In this document: positions 1 through 64,000 of the stretch, piece by piece
Layout of the letters: every line of letters begins with the position of its first letter
Position numbering within the stretch: position 1 is the first letter of the stretch
Source of the DNA: Phragmitibacter flavus
GTDB taxonomy: Bacteria; Verrucomicrobiota; Verrucomicrobiia; Verrucomicrobiales; Verrucomicrobiaceae
Reading direction: 5' to 3'
Assembly: GCF_005780165.1 (NCBI RefSeq)
Contig: NZ_VAUV01000003.1
Location: forward strand, 62,001 to 126,000
DNA: 64,000 nt
Position numbers and translations under genes: made by a program
The notes under the pieces: generated by a model
Database searches by the model: none
Told to the model about the DNA's origin: nothing
The model's input: only the letters and a program-made list of their open reading frames with translations

Positions 1-2
1 GC

Positions 3-3000
3 AACGCCCTCTACCTCAACAGCCCCAACGACATCTCCGGCACCATCCGCATCAACGCCAATGCTCTTGTGGTCGCCTCCAACGCCGGCTCTCTCGGCAA
101 CGCCACCAATCGTGCCACCGTCGAACTCGCCGGTCCGAATGCCCGACTCATGCTGCGCGAAAACAGCACTGCCGACTTCAATTTCAACCTCAATGTCAAT
201 GCCAACTCCGTCTTGGAATTGCGCAACGCCGGAGCCAACGCCGGCCACTATTTCAGCATCAACAACCTCAATGTTGCCGACAAGGCCATCTTTACCCTCA
301 ACGGAGGCAACAACGAACAGCTCCAAGTCGCAGGCACCGCCAACTTCGCCGGCAGCGCCATCTTGAACCTCAGCACTGCCAGCATCAACGCGGTCTTCCG
401 TGAAGTGACGGGCGGCAGCAACATCAGCAAACTGGGCGCCGGCAGCCTCTTTCTCACCGGCGCCACCGGCTGGAGCAACACCTATACCCAATACTTCGGC
501 AACACCCAGCTCTTGCAAGCTGGCACCCTGAACGGCATCGACTCCCTCGTCATCAAAGGCGGCCGCTTCTCCATCGACAATTCACAAGGCAGCTTCAACA
601 TCAACCGCCTCTCCGACACCCTCGCCGTCACCATGTGGGGCGGCGATTTGATCAGCAGCGGCACTGAAGCCGTCGGAACCCTCACCGCCCGTGGCAGCCT
701 CGACATCCGCCAGCTCTACGCCAGCGCCACCCTCGGCTCCAATGGCCCCACCGCCAGTGTCCTCAGCTTCTCCAACTCCATCACCGCCGCCCGTCAACTG
801 GGTGCCACCATCGACTTCCGCGCTGAAAGCGGCGGCACCCTCGGTGGCACTGGCGTGAGCCCTCGCATTGTCTTCAACGGTCAGGCCACCACCACCTTCC
901 TAGGCGGCGGCATCGTCAACGGCAACGACTGGGCCCAATACAACGCCGCTGTCGATGGCGGTTTCCAACGCGGTGTATTGTCCCAAGGCACCTATGCCAG
1001 CAATGGCGCTGAAACCGGCTGGCTATCCACCCAAAACATCAACCTCACCACCATCAGCCCCACCCTCACCGGCTCCCGCACCATTCAAAGCCTCCGCTTC
1101 GACACCGGCACCGCCCGCACCCTCACCCTCGGCTCCAACAACCTCACGATCACCAGCGGCGGCATCATGGTTACCACCGCAAACGGCACCCACACCATCG
1201 GAGCCAACATCACCGACACCGGCGTCCTCACCGCAGGCATCGCCAGCGACGGCATTGCTGATGAACTCTTCGTCCATCTGGTCAACGGCGGCGGTGCCCT
1301 CGTCATCAATGCCCTCATCGCCGACAACGGCACCGATCCGCTCAGCTTCGTCAAGGCCAGTGGCGGCAACGTGACCCTCAACAACCCCAACAACAGCTTC
1401 AGCGGTGGACTCTACCTCAACGAAGGTGGCATCACCCACACCAACCTCACCACCGGCCTCGGCGCAGCCAACAGCACCATCTTCCTCCAGGGTGGCACCC
1501 TTGCCCTTCGCCACGACAACGGCGGCACCAGCACCGGCACCCTCAGCTACAACCACAACATCAACACCCGCGCCAACAGCACCCTCAGCCTCGACCGCGC
1601 CACCGGCACCAGCAGCATCACCGCCAACACCATGGTGTTCCAAAAACTCACCATCGACGACGCCACCCTCACGGTCCGCAACAACATCAACACTGGCACC
1701 GCTGCCTCCAACTACAACGCCCGCTTCACCCAGGGTGCCACCTTCAGCGGCCTCGCCATCCTCGACATCGCCCGCAACGGCACTGCTGGCAACCAGGCCG
1801 CCGCCACCATCGTCGGCGAAACCAGCGGCACCGGCACCCTCATCAAAAACAACGCCGGAGCACTCGAATTCGGCACCGCCGACCTCCTCGACAGCATCGC
1901 CAACACCTGGAACGGCGACCTCATCGTCAACGCCGGCGACATCCGTCTGCAAAAAACCGCCGGCACCCAGGCCATCGGTGGAAACATCATCATGAACGGC
2001 GGCATTCTCACCTCCTTCGCCTCTAATCAGATTGCCGATACCGCCAGCATCACCATGAACAACGGCACCTTCAATCTTCGCGGCAACGCCGAGACCTTCG
2101 CCTCCCTCACCGTCAATGGTGGCCTTTTCCGCACCAACACCGGCGGCACGGCGGTGGCAACCACCAGCATCACCACCATCACCGGCGACGTCAACGTCAA
2201 CAACGTCACCCAAAACGACAGCCTGCTCATCGACAACCTCACCGTCCTCGACATTCTCGGCACCCTCTATCTCAACACCACCTTCAGCCGCGTCGAAACC
2301 GCAGCCACCGGCCATCTCATCGTCGGCGGACTCGACATGACCGGCAGTGGAGTCCGTGTCGCCAACGGCTCCGGTGTCTCCAACTTCACCCTCAACGGCA
2401 ACATTACCACCCGTGCCAGCGAACAGTCCGCCATCATCAACGGCGACAACGATTCCGACTCCTTCTTCAACCTCAGCCCCGGAACCACCAACATCAACCG
2501 CACCTTCGACGTCGCAGACGGTGGTGCCGAAGATGACTTCATCATCAACGTCACCATGCGCAACGCCATCAGCGGCGGCACCGGCAGCGGATTCACCAAA
2601 ACAGGCGCAGGCTCCATGGTTTTTGTCGGCACCCGTGCCAACCTCTTCACCGGAGTCGTCAACGTCAACGAAGGACGCCTCGACCTCCGTAAAGACGCCA
2701 GTCTCAACACCATCAGCGGCTCCGCCCTCAACATCGCCAGCGGTGCCACCGTCCGCCAGCTGAACAACCAGCAAATTCTCGACGCCGCCACCCTCACCGT
2801 CAACGGCACCTACGACCTCGATTACGGCAATGCCAGCGAAACCGTCGGCGCCATCAGCGGCACGAATTCCAGCGCCAGAATCCTCCTCGGTCCTGGCAGC
2901 GCCCTCACGACCAACTTTGACTCCACCGCAGGCGTCGTCACCTACGCCGGTCAAATTCTCGGCACCGGTGCCAGCAACGCCACCACCACCACCGGCGGCA

Positions 3001-3779
3001 TCATCAAGGGCGGTGTCGGCTCCTGGAACCTTACCGGCAACAGCGAATTCGCCGGCAACGCCATCGTCAACGCGGGCGAACTCTCCATGATGGGCGTCAT
3101 GAAAGGCAATACCACCTACGTCAAAACCAGCGCCACCCTTTCCGGTGCCGGAACGCTTGCCAACGTCATCCTGGAAGCGGGCTCCACCCTCAAACCCGGT
3201 GCCATTGCCGACACCGCAGATACCAGCATCGCCACCCTCACCATCGCCGGTGACTTCTCTGCTGCCGCCAGCTCCATCACCCGCATGCAGCTCCAAAGCG
3301 CCACCACCAACAGCGACTTCGGCGGATTCACCTTCGACACCCCCGACTACATCAACTTCATCACCACCGCCGCCAACACCAACCTTGCCTGGCAGGACAT
3401 CACCACCGGCAGCATGGACCACCTCAACATCACCGGCACCCTTGGCGACAACGGCGACATCACCCTCGCCAGCGGAGCCCAGTTCACCTTCAACGCCATC
3501 GGCTACACCGGAATCTCCGGCGATGTCTTCAAACTCATCGACTGGACCGGCTCGGCTGACAATGCCGCCTGGCTGGCCAACAACGGAACCTTCATCCGCG
3601 GAGGCGGCGACATCGGCGATCTCGATCTCCCCACCCTCACCGAAGGCCTCATGTGGGACACCCGACTATTCTCCAGCCATGGCACCCTCATCGTCGTCGG
3701 CGAGGCCGTCCCGGAACCTGGCCGCGCTGCTCTCATTCTCCTCGCCTGTGCCACCCTCCTGTTCCGCCGCCGACGGTAA
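3..3779 (+). CDS. Giant autotransporter-associated beta-strand repeat protein with PEP-CTERM tag (5' end outside window)
   Basis: The reading frame is open from the first bases, so the start lies upstream and only the last 1,258 codons are seen. The protein is rich in Asn, Thr, Gly, Ala and Ser, with short beta-strand repeats typical of extracellular beta-solenoids. At least three copies of the passenger repeat core (K-x-G-x-G-x-h-x-h-x-G, then an N/F-x-G segment and an x-G-x-L strand) are visible, for example ISKLGAGSLFLTG, FTKTGAGSMVFVG and IKGGVGSWNLTG. The C-terminus carries VPEPGR, a hydrophobic helix (AALILLACATLLF) and RRRR, the classical PEP-CTERM signal read by exosortase in this phylum. 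It is expected to be exported and anchored or released at the outer surface. Codons end overwhelmingly in C. The exact ligand or role is unknown. Confidence 0.85.
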   Translation, partial: NALYLNSPNDISGTIRINANALVVASNAGSLGNATNRATVELAGPNARLMLRENSTADFNFNLNVNANSVLELRNAGANAGHYFSINNLNVADKAIFTLNGGNNEQLQVAGTANFAGSAILNLSTASINAVFREVTGGSNISKLGAGSLFLTGATGWSNTYTQYFGNTQLLQAGTLNGIDSLVIKGGRFSIDNSQGSFNINRLSDTLAVTMWGGDLISSGTEAVGTLTARGSLDIRQLYASATLGSNGPTASVLSFSNSITAARQLGATIDFRAESGGTLGGTGVSPRIVFNGQATTTFLGGGIVNGNDWAQYNAAVDGGFQRGVLSQGTYASNGAETGWLSTQNINLTTISPTLTGSRTIQSLRFDTGTARTLTLGSNNLTITSGGIMVTTANGTHTIGANITDTGVLTAGIASDGIADELFVHLVNGGGALVINALIADNGTDPLSFVKASGGNVTLNNPNNSFSGGLYLNEGGITHTNLTTGLGAANSTIFLQGGTLALRHDNGGTSTGTLSYNHNINTRANSTLSLDRATGTSSITANTMVFQKLTIDDATLTVRNNINTGTAASNYNARFTQGATFSGLAILDIARNGTAGNQAAATIVGETSGTGTLIKNNAGALEFGTADLLDSIANTWNGDLIVNAGDIRLQKTAGTQAIGGNIIMNGGILTSFASNQIADTASITMNNGTFNLRGNAETFASLTVNGGLFRTNTGGTAVATTSITTITGDVNVNNVTQNDSLLIDNLTVLDILGTLYLNTTFSRVETAATGHLIVGGLDMTGSGVRVANGSGVSNFTLNGNITTRASEQSAIINGDNDSDSFFNLSPGTTNINRTFDVADGGAEDDFIINVTMRNAISGGTGSGFTKTGAGSMVFVGTRANLFTGVVNVNEGRLDLRKDASLNTISGSALNIASGATVRQLNNQQILDAATLTVNGTYDLDYGNASETVGAISGTNSSARILLGPGSALTTNFDSTAGVVTYAGQILGTGASNATTTTGGIIKGGVGSWNLTGNSEFAGNAIVNAGELSMMGVMKGNTTYVKTSATLSGAGTLANVILEAGSTLKPGAIADTADTSIATLTIAGDFSAAASSITRMQLQSATTNSDFGGFTFDTPDYINFITTAANTNLAWQDITTGSMDHLNITGTLGDNGDITLASGAQFTFNAIGYTGISGDVFKLIDWTGSADNAAWLANNGTFIRGGGDIGDLDLPTLTEGLMWDTRLFSSHGTLIVVGEAVPEPGRAALILLACATLLFRRRR

Positions 3780-4131
3780 TCGATAGCTATGCGGTAACTG
3801 TTGGCTTGGCTGCACCTTCACGTCAGCCCTGACTGGCTGCATCCCACCTGTAGATTTCCTGAGCGATCTCTCCTCCTCGCAAGATTGAGATCGATGGGGA
3901 TGTTCAGCGCATGCTTAGCGCGTCCAGATTAATCCTTAATCAAAGTTAATGGTATAATTACCAAAGGCATCTTTTCACAGAAATAAAAACTTTGCCTTGA
4001 AAAAAACCTTCTGGTTCGCTTGTATGGCCCTCTCTCCAAGGTTCATTCTTTCTCTCCGGTCTATCTGCCCACCCCCAACAATTCACCCGCCATTCAATCA
4101 ATGTGCGGAACCTCCTGCCCCTTCCTCATCC
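3780..4131. other. Intergenic region between two giant repeat genes
   Basis: This 352-base gap holds an extended -10 promoter (annotated separately) and no convincing gene. A weak stem (CAGCC/GGCTG near 3826-3841) lacks a T-tract, so I do not call a terminator. The second half is in frame with the downstream gene back to a TTG at 3997, so part of it could be translated if that start were used. Confidence 0.5.
3950..3958 (+). promoter_or_regulatory. Extended -10 promoter for the 5,305-residue repeat protein
   Basis: TGGTATAAT is a perfect extended -10 (TGn-TATAAT) for a sigma-70 type factor. The -35 region is poor (TTAATC about 18 bases upstream), as often seen with extended -10 promoters. 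A transcript would begin near 3965, leaving about 167 bases of leader before the preferred ATG at 4132, or about 32 bases before the alternative TTG at 3997. Confidence 0.5.
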
Positions 4132-7100
4132 ATGAAAACATCATTCCATCGCCGCCGCTCCATCACCGTGGTTATGAGTTTAATGGCTCTGCTGCGACCT
4201 GTGGATGCTCAAACGTTTACCTGGGATGGCGGCGGAGACGGAAATTGGAGTGATACGACCAAATGGTCATCCGATCCCTTCTTTCCCAATTCTCCTGAGG
4301 CTATCGTCAACTTCAGCAGCATTATTAATCCCATCGCGGCCCCTACCATCATCACCCTGGATGTTCCAGCAGTGATCGGTCAGTTAAACATGGGCGTCAG
4401 TGGCAACATTGCCTTAACCATCGCCGGAGCGAATGCCCTCACCTTCAACAATGGCGTGGCCAACGCGGTGATCAACAAAGCTTCGGGATTCAACGGGGTG
4501 GATCTCATTTCGACCGCCATTGTTCTCAACAACAACCTCACCCTCAACAATGCCTCCACCGGCACCCTTACCCTCGCGGGACCAATCACCGAATCCGGTG
4601 GCAGCCGGTCAATTTCAAAAACCGGTTCAGGAACCGGCGCGGTCGTTTTGTCTGGAGACAACAGTTTCACCGGAGGTGTGAGCGTTTCAGCTGGCGTCCT
4701 CCGGGTTAACGGTCCCGCTGCCTTGAACTCGAGCGCTGTCAACGACATCACTCTATCGGGAGGCACCCTGGAACTGAGATCCAATGGCGACAGCACCCAG
4801 GCTCTGGAAAACATTATTTTTGGAGACAACGTGGCCGTCACCGGCAACACCACCATCCTTGTCGACCGCCTCACGGGCCTGCCAGGCCCGACATTCATCA
4901 CTCCACTCAACAAAAACCTTCAATTCGGCAATTTCACCATTGGAGCCCAGACTCTGACGGTCACCGCCTCCAACGGCTACGGCCTCGAATTCACCGGCGA
5001 CACCATCCTCACAGGTGCCGCCACCTTCGCCGTCGGCGGCGGTGGTCGAGGCTCCAACGTTGTCGCATCCACCACTCTCGCCGGAGTTGTCGATGACGAT
5101 GCCGGCAATTTTGGTCTCACCAAGTCCGGCAACGGCACGCTGGTATTGGCCAACACCGCCAACACTTTTGGCGACAACAACATCATCACGGTGAGCGGTG
5201 GCATCCTCCAGGCCAATGGCGAAGGCAGCCTTGGACACCTCGGCAACTCGATCAACCTCACCGCGAACAGCCTCACCCAAGGGCTTCGCTTCAACTACTC
5301 CGGCACCACCAACCGCACCATTCGTAGCAACGCCGCCAGTGTCGGCCTCGACGTTACTGACGGAAACACCATCACCCTGGCCAACGCGCTGGACTTCAGC
5401 GCCGCCGGTAACAATCTCGGGAAAAATGACGCGGGGCGCCTCATTCTAGCCGATGCCGCTCCCACCATAGCAGGTGCCGCAGGCATCTGGAATGGCAACC
5501 TCACCATCAGTCAGGGAGCCGTGCAAGTTTCCGGCCAGGCCGCACTCGGCAGCACCACTGGCGTCACCACAGCCAGTGGAACCGCCGCCTCATTGGAATT
5601 CAACAACGCGGGAGTTATCACGGAAAACATCAACATCACCAATGGCAACCAGACCAACCGCGGCCTCAACGGCTTGGGCGTCGTCCGGGCAACGGCTGGA
5701 ACCACCACCCTCAACGGCACCGTGGCTCTTGCCGCCACCTTGGGCAACAACCAGGTTTCCACCGTGCTGGTGGCGGGCGTCGCCAACGGTGCCACCCTCA
5801 ACCTCTCCGGCACCAACGCGGTCACCTTCAACAACAACTCCGCAGCCGATGGCGACAATCGCAACTTCAACCTCCACTTCCTTGCCGAAGGCACTGGCGT
5901 CGGCAACATCACCTCCGCCATCACCAATGTGGGCACCTACAACCGCAGACACAGCATCCGCTTTGCTGGTGACGGCACCTGGAACGTCACCGCCGCCAAT
6001 TTTTTTGGTGGCACTGCCGGTGCGACCACCGCTGCCACCACCAACGTGTTTGTCACTTCGGGCACACTGAGATTGAGCGGCCTTGGCACCTTCGCCGCAC
6101 CTGCCGCCGCCGACGTTCTCGCTGGCCGTATTGATGTCAGTGCCAATGCCCGTCTGGTGCTCGACGACAGCGATAGCGATCAAAACCGCCTCAACACCCG
6201 CACCCTTCGCCTCCTCGGCGGCGGCGACCTCTACTACGTCGGCGGCAACAGCGCCAACACCTCCGAAAACCTCGGCCAAAGCGCCGCATTCAACCTCGAT
6301 CGCGGCGCGAGCATCATCAACATCGACGCGTCTGACACCCACTCCGCCACTCTGAATACCGGAACCGTGGGAGCCGTCTCGCGTTCCAACCTCGCCACCC
6401 TCACCATCACCGGCGACAACATCGGCAGCGCCGCGGCCGCAGGCGTCGGCGTCATCGTCGGCGGCAACGCCGCTGGCGGTTTCAGCTACTCCGGCCAAAC
6501 CGGTGCCACCGGCACCACCAACAAATCCATCATGCCCTGGATTCTCGTCCAAAACTCCAGCCTCCCGGGTGGCGTCGCCTTCGGCACCTCCAACTCCGCC
6601 GCTGCAGCCACCACCACCGGAACCAACGTCGTGCGCGGCCTCGCTGCCAACGAATCCGCCACCACCCTCGTCTCCATCGGCAGCGTCGGCCACGTCGCCA
6701 ACGTCAATCCCAATGTCACCCTCGCCACCGACGCCACCGCCACCGGCCAGTTCCTCATCAACTCCCTCCGATTGGATGCCGGGGCCGACGTCACCCTCGG
6801 CGGTCAAGGCAGCACCCTCACCCTCGAAAGCGGCGGCCTCCTCATCACCGGCGCAGGCACCGAAATCAGCAACGGCTTCCTTTCCACTTCCTCCAACCGC
6901 GATCTCATCGTCCACGCCCTCGGAGACACCACCATCAGCGCCAACATCGTAGGCACCAGCGGAGGACTGACCAAAACCGGAACCGGGACCCTCACCCTCA
7001 GCGGTCAAAACAGCTACACCGGAGAAACCAGCATCCAGGCCGGCACCCTCATTCTTGACGGGGGCAAAGACACCCTCTATTTCGGCCAAAATCTTTTCAT

Positions 7101-10100
7101 CGGACCAGCCGCCACCGTCGATCTCAACGGCAACAACCAATACGTCGCCTTATTGCTCACCCAAGGCTCCGAATTCTTCGGCTACAGCGGTGAATACGCC
7201 ACCGTCACCAACACCAGTGCCACCGCCGCCACCCTCACCATGGGCACCGCAGCCGTCAATTACGACGGCGTCATCACCGGCAATATCACGGTCGCACGCG
7301 GCCAAAACAATGCCTCCTACTCCGACTGGAACCTCTATCGCGATAACACCCACACCGGCCCCACCATCCTCACGGGTGGCCGCACCCAGTTGATCGATGA
7401 CGCCAAGTTCTCCGCCACCTCCCGAATCGACATCCAAAACGCCACCCTCCTCATCCAAAACGGCGGAACCTACGGTCGGCCCGACACCGACAAAATCAAC
7501 GACACCGCCGACATCAACCTCACCGCGGGCATGTTTCAATACCGCAACACCCAGGGCTCCAGCACCACTGAAGTCGTCGGCAATCTCACCATCGGTGCCG
7601 GCATGTCGGTCATCGACGCCGGCGAAACCGGAGGTGGCATCAACACCGCTCACATTCAATTCGCCAGCCTCACCCAGGCAGCTGGTCAACACGGCACCGT
7701 GCGTTTTGACGGCGGCCAAATCAATGGAACCATCGGCAACGCGTCCAACGTTTATTTCGCCACTGCCCCCACACTTTCCAACAATCTCATCGGTGGTTGG
7801 GCCATGTTTGACCGTGACTTCGCCAGCTACACCGGCACCGGTGGCGTGGGCCGCTTGAGCAGCGCCGGTTACGCCGGTTATCATCGCACCAACTACAGCA
7901 ACGCCACCATCAACGGAATTAATTCCGCCCAGGCTGGTGAAAATATTCAGATGCTCGGAACCGGTGCCACCGCCGCCGGTCACAGCGTCACCCTGGCCGC
8001 CGACACCACCCTGAATGCCCTCTCGTATCAAGCCGCCAACACCGCAGGAACCGCCGTTTTCGATCTCGGTGGCAACACCCTCACCGTTCAAAGTGGCGGA
8101 CTCTCCCTTAGCCCGTCCGCGTCGAGCGACACTCCTGTCAGCCTCAACGTCACCAACGGACTCCTGACCGCCGGGGCCGCAGGCGTCGGTGGCGATCTTT
8201 ACATTCATCACCTTCCGTTCCAAGGCACCGACAACACCGAGCGCCGCAGCATCAACCTCGGAGCCACCATCACCGACAACGCTGGGGGAGCCGTCGCCCT
8301 GGTCCTCAACTCTCAAAACCATAATGGCGGCGCCGCTCGCCGGTCCACGCTCTACATCACTGGAGACAACGAACACACCGGCGGCACCTGGGTCAACAGC
8401 GGTCGCATTGTCCTCAACACTGCCGGAGCCAACGGCACCACCATCACCGCCCTTCCCGGAGACCTCACCATTACCGGCGGCATCCAGCAAAACACCAGCT
8501 CTTTCGATGGCACCAACATGTCACAATTGGGAGAAGTCTTCTCCTACAGCTCCGGTCAAATTGCCAACACTTCCAACGTCACCCTCAACGGCACCGCCCG
8601 CCTCGACTTCACCGGCACCCCCGCCGGCATCGCCGCCTCCCCCAATACCGTCATCGCCCAAACCGTCGCCAGCCTCAATTTCAACAACACCGGCGGGCAG
8701 TCCCCCACCGTCATGCTCGGCAACGGCGACCTCACCATCAACGGCAACATCAACGCCGCCAGCACCAGCGTTGGCACCAACACCATCTCCAACATCAGCC
8801 GCACCGGCACCGGCAGAATCGACTTCGCCGGAGCCACCCGCGACATCAACGTCTCGGCCGTCACCGTCAACGGCATCGCCGTCCAGGAATTGCTCTCCTC
8901 CCTCAACATCAATGCCCCCATCACCAACGCCGCTGGCATCAACAAAACCGGCAACGGATTGCTCATGCTTTCCGCCCAAAGCGATTTCACGGGTGACTTC
9001 AACCTTCAGCAGGGCGGGATTCTGCTGAACGCCAGCAGCACCCCCAGCACGTTCCTCAGCCAGGTCATCACCGGTCCCCTTGGCGCAGGGAACCTCAACG
9101 TTTCCAGCGGCACCTACATCGCTGCCAACACCGCCTCCACCATCGCCAACAACCTCAACGTCCTCGGCGGTGACCTCAACTTCAAAGGCATCCAAAACAT
9201 CACCTTCAACAACGGCACCACCTTCAACAACGCCACCACCACCGTCACTGTTGAAGAATTCAACATGACCGCCACCCTCAACGGCCCCCTCACCACCCCC
9301 GCCGCCATGGCCCTGGTCAAAAATGGCAACGGCACCCTTGTCCTCTCCACCATCAACACCTTCACCGGAGGCATCACCCTTAACAGCGGCACCCTCATCG
9401 GCCAGACCCCCACCAGCGCCGCCTCATCAGGCTCTCCCTTCGGATCCGGCGACATCACCTACAACGGTGGCGTCCTCTCCCTTCGCAGCGCCAGCAGTGA
9501 CGCCGTCTTCGGCAACGACATCATCGTCAACCCTTCCCTCGGCTTCGTGAATCTCGATGTCCAGGGCGGCAACATGATCACCATGGGCACTCTGAATATC
9601 GCCATGGCCCCCAATCCCCAGGTGACCCAAATCAACGTTAGCGGAACCATTAACTCCATCCTCAAATTCCAGGACGAAACGCTCGGCTCGAACAGCCTCC
9701 CCGCCTCCACCGCCCGCACCGCAGGCCAGTTCCAGACCTTCAACATCGCCACCGGAGTCACCACCATCCTGATGGACTCCTACGCCCGCAACAACGAGCC
9801 CCTCAACATTGGCCAAGGCAGCCTTTTCCTCGGCGGTGCCAACACCTTCGCCAACGGAACCACCATCAGCACCAGCGGCCAGGGCGCGGCCCCGACCGCC
9901 AACGCCGCCACCGCCATCTACGGCGCCGGTCAAACCGTCACCCTAAGCGGCGGCACCACCGGCACCCCCATCACTTACAGCATCATGCCGCAAACGAATA
10001 ACGTCGCTGGCGTCATCCCCGGCAACGTCACCGGCGGATTGCAGCAAAGCGCGACCAATGTCGCCTCCGGAAGCCTCAACATTGCCTCCGTTTGGGGCCT

Positions 10101-13100
10101 CGGTGCCACCAGCATCTACAACGGCGTCAACCCCAACGACGCCTCGTTTGATCGGGTTCCGCATACCAATGCCAGCATCTCCACCCTCGGCGTCTACAAC
10201 GGTTACCTCGACATCACCACCGCCGGCATCTACGAGTTCCTTCTGGGGTCCGACGACTTCAGTTCCCTGGTCATCGACGGCGTCGAAGTCGGACGCGACA
10301 TCTTCTCCGGTCACGGTGTGCAGGACACCGCCCGCGGCAGCATTTTCCTGTCCGCAGGCCAGCATGCCATCACCTTCAAGTTCAACACCGGCACCGGCAC
10401 TCCGGGCGGTGGTGGACGCCTGCTTTACTCCGGAGCCGATACCGCAGGCAACGGCACCTTCAACAACTGGCAGGCCATCGACCCTTCCAGACTCAGCTAC
10501 TTCACCGGACCGGCCAGCGTCGCCAACAACTACTACAACGCCGCGCAAATCGACAACGATTACGTGCTCAACCCCTCCTCGGTTTTCACGCTTCAGGGAC
10601 TCGGCAGCGACTACAATTCCACCGTCAAAACCCTGTCCATGGGTGCCGGATCACAGCTTAACATCACCAACGATCTCGGCACCGCCGGTGTCGGAGGCAC
10701 CGGGTTCCTCGGCGTTCTCGGCGTCACCACCATCAATGGTGCCAACGCCATCATCAACCCCTCCTCCGGCCACTTCAACCTCATCGGAGGCATCAACGAC
10801 AACAATTTCGGTCTCACCAAAACCGGGATCGGCGCTCTCTCCCTCAACAACAGCAGCGCTTTCACCGGCACCTTCAACATCAACGCGGGCACCGTCGTCC
10901 TGCGTGAAACCAACGCCCTCTCGACCGGCTCCAACATCGTCGCTTCGGGAGCTTCCGTTGATCTCTATGGCGTCGGCTCCAGCATTGGACGCAACCTCAC
11001 CATCAACGGCATCGGGACCGCCTCCCAAATCGGTGCCATCTACAACAGCCAGGCCACCACCGCCACTTTCGCCGGCAACGTCAGCCTCGCCTCCAGCAGT
11101 CAGGTCGCTGGTTATGGTGACATCATTCTCTCGGGCACCGTCAACGCGGCAGCTGGCAGCACTTTCACCAAAGCCGGGGCCAACACCCTCACGCTCACCG
11201 GCAACAATACCGCCACCATGCTCGGCCCCGTTGCCGTCACGCGCGGCATCCTCAACAACGGACTGCTCAACAGCGGCACCACCGGCGCGCTCGGCTCCGG
11301 TTCGATCACCATCAGCGCCAACGCCGCCCTCAACCTCAGCGGTAACAACCTCGCTCAAAACCTCACCCTCAACGGCACCTCGATCAGCAACACCGGCCCC
11401 AACGCGAACACCCTCGGCAACCTCATCAACAGTTCCATTTCCAACTCCGTGGCGTTCCGCAATCTCGTCACCCCCGGCAGCAACATGCTGCAGCTCGCCA
11501 ATACCGCCAACACCGCCACCGTCAGCGGCAACATCACCCTCAGCACCGCCACGTCCGGCATCGGCTCCAACACCTTCTCCTCCGGCGGTGACATCATCAT
11601 CACCGGCAATGTCGGCGGCAACCAGGCCCTCACCAAAGTCGGCGGCAACACCGTCTACCTCCGTGGCACCAATAACTACACCGGCGGAACCAACGTCAAC
11701 TGGGGCTCCCTGGTGCTTGATGGCGCAGGCGTTCTCAGCGGCGCAGGCGGTCGCGTTCAAGTCGATGAAGGTGCCACCTTCACCATCGACAACAGCACCA
11801 CCTTCACCAACAACCGCATCAACAACGGGGTCACCGGCAACAACAAAAATCTTATCCTGCGCGGTGGCACCGTCAACATCATCGGCAATGCCACCAACAC
11901 CAACGACGTCACCGAAACTTTCAGCGCCAGCGTCACGGGTGGAACGACTGCGGGGATCAACGTCGAACAGGGGCACAGCAACCTCAACCTCAACGTCACC
12001 GGACTCACCGGCGGCTCCGTCACCCTCACCGCTACTCGCGGCTCTGGTGGCTCCGACCTCTCCAATGCCAACGCCGGCACGATCCTCATCAAAGGCGCAA
12101 ACCTCGGCCTGAATGCCGTCGGCACCGATGGATCCACCAACCTCCTCCTCTCCAATGCTGGCTCCGCTGGCGCTGCACTTGCCATGTTTGGTCAAAACAC
12201 CAACGTTGTCGCAGGCGGAGCCAATGGCATCAAAAACAAGGGTCTTGCCGCTTATGCCCTGGTTGACAACGGCGCCAATGTCGATTTCGCCACCCTCGAC
12301 AGCACCGGGCTGGGTGTCCGCGCCATCGCCGCCAACGAACGCGAAACCGCCAACACCTGGGTCAACAATTCCAATGTTCTCTTCACCTCCGCCGCCAACG
12401 CCACCGTCAACACCGTCCACAGCGTCAATTCCATCAAACTCACTGGCGGATCCATCAACCTCCTCCAGGGCAGCAACCTCAACGTCCAAAGCGGCGGTAT
12501 CCTTGCCACCGCCAGTTCCAGCATCAATGGACCCGGCATCATCGGCGCAGAAGGAGCAGGCAACAACTCCACCACCGGTGCCGCCCAGAACCTTTACTTT
12601 TGGACCCATGGTGCCAGCACCACCCTCACCATCAACGCCAGCATCGGCTCCATGCAGAGCAACACCGGTCGGGTTAATGAAATGATCAAAGCGGGCGAAG
12701 GCACCCTCGTCCTCGGCGGCTCCAACTTTACCCTCACCAACACCCGCATTCAGGAAGGCACCCTCCAGATCAACAACGCCAGTGCCATTTACTATCGCAT
12801 GACCAACCCGGCAGGTGCCTCTTTATTCAATGGCAGCAACACCGGCCCCACCCTCCAGGTCAACGGCACCGGCATCCTCGACCTGAACGGCCACGCCCTC
12901 ACCGTCAACAACTTCAGCAGCATCGCCCCCGCAGGCAACCAGGGCTCGCTGGCCGGCGGCACCGTCATCAACAGCGTCGCGGGCACCCAAACCCTCAGCA
13001 TCAACGCCACCACCAGCAATACCTGGTATGGCAACATCAGCAGCGGCACCGGCACCATCAACTTCAACCGATTCGGTCGCGACACCTTCACCATCGGCAA

Positions 13101-16100
13101 CTCCAACACCTACACGGGCACCACCACCATCGGCGGCGGTGCCACCACCATGGTGGACCTTGGTGCCCTACGAGGCACCAGCAGCGTTTCCATCAATCAA
13201 GCGGCTCTCATCTGGAATGACAACGGCAGCCAGTCCGACTCCTTCCGACTCGGAGTCACCCCTGCCAACATCATCATGAACGGCGGCGGCTTCCAATACA
13301 ACGGCCGTCTCGGTGAATCCTCTGTCGCCAACCTCGGCAACGTCACCCTCAACAGCGGCGCCAGCCAGTTCACCACCAACGCCGCCACCCTCGGTTCGGC
13401 CACCACTCAAATCACCAGCCTCACCCGCAACGTCGGTGCCACGGTCAATTTTGCCGGCAGTGTGCTCGGCGACGACGGCAACGTGAAAGTCACCGGCACC
13501 GCCCCCACCAATTACAATGGCATCGTCGGCGGCTGGGCCGTCACCAACACCGGCAACCCCTACAACGGCCGCAGCAGCACCATCCAGGGCGGCGACTTCG
13601 TCATGTATGACCCCGTGTCCGGCTTCCGCGCCATCGTCGACTACCAAACCACCGGCGGCATCACCTTCGCCAACGCCGCCAACTCCGGCAACCGGCCCGC
13701 CTTCGGCAACGCCGCCTTTGCCGCCAACAACAACGTCCGCGTCAACAACAACACCACCCTCGCCGCAGGCAACAACATCGCCAACTCCTTCAGCATCGGC
13801 ATCGACAACGCCGCCCTCACCCTTTCGTTCGCCAACCCCGCCGACACCCTCTACGTCCAATCCGGCGGCATCCTCGGCAGCACCGCCAACCAGGCCAAAA
13901 CCATCGGAGCCAGCGTCGCGGCAGGCGGCAAAATCACCGCTGGCAATCTCGATGGCAGTTCCGGGCTTGGCAATGCCGCCAACGAGCTTTTCATCCACAA
14001 CCTCAGCAATGTCATCACCATTAACGCGCAAATCGTCGACAACGCTGCGTCCGCCGTCAACCTCGTCACCAGCACCGGCTCTCAAAATGGTCCCGTCATC
14101 CGCCTGAACAACACCAACACCTACACCGGCACCACCACCATCAACTCCACCGATCTGCGCCTGAACTCCGCCGTCGGACCCGCCATTGCCAACAGCCTCA
14201 ACATCACCGTGAACGGCGGCACCGAAAACGCGGGCGACTCCGGCAGGCAGGCCAATGGTCGCATCTTCTTCGAACAAAACGACCAGCTTAACAACGCCGC
14301 CACCCTCAACCTTCACAGCGGCATCGCAGGTCTCGACCTCAACAACTTCAGCCAAACCCTCGCCAACCTCAACTTCCAGAACATCGGCGGTCACACGGGC
14401 AACTCCAACGGCGTCGGCCCCACCGTGCGCACCGGCACCGGCATCCTCACCCTCGCCGGAAACATCAGCGCGACCAACATCAGCAACACCAGCACCATCG
14501 CCAACATCTCGGGCAACCTTGCACTCACTGCCGGCCAGCATACGGTTAACGTGACCGCTAACACCAACGCCGCCGCCCAGATCGGCCTCGCCGTGAATGG
14601 CGAGATCAGCGGCCCTGGCGGCATCGACAAAACCGGCGACGGCGTCTTCGCCCTCACCGGCATCAGCACCTACACCGGAGCCACCAACATCACTGAGGGC
14701 ACCCTCGTTCTCGGCGGCCTGCGCGAAGACGCTTCGGACAACAACGCTGTCATCGCGTCCTCGCGCTTCAACATCAGTTCTGCTGCCACCGTCGACATGC
14801 GCGGTGGCAACGCCATCATCGGCTCCCTTGCCGGAGCGGGCACCGTCACCAATTCCGTCTACGCCATCAACAGCAACGGCAACAACGGCAACCCCGCCGT
14901 TCTCACCCTCGGTGCCGACAACAGCAGCACAGCCAACTTCTCGGGACGTTTCACCAACTTCATCAACGGCGTCAACGAACTCTCGGGCTTCAACCTCAAC
15001 GTCACCAAAATCGGCAGCGGCACCCAGACCATCTCCGGCGACAACGCCGCCGCCATCGCCTCCCTCACCAGTGCGGGAGACATCAACAACGTCGGCACCC
15101 TCGACATCCAGGAAGGCACTATCAAAGTTGACGGAGCCAACGGCAGCCTCGGCTTTGCCACCATCAACATCAAACAAGGTGCCGCCCTCACCCTCGACAA
15201 CAGCACCGACAACAAAACCAACCGCCTGGGTGGATACCGCCTCACCGACTCCGCCAACGGCCCCGGCGACATCGCCAACGACGTCGCCACCTTGCGCGTC
15301 ATCAACATGCAGGGCGGGACCATCAACTTCATCGAAGGTGACACCCTCATCAACGAAGGCATTGGCTCCGCCGCCCTCAGCCTTGCCACCAACCCCGGCG
15401 TCGGCACCGTCAACCTCAACTCGGGTGCCTCCACCTGGAACTTCGACGACACCCTCGGCAACGGTGGTGCCACCATCACCCTCAATTCGCTCGGTGCAGG
15501 TGGCGGCTCACTTTACGTCAATGTCGGCAGCAACCAAACCCTTGGCCGCACACTCGCCGGCACCGACAGCATCAACATTTACATCAACAACGGCATGACG
15601 TCGCAGGGCACCGGCACCCTTCAGGCCACCGGCACTGCGGTCGCTTCGGCTGCAGGAGTCTCGGGCAATATCGTCGGCGGCATCCGTGCCGACTTCACCG
15701 CCACCGACTCCACCGGCACCGGTTTTGTCACCTACGATCGATACGGTTACCGCCTCCTTGCCGCCACCGAATACTCCGCCTTCCCCGTCCAGCCCAACAG
15801 CCCGCTCACCACAGGAGCTGCCGCCACTCCCACCAATCCCCCCGCCAGCTGGGCCGCCGTCAGCCCCACGCTTTCCGCCACCTATACTGGCAACGCCCTC
15901 GTCACCGAGGCCCAGACCTTCACCACCACCACCACCATCAACAGCCTTCGCCTCGATGACGGCGGTGGCATCACCTCCGCTGGCGGTTCAGCCATCCCCG
16001 GCAACAACCCGGCGGTCCAAAGCTACAACGCCCTGGGCAATTTCAACATCCTCACCATCAGCAGCGGAGCCATTGTCGCCAATGCTGGAAACACCGGACT

Positions 16101-19100
16101 CAACGGTGGAGCCATCAGTGCAGCAGGAGCCACCCTGCGTTTCACCACTCCGGATGCTGCCACCCTTATCTCCAACAGTCATCTCATCAGCACCAACGTA
16201 AGCGCCGCCCTCGTCAAAGAAGGTCCTGGCACCCTCGTCCTCAACAAAAATGTGTTCATGGGCAGCAACACCGATTCTGGACAAGCCATCATCAATGGCG
16301 GCACCCTCAGCCTCAACGCGGGCCACAACACCCTCACTGCGGTCAGTTCCGCCAGCGCTGCCATCGTCGACTTCTTTACCGTCAACCAGGGCGGCACCGT
16401 CCAGCTCAACGGATTTGATCAAGCCATCGGCGGACTCGTCAGTTCCGATCCGACCCCCGGCAGTGGCGGCATCATCAACAGCGGCACCTCCGCCAACCTC
16501 TTCGTCACCAATTCCGACAATGCCACCTCCACCTTCGGCGGCTCCATCACCGGTGCCATCAACCTCTACGTGTCCAAACTCACCGGAGGAAACGCTGCCA
16601 ACCAGATTCTCACCAGCACCAACTCCTACACCGGCACCACCAACCTCAACGGCAGCAATTTGACGCTACGTGACGACGGTGCCCTCACCGGCACCTCGGC
16701 CATTTTTATCAACCTCGCCCAGCTCACCCTCGAAAACACCAACTTCTCCGCGAGCCAGGATCGACTCAACAACAGCGCCAGCGTCAACTTCCGCGGCGGC
16801 ATCCTCTCCGTTGTCGGAAGACCCGGCGAAGCTGTCACCGAAGACATCGGCGCCGTCAATCTCCTCGTGGGCAACAACACCATCGCGGTCGGCTCCGGTG
16901 GCACCTCCGCACCCACCACCCTCAACACCGGCGCCTTCACCCGTTCCGCTGGCGCCGTGGTCAACTTTTCCAGCAACAGCTCCGGCACCCTCGGCGGCGT
17001 CAACGCGGCCAACCAAGGCGCCAATCCCCGCATCTTCATCGCCGGACAATCCACCGGCGTCATGGGCAGCTGGGCCATTGCCAACGGCAGCAACTTTGCC
17101 TATTACGATCCGATCCTTGGCGTCGGCGAACTCAGCAACACCGGCGCTGGCTTCCCCAATTACGAAAGCACCAACTACGCCACCGCCACCGCGCTCCAGA
17201 CCGTCAACGATGGCACCACGCGCACCATCAGCACCGCCACCCATGCAGTCGGACTCTGGCGTATCGCCCCGAACGCCGCCAACACGGCCACCTTCGGCAC
17301 CGCCAGTGGCGCCGGCACCGCCCTCACCATCACCAACGGCGGCGTCATCACCAACAACAACAACTCCTTCATCTTCACCGAAGCCGCGACCCAAACTTCG
17401 CGATCCACCATCACCTCCGGCAGCAGCGACCTGAACTTCTTCATCAACCAGAACACCACCACCCTGGGCCTCCAGGTCGTCGGCAACATCGACCTCATCA
17501 AAAGTGGTGGCGGCACTCTTACCCTCAACCAACGGGCCAGCAATACCTTCACCGGCACGACCTACGTCACGGCAGGTGTGCTCAACCTCAGCGCCGGTGC
17601 CGGCATCGTCACCATTCCCGGACCGCTGGTCATCAACAACGCCACGGTCACCATGAACACCAATGCCGGTCAAATTGCCGCCACCAGCGATGTCTCCCTG
17701 ATCGGATCCAGCACCCTCACTTTCGTCGGAGCCGCCAACACCATCAACCGCCTCAACTTTAACAACGTCGGTGGCCGCACCAACCCAGTCGTCAACTCCG
17801 CCGCCAACGCCAGTTCCATCCTCAACATCGGCAGCGGACTCATCACCGCCATTGGCGACAGTCCGACCACCGTCTCCACCATCGCCTCCCCCAGCGGCGG
17901 CACCCTCACGCTGAACTTCGGCACCACCGCCCCCGAGCTCAACATCACCACCAACCTCCCCAACAAGGTCACCACCGACCTTCTCATCAGCGCCGTCATC
18001 GCCAACAGCGCCAGCGGATGGGTCAACCTGGCCGGAGGCGGAGCCGCCTTGAGAAAAACCGGCAACGGCAATCTCGCCCTCAGCGCCGCCAACACCTTTG
18101 ACACCGGCGTCAGCCTCGAAGAAGGCACCATCACCGTCGGCAACAATGCCGCCCTCGGCACCGGCACCCTCACCGTTGGCAACGGCACCACCATCCTGGC
18201 CGACTCCACCGCCCGCACCATTACCAACAACGTGGTGGTCAATGGCGACTTCACCTTCGGCGGTCAACAGGCCGGCAACAACCTCACCATCAACGGGGCC
18301 GTCAACCTCGGGGCCATCGACCGCATCATCTCGGTCAGCAGCCCCAACGTCACCGCGACCCTCGCCGGCATCGTCTCCGGTGGCGGCGGCCTGGCCAAAT
18401 CCGGCAACGGCGTCCTCGTCCTCAGCAACGCCAACACCTATTCCGGCGGCACCATCATCAACGCTGGATTGGTAAGAGCCGGCAACGGCTCCGCCCTCGG
18501 TGCCAACACCAACGACCTCACCGTCAAGGCCAATGCCGCCCTCAACCTCAACGGCAACAGCCTCACCGTTGACGGGTTGAATGGCGACGACGCCACCAAC
18601 GGCGGACTCATCACCAACAGCGGAGCCGCCGCCACCCTCACCGTCGGCAACAACAGCGAAACCTCCGCCACCTTCGCCGGCACCATCACCAATGCCGCCA
18701 ACGCGCTCAACCTCGTTAAAACCGGATCCGGCACCCAAATCCTCACCGGCACCAACACCTACACCGGCACCACCATCATCAATGGCGGCGTGCTGCAAGT
18801 CGGCACTGATGCGACGGGCAACCGATCCACGCTCGGTAGCGGTGCCGTGACGGTCAACAATGGCGGCACTCTCGCGGGCACCGGCCACGTGCTCGCTCCT
18901 TTGGCAGGCAACACCATGACCATCGCCACCGGCGGCATCATCGCCCCTGGCGACACCGCAGGCGCTGGCAACGGCAACCTCACCCTCGGCACCATCGCCG
19001 GCAGCGGACTCGATCCACTCGCCGTCACCACCGGTGCCGTTTCCCCGTCCTCCACTGCGGGTGTCGTCAATCTCACCGTTGCAAGCGGCGGGCAGATCTC

Positions 19101-20049
19101 CCTGGGTGTCACCTCTGCCACCCACAAATCCGGTGGTTTTGTTGATGCCTACAACCTTGGCACCACCCCCGATGCCCTCAGCTACTTCAACACCCTTTCC
19201 GTCACCGAACAGCAGCGCTGGAACGGTCAGGCCTGGACCCAAACCGGAACTGGTCTCGTCGGTTCCAACAGCGTGACCCTGGCCAACTTGGGACTAGGCA
19301 TCACCGGCAGCGGAACGGGCAATGGCGGACTGTTCGTCGGTCAATCCGTTTCCGGCGAAGGCATCGGCGGAGGCACCACCATCACCGGCATCGACACCAC
19401 GACCAACACCATCACGCTCTCCAACAGCCTGCAAGCCAGCACCACGGCACTCAACATTGGTTCCACCACCCAGAACGTCACCCTCGTCGAAGGTTTCAAC
19501 TCCATCACCCTGGCCGATGTCACCGGACTCAATGTCGGTGACACCGTCTCCGGCTACGGCATCGTCAGCGGCTCCGTCATCGCCTCCATCAACCCAATGA
19601 CAAGAGCCATCACCCTCAAGGATGCCACCTCTGGTTCCGCGACCACTCCGTTCGCCTCCACCTACGCCCCCACGCTCAGCTTCAACGCCCCGGGCAACCA
19701 TGACCACATCACCATCACCGGCACCCTCAGCCTTGGCTCAGGCACCGCCGGGGGCGTGGTCACGATCATCGACAATGGCTATCTCGCCAATGCAGGAGGA
19801 GGTGACATCTTCAACCTGCTCGATTGGGCAACCCTCATCACCAGCGGCACCTTCAATCCCGGCACCAACTTCCGCAATGGCGGCCTCGGCGATGGCGACC
19901 TCATGCTGCCAACCCTCTCCAATATCGACTGGGTGTGGGACGTGAGCGCCTTCACCACCCACGGCATTTTGGTGGTCATCCCCGAGCCAGGACGCATGAT
20001 GCTGCTGCTGATCGGACTTGGTGCTGTTGTCCTGCGCCGCCGCAGGTAG
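4132..20049 (+). CDS. Giant (about 5,305 aa) autotransporter-associated repeat protein with PA14-like insert and PEP-CTERM tag
   Basis: I chose ATG 4132 because it begins a good signal peptide (MKTSFHRRRS, hydrophobic core, cut near VDAQ). A TTG at 3997 would add 45 residues unlike a leader. At least fourteen passenger repeats follow the pattern L-x-K-x-G-x-G-x-L-x-L-x-G-x-N-x-h-x-G, e.g. LTKTGTGTLTLSGQNSYTG near residue 950. A PA14/GLEYA-like lectin island lies around residues 1968-2125 (DITTAGIYEFLLGSDDFS, then IDG and a GQH strand). Two copies of a 40-residue V-x-G-x-GI module occur near the C-terminus. The end is IPEPGR, a hydrophobic helix and RRRR (PEP-CTERM). It is likely exported by Sec and processed by exosortase at the cell envelope, acting as an adhesin or matrix protein. 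Codon use is extremely C-ending. Lectin activity is inference. Confidence 0.85.
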   Translation: MKTSFHRRRSITVVMSLMALLRPVDAQTFTWDGGGDGNWSDTTKWSSDPFFPNSPEAIVNFSSIINPIAAPTIITLDVPAVIGQLNMGVSGNIALTIAGANALTFNNGVANAVINKASGFNGVDLISTAIVLNNNLTLNNASTGTLTLAGPITESGGSRSISKTGSGTGAVVLSGDNSFTGGVSVSAGVLRVNGPAALNSSAVNDITLSGGTLELRSNGDSTQALENIIFGDNVAVTGNTTILVDRLTGLPGPTFITPLNKNLQFGNFTIGAQTLTVTASNGYGLEFTGDTILTGAATFAVGGGGRGSNVVASTTLAGVVDDDAGNFGLTKSGNGTLVLANTANTFGDNNIITVSGGILQANGEGSLGHLGNSINLTANSLTQGLRFNYSGTTNRTIRSNAASVGLDVTDGNTITLANALDFSAAGNNLGKNDAGRLILADAAPTIAGAAGIWNGNLTISQGAVQVSGQAALGSTTGVTTASGTAASLEFNNAGVITENINITNGNQTNRGLNGLGVVRATAGTTTLNGTVALAATLGNNQVSTVLVAGVANGATLNLSGTNAVTFNNNSAADGDNRNFNLHFLAEGTGVGNITSAITNVGTYNRRHSIRFAGDGTWNVTAANFFGGTAGATTAATTNVFVTSGTLRLSGLGTFAAPAAADVLAGRIDVSANARLVLDDSDSDQNRLNTRTLRLLGGGDLYYVGGNSANTSENLGQSAAFNLDRGASIINIDASDTHSATLNTGTVGAVSRSNLATLTITGDNIGSAAAAGVGVIVGGNAAGGFSYSGQTGATGTTNKSIMPWILVQNSSLPGGVAFGTSNSAAAATTTGTNVVRGLAANESATTLVSIGSVGHVANVNPNVTLATDATATGQFLINSLRLDAGADVTLGGQGSTLTLESGGLLITGAGTEISNGFLSTSSNRDLIVHALGDTTISANIVGTSGGLTKTGTGTLTLSGQNSYTGETSIQAGTLILDGGKDTLYFGQNLFIGPAATVDLNGNNQYVALLLTQGSEFFGYSGEYATVTNTSATAATLTMGTAAVNYDGVITGNITVARGQNNASYSDWNLYRDNTHTGPTILTGGRTQLIDDAKFSATSRIDIQNATLLIQNGGTYGRPDTDKINDTADINLTAGMFQYRNTQGSSTTEVVGNLTIGAGMSVIDAGETGGGINTAHIQFASLTQAAGQHGTVRFDGGQINGTIGNASNVYFATAPTLSNNLIGGWAMFDRDFASYTGTGGVGRLSSAGYAGYHRTNYSNATINGINSAQAGENIQMLGTGATAAGHSVTLAADTTLNALSYQAANTAGTAVFDLGGNTLTVQSGGLSLSPSASSDTPVSLNVTNGLLTAGAAGVGGDLYIHHLPFQGTDNTERRSINLGATITDNAGGAVALVLNSQNHNGGAARRSTLYITGDNEHTGGTWVNSGRIVLNTAGANGTTITALPGDLTITGGIQQNTSSFDGTNMSQLGEVFSYSSGQIANTSNVTLNGTARLDFTGTPAGIAASPNTVIAQTVASLNFNNTGGQSPTVMLGNGDLTINGNINAASTSVGTNTISNISRTGTGRIDFAGATRDINVSAVTVNGIAVQELLSSLNINAPITNAAGINKTGNGLLMLSAQSDFTGDFNLQQGGILLNASSTPSTFLSQVITGPLGAGNLNVSSGTYIAANTASTIANNLNVLGGDLNFKGIQNITFNNGTTFNNATTTVTVEEFNMTATLNGPLTTPAAMALVKNGNGTLVLSTINTFTGGITLNSGTLIGQTPTSAASSGSPFGSGDITYNGGVLSLRSASSDAVFGNDIIVNPSLGFVNLDVQGGNMITMGTLNIAMAPNPQVTQINVSGTINSILKFQDETLGSNSLPASTARTAGQFQTFNIATGVTTILMDSYARNNEPLNIGQGSLFLGGANTFANGTTISTSGQGAAPTANAATAIYGAGQTVTLSGGTTGTPITYSIMPQTNNVAGVIPGNVTGGLQQSATNVASGSLNIASVWGLGATSIYNGVNPNDASFDRVPHTNASISTLGVYNGYLDITTAGIYEFLLGSDDFSSLVIDGVEVGRDIFSGHGVQDTARGSIFLSAGQHAITFKFNTGTGTPGGGGRLLYSGADTAGNGTFNNWQAIDPSRLSYFTGPASVANNYYNAAQIDNDYVLNPSSVFTLQGLGSDYNSTVKTLSMGAGSQLNITNDLGTAGVGGTGFLGVLGVTTINGANAIINPSSGHFNLIGGINDNNFGLTKTGIGALSLNNSSAFTGTFNINAGTVVLRETNALSTGSNIVASGASVDLYGVGSSIGRNLTINGIGTASQIGAIYNSQATTATFAGNVSLASSSQVAGYGDIILSGTVNAAAGSTFTKAGANTLTLTGNNTATMLGPVAVTRGILNNGLLNSGTTGALGSGSITISANAALNLSGNNLAQNLTLNGTSISNTGPNANTLGNLINSSISNSVAFRNLVTPGSNMLQLANTANTATVSGNITLSTATSGIGSNTFSSGGDIIITGNVGGNQALTKVGGNTVYLRGTNNYTGGTNVNWGSLVLDGAGVLSGAGGRVQVDEGATFTIDNSTTFTNNRINNGVTGNNKNLILRGGTVNIIGNATNTNDVTETFSASVTGGTTAGINVEQGHSNLNLNVTGLTGGSVTLTATRGSGGSDLSNANAGTILIKGANLGLNAVGTDGSTNLLLSNAGSAGAALAMFGQNTNVVAGGANGIKNKGLAAYALVDNGANVDFATLDSTGLGVRAIAANERETANTWVNNSNVLFTSAANATVNTVHSVNSIKLTGGSINLLQGSNLNVQSGGILATASSSINGPGIIGAEGAGNNSTTGAAQNLYFWTHGASTTLTINASIGSMQSNTGRVNEMIKAGEGTLVLGGSNFTLTNTRIQEGTLQINNASAIYYRMTNPAGASLFNGSNTGPTLQVNGTGILDLNGHALTVNNFSSIAPAGNQGSLAGGTVINSVAGTQTLSINATTSNTWYGNISSGTGTINFNRFGRDTFTIGNSNTYTGTTTIGGGATTMVDLGALRGTSSVSINQAALIWNDNGSQSDSFRLGVTPANIIMNGGGFQYNGRLGESSVANLGNVTLNSGASQFTTNAATLGSATTQITSLTRNVGATVNFAGSVLGDDGNVKVTGTAPTNYNGIVGGWAVTNTGNPYNGRSSTIQGGDFVMYDPVSGFRAIVDYQTTGGITFANAANSGNRPAFGNAAFAANNNVRVNNNTTLAAGNNIANSFSIGIDNAALTLSFANPADTLYVQSGGILGSTANQAKTIGASVAAGGKITAGNLDGSSGLGNAANELFIHNLSNVITINAQIVDNAASAVNLVTSTGSQNGPVIRLNNTNTYTGTTTINSTDLRLNSAVGPAIANSLNITVNGGTENAGDSGRQANGRIFFEQNDQLNNAATLNLHSGIAGLDLNNFSQTLANLNFQNIGGHTGNSNGVGPTVRTGTGILTLAGNISATNISNTSTIANISGNLALTAGQHTVNVTANTNAAAQIGLAVNGEISGPGGIDKTGDGVFALTGISTYTGATNITEGTLVLGGLREDASDNNAVIASSRFNISSAATVDMRGGNAIIGSLAGAGTVTNSVYAINSNGNNGNPAVLTLGADNSSTANFSGRFTNFINGVNELSGFNLNVTKIGSGTQTISGDNAAAIASLTSAGDINNVGTLDIQEGTIKVDGANGSLGFATINIKQGAALTLDNSTDNKTNRLGGYRLTDSANGPGDIANDVATLRVINMQGGTINFIEGDTLINEGIGSAALSLATNPGVGTVNLNSGASTWNFDDTLGNGGATITLNSLGAGGGSLYVNVGSNQTLGRTLAGTDSINIYINNGMTSQGTGTLQATGTAVASAAGVSGNIVGGIRADFTATDSTGTGFVTYDRYGYRLLAATEYSAFPVQPNSPLTTGAAATPTNPPASWAAVSPTLSATYTGNALVTEAQTFTTTTTINSLRLDDGGGITSAGGSAIPGNNPAVQSYNALGNFNILTISSGAIVANAGNTGLNGGAISAAGATLRFTTPDAATLISNSHLISTNVSAALVKEGPGTLVLNKNVFMGSNTDSGQAIINGGTLSLNAGHNTLTAVSSASAAIVDFFTVNQGGTVQLNGFDQAIGGLVSSDPTPGSGGIINSGTSANLFVTNSDNATSTFGGSITGAINLYVSKLTGGNAANQILTSTNSYTGTTNLNGSNLTLRDDGALTGTSAIFINLAQLTLENTNFSASQDRLNNSASVNFRGGILSVVGRPGEAVTEDIGAVNLLVGNNTIAVGSGGTSAPTTLNTGAFTRSAGAVVNFSSNSSGTLGGVNAANQGANPRIFIAGQSTGVMGSWAIANGSNFAYYDPILGVGELSNTGAGFPNYESTNYATATALQTVNDGTTRTISTATHAVGLWRIAPNAANTATFGTASGAGTALTITNGGVITNNNNSFIFTEAATQTSRSTITSGSSDLNFFINQNTTTLGLQVVGNIDLIKSGGGTLTLNQRASNTFTGTTYVTAGVLNLSAGAGIVTIPGPLVINNATVTMNTNAGQIAATSDVSLIGSSTLTFVGAANTINRLNFNNVGGRTNPVVNSAANASSILNIGSGLITAIGDSPTTVSTIASPSGGTLTLNFGTTAPELNITTNLPNKVTTDLLISAVIANSASGWVNLAGGGAALRKTGNGNLALSAANTFDTGVSLEEGTITVGNNAALGTGTLTVGNGTTILADSTARTITNNVVVNGDFTFGGQQAGNNLTINGAVNLGAIDRIISVSSPNVTATLAGIVSGGGGLAKSGNGVLVLSNANTYSGGTIINAGLVRAGNGSALGANTNDLTVKANAALNLNGNSLTVDGLNGDDATNGGLITNSGAAATLTVGNNSETSATFAGTITNAANALNLVKTGSGTQILTGTNTYTGTTIINGGVLQVGTDATGNRSTLGSGAVTVNNGGTLAGTGHVLAPLAGNTMTIATGGIIAPGDTAGAGNGNLTLGTIAGSGLDPLAVTTGAVSPSSTAGVVNLTVASGGQISLGVTSATHKSGGFVDAYNLGTTPDALSYFNTLSVTEQQRWNGQAWTQTGTGLVGSNSVTLANLGLGITGSGTGNGGLFVGQSVSGEGIGGGTTITGIDTTTNTITLSNSLQASTTALNIGSTTQNVTLVEGFNSITLADVTGLNVGDTVSGYGIVSGSVIASINPMTRAITLKDATSGSATTPFASTYAPTLSFNAPGNHDHITITGTLSLGSGTAGGVVTIIDNGYLANAGGGDIFNLLDWATLITSGTFNPGTNFRNGGLGDGDLMLPTLSNIDWVWDVSAFTTHGILVVIPEPGRMMLLLIGLGAVVLRRRR

Positions 20050-20072
20050 GCAGTCAACCAAATGCTGAAGCT

Positions 20073-21401
20073 CTACGCGATCAACGGGCCGGACTCAGGC
20101 ATGGAAAGCAACCCTGCAAGCTTGTCCGGCAACTGCTCAGCGCTGACTTCCATTTGATCACGAGTGCGCAGCGTTTTCACGGTCAACAACGGATACTCCG
20201 AGCCAACCACCACCGCGAAACGGGCATTCAAACTCTCCGCTGTTTGAAACTGCTTGCCGATCTTGGCGGGATTCAAGGCGTAATCGACCCGGATCCCCAT
20301 GCGGCGCAGCTGCTGCAAAATTCCCAATGCCTCCGCGCGGCGGCTGTCATCCGCAATCACCAGATAAACCTCGGGCGCTTGGTGACGGCGCTTCCATTGC
20401 TCCGCCGCTCCTTTGGCGATCTCGTGCCGATTGATCAACTCGGTCAACACCACATCGCCCATGGCAAATCCACAAGAACTCATCTGCACCGCTCCATCAC
20501 TGAGATGGCCGACGAGATTGTCATAGCGACCACCACCCGCAATGGCGCGGAGATTGTGTTTGAGGTCAAACACCTCAAACACCGTGCCCGTGTAATAGGC
20601 CAACCCGCGCACGATGCCCGGATCGATCTTCACAAACTTCCACAAACCACGCGCCGTCAGGTCCGCCTTCAGTTCCGCGAAGATGGAATCGGGAGCTTCG
20701 ACCGCCTCACCATCCAGGTAACGTTTGATGTGCGCCTCCACCTGCTCAACGCTCAATCCAATGACCTCCAGCTGCTTCGCCGTCACGTCCTTGGGAGCAC
20801 GCTCCATTTTGTCGATGATCTGCAAAAACGTCGCGCTGTGTTCGTCCGCAATCTGATTCTCCAAAAGAAAATCCAACCACAAACGGCGGTTGCTCAGGCG
20901 CACCACAAAATCGCCTTCTTCAAATCCAAAGGCCAGCATCGTATCAATCGAAAACGCCACCAACTCCGCATCCGCATTGGCGGGGTTGGTGTCGCCCACG
21001 ATGTCGACGTTGAATTGAATGAACTCCCGCGTGCGGCCCCGTTGCGGTTTCTCATAGCGGAAGCAAGATCCGATCTGATACCACTTCAGCGGCTTCGAAA
21101 AATTGCGCTGGTTCGCCGCCACCAACCGGGCCAGTGTCGGCGTCACTTCTGGACGCAATGAAACGTCCTCTTCGCCCTTCGTGATGAAATTGAAAAGCTG
21201 GCCGGTGATCTCGTCGCCACTCTTCTTTTTGTAGAGATCGGTCGGCTCCACCAGCGGCCCTTCATATTCCACAAATCCATAACCCCGCGCCACGGCACGC
21301 CAGCGGTCGAAGATGTAATTACGAAGCGCACAATCCTCAGGAAGGAAGTCGCGGAAGCCTTTGACGGTTTGAAATGCAGCCATGATCGGGCCTGCAGTCA
21401 T
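20073..21401 (-). CDS. hisS: Histidine--tRNA ligase
   Basis: This class II aminoacyl-tRNA synthetase charges tRNA-His in the cytoplasm. At 442 residues it has normal length. Landmarks include the N-terminal KGFRDFLPED, the SLRPEVTPTLARL strand (residues 81-93), motif 2 FRYEKPQRGRTREF (114-127), the histidine-specific LAYYTG (267-272) and GGGRYDNLVG (289-298), and a C-terminal anticodon-binding domain. The ATG at 21401 has GAGG four bases upstream. An alternative ATG at 21383 (MAAFQTVKGFRD) matches the usual family start but lacks such a site. It lies 53 bases downstream of the GYF-domain gene on the same strand and may be cotranscribed with it. It converges on the giant repeat gene with only 23 bases between them. 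Confidence 0.97.
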   Translation of the reverse strand: MTAGPIMAAFQTVKGFRDFLPEDCALRNYIFDRWRAVARGYGFVEYEGPLVEPTDLYKKKSGDEITGQLFNFITKGEEDVSLRPEVTPTLARLVAANQRNFSKPLKWYQIGSCFRYEKPQRGRTREFIQFNVDIVGDTNPANADAELVAFSIDTMLAFGFEEGDFVVRLSNRRLWLDFLLENQIADEHSATFLQIIDKMERAPKDVTAKQLEVIGLSVEQVEAHIKRYLDGEAVEAPDSIFAELKADLTARGLWKFVKIDPGIVRGLAYYTGTVFEVFDLKHNLRAIAGGGRYDNLVGHLSDGAVQMSSCGFAMGDVVLTELINRHEIAKGAAEQWKRRHQAPEVYLVIADDSRRAEALGILQQLRRMGIRVDYALNPAKIGKQFQTAESLNARFAVVVGSEYPLLTVKTLRTRDQMEVSAEQLPDKLAGLLSMPESGPLIA

Positions 21402-21454
21402 GCCTCACGTCACGACGAAAAGCAACCGGCTAATGCACTCAGCTGGCGGGGCTG

Positions 21455-21748
21455 TTACTCTGCCTTGGTCGCTTTTTTCGCCGCCTTCTTGGCTGCCTTC
21501 TTCACGGCCTTTTTCGCTGCGGTCGGCGTCTTTTTCTCAACCACCGGCTTCGGCTTGGCTTCTGCCTTCGCCGTCATGATCTCCGATTTCGCCATCCACT
21601 CCTCCACCGATGCCCAGATGTCCCCACCGTGGGGCCTTAAATGATCACTGCCCACCAAAATACCGCGCTTGTTGAAATCCAGGATCTCGGCGGGAGTAAA
21701 GGGTCCAAATTCGGTGTAGTTGCGGCTGATGTAGATGAGAGTGCTCAT
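21455..21748 (-). CDS. Small GYF-like domain protein with lysine/alanine-rich tail
   Basis: The product has 97 residues in two parts. Residues 1-55 look like a bacterial GYF_2-type domain (IYISRNYTEFGPFTPAEIL, then W and EEW), a fold that usually binds short proline-rich or other peptide segments. Residues 60-97 are a basic low-complexity tail built from AAKK units, like histone H1 or bacterial Hc1/HU tails that bind nucleic acid. The protein has no signal peptide and is probably cytoplasmic. It sits upstream of hisS in the same direction and is divergent from recF, so the 183-base gap at 21749-21931 probably carries promoters for both directions. A role in nucleoid or RNA binding is inference from the tail only. 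Confidence 0.8.
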   Translation of the reverse strand: MSTLIYISRNYTEFGPFTPAEILDFNKRGILVGSDHLRPHGGDIWASVEEWMAKSEIMTAKAEAKPKPVVEKKTPTAAKKAVKKAAKKAAKKATKAE

Positions 21749-21931
21749 AAGCTAAGGGTATTGTTTTGGGAAACTTAATTAAGGAGTCGAAATTCCAACT
21801 ACCATAATTTTCATATCAGAACAAGTAATGCGGCAAAAAAGCATGTTCCGTGCCTGTTTTCTTTCGCCCATTGCGCGGCCACCCACGATTGCCTGCTGGA
21901 CAAGCGGCCATCACGTTTCATCATCGCTGCC

Positions 21932-23017
21932 ATGTTGAGCCAATTGCTGGTCAGGGATTTCCGCTGTTTCGCCGAGGCGAAGCTGGCCTTGCACCCGGCC
22001 ACGACCCTGCTCGTCGGCAACAACGCCCAGGGCAAAACCTCCCTCCTTGAGGCCCTTTGCGTCGTGCTGCGCCTGCAATCCCCCCGCACCTCGACACGCA
22101 CCGACCTGATCCGATTTGGCACCCGCAGTTGCCTGGTGGAAGCCAGTCTCGGCGACCATCAACTGCGTTTTGCCCAAAGCGCCACCACCCGTCGGCTCGC
22201 GGTCGACAACGTCGTTTGCACCCGCAGTCCCGACTACCTCCAAAGCAGCGCCCGCGTGGTGTGGATGGACCACTCCGACATGCTCCTCGTCCGTGGCGGC
22301 GCTGAACATCGCCGACGTTACCTCGACTTCGCCGCCGCCCAGCTAAATCCAGGCTACCTACACGCCCTGCGTCACTACGAAAGACTCCTGCGCAGCCGCA
22401 ATCACCTGCTCAAACGCGACGCCGTCATCAACTGGCGTCAAGCCGATGCCTACGCCGTGGCTCTCGAGGAACATGGACACTTCATCTCCCAATGCCGCGC
22501 CCAGCTCGCTGAGTCCCTGACTCCCCACGTCAACACTGCCCACGCTGCCCTCAGTGGCGGACACGAAATCGCTCAAATCCAATACCAGCCCGGATTCGAT
22601 CCCAACGGCCTCGCCCAGCAGCTCCGCGACGCCCGCGCCGATGAAGAACGCACCCGCACCACCGCCGCCGGCATCCATCGCGACGACCTCCAGCTGCTCG
22701 TCAACGACCGTCCCGCCAGCGCCTTCGCCTCTGAAGGCCAGCAACGCAGCCTCAGCCTCGCCCTCAAACTCGCCCAGGTTACCACCCTTACACAGGCCAC
22801 CGGCTCACCTCCCCTTCTCCTGATCGACGACGTCTTTGGCGAACTCGACCACACACGCCGTCGCGCCCTACTCAACGCCCTTCCTCAAGACACCCAGAAA
22901 GTCATCACCACCACTTCCGTTGACTGGATCACCGGCGATTTCTCGCCCGACGGCTGGCAATATCATGTTGATAAGGCCGCGCTCGGTCCCCTCGTTCCCG
23001 TTGGCTCAAGACTCTGA
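21932..23017 (+). CDS. recF: DNA replication/repair protein RecF
   Basis: RecF is an SMC-like ATPase that helps load RecA at single-strand gaps through RecOR. The 361-residue length is normal. The Walker A motif is GNNAQGKTS (residues 29-37), the ABC-type signature is SEGQQRSLSLA and Walker B is LLLIDDVFGELD, all intact. The N-terminal L-x-x-F-R-C-F strand is typical. RecF often lies beside dnaA-dnaN, but here it stands between a GYF-domain gene and mreB with no replication genes, so it appears to have its own promoter. The upstream 183 bases are AT-rich near 21770-21835. Confidence rests on the three ATPase motifs in correct order and the family length. Confidence 0.93.
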   Translation: MLSQLLVRDFRCFAEAKLALHPATTLLVGNNAQGKTSLLEALCVVLRLQSPRTSTRTDLIRFGTRSCLVEASLGDHQLRFAQSATTRRLAVDNVVCTRSPDYLQSSARVVWMDHSDMLLVRGGAEHRRRYLDFAAAQLNPGYLHALRHYERLLRSRNHLLKRDAVINWRQADAYAVALEEHGHFISQCRAQLAESLTPHVNTAHAALSGGHEIAQIQYQPGFDPNGLAQQLRDARADEERTRTTAAGIHRDDLQLLVNDRPASAFASEGQQRSLSLALKLAQVTTLTQATGSPPLLLIDDVFGELDHTRRRALLNALPQDTQKVITTTSVDWITGDFSPDGWQYHVDKAALGPLVPVGSRL

Positions 23018-23149
23018 GCCTTCCTCCAGCCTCCCAAACCAAAGTTCGGCACAAAATGTGCTTGCAAGTTGGCCTTCTGCCGTCTAGCGACAACAAACCG
23101 CACCACGGTTTCATCCGACGATAAGATGGCTCTCATGCCGAAGTTTCTC

Positions 23150-23178
23150 TTGACGGGAAATTGCCACGGTTTTTAGCT
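23150..23178 (+). promoter_or_regulatory. Candidate promoter for the mreB cluster
   Basis: TTGACG at 23150-23155 (5/6 to consensus) is followed after 17 bases by TTAGCT at 23173-23178 (a weak -10). It lies in the 293-base gap between recF and mreB, about 130 bases upstream of the mreB start. A GC-rich stem GGCTGC/GCAGCC (23179-23200) follows directly and could shape the leader. No gene is seen in the gap. Confidence 0.3.
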
Positions 23179-23310
23179 GGCTGCGCAGTCGTTTGCAGCC
23201 TTGTGGCGGCATCCGGCACCCTGTGATTTTAGGGGTTGTTCCGTTGAGTCCCTTTTCATCATTGTTTCACCACCCCTTTCAACTTTCATTTTTTCACCCC
23301 TTTCTCCTAC

Positions 23311-24345
23311 ATGTCATTCTTTGGTCGTTTTTTTGGTTTCGCATCCAGTGATATTGGAATTGATCTCGGCACCGCCAACACCCTCGTCTACGTAAAAGAC
23401 CATGGCATTGTCCTGCGTGAACCGTCCGTCGTGGCGGTCAAGGCAGGCACCAATGAAGTGGTCGCCGTCGGCGATGATGCCAAGCGGATGCTCGGCAGAA
23501 CCCCCGGCAACATCATTGCCATCCGCCCGCTTAAGGACGGTGTCATCGCCGACTTTAAAGTGACCGAGGCCATGCTTCGCCACTTCATCCAGAAGGTCCA
23601 CAACCGCCGTGGTTTTGTTCGTCCCCGCGTCGTCATCGCCGTTCCCTCCGGCATTACCGAAGTCGAAAAACGCGCCGTCAAGGAAAGCGCCGAACAGGCC
23701 GGTGCCCGCGAAGTTTATCTCATCGAAGAACCCATGGCAGCCGCCATCGGCGTCGGCCTCCCCGTTCAGGAAGCCGCTGGCAACATGATTGTCGACATCG
23801 GCGGTGGCACCACCGAGGTCGCCATCATTTCCCTCAGCGGCATCGTCTACAGCCGCAGCGTTCGCGTTGCCGGTGATGAGCTCGACGAAGCCATCACCAA
23901 CTACATGAAACGCGCCTACAATTTGATGATCGGCGAACGCACCGCTGAAGACATCAAACTGCGCATCGGTTCCGCCTATCCCCTCGGTAAAGAGACCACC
24001 ATGGACGTCAAAGGTCGCGACATGGTCGCCGGCCTCCCCAAAACCATCACCATCACCAGCCAGGAAGTCCGCGAAGCCATGCTGGAGCCGCTCAACACCA
24101 TCATCGACGCCGTTCGCACCACCCTGGAGCGCTGCCCGCCCGAGCTCTCTGCTGACCTGGTCGACCGCGGCATCATGCTCGCCGGTGGTGGCGCCCTCCT
24201 GCGCGGCCTCGACAAGCTGTTGCAGGAAGAAACCGCCCTCCCCGTCCACGTGGCTGACGATCCACTCAGCGCCGTCGGCGAAGGTTGCGGTCGCGTGCTC
24301 AGCGAGATCGAGTTCCTGCGCAAGGTCAGCACCATGGACAACTGA
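23311..24345 (+). CDS. mreB: Rod shape-determining protein MreB
   Basis: MreB is the bacterial actin that forms membrane-bound filaments and directs lateral cell-wall synthesis by the elongasome. The 344-residue length is canonical. The actin-fold nucleotide motifs are all present: [20 protein letters not shown] near the N-terminus, [15 protein letters not shown] in the middle and [12 protein letters not shown] near the C-terminus. The N-terminal [10 protein letters not shown] is amphipathic and hydrophobic, consistent with membrane attachment. It is first of the shape cluster mreB-mreC-mreD-PBP2, with 135 bases to mreC that hold no other gene. The cluster suggests a rod-shaped or at least elongating cell. 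Confidence 0.97.
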
Positions 24346-24480
24346 GCCAGTTGGTTCAGTGACCTTTTCCGGTTCATCTCCTCCAGGCAGACATTGATTG
24401 GTCCTAACTTCATGCCCCATGTTCATGAACATCCGCCCGCCCGCCTCGTGCCAACCATGTGCTGATCGCCATCGCATTCC

Positions 24481-25323
24481 ATGAAAAAAGGCAACATCAT
24501 CGCCCTGCTGTTATTCCTGGCTGCGGTTGCAGCCGTCTTCACCCTCAAGACCCCGCAGACCCGCGCCATTCAAACCAGCGTCATGAACTTCCTCTCGCCG
24601 TTCATCCGCGGCAGCGCCCTTGCTGAGGAACAGTTCAAAAGCGCCACCAACACCCCTTCAGACCCCGCGCAACTCCAGCGCGAATACAACAACCTCCGCC
24701 AGGAAGCGGAAGGGCTGCGCATCATCGCCCAAAAATACAACCAGGTGCTGCAGGAGAACAACAAGTTCCGCGCCATGCTGAACTACCGCCAGCAAAGCGA
24801 ATACAAACTCACCGCCGCCCGCGTCCTGCGCCGCTCCGCCTCCAACTGGTGGAGCACCCTCGTCATCGACAAAGGTGCCCTCGACGGACTGGTCACCGAC
24901 AGCCCCGTCATCACCGACATCGGCCTCGTCGGCAAAACCGGCAAAATCGCCGCCCACACGGCCGAAGTCATCCTCCTCACCGACGAAGAATGCCGCGTCG
25001 CCGCGCGCATCGAAGGCACCCAGTTCAAGGGCATCCTCAGCGGCGAACGGGGAGACTTCGAATCCCGCCCCAACCTCTACCTGCGTTTTCTTGACCCCAC
25101 CCTCACCGTCACCCCAGGCACCAACGTCTACTCCACCGGCGACGGCGGCGTTTTTCCTCCCCAACTCCTTCTCGGCAAGGTGAAAAGCTTCCAGGCCAAA
25201 GACGTGTCGGGTGAAGCGATCGTCGACTCCGCCGTCAATTTCAACCTTCTCGAGGACGTCTTCGTCGTGCACGTTGACAGCATGCCCTCCAGCGTGCCGT
25301 CGGCCATTCCCGTCGCCGAATAA
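24481..25323 (+). CDS. mreC: Rod shape-determining protein MreC
   Basis: MreC is a bitopic inner-membrane protein whose periplasmic part activates PBP2 and links MreB filaments to wall synthesis. The 280-residue protein has one N-terminal membrane segment (residues 5-22, IIALLLFLAAVAAVFTL) and a coiled-coil stretch around residues 60-100 (QLQREYNNLRQEAEGLR, then a Q/E/N-rich segment). The beta-barrel domain follows, with typical VITDIGLVGKTGKI and SGERGDFE elements. Order, length and topology match the family. mreD starts 27 bases after its stop, so the two are probably translated from one transcript. Confidence 0.93.
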   Translation: MKKGNIIALLLFLAAVAAVFTLKTPQTRAIQTSVMNFLSPFIRGSALAEEQFKSATNTPSDPAQLQREYNNLRQEAEGLRIIAQKYNQVLQENNKFRAMLNYRQQSEYKLTAARVLRRSASNWWSTLVIDKGALDGLVTDSPVITDIGLVGKTGKIAAHTAEVILLTDEECRVAARIEGTQFKGILSGERGDFESRPNLYLRFLDPTLTVTPGTNVYSTGDGGVFPPQLLLGKVKSFQAKDVSGEAIVDSAVNFNLLEDVFVVHVDSMPSSVPSAIPVAE

Positions 25324-25350
25324 ATCCGCAAGCCAGCCAGCAGCCGTCTC

Positions 25351-25980
25351 ATGAACCTGTTCTTCAACTTCAGCGTCCTGGTATTGCTGACCATCTCCTT
25401 CGGCATTCAGGAGTTCATGCCCGTCATCGACTTTGCCAATCAGGCGCGCCTGCTGCTTCCCGCCGTGTTTTTCTTCTGCGCCTCCCTCAGCGTCTCCTTT
25501 CCCATGATGCTCATCCTCGCCCTGGCCACCGGCCTCGTGTGGGATGCCCGCAATCTCCCCCATCCTCCCGAAAAAATCACCGTCCAGATGAGCCAGATGG
25601 ACGAACTCGGCAACTCCGACATCGACGAAGCCCGCTCCGGCATGGGCAACCTTCGCGTCGGCTACTCCATCGTCCTCTTCGCCATCGCCGGAGCCCTCAT
25701 GCAAGGCATCCGCCCCCTCTTCAAACGCGGACGCTGGGAGTTCCCGGTATTCATGGTCGGCATTGCCACCTTCACCTGGCTTCTGGTAGAATTCTTATTT
25801 ATGTCATTTTTAAGGGGAAGTTTCGAATTCCATCCCGGCTTGTGGACCAAGCTGATCACCTGCTCGCTGCTCGCCATGCTGGTTTCCCCCATCATCCTTT
25901 TTGTCCTGCACATCCTGGCCAACCTGTTTAACTACGAAGTGAAGCACGAAGGCCTCGTCTATCGCTACCATGGTAGTTAA
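25351..25980 (+). CDS. mreD: MreD-like integral membrane protein
   Basis: This 209-residue protein sits exactly where MreD is expected, between mreC and PBP2. It has about five hydrophobic segments (roughly residues 5-22, 30-52, 105-122, 132-152 and 168-192), consistent with a small polytopic inner-membrane component of the elongasome. Sequence identity to well-known MreD proteins is not obvious by eye, so the call depends largely on position and topology. An unusual charged loop (roughly residues 62-100) separates the second and third membrane segments. The stop overlaps the PBP2 start by 11 bases, indicating translational coupling. Confidence 0.75.
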   Translation: MNLFFNFSVLVLLTISFGIQEFMPVIDFANQARLLLPAVFFFCASLSVSFPMMLILALATGLVWDARNLPHPPEKITVQMSQMDELGNSDIDEARSGMGNLRVGYSIVLFAIAGALMQGIRPLFKRGRWEFPVFMVGIATFTWLLVEFLFMSFLRGSFEFHPGLWTKLITCSLLAMLVSPIILFVLHILANLFNYEVKHEGLVYRYHGS

Positions 25981-28195
25981 ATATCGATTCCGTCTCTATC
26001 TCTTCACGCTGGTCCTCCTCATGGGCTTCGGCGCGGTCTCCCAACGCCTGTGGAACCTCAGTGTGGAACGACACGAAGAGTTCAAACACAAGGTTCCCGG
26101 CACCAAAACCCTGCGCGCCCGCGTTCCCGGTTTCCGCGGCGAGATCAAAGATCGCAACGGCATTCCCCTGGTCCGCAACAAATCCTCCTTCGAGGTCCAG
26201 ATCAACCTCTACGCCCTCGTCGCCGCTTACAAGGAAATGCTCGCCGAGCAGAACAAGTTGCTGCCCAAAGATCAGCGCCGTTCCCTTCCCCTCTACAAAT
26301 ATCGCTACCCCGAGCGCGGCATCATCCGCGAAAAAGACGAACTCGACATCAAGGCCGTCGTTGACGAAGTCGTCATCGCCAGCCTGAACAACCTCGGCAT
26401 CGCCCGCGAATACAACGCCAATAGCCTGCGCGTCCACTACCGCACCAACCGTGGCGTCGTCCCATGGGTCTACTGCAGCGACCTCTCCTTCGAAGAATTC
26501 AGCCAGTTTGCCGAACACCGTCTCGGCCTCCCCGGCGTTAGCGTCACCGAACGCGCCGTCCGACAATACATCTACGACTCCCTCGCCTGCCACGTCCTCG
26601 GCTATGTCAGCCAGCCCGACGAACAAAAAGTCCCCGATGAAGAACGCAGCGAATGGGATTTCTACGTTCCCGATGACTTCGGCGTCGCAGGCATTGAAAA
26701 AACCTTCGACACCGAACTGCGCGGTCGACCCGGCGTGCGCACCATGCTGCAAAACGAAAAAGGCCGTATCGTCAAAGCCCTCGAATACACCGAACCCCGC
26801 AAAGGCAGCGATCTCTACCTGGCCATCGACGCCCGCATCCAGTATATCGCCGAACGCGCCCTTCGCGAGAGCACCCCCGCCATCGGCCGCGGCTCCATCG
26901 TCGTGCTCGACCCCAACAATGGCGACGTGATCGCCATGGCCTCGGTGCCGTCCTACAACCCCAACAAGTTCATCCCCTCCATTTCCCGCGAAGATTTTCG
27001 CGACTACACCAGCAACACCGCCAACCCCCTCTTCAACCGCGCCGTCAACACCTACGCCCCCGGCTCGACCTACAAGGTCATGATTGCCTTCGCAGGCATT
27101 CTTGCGGGCAACCAGAACGACCGCCTCAACTGCGGCGGCAGCGTCACCTATGGCAGCAAGGCCATGAAATGCTGGATCGCCTCCAAAGGCGGTGCCCATG
27201 GCACGCTCGGCCTCACCGACGCCATCATGCGTTCCTGCAACTGCTACTTCTACCTCTACGGCAACAACGCCGGCATCGAAAACATCGAAAAAGCCGGTAA
27301 AATGTTCGGCCTCGGTGAACGAACCGGCATCGAGCTTCTCGAAGAAGACCCTGGCATCCTTCCCAGCCCCGGCTGGCTGCGCGCCAACCGACCCAGGGAA
27401 CGCTGGAGCAACGGCTACACCGCCAACACCTCCATCGGCCAGGGTCAAGTCCTCGCCAGCCCCCTGCAGATGGCCGGCGTCTCCGCTGCCACTGCCAACG
27501 GCGGCATCGCCTACCGACCCCACCTTCTTCGCAAAATCATGGACGGCACCGAACTCGTCCGCGAACAAAAACCTGAAATCCGCGGCAACTTCATCGATCA
27601 CGGCATGACCCCCGCGAAAATCGAGCTCATCCGCAAAGGCATGTGGAAGGTCGTCAATGAAACCGGTGGCACCGCCCGCTCCGCGCGCATTGAAAATGTC
27701 GAAGTCGCTGGCAAAACCGGAACCGCCCAGAACTGGGCCCCCAACGGCAAAAAAGACAACCACACTCTCTTCATCACCTTCGCCCCCTACAACAACCCCA
27801 AATACGCCGCCTGCATTTTCGTTCAGGGCGGACATTCGGGAGGCGGAACCGCCGCGCCCATCGCCAAGCGCGTGCTCGAACAAGCCCTCGCCCTCGACAC
27901 CGGCTACACCATCCAACTCGCCGCCGTTCCTGAAGTCGTCGGCAGCTTCGATCAGATCATGGCCGTTTCCTACGACGGTCTCCCCGCCATCACCCTTCCC
28001 GGCACCGAAGACGAAGACACCGGCACCATCAACGAAGACGAGCCCCCCCGCCCCACCCGCGCCCGGGATACGCAAGTTTCCAAACCCAAAGTCAAAATCC
28101 GCGAAGAAGCCGATGCTGAAGGCTCCGCCGCTGTCAAAAACCGCCAACCACCACCACGCCGCGCCAACTTCTTCAAGCGCATGCTGGGCAGGTGA
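25970..28195 (+). CDS. mrdA: Penicillin-binding protein 2 (elongasome transpeptidase)
   Basis: PBP2 cross-links peptidoglycan during side-wall elongation. The 741-residue protein has an N-terminal membrane anchor (about residues 7-26), a pedestal or dimerization region with RGEIKDRNGIPLV (about 58-70), and a transpeptidase domain. All active-site motifs are intact: STYK with nucleophile Ser366 and Lys369, SCN at 422-424, and KTGT at 582-585. About 90 residues after the catalytic domain form an acidic and proline/arginine-rich extension (EDEDTG, PPRPTR), longer than the E. coli enzyme. The start overlaps mreD by 11 bases. The usual glycosyltransferase partner RodA is not encoded next to it in this window. 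Confidence 0.95.
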   Translation: MVVKYRFRLYLFTLVLLMGFGAVSQRLWNLSVERHEEFKHKVPGTKTLRARVPGFRGEIKDRNGIPLVRNKSSFEVQINLYALVAAYKEMLAEQNKLLPKDQRRSLPLYKYRYPERGIIREKDELDIKAVVDEVVIASLNNLGIAREYNANSLRVHYRTNRGVVPWVYCSDLSFEEFSQFAEHRLGLPGVSVTERAVRQYIYDSLACHVLGYVSQPDEQKVPDEERSEWDFYVPDDFGVAGIEKTFDTELRGRPGVRTMLQNEKGRIVKALEYTEPRKGSDLYLAIDARIQYIAERALRESTPAIGRGSIVVLDPNNGDVIAMASVPSYNPNKFIPSISREDFRDYTSNTANPLFNRAVNTYAPGSTYKVMIAFAGILAGNQNDRLNCGGSVTYGSKAMKCWIASKGGAHGTLGLTDAIMRSCNCYFYLYGNNAGIENIEKAGKMFGLGERTGIELLEEDPGILPSPGWLRANRPRERWSNGYTANTSIGQGQVLASPLQMAGVSAATANGGIAYRPHLLRKIMDGTELVREQKPEIRGNFIDHGMTPAKIELIRKGMWKVVNETGGTARSARIENVEVAGKTGTAQNWAPNGKKDNHTLFITFAPYNNPKYAACIFVQGGHSGGGTAAPIAKRVLEQALALDTGYTIQLAAVPEVVGSFDQIMAVSYDGLPAITLPGTEDEDTGTINEDEPPRPTRARDTQVSKPKVKIREEADAEGSAAVKNRQPPPRRANFFKRMLGR

Positions 28196-28295
28196 TGGTT
28201 GCTCTATCCTTCTCAAAAATACCCATCCCCAGTCAGTATCTCGATGATGCCGGCTTCCCACGAATCTCAACTAACTCAAGTGACCCTTTTCAACC

Positions 28296-29894
28296 ATGGC
28301 TCTCGCAATTGTGAAAAAAATTAAGGAATTCTTCACCGGACAAAAAGACATCACCAGCGGCACCCGCATTGTCATCAACTGTGAAAGACTCGAAAACCGC
28401 GTCGCCCTCCTCGAGAACGGTGCCCTCGAAGAATACTCGATCGAACGCGTGGGCACCACCCACCTCGTCGGCAGCGTTTACAAAGGCCGCATCAAAAACA
28501 TCGAGCAGGGCCTCAAGGCCATGTTCGTCGACATCGGCCTTGAGAAAAACGCCTTCCTCCACTTCTGGGATGCCATCCCCGAAGCCTTGAACGCCCAGGC
28601 CATGGAGGAGATTGATCGCGGCGGCTCCAACCGAAAAAAATCCAAAACCATCACCGCCAAGGACATCCCGAGCCTCTACCCGATCGGCGCTGAAATCCTC
28701 GTCCAGATCACCAAAGGTCCCGTCGGCAACAAAGGCCCGCGTGTCACCACCAACATCTCCCTCGCCGGACGTCTCCTGGTGCTGATGCCCCAAAACGATT
28801 CCTGCGGCATCTCCCGCAAGATCGACGATCCCAAAGAGCGCGCCCGCCTGCGCAAAATCGTCGAAAAATTGCACCTGCCCGAAGGCATGGGCATCATCAT
28901 GCGCACCGAAGCCGCCGGCAAACGCGCCCGTCACATCATTCGCGACCTTTCCATCCTCGTTGAACAGTGGAACGAAATCGTCGAACGCCGCGACAGCAAA
29001 CAAGTCCCCATCTGCTGCTTTGAAGAACCCGATGTCTTCGAACGCACCGTCCGCGACTTCCTCACCGATGAAATCGACGAAATTGCCTGCGATGACATCG
29101 CCGTCGTGCAACGCATGAAGGAAATCGTCGCCCCCATCTCCCGGCGCGCTCTTCGTCGCATCACCCACTTCACCGGCCCCGGTTCCATCTTCGACCGCTA
29201 CAACGTTCAGCGCCAGATCGACTCCGCGTTCTATCGCGAAGTCTGGCTCAAATGCGGCGGCTACATCGTCATCGACCAAACCGAAGCCCTCATCTCCATC
29301 GACGTCAACACCGGACGCAACAAAGGCAAGTCCGCCAACGACGACAAGGTCATCCTCGAAACCAACCTCGAAGCCGCCGCCGAAGTCGCCCGTCAGCTCC
29401 GCCTCCGCAACATGGGCGGACTCGTGGTCGTCGACTTCATCGACATGAAACAGCGCCGCGACCAGCAGGCCGTCTACAAAACCATGGTCGACCACACCCG
29501 GCGCGACAAGGCCAAGACCCAGGTCCTGCCGCTCTCCCAGTTCGGCCTCATGGAGATGACCCGTCAGCGCCTGCACGAAAGCCTTTCCGACGCCCTTTAC
29601 GAACCCTGCCCGCATTGCGCTGGACACGGACAGATCAAAACCCCGCTCACCATGAGTGTGGAAATCCAGCGTCGCCTCAGCTCCGTGCTTCAACGCATTG
29701 GCGAGACCGACCGCGACCTCGTCGTCACCATCCATCCCGATGTCATGCAGCGTCTGCGCACCAGCGACGACCAGATCCTCGTCGACCTCGAACGCAAATA
29801 CCAGGCCCGCATGACGTTCCGCACCGATGCCAGCTTCAACCGCGAGCACTACATCATCACCAACGCTCGCACCGGCGATGAAATCAAAAACTGA
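28296..29894 (+). CDS. rng: Ribonuclease E/G family endoribonuclease
   Basis: This endoribonuclease is expected to process 5' ends of rRNA and cleave mRNA in AU-rich single-stranded regions. The 532-residue length fits RNase G or a short RNase E lacking the long degradosome tail. An S1-type RNA-binding segment (GSVYKGRIKNIEQGLKAMFVDIG, residues about 60-82) is near the start. Catalytic metal-binding aspartates are in SIDVNTG (Asp336) and VVVDFIDMK (Asp380). The zinc-link CPHC is at residues 438-441. Its position behind mreBCD matches the mre-rng neighbourhood of gamma-proteobacteria, suggesting an old or recurrent linkage. The 100-base gap after PBP2 shows no clear terminator. Confidence 0.95.
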   Translation: MALAIVKKIKEFFTGQKDITSGTRIVINCERLENRVALLENGALEEYSIERVGTTHLVGSVYKGRIKNIEQGLKAMFVDIGLEKNAFLHFWDAIPEALNAQAMEEIDRGGSNRKKSKTITAKDIPSLYPIGAEILVQITKGPVGNKGPRVTTNISLAGRLLVLMPQNDSCGISRKIDDPKERARLRKIVEKLHLPEGMGIIMRTEAAGKRARHIIRDLSILVEQWNEIVERRDSKQVPICCFEEPDVFERTVRDFLTDEIDEIACDDIAVVQRMKEIVAPISRRALRRITHFTGPGSIFDRYNVQRQIDSAFYREVWLKCGGYIVIDQTEALISIDVNTGRNKGKSANDDKVILETNLEAAAEVARQLRLRNMGGLVVVDFIDMKQRRDQQAVYKTMVDHTRRDKAKTQVLPLSQFGLMEMTRQRLHESLSDALYEPCPHCAGHGQIKTPLTMSVEIQRRLSSVLQRIGETDRDLVVTIHPDVMQRLRTSDDQILVDLERKYQARMTFRTDASFNREHYIITNARTGDEIKN

Positions 29895-29923
29895 GTCCGC
29901 TTGCACCCCACCGACCCGACGGC

Positions 29924-30583
29924 ATGAATCGCACCTTCGCCATCGGTGACATCCACGGTTGTCTCACCGCTCTTCAGATCCTGGACGAACACCTGCAGTT
30001 TGGTCCAGGAGATCTCGTCATCACCCTCGGCGACTACGTCGATCGTGGTGCCGACTCCGCAGGCGTCGTCGACTACCTGCTCGCCCTCGCCACCCGCACC
30101 CAGCTCATCCCCCTTCGCGGCAACCACGAGGTCATGATGCTCGACAGCCGCCACGATCCTCACACCCTACAGCTGTGGATCGCCAACGGCGGCGACGCCA
30201 CCCTCGCCTCCTACACTGCTCCTCCACTTTCCTGCATTTCCGAATCCCACTGGAGTTTTTTGAATGCCACCCTGCCCTACCACGAGCTTCAATCCGATTT
30301 CTTTGTTCATGCCAACGTGAACCCCGAGCTTCCTCTCGACCAACAAACCGAGGAATCCCTCTACTGGCAGCACCTCGGCAAGCAACTCCCCCATGTTTCT
30401 GGTCGCCGTATGATCTGCGGCCACACCTCACAAAAATCCGGTGAGGTCCTCAACCTTGGTCACACCGTGTGCATCGACACCTGGGCCTGCGGCAACGGCT
30501 GGCTGACCGCCCTGGAAGTCAGTTCCAACGACTACTGGCAGGCCAATCAAAAAGGCCAGCTGCGGCAAAGCCGCCTATCCTAA
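29924..30583 (+). CDS. PPP-family metallophosphoesterase (serine/threonine phosphatase-like)
   Basis: The 219-residue cytoplasmic enzyme has the three metal-binding motifs of the PPP family at the right spacing: GDIHG (8-12), GDYVDRG (36-42) and GNHE (66-69). A late CGHT motif and a CIDTWACGNG strand follow. Such small bacterial PPP enzymes dephosphorylate phosphoproteins or dinucleotide polyphosphates, and the true substrate cannot be read from sequence. It begins 29 bases after rng on the same strand and may be cotranscribed. It ends 5 bases from the convergent YidB-like gene, leaving no room for a separate terminator. Confidence 0.88.
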   Translation: MNRTFAIGDIHGCLTALQILDEHLQFGPGDLVITLGDYVDRGADSAGVVDYLLALATRTQLIPLRGNHEVMMLDSRHDPHTLQLWIANGGDATLASYTAPPLSCISESHWSFLNATLPYHELQSDFFVHANVNPELPLDQQTEESLYWQHLGKQLPHVSGRRMICGHTSQKSGEVLNLGHTVCIDTWACGNGWLTALEVSSNDYWQANQKGQLRQSRLS

Positions 30584-30588
30584 GCACC

Positions 30589-31011
30589 TCAACTAAACAA
30601 TCGCCCGAGGCCCCCACCGAGGATCTTTTGCAGATGACCGGTCAGATCGCCCTCTTCCACATGTTCGCCATCTGGTGATAGGTCGTTCACCAAACCCGGC
30701 AGCAACTTCGCCACCCCCTTGGCCAGCAAGTCTTCATTAAAGCCCGTCTGTTGCGCGAGTTGGGGAAGAATCGCCCCCAAAGCCTTTTGCACCTGTTCGC
30801 CATTCAACGGCAGATTGGAGCCGTTGCCGATCCATGATTGAACCTCCGCCCCAAAACCCGCTTGCTGAAACCTCAGCAAAAGTCCCTGCATACGCCCCGA
30901 GTCCTGCAACAACTGCATCACCACCGAGATCAGATCCCCACCACCACCGCCTTCCTTACCAGAAAGCATTCCACCCAGCAGTTTTTTCCCAAGATCTTCA
31001 AACAAGCTCAT
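30589..31011 (-). CDS. YidB-like (DUF937) protein
   Basis: The 140-residue protein resembles E. coli YidB. It has a hydrophobic-glycine N-terminus (MSLFEDLGKKLLGG), then a helix and an AGFGAEVQSWIGNG loop, followed by GEQVQKALG and a C-terminal LPGLVNDLSPDGE motif. Family members are small, soluble and mostly helical, and their function is not established. The family tends to carry Gly/Asp-rich linkers, here GGGGGD near residue 22. It is read on the same strand as thiS-thiH, 93 bases downstream. That gap contains four seven-base repeats, so an independent promoter is possible. Confidence 0.8.
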   Translation of the reverse strand: MSLFEDLGKKLLGGMLSGKEGGGGGDLISVVMQLLQDSGRMQGLLLRFQQAGFGAEVQSWIGNGSNLPLNGEQVQKALGAILPQLAQQTGFNEDLLAKGVAKLLPGLVNDLSPDGEHVEEGDLTGHLQKILGGGLGRLFS

Positions 31012-31069
31012 GAAAAAACTCTAGCTCCTCCCTATCGAGAAAGCCACCAAAACCCTTTCCGCCGAATTC

Positions 31070-31097
31070 TTTATCCTTTATCCCTTATCCTTTATCC
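31070..31097. repeat. Four tandem seven-base repeats
   Basis: Reading the plus strand, the units are TTTATCC, TTTATCC, CTTATCC and TTTATCC in exact seven-base register, followed by degenerate TTTCCCC. They lie between the thiS stop (31105) and the YidB-like start (31011). A second seven-base repeat of different sequence occurs at 55706-55733. Confidence 0.8.
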
Positions 31098-31104
31098 TTT
31101 CCCC

Positions 31105-31311
31105 CTATCCCCCCGCCGTGATTTGAACAATCTCCACCCGATCACCCTCGGCCAAAATCGTCGCCCCATACTCCCTAGGCAATAGCGCCACCTCGTTCAA
31201 TTCCACCACCACCGGCTTGCCCGACAAATCAAGCTCATCAAGCAGACCAGGTAGGCTGAGCGCCTCCGCCACCTCGCGCTTCGAACCATTGACGAACACC
31301 AGCATCATCAT
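31105..31311 (-). CDS. thiS: Sulfur carrier protein ThiS
   Basis: ThiS is the ubiquitin-fold protein whose C-terminal Gly-Gly is thiocarboxylated to deliver sulfur for the thiazole ring of thiamine. The 68-residue product has the family length and ends in ITAGG with the required terminal GG. The conserved N-x-x-x-x-P-R-x-x-Y/W-x-x-x-x-L-x-x-G-D element appears as NEVALLPREYGATILAEGD. I chose ATG 31311 because it overlaps the thiH stop in an ATGA arrangement, and longer starts would add unrelated sequence. No thiG is encoded beside it in this window. Confidence 0.92.
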   Translation of the reverse strand: MMMLVFVNGSKREVAEALSLPGLLDELDLSGKPVVVELNEVALLPREYGATILAEGDRVEIVQITAGG

Positions 31312-32450
31312 CCCACTTCCACCAAAGATTCTTCCTGCAAGATCGACGCATCCCAATCTTTCCAGACCGGATCCAACCCCTGAGCCATCAACGCTTTGGA
31401 GACTTCGTCAGGGCTGCGCAAATCAGCAATGCCGAATTGTCCCTCCGCCTGATCACAGGAAGAACGTCGCTCAAGCTCCACCCGCCGCCCTTTCACCGTC
31501 AAATGGAGATCATCCTTCCCCTGCCCCGTATATCCTCCCGGCTCGGTGTGACTTCCCGCACTCATCACCGTCACGCCTAACGGTGCCAGAGCATCCCTCA
31601 GCTTCGCTGACTCCCTCGTGCTCATCACCATTCCCACTTCTGGAAAAGCGATCCTGAAAGCGCACATGGTCTGCAACAACTGTGCATCCGTAAAACCCGT
31701 CATTGGCTGAAAGCCACCAGCAGCAGGTCGCAGCCGCGGAAACGCCACCGTAAACGAAGCCTTCCAGCAGTGTTTATACAAATGCTCAAGATGACCGGCC
31801 AACGCCAGCGCCTCCTCCCGCCAATCGGCCAGACCAAACAACGCCCCCAGCCCAATGCGCCTGAAACCCGCCGCATATCCCCGTTCCGGACAATCCAGGC
31901 GCCAGTCAAAATCCTTCTTCGGCCCAGCCGTATGCATCTTCGCATACACATCACGCACATAGGTCTCCTGATACACCACCAATCCTTCACACCCCGCCCG
32001 CACCATCAACTCATACTCGGGCGTTTCCATCGGCCCCACCTCGATTCCGATCGTCGGAACAAATTCTCGAATCGCCTCCAAGCACTCTTCCAAATACCCC
32101 TCCGAGACAAACCTCGGATGCTCACCCGCCACCAACAGGATGTTGCGGAATCCCTGATCCGCCAGATGCCGCGCCTCCCTCACCACCTGATCCACCGTCA
32201 ACGTCACCCGAAAGATCGGATTGTCCCGGGAAAACCCGCAATACTGACAGTTGTTCACGCATTCGTTGGACACATAAAGCGGCGCAAACATCCGCATCGT
32301 CCGACCAAAATTGCGTCGCGTTAGTGCCTGCGACTCCTGCGCCATCCTCTGGAGTTCAGCACCCGTCTTGGGCTCAAGAAGCGATGCCACACGTTGCATC
32401 AGAGGGCTTTGCTTCCAGGCTGAATCCTTGTAAACCTGGGAAAATGTCAT
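31308..32450 (-). CDS. thiH: 2-iminoacetate synthase ThiH (tyrosine lyase)
   Basis: ThiH is a radical SAM enzyme that splits tyrosine to give dehydroglycine (2-iminoacetate) for the thiamine thiazole ring. From ATG 32450 the product has 380 residues, the family length. MTFSQVYKDSAWKQ resembles the E. coli start, and the 14-codon upstream extension does not. The radical SAM cluster motif is C64-x3-C68-x2-C71 in SNECVNNCQYCGF. The later TGFTDAQLLQTM and STRESAKLRD stretches are typical. It overlaps thiS by four bases (ATGA), so the two are coupled. Some bacteria use the oxygen-dependent ThiO instead, so ThiH suggests low-oxygen tolerance or a facultative lifestyle. Confidence 0.95.
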   Translation of the reverse strand: MTFSQVYKDSAWKQSPLMQRVASLLEPKTGAELQRMAQESQALTRRNFGRTMRMFAPLYVSNECVNNCQYCGFSRDNPIFRVTLTVDQVVREARHLADQGFRNILLVAGEHPRFVSEGYLEECLEAIREFVPTIGIEVGPMETPEYELMVRAGCEGLVVYQETYVRDVYAKMHTAGPKKDFDWRLDCPERGYAAGFRRIGLGALFGLADWREEALALAGHLEHLYKHCWKASFTVAFPRLRPAAGGFQPMTGFTDAQLLQTMCAFRIAFPEVGMVMSTRESAKLRDALAPLGVTVMSAGSHTEPGGYTGQGKDDLHLTVKGRRVELERRSSCDQAEGQFGIADLRSPDEVSKALMAQGLDPVWKDWDASILQEESLVEVG

Positions 32451-32505
32451 ATCACAATCGCAGTGTCGGGGTAAAACCCGCATGCCTTTCAATCAATAGA
32501 AAAAT

Positions 32506-32580
32506 TGGCTCCCGAGGTAGGGTTCGAACCTACGACCTAGTGGTTAACAGCCACCCGCTCTACCGCTGAGCTACTCGGGA
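32506..32580 (-). tRNA. tRNA-Asn (GTT anticodon)
   Basis: Read on the minus strand, the gene folds into a normal cloverleaf. The acceptor TCCCGAG pairs with CTCGGGA, and the D-arm contains AGCTCAGCGGTAGAGC. The anticodon arm GGTGG-CTGTTAA-CCACT places GTT in the loop, and the T-arm is GTAGG-TTCGAAC-CCTAC. The 3' CCA is encoded (32506-32508). It lies 55 bases upstream of thiH on the same strand, so read-through into thiH-thiS is possible. Confidence 0.97.
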
Positions 32581-32609
32581 ATCTGAAATCAAATCGTTCA
32601 GGGCCTGTT

Positions 32610-32636
32610 AGTATATTCACCCAGCCCCATTGGCAA
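32610..32636 (-). promoter_or_regulatory. Promoter for tRNA-Asn
   Basis: On the minus strand TTGCCA (32636-32631) and TATACT (32615-32610) resemble -35 and -10 boxes with a short 15-base spacer. A transcript would start near 32603, about 23 bases before the mature tRNA. Confidence 0.45.
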
Positions 32637-32659
32637 GCGATTCTTTGAAAAATGCACCG

Positions 32660-32693
32660 AAAAATTGGTCCTCCGCTTTCGATTCGGAGAACC
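32660..32693 (-). terminator. Rho-independent terminator after the giant repeat gene
   Basis: On the minus strand GGTTCTCCG pairs with CGGAGGACC (one G-U) around a nine-base loop and is followed by AATTTTT. It begins 19 bases after the stop codon of the 3,099-residue repeat protein, so it should end the cassette transcript. Confidence 0.65.
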
Positions 32694-32711
32694 ACCCTCG
32701 TCATCATCAAA

Positions 32712-35700
32712 TCAAACGCCAGCAGCAACTTTCCGACGGCGGCGACGCATCAGCAATCCAGCCAATCCTGCACAAAGCAGCAATGCGCGACTTGGTTCAG
32801 GAATGACGGCATATCCACTGGTAATCAGAAGAATACCGTTGCTTTCCAATTTCTGGAGATCCCAAAGCAATCCTTCCGAGAGCTGCGGAAGATCGAAGCT
32901 GCCCGTCATTCCACCTGAGTAGAGACGTGCCGATCCAAATTCCAAAATCCCGGAGTAATTCAAATCGCCGATCGATGCCATGGTCCAGTCAACCAAGTCA
33001 AATACCTGACCCGCAACAAAGGTCCCAGCATTTCCATTCAGCCTGAAGACCGTGCTGCTGTCGACCTCAAACGAGCCAGAAATGGCCAACAGATCGTGAT
33101 CTCTCCGACTGGTGCTGGTCGCCAGGCCTTCCCATGTCGCGGTCGTCGTATTCACATAATTGTTGTAATCTTGAATGGCTGAAGGGGCCAGTATGGTGAA
33201 GTCGCGGTAGATCGACAAAGTAGCGTCAGGCGCAGCATTGGAAGCTTGGTTGGCCTGCATGCTGAAGGTCCCGCCCTTGGCATCCAGATTCCCCACCACT
33301 GCCAGCGTTCCGATGCCACTCGTGGTGCCATCCGTGTAATCACCGGGTTCAATCACCCCACGAACCACGTGTGTGGTGACATTTGCCACCCCCTGGATCG
33401 TTCCCGTTCCACCGATGCGACCGCCAGAGTTCACCGTAGTGCCCCTCTGCCCAACACCGCCCATTCCCGTATCACCCACCGCACGCGTCGACGCCGAACC
33501 ACCCCGACCCACTTGAAGACGTCCATTGTCGACCACTGTTGAACCGGTGTATTCATTGTCCTGGGTCAGCACCGCCGTGGCCGCACCATCCTTGATCAAG
33601 TTGAGCCTTCTATCCCGGAAGCCCGTTCCATCTCCACTGCCGCCGTCCCCAGCTTGGGTGTTGTTCACGTTGGTAATGTAATGAGCATCAGTGGTGCCAT
33701 TGCGGAACTGGACATCCCAATCTTCGTTGTCTCTCTGGGTAACACGGAGAGTGCCCTCGCCTTTGTCTGACGAATTCTCAACGATAATCTGCTGCCTCCC
33801 TGTGTTGGCTCCGGTGCCTGCGGCAACGCCAGCGACGTCAACCATCAAGTTTCCGATGGTAACATTCATGCCGCCAATCTGGAAGATGCTGTTGCTGGTC
33901 ATGATCACATCCGTCGCTGCTGTGATCGGAGTGCCGGTCCCACCCAATCTAACATGATGGGTCTTGTCGAGGTCTGCATTTGCTGCAGCACCATTGCCGA
34001 TGATCAGATCACTGTTCCACTGGGAATTGTTCGCGCCGTTGATCTCGAAATACACCCTCAAACGCTTGTTCAATGCCTGCTCAACAACGTCACCGTTGTA
34101 AAGAATCTCCGTGATAAGGTCATTCCCGTTTGTGGCAATGATGTTTCCGTTCAGAGCAATCACTTGATCCCGACCAATTAGTGGAACCGTGGTTCCAACT
34201 GCGTTATGACCAATCCCCAAGTTCGCCACATCATCATAATAGCTCACAATCAAGTCATCATTCAATGTGATGGAACCGTCATAATTGTATTGATCCCAGT
34301 TCATCCCTGAGTTGGCCAACACTTCGTGATTCCGGGCTCCAATCTTTTTCGTTTGCTGGCCGGCTGCTCCTACCGCCTCCTGGTTGATCACCAAATTTTG
34401 AACCACATTGTAATGGAGTGGCAGCTCAGCCGTATGGACCACGGTGACCGGCCCACTGATCACCGTGTTCGCTGGAAAGTTCCCCGTCACGTTGAAGGTG
34501 GTGGCATTTGGCACCTGAGCAATGCGGTAGTTGGTTCCATTGATGCTGATCAACATGCCTGGATAGAGCCCGGTGGTATCGCCCTTCAAAACATTGATCT
34601 GATTTCCTGATGCGGTGCTGGAAGCTGCCACTTCTTCAATCATCACCGTGCGAGCCTGACGACTGCTGAGGAACGCCTCGGCAGTTGCTGAAGGTGCCGT
34701 GCCGACCGCATCACCCAAGGTCATCGTCGTTCCGGTGCCGAACGGATTGCCTTGCGAAATACCCACGATGCGACCCGCATTGACGTTCCAGTTGCCTTTG
34801 AACTCGGTGTTGTTTTCCCACAGTTCGAGAGTCCCCGTGCCCACTTTGGTGAGTGCGCCCTGTCCTGCAGTGGCCCCTTCACTGGTCATCATGCCCGCCT
34901 CGCTGTTGAAGCGAAGAACCCCCGTGCCAACCACGTCAACAAAACTGTCCTTACGAACTCGAATCATCCCTTGCAACGAACCACCAGTATGCGCAGCCGT
35001 GGTGCCGAGTGTGCCCCCATCCAAGGTTATCCACTCGCCAGTGCCGTTCTGGAATTTCTTCCCAACAATGTCAGCTGTGGTGTTCCCCGTGATCTGGAAT
35101 CGCAGTTGAGCGCCCGCATCGACAAAGGTGCCGTCAATGTAGGAAAAGCTCGATCCCAGCGTTCCCGCCAAATTGGCTTCCTCATTGTCGGCAGCACGCT
35201 TGGCAACAGGATTGCTGTTGGCCTGGTTGGCAATCGGATCTCCGATGTTCACCTGCAGAGTTCCAGCGGTCACTTCGGTCCGTCCACTGTAAGTGTTCAG
35301 CTTGTTGGTGATCACCAACGTGCCAAGACCTTCCTTGGTCAGGTCACCCACACCAAGGTTGCTTTTCCGCACAATACCACCAGCGAAAGTAGGCGCATGC
35401 ACCTCGGCAGCAATCAGGTTGTTGATGGTGAAAGTGGTCGACGCTTTCACAATATCGATGAAAGCACCATCACCACCGATGGTAATCCCACGGAACGCAT
35501 TCAACGTGATGTTGTTGGCAGCAGCCTCAATGAGCGTCGTTCCGTCCAGTTGCGTCATGTCACCAATGCGCAAGCGACCACCAGTGAAGTAGAAGTTGTC
35601 TGAATCAAATGAACCAGGATTGGCCCCAAGTTTGTTGGGATCACTTACCCAAAGAGTGCCGCCATTGAAGAAGGTGCTGCCCGTGTAGCCATAGCCTGGG

Positions 35701-38700
35701 CCACTGGCAGTAGCGCGAACCATCCGCGTCCATCCGGTTCCGCTGTGCACCAGGTTCAATCTCACGCCAGGAGCGTAGGGATTGTCCACAATATTGGTAT
35801 CAAGAGTGAAGATGCCGCCACCAGCACTTTGATCGACGAAGTTTGGAGCATCGGCGTAGTTGTGGATGATCAAATCATTGGTCCGCACCAGAGCCTTGGT
35901 GATGTCAGGATCGAAGTAAAACGTCTCGAGTGCCGAACTGATCGCGCCCCCTTGGATGGTCTTGTGGGTGTTTCCCACCGTGGCCGAGATCAAGATGGCC
36001 CCACCAAGTGCTCCTGCAGAGCCCCTGGCTTCAAAACCTTCGGTGCGCAGCGTCATGATGCTGCCGTCCGCAATTTTCATCACGTTATTCGGATCCACCC
36101 TGGTTCCGCCGTTGCCGATGAAATCATCACCGTTTTGGTTGTCATTGTCCTGATTGAACAGAATCGCGCGAAGGTCAATGACCGTAGCCCCCGGCTCAGG
36201 GGCGATAGTTCCGTAAAAACCCGACCCAGGACTGCCAAAGAAATCCTCTTCAGGCCCCTCCGCCAGATAACCTAGCTTCCAAGGATAGAGAAGCTCGGGA
36301 TCTGCAATCGAATCATTCACAAAATCCAGGTTGTTTCCAATCGTGAACAACCCTTCCTCCGCTGCCGCAGAAATGCCCAATGCATCGCTGGGCGAATTGG
36401 CTCTTGTCACATAGGCGAAATCGACCACCTTCCCGTAAAACGCGGAACTCGGGTCTCCGTCCACATAGGTGGCCCAAGGAAGGATCACCGAGCCCGTATA
36501 GATGTCCGGGACCTCCAAAGTGATGACCGCTGAGCCCCCAGCCGCAAGGTCACGCCAGAACGACATCGTCGACCCCGCATAGCGAACTGGCAACATCGTG
36601 ATATTGTTGATCAGGTTGGAGGGAGGTCCAAGGCTCAACGTCGTCGTCGATACTCCTGCGCTTGAGACCCGCACCTGCGAATCACCCGCACGCATGATCA
36701 TCAGCCCTCGCAGCTGTTCCACTGCGTTCACGGTAGCGTTGCCAACCAAATGGATATCACCACCCGCCAGCGTCAGCGGTGCCTCATGGTTGTCACCGCT
36801 GGTAATCTTGCGACCCGAATTGACCGAGTAATCAAGAATCAGTGTGCCACCATGAAGGTTTACGCCCCCATCCAGCTCTCCACTCAACCCGACGGCCCCA
36901 GTAAGACGCACATCGCCACGACCGACTTTGGTAACCGCACCCACTTCGTTTTCCAATCCAAATCCACCATCGTCCAGGAGGCGAAGGCGCAATTCAAGTT
37001 CCCCGCCCTCAACAGAATACAGCCTTGCATCAGCATACCGCTGGGTTGTCGTGCTATTGGGGATCGAATCATTAAAAATGATGTTGGTAGGGTTGCCGGT
37101 GACTGCCTTGTTCAGAACGATCTGATTGTTCTCCGCATCAATGCGCAGAATGTAAGTGCTGTTGGCAACGCCGGTTCCAGTCAAGACCATTCCAGGCCGG
37201 AGATTGTCGATATCAAAACCCGGTGAGAACGCACCATCCAGGGTAATAACATTCGTCTGAGTGCCGCCCAAAGATGTAGCACTCGCAAGGTTGAAGGACT
37301 GAAGCGAGCTAAAGCTCAGGTTGGTGTTCTGGGTGACGCTCACCGCCTGGCTAACGGTGATCGAATTCGCACCAATGGCGGTGATGAACGTCCCGGCAGG
37401 CACCCCTGCCCCCTCAACCAGCATGCCGATTGCGAGGTTGGAGAACGCGGAGCCTTCGTCAAAGCCGCCACCTTGACCAAATGAGATCACTGTTCCGTTT
37501 TGGGGAGGAAGTGGGGGGGGGGCTGGAGGATCAGGCTCGCCAGGATCACCGGGCAACACAGGCGGATTCGCATAGTTGAAGCTAAAGCTTCCACCGTAAG
37601 CGATGTCAGCGGTAGGGTTCATATCCAACGAGCCATAACCATTACCGATGACCACTTTGCCAACACCCTCGTTGGCCAGAATTCCGTAAGAGGTGGCCGA
37701 ATAACCGTTGTTTCCGTCCGCCCAGGAAATGTTGTTGACATTGTAAACCGTCGGTGTCGCGAAAGGATCCGCATTGTTGTTGGTCATCGAAAACACGGCC
37801 ACCTGATTGACAAAGTCATTGTCGTTGTCACGCAGCCTCATCGTCATGTTGATCACGCCTCCCTGTGCCGTAGGATTGCTGAGGATTCCGGTGCCGTAGT
37901 CACCTTGCAGGCGGAAGAACCCGCTGCGGAGGTCAAGACTGCCCGTCAAATTGGTCGCGTCCTGAACATTCACGTGGAAATCCATGATGGGCGAGGAACG
38001 CCCGGCATCACCACTGCTGCCTCTCACCATGATGTTGAGTTTCTCATACTCATAGGTTGCCGCAGCTGTATCATTGCCGACTTTCTTGTCGGCAAGAGAT
38101 CCACTGATGGTGACAATGCCATCGTTCATCTGGTCGCCAATGAGCGCCAGCACCCGTCCGGAGCCACCGTTGAACGTCGCTGTAATGGGGGTTTCGCTTT
38201 GATCGTTGACGATGTCTCCATTGATTGTCAGCATTGCAGAATTGCGTCTGGTGCGCAGATAACTGGTAATGTTCTGACCTCCTTGAGTTCCGCTTCCGAC
38301 GAAAACGTCGCCATTGAGCACGTTGTTCTGATCAAATGCACTGAGGCGTGCGTCGAACTCCAGAATCACGTCTTTCCGTTGGGTTGAATCGCTCTGGCTG
38401 CCGACAATGACGCCGTTACCAAGCACCAGGGTATCTCCGTCATAGCCACTGGTCACAAGGCGAATCTCATTACCCACACCATTGAGGCCCAATGCATTGC
38501 TGTTGAATGCCCGGATGCCACCCTGTGTGACGTAAGTCTCTCCTGAATAAGTATTGTTTCCCCACAAATCCAGGTGGCCGCCTCCAGACTTGGTCAGGCC
38601 ATGAGTGGCATGGTTGCCAACAATGCTGGATTGAATGATGGTGGCACCCTGCCCACGAATAACGGCCTCGCGATTGCCAAAATCCAGATAACCACCATAC

Positions 38701-41700
38701 ATCGATGTGCCCCAATCAATAAGGTTCAACATCCCTGCGCCAACATGTCCTTCCGGATTGTAGCCGATGGCACTCGCCCCGTCGCCGATCTTCAAAACCT
38801 TATCGTCCCGAATCACCGTTCTTGTGGCACCATGCATGCGCAAGCTGTTGTAGGCAAGATTCGCATTGATCCGTGCATTATTGAAGTCATGGCGCGCCAC
38901 ATCATTCATGGAAGTCATGACATTGGAGGTGTTGACATCCTGAACACTCGTCAAACGGGTATACTCAGAAAGTTGCAGTGGTCTGATGTAATGCACTCCT
39001 GCCACCGTCTGCACCGTCATAAACTCACGGGTCTGGTTGGCATAGTGACCACCAAACGCGCCCATTAGAATGTTAATGTCCGCTGAACCTGTCGCGCCCG
39101 CACCTCCGATTAGAAACGATGTAGGCACATTGGTAACCGTTACCTGGGAAAGGGCCTGGTCAGGAGAAAGGTAATTCACAAATCCATTGGAATTGTAACC
39201 TCCGGAAAATCCCCGGTTATTCGTCGAGTCGCCATTGTTTTCGACAATGGAAACCATGCCTCCATTTTGCCAAGTATAACTATCGAAATTGATTCTTACC
39301 CGGTTGTTAACACCCTGATCATGCTGGATACGAATAATGTTGTGGCCTCCTTCAGAAACGAATGCTCCGACATTTTCGAGAATATTGGTCCCCAAATCAT
39401 TGTTGTTGGTCACCGTAAACGTGCCGTTTCGCAGGATCATTTGAGCACTGTCGTTGACTCTGTTGCTATTAGCCCCTCCGCCGGCCACGCTGTTGTTGAG
39501 AAACAAGGTCGAGTTGGTGACACGAACTGCTGAAGTGCCGGACAATGCACCATTGGCACCACTCAGCGTCACCGTTCCCCGTGTTACCGCCGTCGTCCCG
39601 GTGAAGGTGTTGTTCCCTTGGAGAGTTTGGGTGCCTCCGCCTGATTTCACAAAACTCACCATGCCGCCACCTGCGCTGGTGGGTGAACCATCGCGAATCA
39701 CCCCCCGAAAGGTGCCCGAGGTATCGCTACCTTCACCGACGATGACCGTGGCGGCTTGCGCATTGCTGTTGCCGACGAAGCCCCCGATGGAATCAGTGTC
39801 TTGGAGAACACCAAACCCTTCTGTGAATCCATTCAAGTCCAAGAACCCCGTAGAATTGACCGTGACGGCGGCGCTTCTGAAAATTTGGTCATTGTAATTC
39901 GACCACTTCACGGATGGCAGCGCAAAGCTTCCCCCGAGTTTCACGGTTTCGATGGCTGCGTCTGAATCTCCAATGATCAACACCGATCCAATGGCATGGA
40001 CGTAGGCATTGCTCACCTTGGCCAGTTCAAGCGTGCCTTCCTGCACCTCTACACGAGATCCGCCATTATCCTGAATTCCCGACAGGGTCAAAGTATTTGA
40101 CCCCACCTTGATGACCCGAGAATTGCCACCGGAGCCGCCAAAATCAAGTCGCCCATCAAACACATCATTGACGGCGCCGTAGTTACCAACCGTCAATGTC
40201 GCGTTTCCAGATTCAGACCTGATGGTTCCATACTGGGTCACCTGCATGGCCACGCCCGGAGACGTGACTGATGCCGTGGCGGCAACATCCAACAAGGCAG
40301 TATTCCCGTTCACGCTGATGATGCGGGCACCTGGGGGAATCCCAGGTCCGGTCACATAGGAGCCAGTCGCAAGTCCCGTCTGGCCCGCGCTGAACCAGAT
40401 GAAGGGACTACCCTCCGTGGTTATGACCGATCCAATGGTGTTTTGCGTGGTGTTCGAGCTGCTGTTGAGGGAATTGAAAGTAAAGTCCTGAATGGTGCCG
40501 GCATTGTCCGTGATGTTGACAAACGCCCGCTCTTCCAACACCAGGTTCAACGAAGGATCAAACAACACCTGACCGCCTGCGGTGCCCTGTGACGAGGCTC
40601 CGCGAAGGAATTCGACGGTTGAACCTGCGGTTCCCAAACTGCTTGAACCAAAGGTCAGAGTGCCTGGTCGGTAGGTTTGCAGCTGTGCACCGCTGGCGAC
40701 GGTGACATTGGTTTCCAGCCGAACAGAGGTTCCGTTGATGATCTCAGCGATTCGCACCCCTTTGGGGATTCCAACGCCTGTGATCGTATCGCCCACGTTA
40801 AAATTTGCTGAACTGCTAACGGAAATGATGTTGGAATTGTTAGCAGGAGCAGAAGCGGTCAACCCCGAGTTCACGCCTTCGGCAAACATCAGAGGAACGC
40901 CTGATTGGGTGAAGCCAGCTGCAACAGGGTTGCTTAGAGTGACTTGCCCGGTCCCGCTGTTATAAGCCGTGATCACAGTATTGTCTGCGATTCCCGGGCC
41001 ATAAACCCGCATGCCTGCGTAGAGAGAACCGCCAGCAATCCCGCTGGCAGTGAAGGTATTTCCGCCCGCTGTAAGCGTTCCTGCATTGGCCGTGACAGCT
41101 GCACCTCCCAAGACCGTCGTGGTCCCGGCTGCGTTGCCAAACTGGAGTCTCAGAGTGCCATTGCCCTTGTTCAGCAAATTTCCGTAAAGCGTTGTATTCG
41201 ATATTCCACCGTCACGGCCAATGTTGACCGTTCCTCCTGTTTGCAGTATTGATCCTGCAATAGCTGTCCGAGTGGTTCCTGTCGTGCCACCAATGTTGGT
41301 AGTCGCTCCACGAAATTCGAGCGAATTAGACCCGATCCCACTGCCATGAGCGAAGTAATTGTAGCCGCCAGCAAAATTCAATGTAGAGCCTCCTTGAGTC
41401 GTCGCCGTTCCAAGGTATCGATTGTAGGCGCCATCAAAGTTGGTAGTGCCGTTCGCATGAAGATAGTTCGCCCCTGCGTTAAGAAGAGTGTTTCCCGATA
41501 CAGTCAAAGTGCCGCCACCGTTCTTGGTGACCGTTTCTGCATCCGGTTGAACTCCATTTCCATTCATCGTGAGTCCACCAGAAAGAATCAGTGTTCCTCC
41601 GGCAACATCGAGAATCAAACCATCATTGATGATCACCTGAGTGCCTACAGTGTCGGTGCCACTGCCGTTCTTGCGCAACAGCGCTTCCGATGCACTCGTA

Positions 41701-42011
41701 TTATTGAAGGTGATGGCGAAAGTGCCCCCGCTGGATTGAATCAAGTAACTTGAGGTTCCACTCGAATCTCCGAGCGTCCATTGATCAAGGTTAATGTTAC
41801 CGGTCAGGTTGACCGTAATGTTGTTCTGGATATCAACGTTCATGTTGGCAATCGACGTGATTCCGTTCGGAACTGATCCATTCCAGTTGCCTGCCGCCAA
41901 CCAATCGTATGGGTCGGTTCCGGTCGTTTTGTTCCAGGTTCCATTTTGTCCAAAAGCTTGCGCAGCCAAAAGAAGACTGATGAACGAGAAGAGAAAGCGG
42001 AGCGTTTTCAT
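32712..42011 (-). CDS. Cassette protein E: giant (3,099 aa) autotransporter-associated repeat protein with PEP-CTERM tag
   Basis: I chose ATG 42011, where MKTLRFLFSFISLLLAAQAFG forms a clean signal peptide. The mature protein is a Gly/Asn/Thr-rich predicted beta-solenoid with at least five clear passenger repeats, such as FVKSGGGTQTLQGNNTFTG and LTKSGGGHLDLWGNNTYSG. It also has about six copies of a 40-residue module with core G-x-x-V-x-G-x-G-I-P-x-G. A proline-rich linker near residue 1490 is encoded over a ten-base poly-C tract. The C-terminus reads IPEPSR, a hydrophobic helix, RRRRRK and VAAGV, a PEP-CTERM tag with an unusual short tail. The gene lies 109 bases downstream of four prepilin-like genes on the same strand and looks like the cargo or client of that set. 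Codon use is less C-biased than in the other two giants. Confidence 0.87.
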   Translation of the reverse strand: MKTLRFLFSFISLLLAAQAFGQNGTWNKTTGTDPYDWLAAGNWNGSVPNGITSIANMNVDIQNNITVNLTGNINLDQWTLGDSSGTSSYLIQSSGGTFAITFNNTSASEALLRKNGSGTDTVGTQVIINDGLILDVAGGTLILSGGLTMNGNGVQPDAETVTKNGGGTLTVSGNTLLNAGANYLHANGTTNFDGAYNRYLGTATTQGGSTLNFAGGYNYFAHGSGIGSNSLEFRGATTNIGGTTGTTRTAIAGSILQTGGTVNIGRDGGISNTTLYGNLLNKGNGTLRLQFGNAAGTTTVLGGAAVTANAGTLTAGGNTFTASGIAGGSLYAGMRVYGPGIADNTVITAYNSGTGQVTLSNPVAAGFTQSGVPLMFAEGVNSGLTASAPANNSNIISVSSSANFNVGDTITGVGIPKGVRIAEIINGTSVRLETNVTVASGAQLQTYRPGTLTFGSSSLGTAGSTVEFLRGASSQGTAGGQVLFDPSLNLVLEERAFVNITDNAGTIQDFTFNSLNSSSNTTQNTIGSVITTEGSPFIWFSAGQTGLATGSYVTGPGIPPGARIISVNGNTALLDVAATASVTSPGVAMQVTQYGTIRSESGNATLTVGNYGAVNDVFDGRLDFGGSGGNSRVIKVGSNTLTLSGIQDNGGSRVEVQEGTLELAKVSNAYVHAIGSVLIIGDSDAAIETVKLGGSFALPSVKWSNYNDQIFRSAAVTVNSTGFLDLNGFTEGFGVLQDTDSIGGFVGNSNAQAATVIVGEGSDTSGTFRGVIRDGSPTSAGGGMVSFVKSGGGTQTLQGNNTFTGTTAVTRGTVTLSGANGALSGTSAVRVTNSTLFLNNSVAGGGANSNRVNDSAQMILRNGTFTVTNNNDLGTNILENVGAFVSEGGHNIIRIQHDQGVNNRVRINFDSYTWQNGGMVSIVENNGDSTNNRGFSGGYNSNGFVNYLSPDQALSQVTVTNVPTSFLIGGAGATGSADINILMGAFGGHYANQTREFMTVQTVAGVHYIRPLQLSEYTRLTSVQDVNTSNVMTSMNDVARHDFNNARINANLAYNSLRMHGATRTVIRDDKVLKIGDGASAIGYNPEGHVGAGMLNLIDWGTSMYGGYLDFGNREAVIRGQGATIIQSSIVGNHATHGLTKSGGGHLDLWGNNTYSGETYVTQGGIRAFNSNALGLNGVGNEIRLVTSGYDGDTLVLGNGVIVGSQSDSTQRKDVILEFDARLSAFDQNNVLNGDVFVGSGTQGGQNITSYLRTRRNSAMLTINGDIVNDQSETPITATFNGGSGRVLALIGDQMNDGIVTISGSLADKKVGNDTAAATYEYEKLNIMVRGSSGDAGRSSPIMDFHVNVQDATNLTGSLDLRSGFFRLQGDYGTGILSNPTAQGGVINMTMRLRDNDNDFVNQVAVFSMTNNNADPFATPTVYNVNNISWADGNNGYSATSYGILANEGVGKVVIGNGYGSLDMNPTADIAYGGSFSFNYANPPVLPGDPGEPDPPAPPPLPPQNGTVISFGQGGGFDEGSAFSNLAIGMLVEGAGVPAGTFITAIGANSITVSQAVSVTQNTNLSFSSLQSFNLASATSLGGTQTNVITLDGAFSPGFDIDNLRPGMVLTGTGVANSTYILRIDAENNQIVLNKAVTGNPTNIIFNDSIPNSTTTQRYADARLYSVEGGELELRLRLLDDGGFGLENEVGAVTKVGRGDVRLTGAVGLSGELDGGVNLHGGTLILDYSVNSGRKITSGDNHEAPLTLAGGDIHLVGNATVNAVEQLRGLMIMRAGDSQVRVSSAGVSTTTLSLGPPSNLINNITMLPVRYAGSTMSFWRDLAAGGSAVITLEVPDIYTGSVILPWATYVDGDPSSAFYGKVVDFAYVTRANSPSDALGISAAAEEGLFTIGNNLDFVNDSIADPELLYPWKLGYLAEGPEEDFFGSPGSGFYGTIAPEPGATVIDLRAILFNQDNDNQNGDDFIGNGGTRVDPNNVMKIADGSIMTLRTEGFEARGSAGALGGAILISATVGNTHKTIQGGAISSALETFYFDPDITKALVRTNDLIIHNYADAPNFVDQSAGGGIFTLDTNIVDNPYAPGVRLNLVHSGTGWTRMVRATASGPGYGYTGSTFFNGGTLWVSDPNKLGANPGSFDSDNFYFTGGRLRIGDMTQLDGTTLIEAAANNITLNAFRGITIGGDGAFIDIVKASTTFTINNLIAAEVHAPTFAGGIVRKSNLGVGDLTKEGLGTLVITNKLNTYSGRTEVTAGTLQVNIGDPIANQANSNPVAKRAADNEEANLAGTLGSSFSYIDGTFVDAGAQLRFQITGNTTADIVGKKFQNGTGEWITLDGGTLGTTAAHTGGSLQGMIRVRKDSFVDVVGTGVLRFNSEAGMMTSEGATAGQGALTKVGTGTLELWENNTEFKGNWNVNAGRIVGISQGNPFGTGTTMTLGDAVGTAPSATAEAFLSSRQARTVMIEEVAASSTASGNQINVLKGDTTGLYPGMLISINGTNYRIAQVPNATTFNVTGNFPANTVISGPVTVVHTAELPLHYNVVQNLVINQEAVGAAGQQTKKIGARNHEVLANSGMNWDQYNYDGSITLNDDLIVSYYDDVANLGIGHNAVGTTVPLIGRDQVIALNGNIIATNGNDLITEILYNGDVVEQALNKRLRVYFEINGANNSQWNSDLIIGNGAAANADLDKTHHVRLGGTGTPITAATDVIMTSNSIFQIGGMNVTIGNLMVDVAGVAAGTGANTGRQQIIVENSSDKGEGTLRVTQRDNEDWDVQFRNGTTDAHYITNVNNTQAGDGGSGDGTGFRDRRLNLIKDGAATAVLTQDNEYTGSTVVDNGRLQVGRGGSASTRAVGDTGMGGVGQRGTTVNSGGRIGGTGTIQGVANVTTHVVRGVIEPGDYTDGTTSGIGTLAVVGNLDAKGGTFSMQANQASNAAPDATLSIYRDFTILAPSAIQDYNNYVNTTTATWEGLATSTSRRDHDLLAISGSFEVDSSTVFRLNGNAGTFVAGQVFDLVDWTMASIGDLNYSGILEFGSARLYSGGMTGSFDLPQLSEGLLWDLQKLESNGILLITSGYAVIPEPSRALLLCAGLAGLLMRRRRRKVAAGV
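37513..37522 (-). repeat. Poly-C(10) tract inside the cassette E coding sequence
   Basis: Ten consecutive G on the plus strand (C on the coding strand) encode part of a proline-rich linker (A-P-P-P-L-P-P). Homopolymers of this length are prone to slipped-strand errors. Gain or loss of a base here would stop translation at about the middle of the 3,099-residue protein. Confidence 0.8.
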
Positions 42012-42075
42012 TATATTAAAAGAGATTATCCCCAATCCTGATCAGACAATCAAGATTCCGTTGTGCCCGGACAAA

Positions 42076-42104
42076 ATTACAAGGGGTGTATTGATAAAAT
42101 ACAA
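42076..42104 (-). promoter_or_regulatory. Possible internal promoter for cassette gene E
   Basis: In the 109-base gap upstream of E, the minus strand shows TTGTAT (42104-42099), a 17-base spacer and TGTAAT (42081-42076, 5/6 match). The same -10 hexamer occurs in the promoter upstream of gene A. The -35 is weak, so this may only supplement read-through from the A promoter. Confidence 0.35.
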
Positions 42105-42120
42105 AAGTAAAAAAAGAAGA

Positions 42121-42897
42121 TTACGGACGGTAACTGGTGATCCGGCCGGTGGAGGGGTCAACCTGGACACAATAGAAGTTTTTCACTTCGTCTGGAGTCA
42201 GCCCTTCCTCTTCGTCGGAAGCAACCACCAAGGTGACAAACCATTTGTTCGGAGGGGCTGGATTCAAGTTGGTGCCCTCGGGTCGGAAGATAAAGGATTT
42301 GAACGAACTGCCGGGCCGGAAAGTGTAGTCTGACAAGCCCGATGCATTGGACACTTTGGTGCCGACTGTAGAATTGCCATCTGCAAGATTGGCCAGAAAA
42401 GTCGACATTTCGTTGTTCTCGCTCAGGACCAAGTCTTGTGACAAGTTCAAAACCTCGCCTAATACCAATGCCATCGGAGCGGTCAAAGGTTTGCCTTGAT
42501 TGGCTGGATTTGGATCAGGGTTCGGAGCACCCTGTTCGAAATGCCGTAGAAGCAAGACAGATCGAAACCGCGGATCTGCGCCGGGATCGAATTCATCATT
42601 GTTGTATTTGTAAAAGCGCACCTCCACGGTGCAACCTTCTGAAGTTGCAATTTGTTGTGCATTCGACAGCATGCCCACCAACTGGCCACCAGACGATGTC
42701 AATCTTGTTGCCATGATCGCCGAATAAAAGGACGGGGTCACAATGGCCATCAACAAGGCGATGATCACAATGACCACCAACATTTCCACGAGAGTGAAGC
42801 CACGTCGGAATCTCGCCACAAACGAAGAAGCGGGAATGCCACCGAGAATGGCTTGCTGGCAATGTAGGATTGGGGAATGAAGTGGGGTATCGTTCAC
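42121..42897 (-). CDS. Cassette protein D: GspH/FimT-like prepilin (Verru_Chthon cassette D type)
   Basis: The 258-residue product carries a class-III prepilin N-terminus: a leader of about 29 residues ending FRRG, then the cut site G|FTLVEM with Glu at +5, and a long hydrophobic helix (LVVIVIIALLMAIVTPSFYSA). This pattern resembles the minor pseudopilin GspH or FimT. I chose GTG 42897 because it begins one base after the stop of gene C, and the in-frame extension further upstream would overlap C by about 200 bases. The globular part ends with FYCVQVDPSTGRITSYRP. It is the last of four prepilin-like genes (A-B-C-D). It probably inserts in the inner membrane, is processed by a prepilin peptidase encoded elsewhere, and joins a pseudopilus tip. 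Confidence 0.85.
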   Translation of the reverse strand: MNDTPLHSPILHCQQAILGGIPASSFVARFRRGFTLVEMLVVIVIIALLMAIVTPSFYSAIMATRLTSSGGQLVGMLSNAQQIATSEGCTVEVRFYKYNNDEFDPGADPRFRSVLLLRHFEQGAPNPDPNPANQGKPLTAPMALVLGEVLNLSQDLVLSENNEMSTFLANLADGNSTVGTKVSNASGLSDYTFRPGSSFKSFIFRPEGTNLNPAPPNKWFVTLVVASDEEEGLTPDEVKNFYCVQVDPSTGRITSYRP

Positions 42898-42898
42898 G

Positions 42899-43945
42899 TT
42901 AGCTGCTCCATTTAGAATTGCGCATCGACACGGTGGCCGAAAAAATGCGAAAGTTGACTTTGGCGTCCACAAGAGCCTGCTCGAGAGCATCAAGATCGGC
43001 ACGGAATTCGGTGTCGGATGCAGCGTTGAAGCCGGTGTAAGTGAATGGTTTGGCCGAACCAAACTTGTCGGCCAGACGTTGGGCCGACCCCTCATCAATG
43101 ACAACCATCACAATCTCAATCTCGGGCGGCAGTTCATGAGACTGTGCATCCTGTTCCTCACCCGGTCCCCCCAACTCGGCGGCGCTGTCATAGAAATAGT
43201 TGGGAGCGATGTCCCGCGAATCTTCGGTGCTTCCCACGATGACCGGGCGCTTCGGGGACAACACCAACATCATGACGTTGTCGGCCACCGGCTTGCTCCA
43301 TTCGGTATAGTTGGCATACCAGTCAGCGATTTCTGCTCCGGCCGCTTTGTCATAAATCGTATTCACCTCAGTGGGAGGGGCATACTCCATCAGCCTGAAC
43401 CGATGCTTGGGCGGTATTCTTCCAGCAATGAAAGGTGGCCTGAATGCGATATCGTCGCCGAATTGCACAAAATAGCCACGCCCGTTTAACGCCGTAGGCA
43501 GATTGACATATTCCCCTGAATAGCCCAGAGGGGCTTGAAAAAACACTGCATGCCCAGCAATATCAGGCACTGCTCCCGAAAACACCTGACCCGCCGGACC
43601 GGAAATGAATTGCAGTTCCGAGTAGCGAATGTATTTGAGCGGATTCCGGTTTGCCCCTTCCAGCTCTTCTCCAGCGGCATCGAATGGAGAAAAAGGATTG
43701 GAGGGGTTGTTGAATCGATATCGAAGATAGGGATTTAACGTCGCCTGACCAAGATTGTTTTTGAGCACATCAAATGCGCGCCGAGCTTCGCGGAATTGCG
43801 ACACCTTGGCAGAAGTCTGTGACCATGCACGCTGCACCTCCGAAACAATCGACGCAACCAGTAGCATAAGGATGCTTAGGATTGTCATCGAAACAAGTAA
43901 CTCAACCAAGGTAAATCCCCTGGACGTATGATGGTGTTTGGTCAT
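42899..43945 (-). CDS. Cassette protein C: GspJ/PilW-like prepilin (Verru_Chthon cassette C type)
   Basis: The 348-residue protein starts MTKHHHTSRG|FTLVELLVSM, a short basic leader with a canonical prepilin cleavage site and Glu at +5. The helix TILSILMLLVASIVSEVQRAW follows. Size and N-terminus resemble the minor pseudopilin GspJ or PilW. The C-terminal part includes VNFRIFSATVSMRNSKW, a strand commonly kept at the end of such cassette C proteins as far as I recall. It begins 10 bases after gene B ends, and gene D starts one base after its stop, so the set is tightly coupled. Its substrate partner is unknown. Confidence 0.85.
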   Translation of the reverse strand: MTKHHHTSRGFTLVELLVSMTILSILMLLVASIVSEVQRAWSQTSAKVSQFREARRAFDVLKNNLGQATLNPYLRYRFNNPSNPFSPFDAAGEELEGANRNPLKYIRYSELQFISGPAGQVFSGAVPDIAGHAVFFQAPLGYSGEYVNLPTALNGRGYFVQFGDDIAFRPPFIAGRIPPKHRFRLMEYAPPTEVNTIYDKAAGAEIADWYANYTEWSKPVADNVMMLVLSPKRPVIVGSTEDSRDIAPNYFYDSAAELGGPGEEQDAQSHELPPEIEIVMVVIDEGSAQRLADKFGSAKPFTYTGFNAASDTEFRADLDALEQALVDAKVNFRIFSATVSMRNSKWSS

Positions 43946-43955
43946 GGCAGGTGAA

Positions 43956-44513
43956 TTAGCCTTTCGAGAATTGCCGGGTCAAAACAGCGGGGTAGGTCCG
44001 GTAAGACTGTGGATTGGCGAAGTCAAATGTTGCTTTCGGAGAGATGGCGACATCGACCAATACGGCCTTCATGTTCTCGTTCGCAGAAGCGGCACCCGGC
44101 AAATAGACCTGCGGTGAAACGGCGGGTCGCACTCTTACAACGTAAGCCAATCGATATTGCATGGCTGAAGAACTGCCTCCCACTGAACTGATCGGATTGG
44201 CCTGGTCGTCATAAAACCATCTTTTGTCGATCATTGTTTCCAGATTGCTCCACCGGGCGGACGCCCCCTCCCCGGACTTCGATCCCCAGTCCGACAGCTG
44301 AATCTCCCCAATCACCTGGCTGGCGATTCGGGCAGACGAAGTGGTTTCTCCTGCGCCGCGAACGGAGTCCAACCCTGCCGGGATAATGCCCAGCAAGGTA
44401 ACCAATCCGGTAGCCGCAATCGCAACTGCGATGGCAACCTCCGCGAGGCTAAATCCCTTCGAGCTAAGGCGAAAGGCACTTGTGGCCATCGTTGATAGAG
44501 TCTTCAATTTCAT
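43956..44513 (-). CDS. Cassette protein B: GspI/PilV-like prepilin (Verru_Chthon cassette B type)
   Basis: From ATG 44513 the product has 185 residues. A TTG two codons upstream is possible but unnecessary. The prepilin site is SSKG|FSLAEVAIAV with Glu at +5 and a hydrophobic helix (AIAATGLVTLLGIIPAGLDS). Short length and this N-terminus resemble the minor pseudopilin GspI or PilV. The LGIIPAGLDSVR stretch right after the helix is, to my memory, characteristic of the Verru_Chthon B family (TIGR02598). The gap to gene A is 16 bases and to gene C 10 bases. It probably nucleates the tip complex together with A, C and D, by analogy with type II secretion. Confidence 0.85.
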   Translation of the reverse strand: MKLKTLSTMATSAFRLSSKGFSLAEVAIAVAIAATGLVTLLGIIPAGLDSVRGAGETTSSARIASQVIGEIQLSDWGSKSGEGASARWSNLETMIDKRWFYDDQANPISSVGGSSSAMQYRLAYVVRVRPAVSPQVYLPGAASANENMKAVLVDVAISPKATFDFANPQSYRTYPAVLTRQFSKG

Positions 44514-44529
44514 GTTCAAATATTAGGGG

Positions 44530-47500
44530 TTAAGGAGCGAAACGCTTGTTCTCAAGAACGCGGAAGTTGTAGAAATCATCCAGAGGAGGAGGGTTTCCGG
44601 CAGTCGCATAGTCCGGCAGCCGCGGATCTTCTGGATCAATTCGACGCTCAATCAAGGCGGACCCGCGATACTCACTGTTTACGAGGTCGACGTTCGGATT
44701 GAATTCATTGGCTTCACCCGATCGCGCTTTTCGAATGGATTGCGCCCGGTAATGCACTCTGAAAGTATTGCTCTTCGTGGTGATTTTGGCGTAGATATTG
44801 GCGTAGGGTCTTTCTCGGACGTTGTCGCCCGTGAGGGAGCGGGCCTCCCAAAAGAGCCCCATGGACCGGTAGCTGTAGTTGCCTCCAACCATGTTGTCGC
44901 TTCCATCGCTAGCTGGCGGCGTAGCGGCAGCGTTCACCGAAGAAGCGGGGTGTGTTCCCTCAACCTTTTTCGGGACCAAGTGCAACTCTGCGACCTGACT
45001 TGCCGAGCGCAGAAGACCTCTTGCGCCAGCTGGCAATGCCGTAGAGAAGTTAAACCGGTCGTCCAACTGTCCAAGCGTCGATGTGTTTGCAGAAAACGCT
45101 CCGGCCGCCTTCGAATCGATGTCGATATTCCGGTGCCAGAAGCGTTTTTTGGGTGCCGCATGCGTGTAGTAGGCGGTAGTGCTTCGGGCATCCAAATCGC
45201 TCCACTTTGCCTGCTGGTAATACTGGCCATAGCCATTTCCAAAAGCCACATACTGGTTGCCATCCGGCTTGACCTGAATGTTGGTCGCGTTGGCCGTTGG
45301 AAATGCCTGAAGCTCCTCCCCTTTCAGCACCGCATGCATACCAGTCGCCCGTCGGATGTAGGAATTGAAGGGAACCATCTGGTAGTTGATGTTCACCTTT
45401 CCTGCAGTCGAGAACGGTTCGCTGATGGCATAGGGTTCCACCACTGGCATCCAGAACAAATCCATGATGTAATGATCTGCCGGGTTAATTCCTTTGAAAG
45501 GAGTGTGAGCCGTGTTGGTATTGGCCCCACTGCCTCCGTAGTTGGGAGACCCAGGATGACTGGCCGCCGCACCACCACCAGACAGAACAGGTGGAACGTA
45601 AGGTCTAAACAACAGGGTTCTCCACGGATCGCCCGCTTTGACGCCAGTTGAGAGCGAGCCGAACATACCGGGTGAAGACACCATCCGATTTGGAGACATG
45701 AAGGATTCCCCAGACTCTTGACCACGCCACATTTCATCATAGTAGGCAGTCGGTGCACGAACCAGTCCGCCCGCACCGGTGGTGGAAGCCTTGGTGTCCA
45801 TGCCCGTGTTGCCTTCATCAGGCTTGTTGATCCACGCGCCATCACGCAGACTGGGGACGCCATTGTCAAAATCGCCGTAACGTCTCGCAAGGTCCACCAA
45901 CGAAGTCGCTGGCAGGTCCGGTCTTGCTGAACTGCGATAGCGGGCACCATAAACCAATTGGCGGTTGTAATTGATGGTAGAAGGCGCAAGTCCAAAATCA
46001 TTCAGGTCAATCCCAGTTTCATAGTCGGAGACATATCTCATGAAACTGTGAGCATTGTAGACGGGCAAGGTTTCATTGGTTCCATTGATCGAATAACTCT
46101 TCTGCTTGCCGACACCGGGATGAAGTTCCCAATCATCCGCAGGAACGAACTTCTTGGCTGCAATCAGGCGGATATCCCCATGCTTTGGAACCATGCTCAT
46201 GACAACGTCCTGACCAAACGGGCCTTGCACGTTAGGATTAAGGTAGCCACTGCCGCCAGCCCCCCCCGTCCTCGCTGCCGGGCTCCTAAGTGGAGCGCAA
46301 AATTGGCCATACTGGATGGATGAATCGGTAGGGTAGACCGTGCCATTGGCCGTGTGCGCCCAGGTGATGGTGTCAAATCTCGGAATCCCCCGGCGTGCAC
46401 CGTGGCCGCTTCCCTTGGTAAAGAATCGCCCAAGTGTTCTCCCAAGTTCCACCCCGGCCTGCGTGTAGAGGTCGGCTGAGGAGTTGGCTGCTGGTATAAC
46501 CAGGGGCTCTCCGGGATTGGGCAATTGTCCGGTCCAAGGGCTGGCCGGATTGTGCGCCATGCGACCGATCGCTCCACCATAGTGAAATGACCACCAACGT
46601 GGTGCCTCAATGCGCTCTTGAATATTGAGCTGACTGCCAGTGGTCCACTCCTCCCGGGGAGACGAAAGAACGACAAGCTCTGGGGTGGGCAATTGGGCGT
46701 TGGGGAATCGGATCTCGAAAGTTTGCACAATGTTTTCGTCACTCAAGTCGCGCCCTGCATAGACGTTGACCGTTATTGGTCCACCAGTGAACTGCATGGT
46801 ATCCCCGACGATGGTAAAATAGTTGCTGACCAGGTCATAGTTGGAGGCACCATCATAAGTTTTGCCCGAGGATGACACCGATGCGTCATAGCTTGGATCA
46901 TCCGGCATATCTCCCGAACGGATCACATGCCTGTTTTGAGTCAGGGCGGCCGGACCTACGCTGCCGCCAGCCTCACGATTGTGAGTGGTTCCCTGAAACA
47001 GCGATGCAGGTGCCCGCCATGTTCTTTTGGTGGTGAGGCCGGGTGTGTTGAACAACTGCACCGGGAATCCTGCAGTTCCACGGATCTGGAAGCTGGTCAT
47101 GCCAGTAATGGAAATGCTCATGTCTGGAAAAATCCCAGGATAGCCGCTAGCTGGAACAGTCAGCTCAAAACTCAGCATGGCCTGCACCCGCTTGCGACCA
47201 GGCGACAGCGGCAGGTTTCGGGTTAACGTCATGTTCCAGTTCTGGGGTTTGTATCCAGGATGTTTGCTGTAGTGGCGCGGATCATTAACCGGAACGCCGG
47301 CCTGAGTTCCATATTGACTTGGAGCAGGATAAGGAGGGAAATTCGAATACCAACGGTCAATCATGGTGGCATTTGGATTCGCGGCTGGTGGAACTGGTTC
47401 AGGCACCATTTCCGGCTCGGCATGGGCTCCATTTGTAGGCAATCCCCGGTTGGTGATTTTAGTTGCCGTGCGACCTCCGCTGATATCCGCATCTTGCGTG

Positions 47501-49626
47501 CTTTTGGAGCCATCAGCGTTTCGTATGCGCCAACTCCCCTCATCTATGGATCCGTCAGCAGTGCAGATAAAGTGCAGGCCTACTTCGGATATGGTCGGAA
47601 AGCGACCGAACCCTCTGCTGGAGTGTCCTCCAATCGTTGTTTCAATTGGAACCACCTGACCGTGACCCGGCAATGCAGTATAACTGACCTGTTCTCTAAG
47701 GGTTGGCTGCGTAACACCGCCATCAGAGTAGTTCAGGTCGAGATTGTTGCTGGCTCGCGTAGAGGTGTAGGTTTTGGTTTGCGGTAGCAACTGGTCGCGC
47801 CGATCAAGAATCTGCCTCGCTGACAGTCCATTCATCCGATAAGGTGAACCCGGTTCGATCAGCTCATCCTTGCTCGGCGCAAGCGCTCCATCATACAAAT
47901 TGGTGCATCTGATGTAGTCAAAGATTTGGGTGAGGATTTGCGCCGCATCACCATTTCTATATTTATCCGTGAAACTCGCCGCTGCCTGGCCCCCACTCGG
48001 AAAATCCCGGTCCATCAGTCCGTATAGGTAATTCAGCAGTCTTTGGTTGCGAGGTATATCCCTGACATCATTGACGGCGCTTGTTGCGTCGCCTCGACGG
48101 AAGAAATAGCTGTTTTCAGTGCCTCTGGATGACTGGAGAGTCCCACAGAAAGCCACCAGGTTGTCAAATACGGTCCGATATTCGGCGGCATTGCCACGCA
48201 TGGGTCCAATGGTGCGTTCATTCGCCACAGGCCACATGGCTACTCGCGGGGTGCCGAAGATGGTTGTCTCAGGTGCCCGACTGTGCGCCGTCAAGAAGAA
48301 GCGCATACGCTCAAGTGACCTCGCCTCAATGGTATGATCACCAAAAAGCCTGACAGGAGCTCCGGGCGTGGAGTCCTGCGTAAGCCTCTCGGCCCCGGCC
48401 ACCTGCTCAGAGAAAAGCAATTCATCAACAGACGCATACAGGCGCTCGTTGAGGGATTGCGAAACGTCCACCCGATACATTCTAGTCCCATCATATTTGG
48501 GATCACTTAGCGCCCAAAATGGAACGGTGGCACCTTTAGAGCCGCCGCTGTTGATTTTTGGCATGATGTCATAAATCCGCTCCTTGCGATCAAGAATATC
48601 GCTGAGCGCCGTTCCAGTTTTCCCGTATGAATTCATGTCCTTATTCGGAAACAGCACCGTGCTCAGAGCCACCGTGGCCGGATGTCCGGGATAACGTTGA
48701 TACTCGAACCGGGTAGGCTGGTAGACCGCCCACTGATAATCCCTGTCATGATAAGAAATTGGCGGGGCCCAGAAAGTTGGCTCACCAGCCGTGTTGATGT
48801 TAAGTTTGGACGTTTCGTCATCTGTCCAAAATGCGATTCGACCGACGATGGGATTTGTCGCTGTAGCCGTCACTCCACCCGCGCCAACAAATGTGTAGGC
48901 ACCGGTTCCAGTTGCTTCGGTCACATGCCCCAGGGTGCCATCCTTAAGCATGTAAAGCCATTGGACAGGCATTGGCAGTCGGGCATTTACATCCGTCACA
49001 CTGGTCGCATCCACCACCCAATCGACAGTCGTTGTGTTGACTCTGGTTTCGTAGCTGAAGCCTTCAATATTAGAGCTGTCTGGAATACTGGTGCCGGTCG
49101 TCGTTCGCTCACTGCGCACGAATGCCCTCGGGTCAATAATCGGAAACACCACTTCCGCCTCTCCATCAGCATTTCTATCTGGCCGAATGACCGGTTCATT
49201 CAAATCCACCCACTTACCCGGTTTTTGCATCCATGCAGTATCCGGATGATCGGTTGTCATGTTTTGCTCGGAAGCGACCTCCACCATCATGTCGTCGCTG
49301 TATAGCTTGAATCCTTTCAAGAAAGCACCGTTGTTGCTGTATTTCCTAATCGCACCCGGTTGGGATGCCCAAATAGTCGCATCCCCGGCTCCAACCTCTT
49401 GCCGCGAACCCTCCCAAATCTGACCCATTGCAACGTTGATGGCGGTGTCGGACAAGTTTTTGGCAAACTCACCATCCGCATACTTTACTGAAGATCGCCG
49501 CTCCGTGTCCGAGATTGAGAGGATGGCCACTGCTAGCACCGTCAGGATGACCAACATGGAAATCACAGTCACTAGCGCAATACCACGCCGCCGACGTTTT
49601 GGCTTTCCGATTTCAGGTGTGTTCAT
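44530..49626 (-). CDS. Cassette protein A: very large GspK/PilX-like protein (Verru_Chthon cassette A type)
   Basis: The 1,698-residue protein begins MNTPEIGKPKRRRRG|IALVTVISMLVILTV. This is a basic leader, a glycine and a hydrophobic helix in which position +5 is Thr rather than Glu. That exception is the hallmark of GspK/PilX minor pseudopilins. The following DTERRSSVKYADGEFAKNLSDTAIN resembles the PilX/GspK stalk. The remaining roughly 1,600 residues form a large ectodomain without obvious repeats or a second membrane segment, several times bigger than GspK (about 320). It contains an eight-G run at 46260-46267 on the plus-strand coordinates. As first gene of A-B-C-D-E it follows a good promoter and probably defines the operon. 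A cargo-binding or tip-adhesin role is inference. Confidence 0.85.
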   Translation of the reverse strand: MNTPEIGKPKRRRRGIALVTVISMLVILTVLAVAILSISDTERRSSVKYADGEFAKNLSDTAINVAMGQIWEGSRQEVGAGDATIWASQPGAIRKYSNNGAFLKGFKLYSDDMMVEVASEQNMTTDHPDTAWMQKPGKWVDLNEPVIRPDRNADGEAEVVFPIIDPRAFVRSERTTTGTSIPDSSNIEGFSYETRVNTTTVDWVVDATSVTDVNARLPMPVQWLYMLKDGTLGHVTEATGTGAYTFVGAGGVTATATNPIVGRIAFWTDDETSKLNINTAGEPTFWAPPISYHDRDYQWAVYQPTRFEYQRYPGHPATVALSTVLFPNKDMNSYGKTGTALSDILDRKERIYDIMPKINSGGSKGATVPFWALSDPKYDGTRMYRVDVSQSLNERLYASVDELLFSEQVAGAERLTQDSTPGAPVRLFGDHTIEARSLERMRFFLTAHSRAPETTIFGTPRVAMWPVANERTIGPMRGNAAEYRTVFDNLVAFCGTLQSSRGTENSYFFRRGDATSAVNDVRDIPRNQRLLNYLYGLMDRDFPSGGQAAASFTDKYRNGDAAQILTQIFDYIRCTNLYDGALAPSKDELIEPGSPYRMNGLSARQILDRRDQLLPQTKTYTSTRASNNLDLNYSDGGVTQPTLREQVSYTALPGHGQVVPIETTIGGHSSRGFGRFPTISEVGLHFICTADGSIDEGSWRIRNADGSKSTQDADISGGRTATKITNRGLPTNGAHAEPEMVPEPVPPAANPNATMIDRWYSNFPPYPAPSQYGTQAGVPVNDPRHYSKHPGYKPQNWNMTLTRNLPLSPGRKRVQAMLSFELTVPASGYPGIFPDMSISITGMTSFQIRGTAGFPVQLFNTPGLTTKRTWRAPASLFQGTTHNREAGGSVGPAALTQNRHVIRSGDMPDDPSYDASVSSSGKTYDGASNYDLVSNYFTIVGDTMQFTGGPITVNVYAGRDLSDENIVQTFEIRFPNAQLPTPELVVLSSPREEWTTGSQLNIQERIEAPRWWSFHYGGAIGRMAHNPASPWTGQLPNPGEPLVIPAANSSADLYTQAGVELGRTLGRFFTKGSGHGARRGIPRFDTITWAHTANGTVYPTDSSIQYGQFCAPLRSPAARTGGAGGSGYLNPNVQGPFGQDVVMSMVPKHGDIRLIAAKKFVPADDWELHPGVGKQKSYSINGTNETLPVYNAHSFMRYVSDYETGIDLNDFGLAPSTINYNRQLVYGARYRSSARPDLPATSLVDLARRYGDFDNGVPSLRDGAWINKPDEGNTGMDTKASTTGAGGLVRAPTAYYDEMWRGQESGESFMSPNRMVSSPGMFGSLSTGVKAGDPWRTLLFRPYVPPVLSGGGAAASHPGSPNYGGSGANTNTAHTPFKGINPADHYIMDLFWMPVVEPYAISEPFSTAGKVNINYQMVPFNSYIRRATGMHAVLKGEELQAFPTANATNIQVKPDGNQYVAFGNGYGQYYQQAKWSDLDARSTTAYYTHAAPKKRFWHRNIDIDSKAAGAFSANTSTLGQLDDRFNFSTALPAGARGLLRSASQVAELHLVPKKVEGTHPASSVNAAATPPASDGSDNMVGGNYSYRSMGLFWEARSLTGDNVRERPYANIYAKITTKSNTFRVHYRAQSIRKARSGEANEFNPNVDLVNSEYRGSALIERRIDPEDPRLPDYATAGNPPPLDDFYNFRVLENKRFAP

Positions 49627-49700
49627 AGAGATGTGGAAGCTGGGTGGACTGGTTTCTGAGTATTTAAGTTTCGAAATTGATATAAAATCCTTATTTTCTG

Positions 49701-49730
49701 ATTACAATGTATTTTCACCTACTTGGTCAA
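49701..49730 (-). promoter_or_regulatory. Promoter of the A-B-C-D-E cassette
   Basis: On the minus strand TTGACC (49730-49725) and TGTAAT (49706-49701) each match the sigma-70 consensus at five of six positions, with an 18-base spacer. Transcription would start near 49694, about 68 bases upstream of gene A. The leader is AT-rich, unlike the coding regions. Confidence 0.55.
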
Positions 49731-49845
49731 TACAATTATTCTTCATCGGCTTTTTTGGTGCCGTAAAGTTGATGCTCAACAGACTGTAGAGTTTTGCGGA
49801 GCTGATACTGCAGACGAAGGAAATCGTTGCGCCGCTTCAACCGTG

Positions 49846-49998
49846 TTACACATCTTCATCAATAAAACCTCCTAGGGAAGCGCCGCTGTATGGGCATTCT
49901 CTATTGCGTTTCGACACCGGTGTCCAAACCTGACCGACAACCTTGCGTGCAAAAAACGAGGGCTCCTCGGACTCGACATCGTAAATACCGATCTGCGT
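49846..49998 (-). pseudogene. Decayed Phd/YefM-like antitoxin relic
   Basis: The minus strand encodes T-QIGIYDVES followed by ARKVVGQ and SKRNREC, closely recalling the Phd/YefM start (M-x-x-IGIY-E/D-A/V-K-x, a leucine-rich turn, KVE-x-GE, TKRN/G-x-x-VA). The expected ATG reads ACG, several helix residues are replaced, and the frame ends after 50 codons without the C-terminal toxin-binding region. No toxin gene is next to it. Similarity was judged by eye from short stretches, so this remains tentative. A palindrome of operator type lies 50-72 bases upstream. Confidence 0.35.
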
Positions 49999-50047
49999 TC
50001 TGTCACAGTTGAGCGCACGATCAGCCACCAAATCACAATCGGGTCGA

Positions 50048-50070
50048 TAGTGTTTACATTGTAAACACTA
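50048..50070. promoter_or_regulatory. Perfect 23-base palindrome, likely operator
   Basis: Arms TAGTGTTTACA and TGTAAACACTA flank a single central T without mismatch. Its position just upstream (minus strand) of the Phd-like relic fits an autoregulatory antitoxin operator that outlived its gene. It also lies 132 bases upstream of proS, so an effect on proS cannot be excluded. Confidence 0.6.
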
Positions 50071-50201
50071 GCAACATCTCTTTGCTCTTACGACGTCGTG
50101 GTGTAAGCCATCTGTTGTTTGAGTGAAAAAGCACTGACGCTATCTGATCAATTGCAGTTGTCCGATGAACTGCGATACTAGCAGGCCAATTCTTTCCTCC
50201 C

Positions 50202-51737
50202 ATGAGCACTGCTGCCATCTCCCCTACTCGCGCTGAAGACTTCCCTGAATGGTATCAACAAGTGGTCCGGGCGGCCGATTTGGCGGAGAACTCCGAAGTT
50301 CGCGGGTGCATGGTCATCAAACCCTGGGGCTACGGGCTCTGGGAGAACATGCAGAAGCAGCTCGACATCAAATTTAAGGCCACCGGGCATCAAAATGCCT
50401 ATTTTCCCCTGCTGATTCCGCTCAGCTACCTCGAAAAAGAAGCCCAGCATGCGGAAGGATTTGCTACGGAATGCGCAGTGGTCACCCATCACCGGCTTGA
50501 AGCGGTGAAACAGGCGGATGGCACGGTCAAAATGATCCCCACAGGCGAATTGGCGGAACCTTTTGTCATCCGGCCCACCTCCGAGACCATCATCGGCGCG
50601 GCGTTTGCCCGCTGGGTGGAGAGCTATCGTGATCTCCCCCTGCTCATCAATCAATGGGCGAATGTGATGCGCTGGGAGATGCGTCCCCGTCTGTTTCTGC
50701 GGACCGCCGAGTTTCTCTGGCAGGAAGGGCATACCGCTCACGAAACAGCGGAAGAGGCAATCGCTGAAGCGGCTCTGATGCACGACGTCTACGAAGATTT
50801 CATGCGCAATCACCTCGCCATCCCGGTCATTCCTGGCGAAAAAAGCGAGCGCGAACGCTTTCCAGGCGCCTTGAACACGCTGACCGTCGAAGCCATGGTC
50901 CAGGACCGGAAGGCGATCCAAGCGGGGACTTCGCATTTTCTGGGGCAAAACTTCTCAAAAGCCGCCAACATTGAGTTCCTCGGACGCGACAACCAACGCC
51001 ATTTTGCCTGGACCACCAGCTGGGGAGTCAGCACGCGCATGATCGGCACGTTGATCATGACCCACGGCGATGACGACGGTGTTATTTTGCCCCCACGTAT
51101 CTCTCCTACGCAAATCGTGATCCTTCCGGTGACGCCAAAGCCTGACAGCCGCGAAGCCGTCATCGACGCCTGCGACGCGCTCGCCAAGACCTTGCGCACC
51201 ATTCAATACATGGGCGAGCCCCTTCGGGTCCACGTTGACAAGCGCGACATGGCTGGCGGTGCCAAAAATTGGGATTGGATCAAAAAAGGCGTGCCTCTTC
51301 GCGTCGAGATTGGTCCACGCGACATCACCAACCGCAGCGTTGCCGTGGCACGTCGCGACAAAGGACCCAAGGAAAAAGAATTCATCGGCAAGGAAGAATT
51401 CATTCGCCGCGCCGACGACATTTTGGATGAAATCCAGAGCGTCCTCCTGCAACGCGCGACCGCGCTTCGCGACTCCAACACCAAAAAGATCGACAACGAA
51501 GCCGATTTTCGCGCGTTTTTCGGCACCTCAGGGGACAACGAAAGCAAAGGAGAGATCAGCGGCGGATTTGCCCTGGTCAACTGGGCCGGAACCAGCGAGG
51601 ACGAGGAGCGCCTTCAAAAAGAGCTCAAAGTCACCATCCGATGCATTCCGAAAGGGGATCAATACGCCGAAGAAGGTGCCTGCTTTCTCACGGGAAAACC
51701 CAGCCATCGCCGCGTCATCTTCGCGAAAAGTTACTGA
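50202..51737 (+). CDS. proS: Proline--tRNA ligase, archaeal/eukaryotic-like type
   Basis: This class II synthetase charges tRNA-Pro. The 511-residue protein lacks the large editing insertion of the common bacterial form and has the short architecture of the archaeal/eukaryotic group. It starts with EDFPEWYQQVVRAADLAENS and GCMVIKPWGYGLWENMQ. Motif 2 is RWEMRPRLFLRTAEFLWQEGHTAH written in parts: RWEMRP, FLRT and EFLWQEGHTAH around residues 157-180. Motif 3 surrounds HGDDDGVILPPRISPTQ. A C-terminal zinc-domain-like extension follows, ending in RVIFAKSY. The ATG follows TCCTCCC, so no Shine-Dalgarno site decides the start. This type is scattered among bacteria, presumably by old transfers. Confidence 0.95.
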   Translation: MSTAAISPTRAEDFPEWYQQVVRAADLAENSEVRGCMVIKPWGYGLWENMQKQLDIKFKATGHQNAYFPLLIPLSYLEKEAQHAEGFATECAVVTHHRLEAVKQADGTVKMIPTGELAEPFVIRPTSETIIGAAFARWVESYRDLPLLINQWANVMRWEMRPRLFLRTAEFLWQEGHTAHETAEEAIAEAALMHDVYEDFMRNHLAIPVIPGEKSERERFPGALNTLTVEAMVQDRKAIQAGTSHFLGQNFSKAANIEFLGRDNQRHFAWTTSWGVSTRMIGTLIMTHGDDDGVILPPRISPTQIVILPVTPKPDSREAVIDACDALAKTLRTIQYMGEPLRVHVDKRDMAGGAKNWDWIKKGVPLRVEIGPRDITNRSVAVARRDKGPKEKEFIGKEEFIRRADDILDEIQSVLLQRATALRDSNTKKIDNEADFRAFFGTSGDNESKGEISGGFALVNWAGTSEDEERLQKELKVTIRCIPKGDQYAEEGACFLTGKPSHRRVIFAKSY

Positions 51738-51760
51738 CCAGTTGTGGCCCAGATGGATTT

Positions 51761-51778
51761 CCGTGGAACCCTCCACGG
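51761..51778. terminator. Hairpin between convergent proS and thiE
   Basis: CCGTGGA and TCCACGG form a perfect seven-base-pair stem with an ACCC loop 24 bases after the proS stop. There is no T-tract on either strand, so it could be a weak terminator or simply an RNA-stabilising stem. Confidence 0.35.
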
Positions 51779-51826
51779 CGGATTCTCACGGCCTTGCAAC
51801 CAACGGTGACTCCCTGACCAGGCAGC

Positions 51827-51856
51827 CATCTTTGTTCATCGGTGTCCATCTGTGGT
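51827..51856. repeat. Three tandem ten-base repeats
   Basis: Units CATCTTTGTT, CATCGGTGTC and CATCTGTGGT run in exact ten-base register in the gap between proS and thiE. The motif family (CATC-n-GTG-n) resembles an intergenic repeat I recall from several large-genome environmental bacteria. No search was possible. Confidence 0.6.
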
Positions 51857-51911
51857 TTATGAGTTCCCCTGCAAACGCGGGCCGCTCTCGTGCAGCCTTG
51901 CCAATCAAAGC

Positions 51912-52541
51912 TCAAGACTGACGCAACGCTTCGTTCACCTGCTTCACCGCCCGACCCACATCTTCCGCCTGTAACAACGCGGACACAATCACCACCCGCC
52001 TGGCCCCCGCTGCCAGCACCTCGGGCAGCGTCTGCAAATTCACCCCACCAATACAAAACACCGGCACCTCGGCAAAACCCTCCACTTCGGCGATGTCGCC
52101 AAGGCCAATCGGCACATAATCAGGTTTGGTTCCCGTGGCATACAGGGGTCCAAAGCCAATGTAGTCCGCTTTTTCCTCCATCGCCGCCCTTGCCTGAGCC
52201 ACGCTGTGCGTCGACCTTCCCACAAAACAATTCCCCCCCACCACGCGGCGCACCTCGGCCAGATCCCCATCCTCCTGACCCACATGAACCCCGTCACTGC
52301 CTACCGAGGCTGCCACGGAAGGATGATCGTTGATCACCAAAGGCACCCCACCATCGCGCGTCACCTTCAGCAACTCCCCCCCAATCCGTTCTACGTCAGC
52401 GAGTTCAACCCCCTTGGCACGAAGCTGTAAAACATCCACCCCGCCTTCGACCAACTTCCGCCCCATCATCACCATGTCCTCCAAGCGCACATAACCTGCG
52501 TCCACAATCCCATAAAGCCGACATTCCGAAATGGATTTCAT
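51912..52541 (-). CDS. thiE: Thiamine-phosphate synthase ThiE
   Basis: ThiE joins the pyrimidine (HMP-PP) and thiazole phosphate halves to give thiamine monophosphate. From ATG 52541 the product has 209 residues, and nine further upstream codons do not fit the family. The TIM-barrel motifs are in order: QLRAKG, VINDHPSVAASVGSDGVHVG, GRSTHSVAQA, YIGFGPLYATGTKPDY and FCIGGVN. The usual thiazole-phosphate binding threonines are retained in STHS and ATGTK. It stands apart from thiS-thiH (about 20 kb away) and thiL (about 2.3 kb away). No TPP riboswitch signature was found upstream. An eight-G run occurs in the VVGGN codons. Confidence 0.93.
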   Translation of the reverse strand: MKSISECRLYGIVDAGYVRLEDMVMMGRKLVEGGVDVLQLRAKGVELADVERIGGELLKVTRDGGVPLVINDHPSVAASVGSDGVHVGQEDGDLAEVRRVVGGNCFVGRSTHSVAQARAAMEEKADYIGFGPLYATGTKPDYVPIGLGDIAEVEGFAEVPVFCIGGVNLQTLPEVLAAGARRVVIVSALLQAEDVGRAVKQVNEALRQS

Positions 52542-52693
52542 CCCTCTGACCAAAAGCACAAAGCCCATTCACACAAGGCCTGAATTCACTTCCCATCCGA
52601 AATCAATCTGTCGGCAAAGCCATTTGCCCCTTGCAACAGGCCGTCTACCGTCCACCATCCCGAATCAGTAAAAGTAACGAAAAGCATCTCTTC

Positions 52694-53605
52694 ATGAGCG
52701 AACCAACCCTACTCATCCTCGCAGCCGGAATGGGCAGCCGATACGGCGGCCTCAAACAACTTGATCCCATGGGACCCCACGGCGAAACCGTGCTGGACTA
52801 TTCTGTGTTCGACGCCCTGCGCGGTGGTTTCAAAAAAGTCGTGTTTGTGATCCGGCGTGACTTCGAAGAAGAATTCAAGAGCAAAGTCGGCAGCAAATTC
52901 GACCAAAAAGTCACGGTCGAATACGCCTTCCAAAGCCTCGACGACCTTCCTGCTGGCTTCACCGTCCCCGAAGGCCGCGTCAAACCTTGGGGAACCACCC
53001 AGGCCGTGCTCGCCGCCGAATCAAAAATCGACGGCCCTTTTGCCATGATCAACGCCGACGATTTTTACGGTCGCGACGCCTTTGCGAAACTCGCCGCCAA
53101 TCTCGGCACGCTCCATCCCAAGGACGGCAAGACGCAATACTCCATGGTTGGCTTTCAGCTGAGAAAAACCCTTTCCGAACACGGCAGCGTGTCCCGTGGC
53201 GTCTGCACCAGCAAAGACGGCAAACTCACCACGGTCACTGAAATGACCAAAATCTTCAAAACCCCCACCGGTGCGAGCAACCAGGAAGATCCGCAAAATC
53301 CGGTCGAACTTTCCGGCGACGAACTCGTCAGCATGAACTTCTGGGGTTTTACCACCGACCTTTTCCCCCAGCTTCATATCGCCTTTGAAGACTTCCTCAA
53401 GCAACACGGTGAAGACCCCAAATCCGAGAGCTACATTCCCAAAGTGGTCGACGCACTGATCCAATCCGGTCAAGCCGAAGTCGAAGTGCTTGAAACCACC
53501 AGTTCATGGTTTGGTATTACCTATCCCGAAGACAAAAACGTGGTGGTCGAGAGCATCAAACAGCTCACCGACAACGGCGAATATCCAAGTCCTCTCTGGG
53601 CCTAG
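52694..53605 (+). CDS. Sugar nucleotidyltransferase-like protein
   Basis: The 303-residue protein begins TLLILAAGMGSRYGGLKQLDPMGP, a clear nucleotidyltransferase signature (L-A-A-G-x-G-x-R-x-G/K) that binds the NTP. FAMINADDFYGRDAF supplies the metal-binding aspartates. A central SMVGFQLRKTLSEHGSVSRG stretch and a C-terminal SWFGITYPEDK are seen in related bacterial proteins of unknown sugar substrate. I chose ATG 52694, and an in-frame upstream extension lacks family similarity. A strong terminator follows 23 bases after the stop. It stands alone on the plus strand between thiE and tsaB, both on the minus strand, so context does not reveal the substrate. Confidence 0.85.
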   Translation: MSEPTLLILAAGMGSRYGGLKQLDPMGPHGETVLDYSVFDALRGGFKKVVFVIRRDFEEEFKSKVGSKFDQKVTVEYAFQSLDDLPAGFTVPEGRVKPWGTTQAVLAAESKIDGPFAMINADDFYGRDAFAKLAANLGTLHPKDGKTQYSMVGFQLRKTLSEHGSVSRGVCTSKDGKLTTVTEMTKIFKTPTGASNQEDPQNPVELSGDELVSMNFWGFTTDLFPQLHIAFEDFLKQHGEDPKSESYIPKVVDALIQSGQAEVEVLETTSSWFGITYPEDKNVVVESIKQLTDNGEYPSPLWA

Positions 53606-53627
53606 TCGTCCATCCATGGATATTTTG

Positions 53628-53659
53628 AAGGCACGGTGGATATCCGCCGTGCCTTTTTT
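53628..53659 (+). terminator. Rho-independent terminator after the nucleotidyltransferase
   Basis: AAGGCACGG and CCGTGCC(TT) form a nine-base-pair stem around a ten-base loop, followed by six T. The leading AA allows partial function on the minus strand for tsaB as well. Confidence 0.85.
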
Positions 53660-53691
53660 GTGTTCGCAGGTCGCAGTAACCTCCGACGGCG

Positions 53692-54336
53692 CTAAGACAC
53701 TTTCTTCGCCGTCACAAAAGGCGCACTTAAATACACAGGCTCCAGCACCTGCGCCGTCAACCTCCCCTTCTCCCCCTCACCCAACTTCCGCCCCAGCCTC
53801 GCCAACGACAAAGCTGACGGTCTCGCCAACTCTACCCCCTCAAGACCGCCGGGCACCTTGCTTTCAAAACTGAACCAAGGCACCTCGCTCAACTCAGCCC
53901 GCTTCGCCCGAAACTCAGCCTCCGGCACCGACTCAATTTCGCCCACCATCGCTCCATCCACCACCCTCGCCCAGTAAAAGAGACCCCGCCGCGCATCGCC
54001 GCACATCACAAAACTTGCCTTGTCCGAGCCCGACACCGGGGCCAGCAAACTGGAAATCCCCACCACCGGCACCCCGCGCGACCAGGCCAATCCCTGCGCT
54101 GCCGCAATGCCAATTCGCACCCCCGTGTAAGAGCCGGGTCCCGTTCCCACCACGATCAACCCCAGATCATCGCCTGCCGCCTCCAACGCTTCTCTCAACG
54201 GCGAAAACATCTGCGCGTTGTGCGATCGCTCCGATTCAAAACCTGCCACCAGCAGCGTCTCACCACCGCGCACCACCGCCACTTCGCCACGCGCCGTGGA
54301 AGTATCCATCGCTAAAACACAAGATCCCATTCCCAT
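53692..54336 (-). CDS. tsaB: tRNA threonylcarbamoyladenosine protein TsaB
   Basis: TsaB is the inactive partner that dimerizes with TsaD in forming t6A37 of ANN-decoding tRNAs. The 214-residue product has the ASKHA-fold start LAMDTSTARGEVAV and the conserved GTGPGSYTGVRIG. The helix SHNAQMFSPL and a LAPVSG segment follow. I chose ATG 54336 because AGGGGG lies seven bases upstream, a rare good Shine-Dalgarno site here. ATG 54330 (MGSCVLAMDTS) and 54354 are alternatives. It follows tsaE by 38 bases as last gene of the LOG-sppA-CPBP-thiL-tsaE-tsaB run. tsaD and tsaC are not in the window. Confidence 0.92.
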   Translation of the reverse strand: MGMGSCVLAMDTSTARGEVAVVRGGETLLVAGFESERSHNAQMFSPLREALEAAGDDLGLIVVGTGPGSYTGVRIGIAAAQGLAWSRGVPVVGISSLLAPVSGSDKASFVMCGDARRGLFYWARVVDGAMVGEIESVPEAEFRAKRAELSEVPWFSFESKVPGGLEGVELARPSALSLARLGRKLGEGEKGRLTAQVLEPVYLSAPFVTAKKVS

Positions 54337-54374
54337 AAAAAGTCCCCCTGCCATACCCCATTAACACTCCGGCG

Positions 54375-54794
54375 TCATCCCTCTTTCCTTGTGCCGACCA
54401 CCACTTCGCGACTGCCATCTTCACGGATCGAAAACTCAAACCACTTTGTCCCCTCCGGCAGCAAATCCGCAAACCGGTCCGCCCACTCCACCACCACCAC
54501 GCCGCCGGCATCCAGATAATCGTCCCAACCAATGCCGATCACCTCGCCTGGCTGATCCAGACGATAAAAATCAAAATGGAACACCGGCAGCCGCCCGTCA
54601 TCATACTCATGCACCAAGGTAAAAGTCGGACTGCTCACCTGCGCCTTTGATCCCATCCCCGCCACGATCCCCTTCACGGCATGCGTTTTCCCCGCCCCCA
54701 AATTTCCCACCAGCGCCACCACCTCCCCCGCCACCAGCGAACCCGCCAGCGACTCGCCCCACGCAACCGTCTCTTCAACCGAACGAAAAATCAT
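54375..54794 (-). CDS. tsaE: tRNA threonylcarbamoyladenosine ATPase TsaE
   Basis: TsaE is the small ATPase that resets the TsaBD complex during t6A synthesis. The 139-residue product (from ATG 54794) has Walker A GNLGAGKTH (residues 30-38), switch-like SPTFTLVHEY and Walker-B-like VVVVEWADRF. It ends with a beta-strand IREDGSREVVV. The chosen start overlaps the thiL stop in ATGA, which supports it over the ATG six codons earlier. The order thiL-tsaE-tsaB places a thiamine kinase and two t6A genes in one coupled unit. Confidence 0.94.
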   Translation of the reverse strand: MIFRSVEETVAWGESLAGSLVAGEVVALVGNLGAGKTHAVKGIVAGMGSKAQVSSPTFTLVHEYDDGRLPVFHFDFYRLDQPGEVIGIGWDDYLDAGGVVVVEWADRFADLLPEGTKWFEFSIREDGSREVVVGTRKEG

Positions 54795-55696
54795 GAGCTG
54801 AAATGATCCCAACCTCCCGATGATTTCTCAAGCGGCATCTTGTCTGTCCCCTTAAAAAACTTGCCGATACAAGTCAGCTCCAATTCCGGAAACCGTTCCC
54901 GCCAGGCCTCCTCAAGCCGCATCTGCCTACGCGGCGACACTGCAAGCAGCAGCTCGTAGTCCTCCCCGTCATTCAATGCTTCGTCCACCGAACACCCTTC
55001 GTTCACCGGCAACCGCTCTTCGTCAAGCACACATCCCAATCCGCCCGATACCCGTCCCATCCTCGGCAAATCTTTCGCCAGCCCATCGCTCAAATCCATC
55101 ATCGCATGCGGTTTGAAGTTCTCCGCCAGCCACCGACCCTGCTCCGCTCTCGGCTCAAAAGTCAAATGATGACCGCGAATCGATCCCCCCAGCCGACCCG
55201 TCACATAAATGGCATCCCCCGCCTTCGCTCCATCCCGGCGCACACAAAATCGCGGCCTCACCCGTCCGGTCAGCGCCACCGAAATCATCACTACCGGACC
55301 ACTCGTCGTCTCGCCACCCACCACACTCACGCCAAAACGCTCCGCGCATCGCTTCAACCCCGCATAAAGCCCCTCGACATAAGCCACCTCGCAAGTCTTC
55401 GGCACCATCAGAGTCACCAACGCAAACAACGGTGCCCCTCCCATCGCTCCAATATCACTCACCACCCGCGCCATCGCCTTCCAGCCCACTTTTTCGGAAT
55501 CCGTCTCCTGCAAAAAATGCACCCCCTCCACCACCGCGTCGGTCTTCAACAAGTTCCACCAATCACTCCCTGACGCCTTCACCACCGCGCAATCATCCCC
55601 CGGCCCGATCACCACTCCGTCACCTGTCCACAAACCGTCCGTCACGCGCCCTATCAACGCATCCTCACCAATTTCCATCACCGTCTCACTCGTCAT
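54791..55696 (-). CDS. thiL: Thiamine-monophosphate kinase ThiL
   Basis: ThiL phosphorylates thiamine monophosphate to the active cofactor thiamine diphosphate. The 301-residue protein shows the PurM-like signatures in order: IGPGDDCAVV, KTDAVVEGVHF, SDIGAMGG, VVGGETTSGP and MMDLSDGLAKDL, ending with NDGEDYELL. All metal and ATP residues look intact. The ATG at 55696 follows GAGGT almost directly, and ATG 55678 (MEIGEDALIG) would also give a complete protein. Seven-base repeats lie in its leader. It is coupled by ATGA overlap to tsaE and continues the minus-strand run from the CPBP protease, 46 bases upstream. Confidence 0.95.
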   Translation of the reverse strand: MTSETVMEIGEDALIGRVTDGLWTGDGVVIGPGDDCAVVKASGSDWWNLLKTDAVVEGVHFLQETDSEKVGWKAMARVVSDIGAMGGAPLFALVTLMVPKTCEVAYVEGLYAGLKRCAERFGVSVVGGETTSGPVVMISVALTGRVRPRFCVRRDGAKAGDAIYVTGRLGGSIRGHHLTFEPRAEQGRWLAENFKPHAMMDLSDGLAKDLPRMGRVSGGLGCVLDEERLPVNEGCSVDEALNDGEDYELLLAVSPRRQMRLEEAWRERFPELELTCIGKFFKGTDKMPLEKSSGGWDHFSS

Positions 55697-55705
55697 ACCT
55701 CAATT

Positions 55706-55733
55706 TCAAATCATAAATCATATATCATAAATC
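55706..55733. repeat. Seven-base tandem repeats in the thiL leader
   Basis: Plus-strand units TCAAATC, ATAAATC, ATATATC and ATAAATC lie in exact seven-base register between the CPBP protease and thiL. Unit length equals that of the repeat at 31070-31097, although the sequence differs. Confidence 0.7.
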
Positions 55734-55742
55734 CAAAGCCCC

Positions 55743-56582
55743 TCATTCCCCTCCCATCATGATCATTCGCACCACATTGAACCCGTTAAAAATCATGTGC
55801 ATGAAGATCGGCACCAGCAAACTTCCCGTCGCTTCATAAGCCACCGCAAACCCCACTCCCAACAAAAACAGCGGCAGCAAACTGCCCACATGATTGTGCA
55901 CCGTCGCAAACAACAACGCCGTCAGCAACACCGCAAACCAGCGCTCCGTGAACCGCTTCGTCACCCCGTAAAGAAACCCCCGAAAAATCAATTCCTCCGT
56001 CAACGGTGCCACCAGAACTGCTGCAATCACCACCAACCCGCGCATCATCCAGCCGTCCATTTTGCGGAACATTTCCACCACCTCCTGCGGACTCTCATCC
56101 GGCAGCTGTCCCCCCAGTGCCACTGCATACACCGCCGCCACGATCAACGCCATCACCACCACCACGCCTACTATCCAAACCGCCGCCAGACCAAACGCCG
56201 ACTTCACCGAAATCGACCGCAGCCCAAACATCTCCGTCGGATTCATCCCCCGCAACACCGACATGTAAGCCACCAGCATCAGCCCCAGCAGCAGGAAAAA
56301 CATCGACCCCACAAACATCCCTATCGCAAACGATTCCATCTCCATCGTCTCTTCCGGCCCCCTCGCCGAAGCCGAAACCATCCAGCCAAACAACGCCACC
56401 AATCCCAGCGCCACCGCCGCATCCGGAATCCCATAAGGCCTCGCCAGCACATTGCCATCCCCGATCCAACTGATACCCGTGCGCACCCCGACCCACGTGT
56501 AGATCACCAGCGCCATCGACAGTGCCAGCGCCGCGATCAGCAGCACATCCAACAAAACAGCCTGGGTCAGTTCCGGCGACAT
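55743..56582 (-). CDS. CPBP (CAAX-like) intramembrane metalloprotease
   Basis: The 279-residue inner-membrane protein has about seven hydrophobic segments and the three motifs of CPBP/Abi glutamic-type proteases. These are EELIFR (Glu196, Glu197, Arg201), FATVH a little later and HMIFN near the C-terminus. Such enzymes process membrane substrates, and bacterial roles range from bacteriocin immunity to maturation of secreted peptides. The specific substrate here is unknown. It lies between sppA (65 bases upstream) and thiL (46 bases downstream) in one direction, so it could work with SppA in membrane-protein turnover. The charged loop ARGPEETMEME (residues 72-82) is on one side of the membrane. 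Confidence 0.9.
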   Translation of the reverse strand: MSPELTQAVLLDVLLIAALALSMALVIYTWVGVRTGISWIGDGNVLARPYGIPDAAVALGLVALFGWMVSASARGPEETMEMESFAIGMFVGSMFFLLLGLMLVAYMSVLRGMNPTEMFGLRSISVKSAFGLAAVWIVGVVVVMALIVAAVYAVALGGQLPDESPQEVVEMFRKMDGWMMRGLVVIAAVLVAPLTEELIFRGFLYGVTKRFTERWFAVLLTALLFATVHNHVGSLLPLFLLGVGFAVAYEATGSLLVPIFMHMIFNGFNVVRMIMMGGE

Positions 56583-56647
56583 AAGTCAGTCAACCCAGCA
56601 GTCTGGGACAATAAATTCAACTCAAACAGACAACACCACTCTCCACA

Positions 56648-57676
56648 TTAAGGAGCCATGTGCGAAGGCAGCAGATACATCCGTCCTGCCTCCAACCTCG
56701 GCAACAGCCGTTCGCTCACATCCAGGGTGATGGTATTAGATTGTCCCCGCGCCTGCGCCGATCCCAACCCACCGAAAATCTGCAGGAACGACGGCGAACT
56801 CTCATACCTCACCACCATTGCATCAGGAGCCTGCCCCAGTTCCTTCGCCACCCGATACGCGTCCTCAATGTATCCCAGTTCATCCACCAGCTTGCTCTCC
56901 AGCGCCTCCTTGCCCGTCACCACCCGACCGTCCGCCACCGTGCTCTTCAATACATTCACATCCACCTTGCGCGCCTCCGCCACGATCCCCACAAACTTGT
57001 CATACATCTGCATCACCAGATTCTGCACATAGGCTTTTTCGTCATCGCGCATCGGCCTCGATCCACTCAGCGAATCCTTAAAATTGCCACTCACAAAAGT
57101 CAGACTCTCCAGCCCCACTTTTCCAAACGCCTGACTGTAGTTCAACGTCTGAATAATGACGCCAATGCTCCCCGTCAACGTCGTCTCATTCGCCACCACC
57201 CGCGTCGCTCCGCAGCTAAGGTAGTAACCGCCCGACGTCGCCATCGAATCCATATACACCACCACCGGCTTCACCTTTGCCGCCTCCTTCACCGCATGAT
57301 AAATCGTATCGGAAGCCGTCACCTCACCCCCGGGCGTATTCACCTTCAACACGATCGCCTTCACCGAGACATCCGCCACCGCCTGATCCAGCGCCCGTCG
57401 CACCGCCCCTGGCGTCAATCCCGCGCTGCCAAACATCCCGTCCTCGCTGGAGCTGGTGATGATCCCATCCAGATCAAGCTGCACAATCTTGTCCTTGGTA
57501 TTGAACTCCCCCTCCTTCTCCAACTTTTCGCTGAACTTCTCTTTTGGCATGACAAACCCAGGAGTCGATCCCCCCAATCCAGCCGCCGAAGCAAACTGCA
57601 AAAAGTTCACGCCCATACTCACCAGTAAAATAAATACCAGCAGCACCACCAGACATCCGAGGCCCTTGTTTTTCAT
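56648..57676 (-). CDS. sppA: Signal peptide peptidase SppA
   Basis: SppA is a membrane-anchored serine protease that degrades cleaved signal peptides. From ATG 57676 the product has 342 residues, close to the single-domain Bacillus type rather than the double-length E. coli form. It has one N-terminal membrane segment (about residues 6-25). The catalytic Ser148 is in MATSGGYY and Lys200 in SGNFKD, almost the same numbering as B. subtilis Ser147/Lys199. The TLTGSIGVI element is intact. Upstream in-frame codons to 57715 would place odd polar residues before the anchor, so I rejected that start. The window encodes several giant secreted proteins, for which signal-peptide clearance is relevant. 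Confidence 0.93.
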   Translation of the reverse strand: MKNKGLGCLVVLLVFILLVSMGVNFLQFASAAGLGGSTPGFVMPKEKFSEKLEKEGEFNTKDKIVQLDLDGIITSSSEDGMFGSAGLTPGAVRRALDQAVADVSVKAIVLKVNTPGGEVTASDTIYHAVKEAAKVKPVVVYMDSMATSGGYYLSCGATRVVANETTLTGSIGVIIQTLNYSQAFGKVGLESLTFVSGNFKDSLSGSRPMRDDEKAYVQNLVMQMYDKFVGIVAEARKVDVNVLKSTVADGRVVTGKEALESKLVDELGYIEDAYRVAKELGQAPDAMVVRYESSPSFLQIFGGLGSAQARGQSNTITLDVSERLLPRLEAGRMYLLPSHMAP

Positions 57677-57727
57677 GTTGGAACAAACCTTAAGCTGCAC
57701 GCCTGAGAAACGCAATGGCAGTTCGTT

Positions 57728-58309
57728 CTACAACCACTTGCCCACCTTCTCCCTTTTGCCGCCACCCTCTCCCATCAATTCCTCCAACAAATCCACCGCC
57801 TCCACCGCCGTCGCCGCGACATTCATCAACGCCCGATGCTCCGGCAATAAAAGTCCGCCCTCCACCATCCGGTCCAGCATCACCAGCATCGGATCATAAT
57901 AACCCTCCACATTCAAAAGGCACACCGGCTTCGTGTGAAACCCCAACTGCAGCCACGCCACCACCTCAAACAACTCCTCCAGCGTGCCATACCCGCCCGG
58001 CAACACCAAAAACCCATCCGCATGATCCATCATCAACCGCTTGCGCTCATGCATCGTCTCCACCTCGATCAGCTTCGTCAATCCACGATGCTCCTTCTCC
58101 AGTTCCACCAATTTGTGCGGAATCACTCCGATCACTTCCCCGTTACCTGCCAGCGTCGCATCCGCCACCGTCCCCATCAATCCCACACTGCCCCCTCCGT
58201 AAACCAGTCCCAGCCCACGACCCGCCAGCAAACCGCCCACCTCTTCCGCCACCTCACGAAACACCGGCTTCGATCCAAAATTTGACCCGCAATAAACACA
58301 GACTCGCAT
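57728..58309 (-). CDS. LOG family protein (putative cytokinin riboside monophosphate phosphoribohydrolase)
   Basis: LOG proteins hydrolyse nucleoside monophosphates, classically cytokinin nucleotides, to free base and ribose phosphate. The 193-residue product (from ATG 58309) starts MRVCVYCGSNFG and has GGGSVGLMG. It also carries the active-site pair RKRLMMDHADGF and PGGYGTLEELFEV, as in TIGR00730-type members. In bacteria without plant hosts the role is usually nucleotide recycling, so a cytokinin role should not be assumed. It is the first gene of the minus-strand run to tsaB, with 51 bases to sppA, and diverges from the alpha-2-macroglobulin gene. Their shared 175-base gap probably holds two promoters. 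Confidence 0.92.
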   Translation of the reverse strand: MRVCVYCGSNFGSKPVFREVAEEVGGLLAGRGLGLVYGGGSVGLMGTVADATLAGNGEVIGVIPHKLVELEKEHRGLTKLIEVETMHERKRLMMDHADGFLVLPGGYGTLEELFEVVAWLQLGFHTKPVCLLNVEGYYDPMLVMLDRMVEGGLLLPEHRALMNVAATAVEAVDLLEELMGEGGGKREKVGKWL

Positions 58310-58484
58310 CGGCACCCCTATCCCAACCATCCCGCCGCCTCAACCCTCAGATTCAGAATCCCTGCGTCGAAAAAATTTCAAAGAAAGTCACAGCACGCGC
58401 GTCGTCCACATGATACGGTCAAGCAACGTCACGATTCCCACCAAAATCGTCCTTAAATCAACGTCGCGAGACATCCCGTCCGTC

Positions 58485-61400
58485 ATGAAAGCGTCCCACC
58501 TCCTCATTGTCCCCTTGTGCCTCCTCTTCTTGGCGAGCCCCGCGCCCGCCGCCGAACTGATTCTCTCCACCGAAGAACTGCTGCCCACCAGCACCCTCGA
58601 ACTGCGCTTCGACGAACCCATGATCCCCGAAGATCAGGTCGGTGAAACCGCCAAAACCTCCCCCCTCGCCATCGAGCCACCCGTCCCCGGCGAATTCAAA
58701 TGGACCAGCACCCGCGGCGGTCAGTTCCATTTCACCAAAACCCCTGACATCGGCCTCATCTACCAATTCGCCCTCGCCCCCAAACTCAAGGACGCCACCG
58801 GCAAACCCGTCCCGGCCCTGGACCTCGGCGAACACGCCACCACCCCCTTCAAAATCGCCGACATCGAGCGCGACTACCCCTTCGTCTACGGCAACTCCGC
58901 CCGCCGCGATCCCTACTACCTCATCCAGTTCAACGACCCCGTCGACCCCACCAACCTCGCGAAATACTTCTACTTCGCCGACAAAACCGAAACCCAACGC
59001 GTCCCCGCCACCGTCCGCCCTGCCACCTTCAAGGACTTCCAAAAACACTACAATCCCACCCTCGTTCCCACCTGGGCCGAACTCGCCGCCGGAACCACCC
59101 CCGTCATCAACAAAGATAAGGCCAAGGACGCCCCTCAGCGTGACAACGCCATCGTCGTCACCGCCGCTGAACCTCTCCCCATCGGCGATACCTGGACTCT
59201 CCACATCGTTCCCGCGATCGCCAACGTCGACGGCAACGCCTCCATCACCCCTCACGACCCCCAACCCTGGGGCACCGTCCTTCCCCTCGCCATCAAGGAA
59301 ATCACCACCGAGAACCACTTCGACAGCCCCCACGAAGTCATCGTCACCTTCACCAAAGCGCTCAACCGCAGCGACCTTACCACCGACGAAAACAGCGCCC
59401 GCCTTGCCAGCTTCGTCAACATCACGCCCGCCGTCGCCAACATGAGCGTCCGCGCCAATTACTCCCGTCTCGTCATCGCCGGCGACTTCCAACTCAACAC
59501 CCCCTACGACGTCACCATCACCGAAGGCCTCCCCGGCTCCGATGACCTCACCCTCGAAGCGCCCACCAAGGAAACCGTCACCTTCAGCGCGAGCCCCGTT
59601 TTCCTCTCCACCACCGCCGAATCCAGCGCCCAGCAGGCCCACGGCAACGGCATTCTCGACATCTACGCCGCCAACTACCAGAACCTCAACATCCGCGTCA
59701 AAAAGCTCTCTCAAGGCGAACTCATCCAGGCCCGCGCCCTTTACAACGAAGCCTACAAACCCCACGCCAAACCCGAAGTCGCCACCGCCAGCATCAACGA
59801 CACGCCGTTTGAAGAATTTCCCGGCACCACTGTCTACCAATCCGACCTCCCCAACCCCCAACCCCTCGAAAAAGCCACTCTCCATCACCTCAAATGGAGC
59901 GACATCCTCGGCGAAACCCCCGCCGCGCCCGTTTTCATCGAAATGACCGCCACCCCCCAGGATGGCGCTCCCGCAGGCACCATCGTCAGCCGTGCCATCG
60001 TCGAATTCACCGACATCGGCCTGCTTCTCAAAGACAACCACAAGGAAACCCTCGTCTACGCCTTCTCCTACAAAACCGGCCAGCCACTCCCCAATGTCCA
60101 GCTCACCTTCATGGACAGCGACCGCGCCTTCCTCAACCACATTTCCACCGACGCCAGCGGCATCGCCATCAGCCCCGGCAAAAACGCCGGCTGGGTGCTC
60201 GCTCGCAACGGCGATGACGCCACCGCGATCAACATCGATAACTACGAAACCCGCATCGGCCTCTGGGGTCATGGCATCAACGTTGGCTGGAACAATCCCT
60301 GGACCCCCACCCAGCAAACCGTGCTCTTTTCCGACCGACCCGTCTACAAACCCGGCGACACCGCCCACCTCAAGGCCATCACTCGTCAGCGCAGCGGCGA
60401 CACGCTTTCCCTGAGCAAAAAACCGCTTACCGCCACCCTCGTCATCAACGATCCCCGCAACCGCGAGATCGTCCATCAACCCATCACCTTCAGCCCCAAT
60501 GGCACCTGGTCCCACACCCTCACGCTGCCAGAATCCTCCGTCGGCTGGTATTCCGCCCGCATCGTCTTCCCCAAAGCTGAAGGAAGCGAAGACGAACCTT
60601 ACTCCGCTTACCTCGACCTCCGCGTCGACGAATACAAACCCAACAGCTTCGAAGTCCTCGTCGACGGTGCCAATCACCAAGTTGAGCCCGACCGCATCAC
60701 CATTCCCCTGAGCGCCAATTATTACATGGGCAAACCGCTCAGCAAAGCCACCGTCAACTGGAGCGCCAGCCTCGACAGCCACTACTCCCCTCCCGCCGCC
60801 TGGTCCGCCTACCACTTTGGCGACGTCGCCGAATTCTGGAATTACGGACAGGACACCGACGACGAAACTGCCACCGAAGAAGACAGCGAGAACTCCGAAG
60901 ATCCCGAAAACTGGAGTGCTTACGGCGAAATCGTCATCAGCGACGAAGGCAAAGCCGACATCAACCTGCCCACCGTCCCCGACCACCGCGCCTCCCTTCC
61001 CCAAACCGTCAGCCTCTACGCCGAAGTCGTGGATGTGAACCAGCAGACCATCACCAAGGAAACCCAGTTCCAGCTTCCTGGTGCCGACTTCATCATCGGC
61101 TCCCGCACCTCCAGCTGGTATGCCACCGCCAACAAACCGTTTCAGTTCGACTTCGTCGCCATCACCCCCCAAGGCACCCCCTTTACTAACGCGGTGCCCG
61201 TCGAAATCAAAATCGAACGCCAGCAATGGAACACCGTCCGCGTCGAAGCCGCCGGCGGTGCCGTCACCACCAAAAACCAAAGCACCCTGATCGAGGAACA
61301 CCAATCCACCATCACCCTCAACAGCGTCAATCAACAACCCGCCACCGCCGTCCTCGACTTCACCCCCAAATCCGGCGGCACCTACTTCCTCACCGCCACC

Positions 61401-64000
61401 GCCGTCGACCCCAAAGGCAAAACCGTGCTTAGCCGCATCGCCTTCTACACCCTCGGCGGCGACAGCTACCCATGGTCATGGGACGAAGGCACCCGCATCA
61501 CCCTTCAGCCCGACAAAACCTCCGTCAAACCCGGCGAAGACATCACCATCGTCGTAAAAACTCCCCTCAGCGGCAAAGCCCTCGTCAGCGTTGAACGCAA
61601 CCGCGTGCACCGCCACTTCCTCGCCGACATCTCACCGGCCAACCCCGTCATCACCATCAAAGCCGAAGAAATCGACGCCCCCAACGCCTTCGTTTCCGTC
61701 ATCCTCATTCGCGGCGCCAACGCCAGTCCGCAAACCGATCCCATGCCCGAATACAAGGTCGGCTACTGCGAAATCAAGGTCGAATCCGTCCAGAAAAAAC
61801 TCGTCATCGACCTCCAACCCTCCCAAAACCCCATCCTTCCCGCCGGCGAACTCACCATCGCCGCCACCATTAAAGACGCCGCGCAAAAACCCGTTTCCAA
61901 TGCCGAAGTCACCCTCTACGCCGTCGATGAAGGCGTCCTCAGCCTGATGGGCTACACCACTCCCGATCCCTTCGCCGAATTCAATCCCGAAGTCCCCCTC
62001 GCGATCTCCAACCACACCACCATCGACGCCCTCATTCCCGAGTCCCTCAAATCCCGCTACCGTGGCAACAAGGGCATCATCATTGGCGGCGGCGGCGATG
62101 AAACCAGCGCCGACGACTTCCTTCGCAAAAACTTTGTCGCCACCGCCCTCTGGCAGGCCAATCTCATCACCGACGCCGAAGGCAAACTCACCCACACCTT
62201 CAAAGTCCCCGACAACCTCACCCGCTACCGCATCATGGCCGTCGCCGTGCATGGTGCCGACCGCTTTGGCTCCGCCGAATCCTCTTTCACCATCAACAAA
62301 CCCCTCATGGTCGAACCCGCTGTTCCGCGCTTCGCCCATCGCGACGACGAACTCCTCGTCAAAGCCATCGTCCACAACACCACCCCGCATCGCGGTCAGG
62401 TCGAAGTTGAACTCAAGCTCAACGACACCACCGAACTCATCACTGAAGGCCGCCCCTTCATCCTGATCAGCCAGAAAACCGACCGTCAAATCGCCGCCGA
62501 CCATCGCAGCGAACGTCGCCTCATCACCCTCGAACCCAACCAGACCACCGCCGTCTCCTTCCCCGTCCGCTTCACCAAAACCGGCACCGCCAGCTGGCAA
62601 TGGTCCGCCAAAACCACCGAATGGAACGGCGACAAACCCCTTGCCGACTCGATGATGTCCACCTTCGAAGTCACTCATCCCGCTCCCGCCCTGCGTGAAG
62701 TCCACTACGTCACCCTCACCAGCAAAAACGGCGGCGACCTCACCAAAAAAATCAATCCCCAACTCCTCGAAGCCGAAGGCAAACTGCGCCTCAACCTCAG
62801 TCAGTCGCGCATCACCGAAGCCCGCGACGCCCTCGAATACGTGCTTCAATATCCTTACGGTTGCGTCGAGCAAACCACCAGCCGCGTCCTTCCCTGGCTG
62901 GCCCTCAGCAAATACGAACCCCTCTTCCCTGAGTTGCTGCAAAAAGACAAAGCCCGCACCGCCATCCAACGCGGCGTCGAACGTCTCCTGACCATGCAGA
63001 CCGAAACCGGTGGCCTCGCCTACTGGCCCGGCGGTGAAACCCCCGAACTCTGGGCCAGCGCCTACGGTGGCTTCGCCCTCATCAAAGCCAAAGAATATGG
63101 CATCGTCATCCCCCAACAGAGCATCGACCAGCTCACCACCTGGCTGAGCGACCAGTTGCGCGACCTCGACCTCGCCAACACCCCCGAAGCCCAGCCTCTC
63201 AACGACGCCGCCCTCGCCCTCTACACATTGGCAAAAGCCGGCAAACCCCAGCCTGCCTATCAAACCACCCTCTACACCCGTCGCAACAAACTCCCCGACA
63301 CCTCGCGTGCCTTCCTGGCCCTCGCCATGTGTCTGACCGATGCCCCCGCCGCACAAATCAGCGAACTCCTCAAACCCGCACCCAAACCGAAAAATCCCTG
63401 GGAACGCTATTGGCTCGGCGACCAAACCGTCAAAGGTCTGCAACTCATCGCCAGCGCCCACCTCGGCCTCACCAAACAAGCCGAACTCCTCACCGAGGAC
63501 CTCTACAAATCCCGCAAAACCAATGGCCACTGGGGCACCACCTTCAGCAACGCCTGGATTCTCCTCGGCCTCTCCACCAACGAGCGCGTCCCCAAAGTCG
63601 ACGAACCCCTCACCCTCGCCCTCACCTACAACGGCGAAAAGGCCGACCACACCCTGCCCGGCTACCTCAGCACCTTCAACCTTGATCGCGACCTGAGCAA
63701 AAAATCCCCCGCCCTCACCATCGCCATTCCCGAAGGCAAAACCCTTCGCGGCCGACTTGAAATCCAGTCCTGGCCCGAACCCAAAACCTTCCAGCCCGTC
63801 AGCAAAGGTTTCACCATCAGACGCAGCTATCAACGCCTCACCACCAGCGGCATCCTCGAACCTGCCGAGAACCTGCGCGTCGGCGACATGGTCGTCACCA
63901 CCCTCGAAATCGACGTCCATCGTGCCAACCGTTACCTCGCCATCGAAGACAATCTCCCCAGCGTTTTCGAACCCATCAACCCCGAGTTTGAAACCCAAAA
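58485..64000 (+). CDS. Alpha-2-macroglobulin family protein (3' end outside window)
   Basis: These large periplasmic or surface proteins trap proteases with a reactive thioester and are thought to protect the envelope. At least 1,838 residues are visible and the frame continues past the edge. The N-terminus MKASHLLIVPLCLLFLASPAPAA is a signal peptide without a lipobox cysteine, so the mature protein is probably not a lipoprotein. Family landmarks are in order: AVDEGVLSLMGYTTPDPF from residue 1146, NFVATALWQANL from 1216, and the thioester motif GCVEQT with Cys1460 and Gln1463. The MG-type domains precede these. In many bacteria the partner PbpC (1C) is encoded next door, which cannot be checked here. 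Confidence 0.93.
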   Translation, partial: MKASHLLIVPLCLLFLASPAPAAELILSTEELLPTSTLELRFDEPMIPEDQVGETAKTSPLAIEPPVPGEFKWTSTRGGQFHFTKTPDIGLIYQFALAPKLKDATGKPVPALDLGEHATTPFKIADIERDYPFVYGNSARRDPYYLIQFNDPVDPTNLAKYFYFADKTETQRVPATVRPATFKDFQKHYNPTLVPTWAELAAGTTPVINKDKAKDAPQRDNAIVVTAAEPLPIGDTWTLHIVPAIANVDGNASITPHDPQPWGTVLPLAIKEITTENHFDSPHEVIVTFTKALNRSDLTTDENSARLASFVNITPAVANMSVRANYSRLVIAGDFQLNTPYDVTITEGLPGSDDLTLEAPTKETVTFSASPVFLSTTAESSAQQAHGNGILDIYAANYQNLNIRVKKLSQGELIQARALYNEAYKPHAKPEVATASINDTPFEEFPGTTVYQSDLPNPQPLEKATLHHLKWSDILGETPAAPVFIEMTATPQDGAPAGTIVSRAIVEFTDIGLLLKDNHKETLVYAFSYKTGQPLPNVQLTFMDSDRAFLNHISTDASGIAISPGKNAGWVLARNGDDATAINIDNYETRIGLWGHGINVGWNNPWTPTQQTVLFSDRPVYKPGDTAHLKAITRQRSGDTLSLSKKPLTATLVINDPRNREIVHQPITFSPNGTWSHTLTLPESSVGWYSARIVFPKAEGSEDEPYSAYLDLRVDEYKPNSFEVLVDGANHQVEPDRITIPLSANYYMGKPLSKATVNWSASLDSHYSPPAAWSAYHFGDVAEFWNYGQDTDDETATEEDSENSEDPENWSAYGEIVISDEGKADINLPTVPDHRASLPQTVSLYAEVVDVNQQTITKETQFQLPGADFIIGSRTSSWYATANKPFQFDFVAITPQGTPFTNAVPVEIKIERQQWNTVRVEAAGGAVTTKNQSTLIEEHQSTITLNSVNQQPATAVLDFTPKSGGTYFLTATAVDPKGKTVLSRIAFYTLGGDSYPWSWDEGTRITLQPDKTSVKPGEDITIVVKTPLSGKALVSVERNRVHRHFLADISPANPVITIKAEEIDAPNAFVSVILIRGANASPQTDPMPEYKVGYCEIKVESVQKKLVIDLQPSQNPILPAGELTIAATIKDAAQKPVSNAEVTLYAVDEGVLSLMGYTTPDPFAEFNPEVPLAISNHTTIDALIPESLKSRYRGNKGIIIGGGGDETSADDFLRKNFVATALWQANLITDAEGKLTHTFKVPDNLTRYRIMAVAVHGADRFGSAESSFTINKPLMVEPAVPRFAHRDDELLVKAIVHNTTPHRGQVEVELKLNDTTELITEGRPFILISQKTDRQIAADHRSERRLITLEPNQTTAVSFPVRFTKTGTASWQWSAKTTEWNGDKPLADSMMSTFEVTHPAPALREVHYVTLTSKNGGDLTKKINPQLLEAEGKLRLNLSQSRITEARDALEYVLQYPYGCVEQTTSRVLPWLALSKYEPLFPELLQKDKARTAIQRGVERLLTMQTETGGLAYWPGGETPELWASAYGGFALIKAKEYGIVIPQQSIDQLTTWLSDQLRDLDLANTPEAQPLNDAALALYTLAKAGKPQPAYQTTLYTRRNKLPDTSRAFLALAMCLTDAPAAQISELLKPAPKPKNPWERYWLGDQTVKGLQLIASAHLGLTKQAELLTEDLYKSRKTNGHWGTTFSNAWILLGLSTNERVPKVDEPLTLALTYNGEKADHTLPGYLSTFNLDRDLSKKSPALTIAIPEGKTLRGRLEIQSWPEPKTFQPVSKGFTIRRSYQRLTTSGILEPAENLRVGDMVVTTLEIDVHRANRYLAIEDNLPSVFEPINPEFETQ

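Follow-up and report, generated by a model that had tools for sequence, protein, structure and literature searches.

Four consecutive genes (A–D) for prepilin-type proteins and a following gene (E) for a giant secreted repeat protein lie together on one strand of the Phragmitibacter flavus genome, and our analysis suggests that A–D, which carry the family names of the Verru_Chthon cassette, provide an extra minor-pseudopilin tip in the style of the type II secretion system (T2SS) to a machine encoded elsewhere, with a very large insert in A binding E for carriage through the secretin. We give this explanation about an even chance of being right.

Gene layout and family membership of the cassette

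The window referred to here is the whole 64,000-nucleotide stretch that was analysed, and the genes of interest are listed in Table 1 with their positions in it. On re-reading the sequence, the coordinates and frames of the five genes, the spacings between them (16 bases for A–B, 10 for B–C, 1 for C–D and 109 for D–E) and the prepilin-type leaders of A–D were all as claimed in the initial annotation. The leaders are of type III (A, RRRRG/IALVTV; B, KG/FSLAE; C and D, RG/FTLVE). We found no terminator-like site on the coding strand of the D–E gap and one weak promoter-like match, compared with 0.4 expected by chance, and E may be co-transcribed with A–D.

Table 1. Positions in the window of the cassette genes, gene E and selected protein segments.
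Feature	Position	Strand	Description
Gene A	44530..49626	(-)	Verru_Chthon cassette protein A, giant GspK-like pseudopilin, 1,698 aa
Gene B	43956..44513	(-)	Cassette protein B, GspI-like pseudopilin, 185 aa
Gene C	42899..43945	(-)	Cassette protein C, GspJ-like pseudopilin, 348 aa
Gene D	42121..42897	(-)	Cassette protein D, GspH-like pseudopilin, 258 aa, GTG start
Gene E	32712..42011	(-)	Giant secreted repeat protein, 3,099 aa; signal-peptide-like N-terminus, PATR/TIGR02601 repeats, PEP-CTERM
PEP-CTERM segment of E (VIPEPSRALLLCAGLAGLLMRRRRRKVAAGV)	32712..32807, approximate, including stop codon	(-)	TIGR02595, 23.8 bits (cut-off 16), residues 3070-3093
N-terminal part of A pseudopilin core	49270..49584, approximate	(-)	Mature helix and first strands, residues 15 to ~119; predicted by alignment with the L102 A model (helix 13-76, strands 83-105)
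C-terminal part of A pseudopilin core	44533..44829, approximate	(-)	Residues ~1600-1698; predicted from the alignment of window A Y1608 with L102 Y1095 (L102 strands 1108-1188)

Each of the four proteins scored over the curated NCBIfam cut-off for its Verru_Chthon family, with the genes in tandem and in the order A-B-C-D: 978 bits for A with TIGR02600 (cut-off 332), 94.5 bits for B with TIGR02598 (cut-off 51), 329 bits for C with TIGR02599 (cut-off 257) and 120 bits for D with TIGR02596 (cut-off 70). The HMM search thereby bore out the four accessions named in the initial annotation. Cassette protein B is found in 63 of the 68 genomes of the GTDB family to which the bacterium belongs, with 1 to 24 matches in each, and a phylum-wide search of 388 Verrucomicrobiota genomes found A over cut-off in only seven. 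We note that matches to A at E<=0.001 occur in 208 of the 388 genomes, nearly all of them to the N-terminus only and mostly in ORFs of ~700-1,400 aa, and by sequence these appear to be a wider class of giant K-like proteins.

The four families are already named in TIGRFAMs and may have been described elsewhere. In the literature searched, which omits most subscription journals, we found no paper using the Verru_Chthon names or the TIGR accessions. Haft et al. 2006 (PMC1569441) describe PEP-CTERM from Verrucomicrobium spinosum; in a term search of that paper neither autotransporters nor cassettes came up, nor did TIGR02600 or TIGR02601.

Relationship of A–D to GspK, GspI, GspJ and GspH

In the T2SS model library, A matched GspK best, B matched XpsI (the counterpart of GspI), C matched GspJ and D matched GspH; every one of these scores fell well short of the equivalog cut-off, and the matches were confined to the N-terminal part of each protein. 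A scored 21.1 bits with GspK NF037980 over residues 14-89 (cut-off 130), B scored 20.3 bits with XpsI and 15.1 bits with gspI (cut-off 44.35), C scored 27.8 bits with gspJ (cut-off 64.85) and D scored 42.5 bits with gspH (cut-off 80). The GspH, I, J and K models outscored the pilus models for A–D, with PilV close behind for B, and profile comparison with the G-H-I-J-K proteins of the same genome gave A-K, B-I, C-J and D-H as the first pairings. No signal was seen for any of A–D in the ectodomain-only profile comparison, in which the N-terminal helix was removed. The absence of Glu+5 from A alone, which had been proposed as a K-like feature, held across homologues, with the residue present in 0 of 90 A proteins, 69 of 70 B, 78 of 78 C and 70 of 70 D proteins (217 of 218 for B–D).

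Structural models were used to compare folds. The AF2 model of window C (pLDDT 90.5) matched the solved structures of EpsJ, XcpW and GspJ as well as the Thermus pilin TTHA1219 at Z 10.6-11.9 (the next row scored 4.2), and chains of the EpsJ/XcpW/GspJ families also ranked first in Foldseek. The fold of A was examined using the orthologue from locus L102, which at 1,190 aa is short enough for modelling and is 37% identical to window A. Its AF2 model (pLDDT 82.1, pTM 0.86) had a sole match above background, to GspK 3ci0_K (Z 8.1, rmsd 2.5 over 107 residues; next row 4.6), and GspK was absent from the best 50 matches of Foldseek alone. We regard this as a moderate fold match. It spans model residues 46..1190 and GspK residues 29 to 315, and the match end points together with the secondary structure suggest that the two ends of A make up a GspK-like core, with the ~1,000 (L102) to 1,500 (window) residues between them probably forming an insert; the pilin sheet of GspK likewise accommodates an inserted domain (PMC8179133). 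Searches of PDB sequences returned only chance hits for the A profile, and only N-terminal pilin helices and chance hits for the C profile. The identification of A–D with K, I, J and H made in the initial annotation is supported for K and J by the predicted folds, and for I and H by N-terminal sequence only.

Protein E is an autotransporter-like repeat protein with a PEP-CTERM

E has TIGR02601 repeats in four stretches (71 bits), which Pfam names PATR, the passenger-associated transport repeat of autotransporters, with a score over the Pfam cut-off; PATR has been described for type Va autotransporter passengers (PMC8111173). It was the only domain found in E by the Pfam search, which did not detect a translocator barrel, nor was there a PilY1/PilC domain match at E values up to 0.1. 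The C-terminal end of E has the PEP motif, hydrophobic helix and basic cluster of PEP-CTERM proteins, and three exosortase matches were found in the genome. Over most of its length, window E shows homology to the E proteins encoded downstream of the cassette in L027 and L028, and in parts to several of the giants encoded upstream, and E homologues follow the same cassette in L027, L028 and L031.

At least 97 PEP-CTERM sites occur across the genome, and the majority are distant from any cassette. The window itself includes two further tandem genes for giant PATR/TIGR02601 proteins with PEP-CTERM ends (3-3779 and 3997-20049, both on the (+) strand). The first protein has at least 1,258 aa, its frame being cut by the edge of the window, and the second has 5,350 aa; the window contains no cassette close to this pair.

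Linkage of E to the cassette

We compared the neighbourhoods of 92 A proteins placed on a tree, and took as E-type those genes whose products had the repeats, a PEP-CTERM or, in the case of L032, an alternative C-terminal domain. An adjacent E gene, upstream or downstream, was found in 31 of the 35 scorable members of the clade that includes window A and in 8 of 49 outside it, and this trait changed 11 times on the tree, whereas 1,000 shuffles averaged 28 changes and never gave fewer than 21. The gene order is E-A-B-C-D in most relatives within the clade, with E downstream in the window, L027, L028 and L031, and on both sides in L030; no E gene was found in the stretch examined for clade members L039, L056, L057 and L060. 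In a second A clade (L014 type), the best hits in other genomes include eight (L143-L148, L162 and L163) with a PEP-CTERM ORF before A, which ends close before or slightly overlaps the longest possible A ORF, as is also the case for the more distant L155, and at other loci of this type (e.g. L149-L152, L165-L167 and L171) no PEP-CTERM ORF was found before A in the stretch examined. Within the P. flavus genome, E is an immediate same-strand neighbour of, or fused to, 7 of 15 cassettes, for which random placement gives P ~2e-6 to 2e-5 assuming independence and an estimated gene number, and some cassettes have two or three E genes. Many BCDA or BCAD cassettes of other lineages have no E nearby, and many E-type genes have no cassette nearby.

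We conclude that the linkage of E is real but lineage-bound, occurring in two A clades and in both gene orders. As four members of the window A clade and most cassettes outside it are without an adjacent E, this protein is not needed for the cassette to persist. The initial annotation had asked whether A–D co-occur with a single E-like gene; the genetic linkage stands, given the frequency in the window A clade and the second clade, and a single E per cassette as a rule does not. A search of A for an insert specific to the E-linked clade returned short stretches only (the longest at ~residues 729-756), none of which was obviously a docking domain.

Two readings of the E–A association were rejected. 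The PEP-CTERM is not what links E and A, as the giants upstream of A in L038, L047, L048, L049, L061 and L062 (plus a cut ORF in L032) do not have one. We observed that these giants share another C-terminal domain instead (roughly GxGYFLLPxxP ... SGxVxFE, varying by branch), and the two that were searched had no NCBIfam match. The second concerned the in-frame E–A fusion at L014 of the P. flavus genome (12958-19182, (-) strand), where a PEP-CTERM repeat protein continues into A in an ORF of 2,074 aa with the stop missing. We do not take this as direct proof that E and A touch: in relatives a stop codon lies between the two genes, A retains a start of its own preceded by a G-rich site, and the sequence may contain a base error. 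In the relative L143 (genome G216) a single in-frame TGA separates E and A, which points to stop loss or a base error at L014. A separate observation is that many relatives of the window cassette among L034-L068 have a conserved gene of ~485 aa after D, often plus one of ~506-521 aa.

Cassettes and secretion machines in the genome

The TIGR02600 search found ~15 A genes in the genome, and a divergent cassette at L137 brings the total to ~16; at L018 and L021, A was found and B–D were not detected. The L137 cassette (4337-19220, (+) strand) is a single run of B-like, C-like, two E-type, A-like and D-like genes, in which the E-type proteins are 1,065 aa with repeats and 980 aa with a PEP-CTERM, and the A-like protein is 1,179 aa. 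No ATPase, GspG or secretin match of the genome lies inside any cassette or in the neighbourhood of the window cassette, and with ATPase, platform, major pseudopilin and secretin not encoded with the tip, the cassette is not itself a T2SS.

Elsewhere, the genome has five GspE/PilB-type ATPases, four PilT-like ATPases, six secretins and three GspG genes over cut-off. Three loci carry their own smaller pseudopilins. C9 has E-F-G-H-I-J-K-L-M-D in one stretch; C5 has G-H-I-J-K, and roughly 20-35 kb from it lie E-F and a secretin accompanied by L- and M-like genes; C2 has E-F-G-H-I-J with no K found. At these loci L, M, H, I and J were assigned from weak matches and from gene order. The GspK-like proteins of this genome are 317 aa and window A is approximately five times that size. 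These three loci led us to reject the possibility that the cassettes are the only H-I-J-K sets of the genome, and as there are ~16 cassettes without machine genes beside loci that have pseudopilins of their own, the cassettes look like additional tips and not spare machines. We also note secretin genes beside GspL/PilN-like and GspM-like genes without adjacent pseudopilins (L126 and L131). The type IV pilus genes of the genome include a pilB-like pair, PilT-like ATPases and Amuc_1098-family secretins, one of which sits a few kb from cassette L024.

A proposed role for the cassette and alternative explanations

With ATPase, platform, secretin and major pseudopilin all missing from the cassette, the machine that it serves must be encoded at another locus, and E, which is like an autotransporter passenger without the barrel, needs a different route across the outer membrane. 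Substrate recognition by the T2SS depends critically on its tip, where XcpX (GspK) occupies the topmost position (PMC6211770), and the H-I-J-K sets of T2SS and type IV pili are interchangeable for piliation according to a review (PMC10191384). In the arrangement we propose, B and C would form the tip core, D would join this to the major pseudopilin, and A would cap the tip with the insert that interrupts its core facing outward. The most likely function of the insert would be to bind E in the periplasm, by which A may recruit or present it, and the growing pseudopilus could then carry E to or through the secretin toward the surface. There, an exosortase would handle the PEP-CTERM end when present, and E might be released, anchored after processing, or kept on the filament. 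More tentatively, one or a few shared machines might take ~sixteen interchangeable tips, with each giant K-like cap selecting its own giant cargo and the cassette acting as an adaptor for cargo selection in place of the autotransporter barrel, though we consider this generalisation rather doubtful.

A different possibility is that E remains on the filament as a tip protein, in the manner of PilY1, with A–D priming a short pilus on the type IV pilus machine to present E outside and nothing being released. M. xanthus has three clusters of four minor pilins plus a large PilY1 using one machine, with a PilX that has no Glu5 (PMC7541494), and P. flavus has type IV pilus genes, including the secretin near L024. 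However, E has no PilY1/PilC match in Pfam, the GspH, I, J and K models are preferred over pilus models for A–D (with PilV close for B), and a PEP-CTERM is expected to process or anchor E, not keep it on a filament; we think this unlikely, if still a serious contender. We hold it to be somewhat less probable again that the A insert is a functional adhesin or binding module and E merely a co-regulated surface protein using another export route. The adjacency of E and A has outlived strong divergence and a change in gene order, and the second A clade also has E directly before A, in one case in frame, which argues against such independence, whereas the wide distribution of pilins with grafted domains (PMC8179133), the many cassettes without an adjacent E, the A genes without detected B–D at L018 and L021, and the high conservation of the A insert with or without E count in its favour.

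That the adjacency of E is an accident, or neighbourhood inheritance in genomes rich in PEP-CTERM proteins, seems very improbable to us given the number of cassettes in this genome with an immediate same-strand or fused E (under the assumptions noted above for the P value) and the varying position of E while adjacency stays, even if the abundance of PEP-CTERM sites here, the lineage-bound linkage and the paralogy of the cassettes, which makes these events not independent, would favour it. Returning to the tip proposal, cargo choice by the T2SS is a long-standing question, and a lineage that multiplies the tip and not the machine, with the tip gene beside one large putative cargo gene, would offer natural tip–cargo pairs that are swappable and testable. 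The proposal would likewise be a starting hypothesis for four families of genes which have a name only, and for how giant PEP-CTERM repeat proteins are exported.

Comparison with known systems

E shares PATR repeats with the passengers of type Va autotransporters and differs from these in having no translocator barrel, ending instead in a PEP-CTERM, or in another C-terminal domain in the related giants. The cassette resembles the GspK-I-J-H tip of the T2SS in having four prepilin-type proteins, one of which is without Glu+5, with a predicted GspJ fold in C and a predicted GspK core in A, but it differs in the size of window A compared with GspK-like proteins, in the machine genes missing from the cassette and in scores below the equivalog cut-offs. 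In the M. xanthus minor pilin/PilY1 clusters there are likewise several sets of four pilins, each with one large non-pilin protein, and a common machine; PilX resembles GspK in having no Glu5, and PilY1 is suggested by the authors to be analogous to T2SS substrates (PMC7541494); in contrast, E is an autotransporter-type repeat protein with a PEP-CTERM and is no PilY1 homologue, and the giant pilin here is the K-like one. Modular pilins such as S. sanguinis PilB also have a functional module on a pilin that is likely to be at the tip, whereas the extra sequence of A would lie inside the pilin core as it does in GspK, and A exceeds in length the 860-residue protein that is the most extreme multidomain case in the survey of these proteins (PMC8179133). 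Finally, the Verru_Chthon cassette models seem to carry a name alone, to which the K-I-J-H fold assignment and the linkage to E are added here.

What the first reader, a model, noticed from the sequence alone, without database searches (positions are those of the whole stretch)
34430..41050. A second module of about 40 residues (G-x-x-V-x-G-x-G-I-P-x-G-T-x-I) in E and in the larger plus-strand giant
In E, copies lie near 40980-41050, 40700-40810, 40280-40380, 37340-37440 and 37080-37210, with a degenerate one near 34430-34570. For example GDTITGVGIPKGVRIAEI and GMLVEGAGVPAGTFITAI. Two more copies close the 5,305-residue protein (19327-19455 and 19531-19660: GQSVSGEGIGGGTTITGI). Each ends in an I-x-L-S/N-x-x strand. 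The pattern differs from the passenger repeat and may be a small beta-domain of its own.
Basis: seen in the sequence. Interest (0 to 1): 0.5.

Follow-up and report, generated by a model that had tools for sequence, protein, structure and literature searches.

The report
Shared phage-bacterial surface beta-barrel module
Giant, probably surface-exposed proteins of this bacterium carry a small self-contained building block that has no family name in the databases searched, but is also found in many viruses of bacteria and matches a solved virus-coat protein, which suggests an add-on part shared among exposed proteins.

Summary
In detail: seven copies of a roughly 55-residue module lie at the stated places (five in E, two in B); the degenerate one is borderline. 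A profile built from viral relatives alone finds all seven and nothing else convincing in 458 window ORFs; each copy is recovered when left out. Pfam and NCBIfam scans gave no convincing family. The closest solved relative is the capsid decoration protein of Arthrobacter phage Bridgette (8ECI): profile E 1.4e-5, first in Foldseek for the single-module model. The two-module model also resembles the six-stranded barrel that interrupts the beta-helix of LKA1 tailspike gp49. In B the two copies form an insertion of about 146 residues in a C-terminal cap that 14 aligned caps lack. Two relatives of E carry 15 and at least 12 copies, sharing four of E's five sites. Cyanophage structural proteins, tail fibres, a head-closure protein and flagellar FlgK carry it too. 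Best reading: an unnamed, promiscuous add-on barrel inserted into loops of PEP-CTERM giants. The fold is known; the ligand, if any, is not.

The parts
32712..42035 (-). E: 3,107-aa ORF; PATR repeats, five modules, C-terminal cap, PEP-CTERM tail
3997..20049 (+). B: 5,350-aa ORF (5,305 aa from a later ATG); PATR repeats, two modules inside the cap, PEP-CTERM tail
40902..41090 (-). module copy E1
   Evidence: profile match; same site occupied in relatives L051 and L047
40662..40859 (-). module copy E2 (the copy modelled in structure model 1)
   Evidence: shared site
40242..40421 (-). module copy E3
   Evidence: gap in L051 and L047 at this site
37293..37493 (-). module copy E4
   Evidence: shared site
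37080..37256 (-). module copy E5
   Evidence: shared site
34464..34628 (-). possible degenerate module copy
   Evidence: weak profile match, iE 0.21 and 1.3; aligned to the start of a module run in L051
19246..19683 (+). insertion of about 146 residues in the C-terminal cap of B, holding both modules (borders as I cut them)
   Evidence: no counterpart in 14 aligned caps
19273..19473 (+). module copy B1
19471..19650 (+). module copy B2
32733..32804 (-). PEP-CTERM sorting signal of E
   Evidence: TIGR02595, 23.8 bits against cut-off 16
19978..20046 (+). PEP-CTERM sorting signal of B
   Evidence: TIGR02595, 19.2 bits against cut-off 16
44530..49626 (-). Verru_Chthon cassette protein A, first gene of the cassette before E
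   Evidence: TIGR02600 E 7.7e-294, above cut-off
43956..44519 (-). Verru_Chthon cassette protein B
   Evidence: TIGR02598 E 7.3e-27, above cut-off
42899..43945 (-). Verru_Chthon cassette protein C, prepilin-like
   Evidence: TIGR02599 E 4.9e-98, above cut-off
42121..43104 (-). Verru_Chthon cassette protein D, prepilin-like
   Evidence: TIGR02596 E 3.3e-34, above cut-off

Best explanation
The module is an independently folding small beta-barrel of about 55 residues that is inserted into exposed loops of larger extracellular proteins. In E and B the carrier is probably a right-handed beta-helix made of PATR repeats, exported and then sorted by its PEP-CTERM tail (the genome has exosortases). The barrels would stand out from the helix shaft or its cap as knobs that widen it, protect it or add weak binding surface, as the related domain decorates a phage capsid and the similar barrel sits on the side of the LKA1 tailspike helix. 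Copies are gained, lost and multiplied in tandem at loop sites. Shown here: the sequence family, the predicted strands and their best fold matches, the insertion in B, copy-number differences among relatives, shared sequence with phage structural proteins. Inferred: closure into a barrel, surface exposure, the beta-helical carrier, and a binding or protective role.
For: Viral-only and leave-one-out profiles find all seven copies. Profile match to 8ECI chain 1, E 1.4e-5 over 63 positions. Single-module model: 8ECI first in Foldseek (E 0.17, prob 0.99, TMq 0.62, 30% identity) and in VIA-align (Z 6.7, rmsd 3.5, 68 aligned). Two-module model, matches lying mainly on its second module: LKA1 gp49 residues 286-369 Z 8.1 (rmsd 1.9, 65 aligned), phage Mystique tail tube Z 7.7, 8ECI Z 7.5, phage Chi tail tip Z 7.0. 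The LKA1 paper describes residues 284-370 as a beta-barrel insertion domain, six-stranded, that interrupts the beta-helix (PMC5701251, passages seen). Insertion in the cap of B. Four of five E sites are occupied in L051 and L047, which carry 15 and at least 12 modules. Viral contigs: 259 of 454 pattern matches confirmed as relatives. Isolated phages, searched with a relative's copy: 38 of 50,697 records at E<=1 (25 at about 0.01 or better), 28 of the 38 annotated as structural or tail proteins. FlgK, head-closure and tail-collar carriers. PEP-CTERM and exosortase.
Against: Foldseek E-values are weak (best 0.17 in PDB, 0.0056 among viral models), and Z of 6 to 8 is in the range that common arrangements reach (notes). 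Foldseek with the two-module model puts 8ECI fifth. AlphaFold2 shows five strands per copy, the LKA1 barrel has six. The 8ECI sequence match carries a large composition correction (bias 29.5 bits with A3), and the window-only profile A2 reaches only E 1 for it. A window copy (E2) finds no phage record by tblastn at E<=1. The relative placing of two modules is uncertain (pTM 0.54). There are no binding, localisation or expression data. The E alignment runs over long repetitive proteins at about 36% identity.
Confidence: 0.7

Rival explanations
1. The module is a specific carbohydrate-binding domain that gives the giant proteins (and phage virions) their receptor specificity.
For: Carriers include phage tail fibres and tail-collar proteins and a rhamnogalacturonan lyase fused to PATR. 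In LKA1 the similar barrel deepens the substrate groove and one of its arginines reaches towards the active site (PMC5701251, passages).
Against: The conserved positions are mostly glycine, small or aliphatic ones that look structural; no strongly conserved aromatic or charged position appears in the column table. It also occurs in a head-closure protein and in FlgK, where glycan binding is not expected (inference).
Confidence: 0.2
2. The module is a structural spacer or stabiliser only: it caps or staples beta-helix segments, as decoration proteins stabilise capsids and the P22 coat I-domain is thought to stabilise subunit contacts, without binding anything outside.
For: The closest solved relative is a capsid decoration protein. 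P22 coat chains are among the fold matches, and the LKA1 paper gives a stabilising role for that domain. Copies often come in tandem, with many spacings of 45-80 residues.
Against: Copy number differs between relatives at otherwise shared positions, so single copies do not look essential to the helix.
Confidence: 0.3
3. It is a degenerate form of the PATR or another beta-helix coil, not a separate domain.
For: It lies in PATR proteins and has a similar glycine- and threonine-rich composition.
Against: Module and PATR matches start at different places; two FlgK proteins and a tail-collar protein that carry it show no PATR at E<=0.001; the model's best matches are compact phage domains.
Confidence: 0.04

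Closest known systems
Capsid decoration protein of Arthrobacter phage Bridgette (PDB 8ECI chain 1; gene 7 of related phages)
   Same: Sequence profile match over the whole module (E 1.4e-5), same GIPAGTTIT core, first fold match for the single module
   Different: A free-standing 126-aa protein; in phage Karkharias it is encoded directly after the major capsid protein. Here the module is a domain inside giant proteins
Insertion barrel of phage LKA1 tailspike gp49 (PDB 4RU4, residues 284-370)
   Same: Barrel inserted in a beta-helix (PMC5701251, passages); best fold match of the two-module model
   Different: 14% identity in the structural alignment; not listed by the sequence profile at E up to 10; six strands against five in my model; it borders an enzyme active site
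Phage P22 coat I-domain and F1/V1-ATPase N-terminal barrels
   Same: Similar small domain, in both my lists and the LKA1 paper
   Different: Not listed by the sequence profile; different settings
PHROG families 10467, 17105, 5838, 6005, 6002
   Same: Contain the module as a part: 49, 41, 39, 33 and 19 of 122 copies match them
   Different: Families of whole phage proteins with no name for the domain; three are annotated only as virion structural protein
Ig-like domains on phages and bacterial surface proteins (recalled)
   Same: Promiscuous small beta-domains added to virion and surface proteins
   Different: Said to differ in fold and sequence; the comparison is recalled and was not tested

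Membership tests
8ECI-type phage decoration domain | Sequence similarity over the domain | tested here: met
   E 1.4e-5 with the 122-row profile, 2.7e-4 with a 6-row profile of relatives, but E 1 with the 7 window copies alone; large composition correction
8ECI-type phage decoration domain | Same fold | tested here: inconclusive
   First in Foldseek and VIA-align for model 1, third in VIA-align and fifth in Foldseek for model 2; the scores are moderate, so a common arrangement is not excluded by fold alone
8ECI-type phage decoration domain | Decorates a capsid | not testable with these tools
   The carriers here are bacterial ORFs with PEP-CTERM tails, so a capsid role is not expected; binding was not tested
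PATR / TIGR02601 passenger repeat | The module matches the repeat profile | tested here: not met
   No PATR hit at E<=10 on isolated copies or on a 305-aa stretch with E1 and E2; not among the 25 of 39 families shown for 122 copies; positions differ. The carriers E and B do contain PATR elsewhere
PEP-CTERM proteins (E, B) | C-terminal PEP-CTERM signal and exosortase in the genome | tested here: met
   TIGR02595 above cut-off in both; three PF09721 hits above cut-off
LKA1 gp49 insertion barrel | Same fold | tested here: inconclusive
   Z 8.1, rmsd 1.9 over 65 residues for model 2; Z 6.0, rmsd 5.7 for model 1; at the edge of what common arrangements reach
Lambda head decoration protein D (PF02924) | Pfam match | tested here: not met
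   2 of 122 members, best E 0.042
MlaD / MCE domain (PF02470) | Pfam match | tested here: inconclusive
   8 of 122 members, best E 0.0037; a related NCBIfam MCE model matches 3 of 122, best E 0.01; not followed

The most novel reading that the evidence does not exclude
An unnamed promiscuous barrel domain is shared by phage virions (capsid decoration, tail fibres, head closure) and exposed bacterial machines (PATR giants up to more than 14,000 residues, flagellar FlgK), where it is inserted into loops and expands or contracts in number, so that Verrucomicrobia tune the surface of giant, Verru_Chthon-linked adhesins with the same part that phages use on their particles.
Probability: 0.4. Interest if true: 0.62.

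Novelty: new member of a known kind. Interest (0 to 1): 0.5.

Why it matters
The module is common: 36 of 57 genomes of the nearest set and 38 of 387 sampled across the phylum (this genome counted in both), and 259 confirmed viral stretches. Yet Pfam and NCBIfam scans gave no convincing family for it. Naming it would put a fold and a relative on parts of many phage proteins and of some very large bacterial proteins, and would make the shared use of one add-on part by phages and bacteria testable. The gene order that ties the module-bearing giant E to a four-gene pseudopilin-like cassette also gives a concrete hypothesis for how such giants leave the cell.

Tried and rejected
Named families: Pfam for E (PATR only) and for isolated copies (DUF5666 at E 0.28 and PDZ_6 at 0.11, both far under cut-off). 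All 122 members of A4 against Pfam at E<=1: 39 families, 25 shown, best E 0.0011 (Fil_haemagg_2, one member), at most 8 members per family. Against NCBIfam at E<=0.1: 29 families, 25 shown, best E 0.0039, at most 3 members. Cut-offs are not printed in those two lists. WD-40 designs that reached E 3.2e-5 with the A3 profile are sums of many short matches of at most 4 bits each and are not listed with the larger profile. Chitinase-3-like chains match over short fragments. tblastn of copy E2 against phages found nothing at E<=1; a relative's copy found 38 records.

Literature: searches for core letters, for 8ECI with 'decoration protein' and for Verru_Chthon gave 0 papers in this library, which lacks most subscription journals; I can say only that these searches found nothing. 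A recalled DOI for an actinobacteriophage capsid paper that I thought describes 8ECI is not held. Passages seen: PMC5701251 and PMC10635136 (not relevant). The other searches gave listings only.

Cap alignment: one search lists 21 places including B itself. In one search I used 14 other caps: A and E of this window and 12 loci, of which L221 and L223 are short ORFs (159 and 204 aa) and resemble L230 and L224. Left out: L234 (the same protein as A), L226, L228, L229 and L232 (my crude ORF extraction failed), L235, L236 and L238 (weak or partial). The own-genome module search found no module at any of these places. The first alignment misplaced the modules of B. A cap-plus-modules alignment (A5) was not used for prediction because caps without modules aligned wrongly to the module region; A6 with module pairs was used. 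No tree of copies was made: so few residues would not resolve transfer between phages and bacteria. The MlaD/MCE similarity was not followed.
Full report
WHAT WAS CLAIMED AND WHAT IS THERE. The window is G000:C3:62001-126000 of a 5.9 Mb genome rich in PATR passenger repeats (148 hits from 150 scored of 315 candidates, so a lower bound). Two ORFs of the window carry the module: E (32712-42035, -, 3,107 aa) and B (3997-20049, +, 5,350 aa). Column statistics of 152 anchored copies from the window and relatives' loci show a strand-like stretch about ten residues before the core, the core L-x-V-G-M-x-V-S-G-x-G-I-P-A-G-T-T-I-x-x-I, a T-L-S stretch, and a weak hydrophobic stretch near +38. So the unit is nearer 55 than 40 residues; many spacings between neighbours are 45-80.

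STATISTICS. A profile from 24 viral rows detects all seven copies; every other stretch of 458 window ORFs has iE above 1. A profile from 91 bacterial-locus rows finds the same seven, then the degenerate copy at 0.21, then nothing under 1. Shuffled E and B (500 each) gave 0 and 1 domains at iE<0.01. Leave-one-out with the seven window copies recovers 7 of 7. The degenerate copy is only a weak candidate.

DISTRIBUTION. Own genome: 8 clear hits, 7 in the window, one in a 1,010-aa ORF on contig C14 that also has PATR and a PEP-CTERM-like end. Nearest set: 36 of 57 genomes, this one counted. Phylum sample: 38 of 387, this one counted, E<=1e-5. Open frames with modules reach 14,376 aa among the rows listed,232 aa. 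Species-genome contigs: 332 stretches matched the DNA pattern, 99 were confirmed, 77 loci kept; by record title 60 loci belong to Verrucomicrobia groups, 16 to others (Planctomycetes, Acidobacteria, Bacteroidetes, Proteobacteria, an actinobacterium) and one says only 'bacterium'. Most are metagenome bins, so titles may mislead, and some contigs give several loci. Viral contigs: 454 matched, 259 confirmed, 80 kept, with 109 copies in 90 ORFs. Isolated phages, with a relative's copy as query: 38 of 50,697 records at E<=1, 25 of them at about 0.01 or better; 30 are Synechococcus phages; 23 matches are annotated as structural or virion structural, 5 as tail proteins, 8 as hypothetical, 1 as hydrolase, 1 has no annotation; some records are two versions of one genome. 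Copy E2 itself finds none.

CARRIERS. In two Rhodospirillales bins the module lies between the FlgK helical domain and the flagellar C-terminal motif. In viral contig L109 two copies lie at residues 165-243 of a protein matched by the head-closure family phrog_578 (E 1.2e-107). Others are a protein with a phage tail-collar domain in Bradyrhizobium, a kelch protein and a rhamnogalacturonan lyase with PATR. Of eight viral carriers scanned, four had no PHROG match at 1e-5 or better apart from these and two tail-fibre matches: matches were found for L063, L094 and L109, none for the other five.

FAMILY AND FOLD. Pfam and NCBIfam give no convincing family for 122 copies (best E 0.0011 and 0.0039). 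PHROG families match up to 49 of 122. The 122-row profile lists three PDB sequences at E<=10 and only 8ECI chain 1 is convincing (E 1.4e-5). A fragment of that chain matches gene 7 of 14 Arthrobacter phage records, Bridgette among them, at 100% over 30 of 57 residues (the rest not aligned); in Karkharias this gene follows the major capsid protein and is annotated capsid decoration protein. Model 1 (copy E2, 122 rows): pLDDT 77.5, pTM 0.60, five strands. Foldseek puts 8ECI first (E 0.17, prob 0.99, TMq 0.62), VIA-align too (Z 6.7), and the viral library gives many phage proteins with prob 1.00 (best E 0.0056), among them a protein of Arthrobacter phage Judy of the same size (126 aa). Model 2 (both B copies, 55 rows): pLDDT 80.8, pTM 0.54, two short stretches under 50; best VIA-align matches LKA1 tailspike 286-369 (Z 8.1, rmsd 1.9, 65 aligned), Mystique tail tube (7.7), 8ECI (7.5), Chi tail tip (7.0), nearly all on the second module. 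Foldseek on model 2 is weaker and puts 8ECI fifth. The LKA1 paper calls residues 284-370 a beta-barrel insertion domain that interrupts the beta-helix, and names the P22 coat and V-ATPase domains as similar (PMC5701251, passages); both groups are in my lists too.

INSERTION AND COPY NUMBER. The C-terminal end of B resembles the ends of many proteins of this genome (21 places including itself). With residues 5084-5229 cut out, the cap of B aligns with 14 other caps; the removed stretch, holding both modules, lies just before the conserved G-x-H-D-x-L-x-I-T-G and has no counterpart in them. The exact borders are my choice. E has relatives in G001 (L051; its contig has the length of NZ_BATQ01000056.1, Verrucomicrobium sp. 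BvORR034) and G012 (L047, cut at its 3' end by the stretch that I fetched). They carry 15 and at least 12 modules. Four of the five E sites (E1, E2, E4, E5) are occupied in both; E3 is not; six further sites shared by L051 and L047 hold no module in E; the degenerate copy of E aligns with the start of a run of modules in L051.

EXPORT. E and B both have a PEP-CTERM signal above cut-off and the genome has three exosortase hits above cut-off. E is preceded on the same strand by Verru_Chthon cassette proteins A, B, C and D, each above cut-off. Below cut-off, D resembles GspH (E 9.6e-11), C GspJ (2e-6), B the GspI-like XpsI (4.6e-4) and A GspK (1.8e-4), the minor pseudopilins of type II secretion; GspG and other pilin models also match C and D below cut-off. 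As inference only, this suggests a dedicated pseudopilus tip for the giant. In relatives, tblastn finds all four cassette proteins upstream of the module-bearing ORF in L058, L243/L051 and L244/L047, and A, C and D in L053. Of 15 module-bearing genomes that I chose from the 36, 12 have a cassette A within about 8.5 kb of a listed module on the same contig and strand, before the giant in some and after it in others (places compared by eye); G009, G010 and G030 do not. No random control was run for this. In this genome 12 places reach the cassette A cut-off and only the one before E adjoins a module-bearing ORF.

READING. The module is best seen as an add-on barrel for exposed protein surfaces, shared with phage virions. 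Shown: sequence family, predicted strands and fold matches, insertion, copy-number differences, settings. Inferred: closed barrel, surface exposure, beta-helical carrier, weak binding or protection. Not shown: direction of transfer between phages and bacteria, and any ligand.

Noticed in passing
42121-49626 (-): A Verru_Chthon cassette (A-B-C-D) sits directly before E; its members weakly resemble type II secretion minor pseudopilins, and a cassette A lies near a module-bearing giant in 12 of 15 chosen relatives.
   Followed up: partly
L193 4735-6459, L179 4765-6501: The module lies in flagellar hook-associated protein FlgK of two Rhodospirillales bins, between the helical domain and the C-terminal motif.
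   Followed up: partly
L109 268-2268: Two modules inside a phage head-closure protein (phrog_578) in a viral contig.
   Followed up: no
L049 (G029:C184:100000-119999), residues about 1097-1463 of its reading frame: A run of nine modules with a period of 45-47 residues inside a 14,256-aa ORF, the tightest array seen; L048 has a run with a period of 58-59.
   Followed up: no
G149:C2: A 17,232-aa open frame carrying modules in a 2.3 Mb genome of the same class.
   Followed up: no
C-terminal ends of A (to 3779), B and E; L048, L050, L055: A shared C-terminal cap domain before PEP-CTERM; in genus-g8 relatives a matching cap lies in the middle of very long reading frames and the match stops before the PEP-CTERM part.
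   Followed up: partly
whole genome, TIGR02600 hits: The genome holds 12 Verru_Chthon A places above cut-off; G001 and G011 (genus g2) list about 20 or more each.
   Followed up: no
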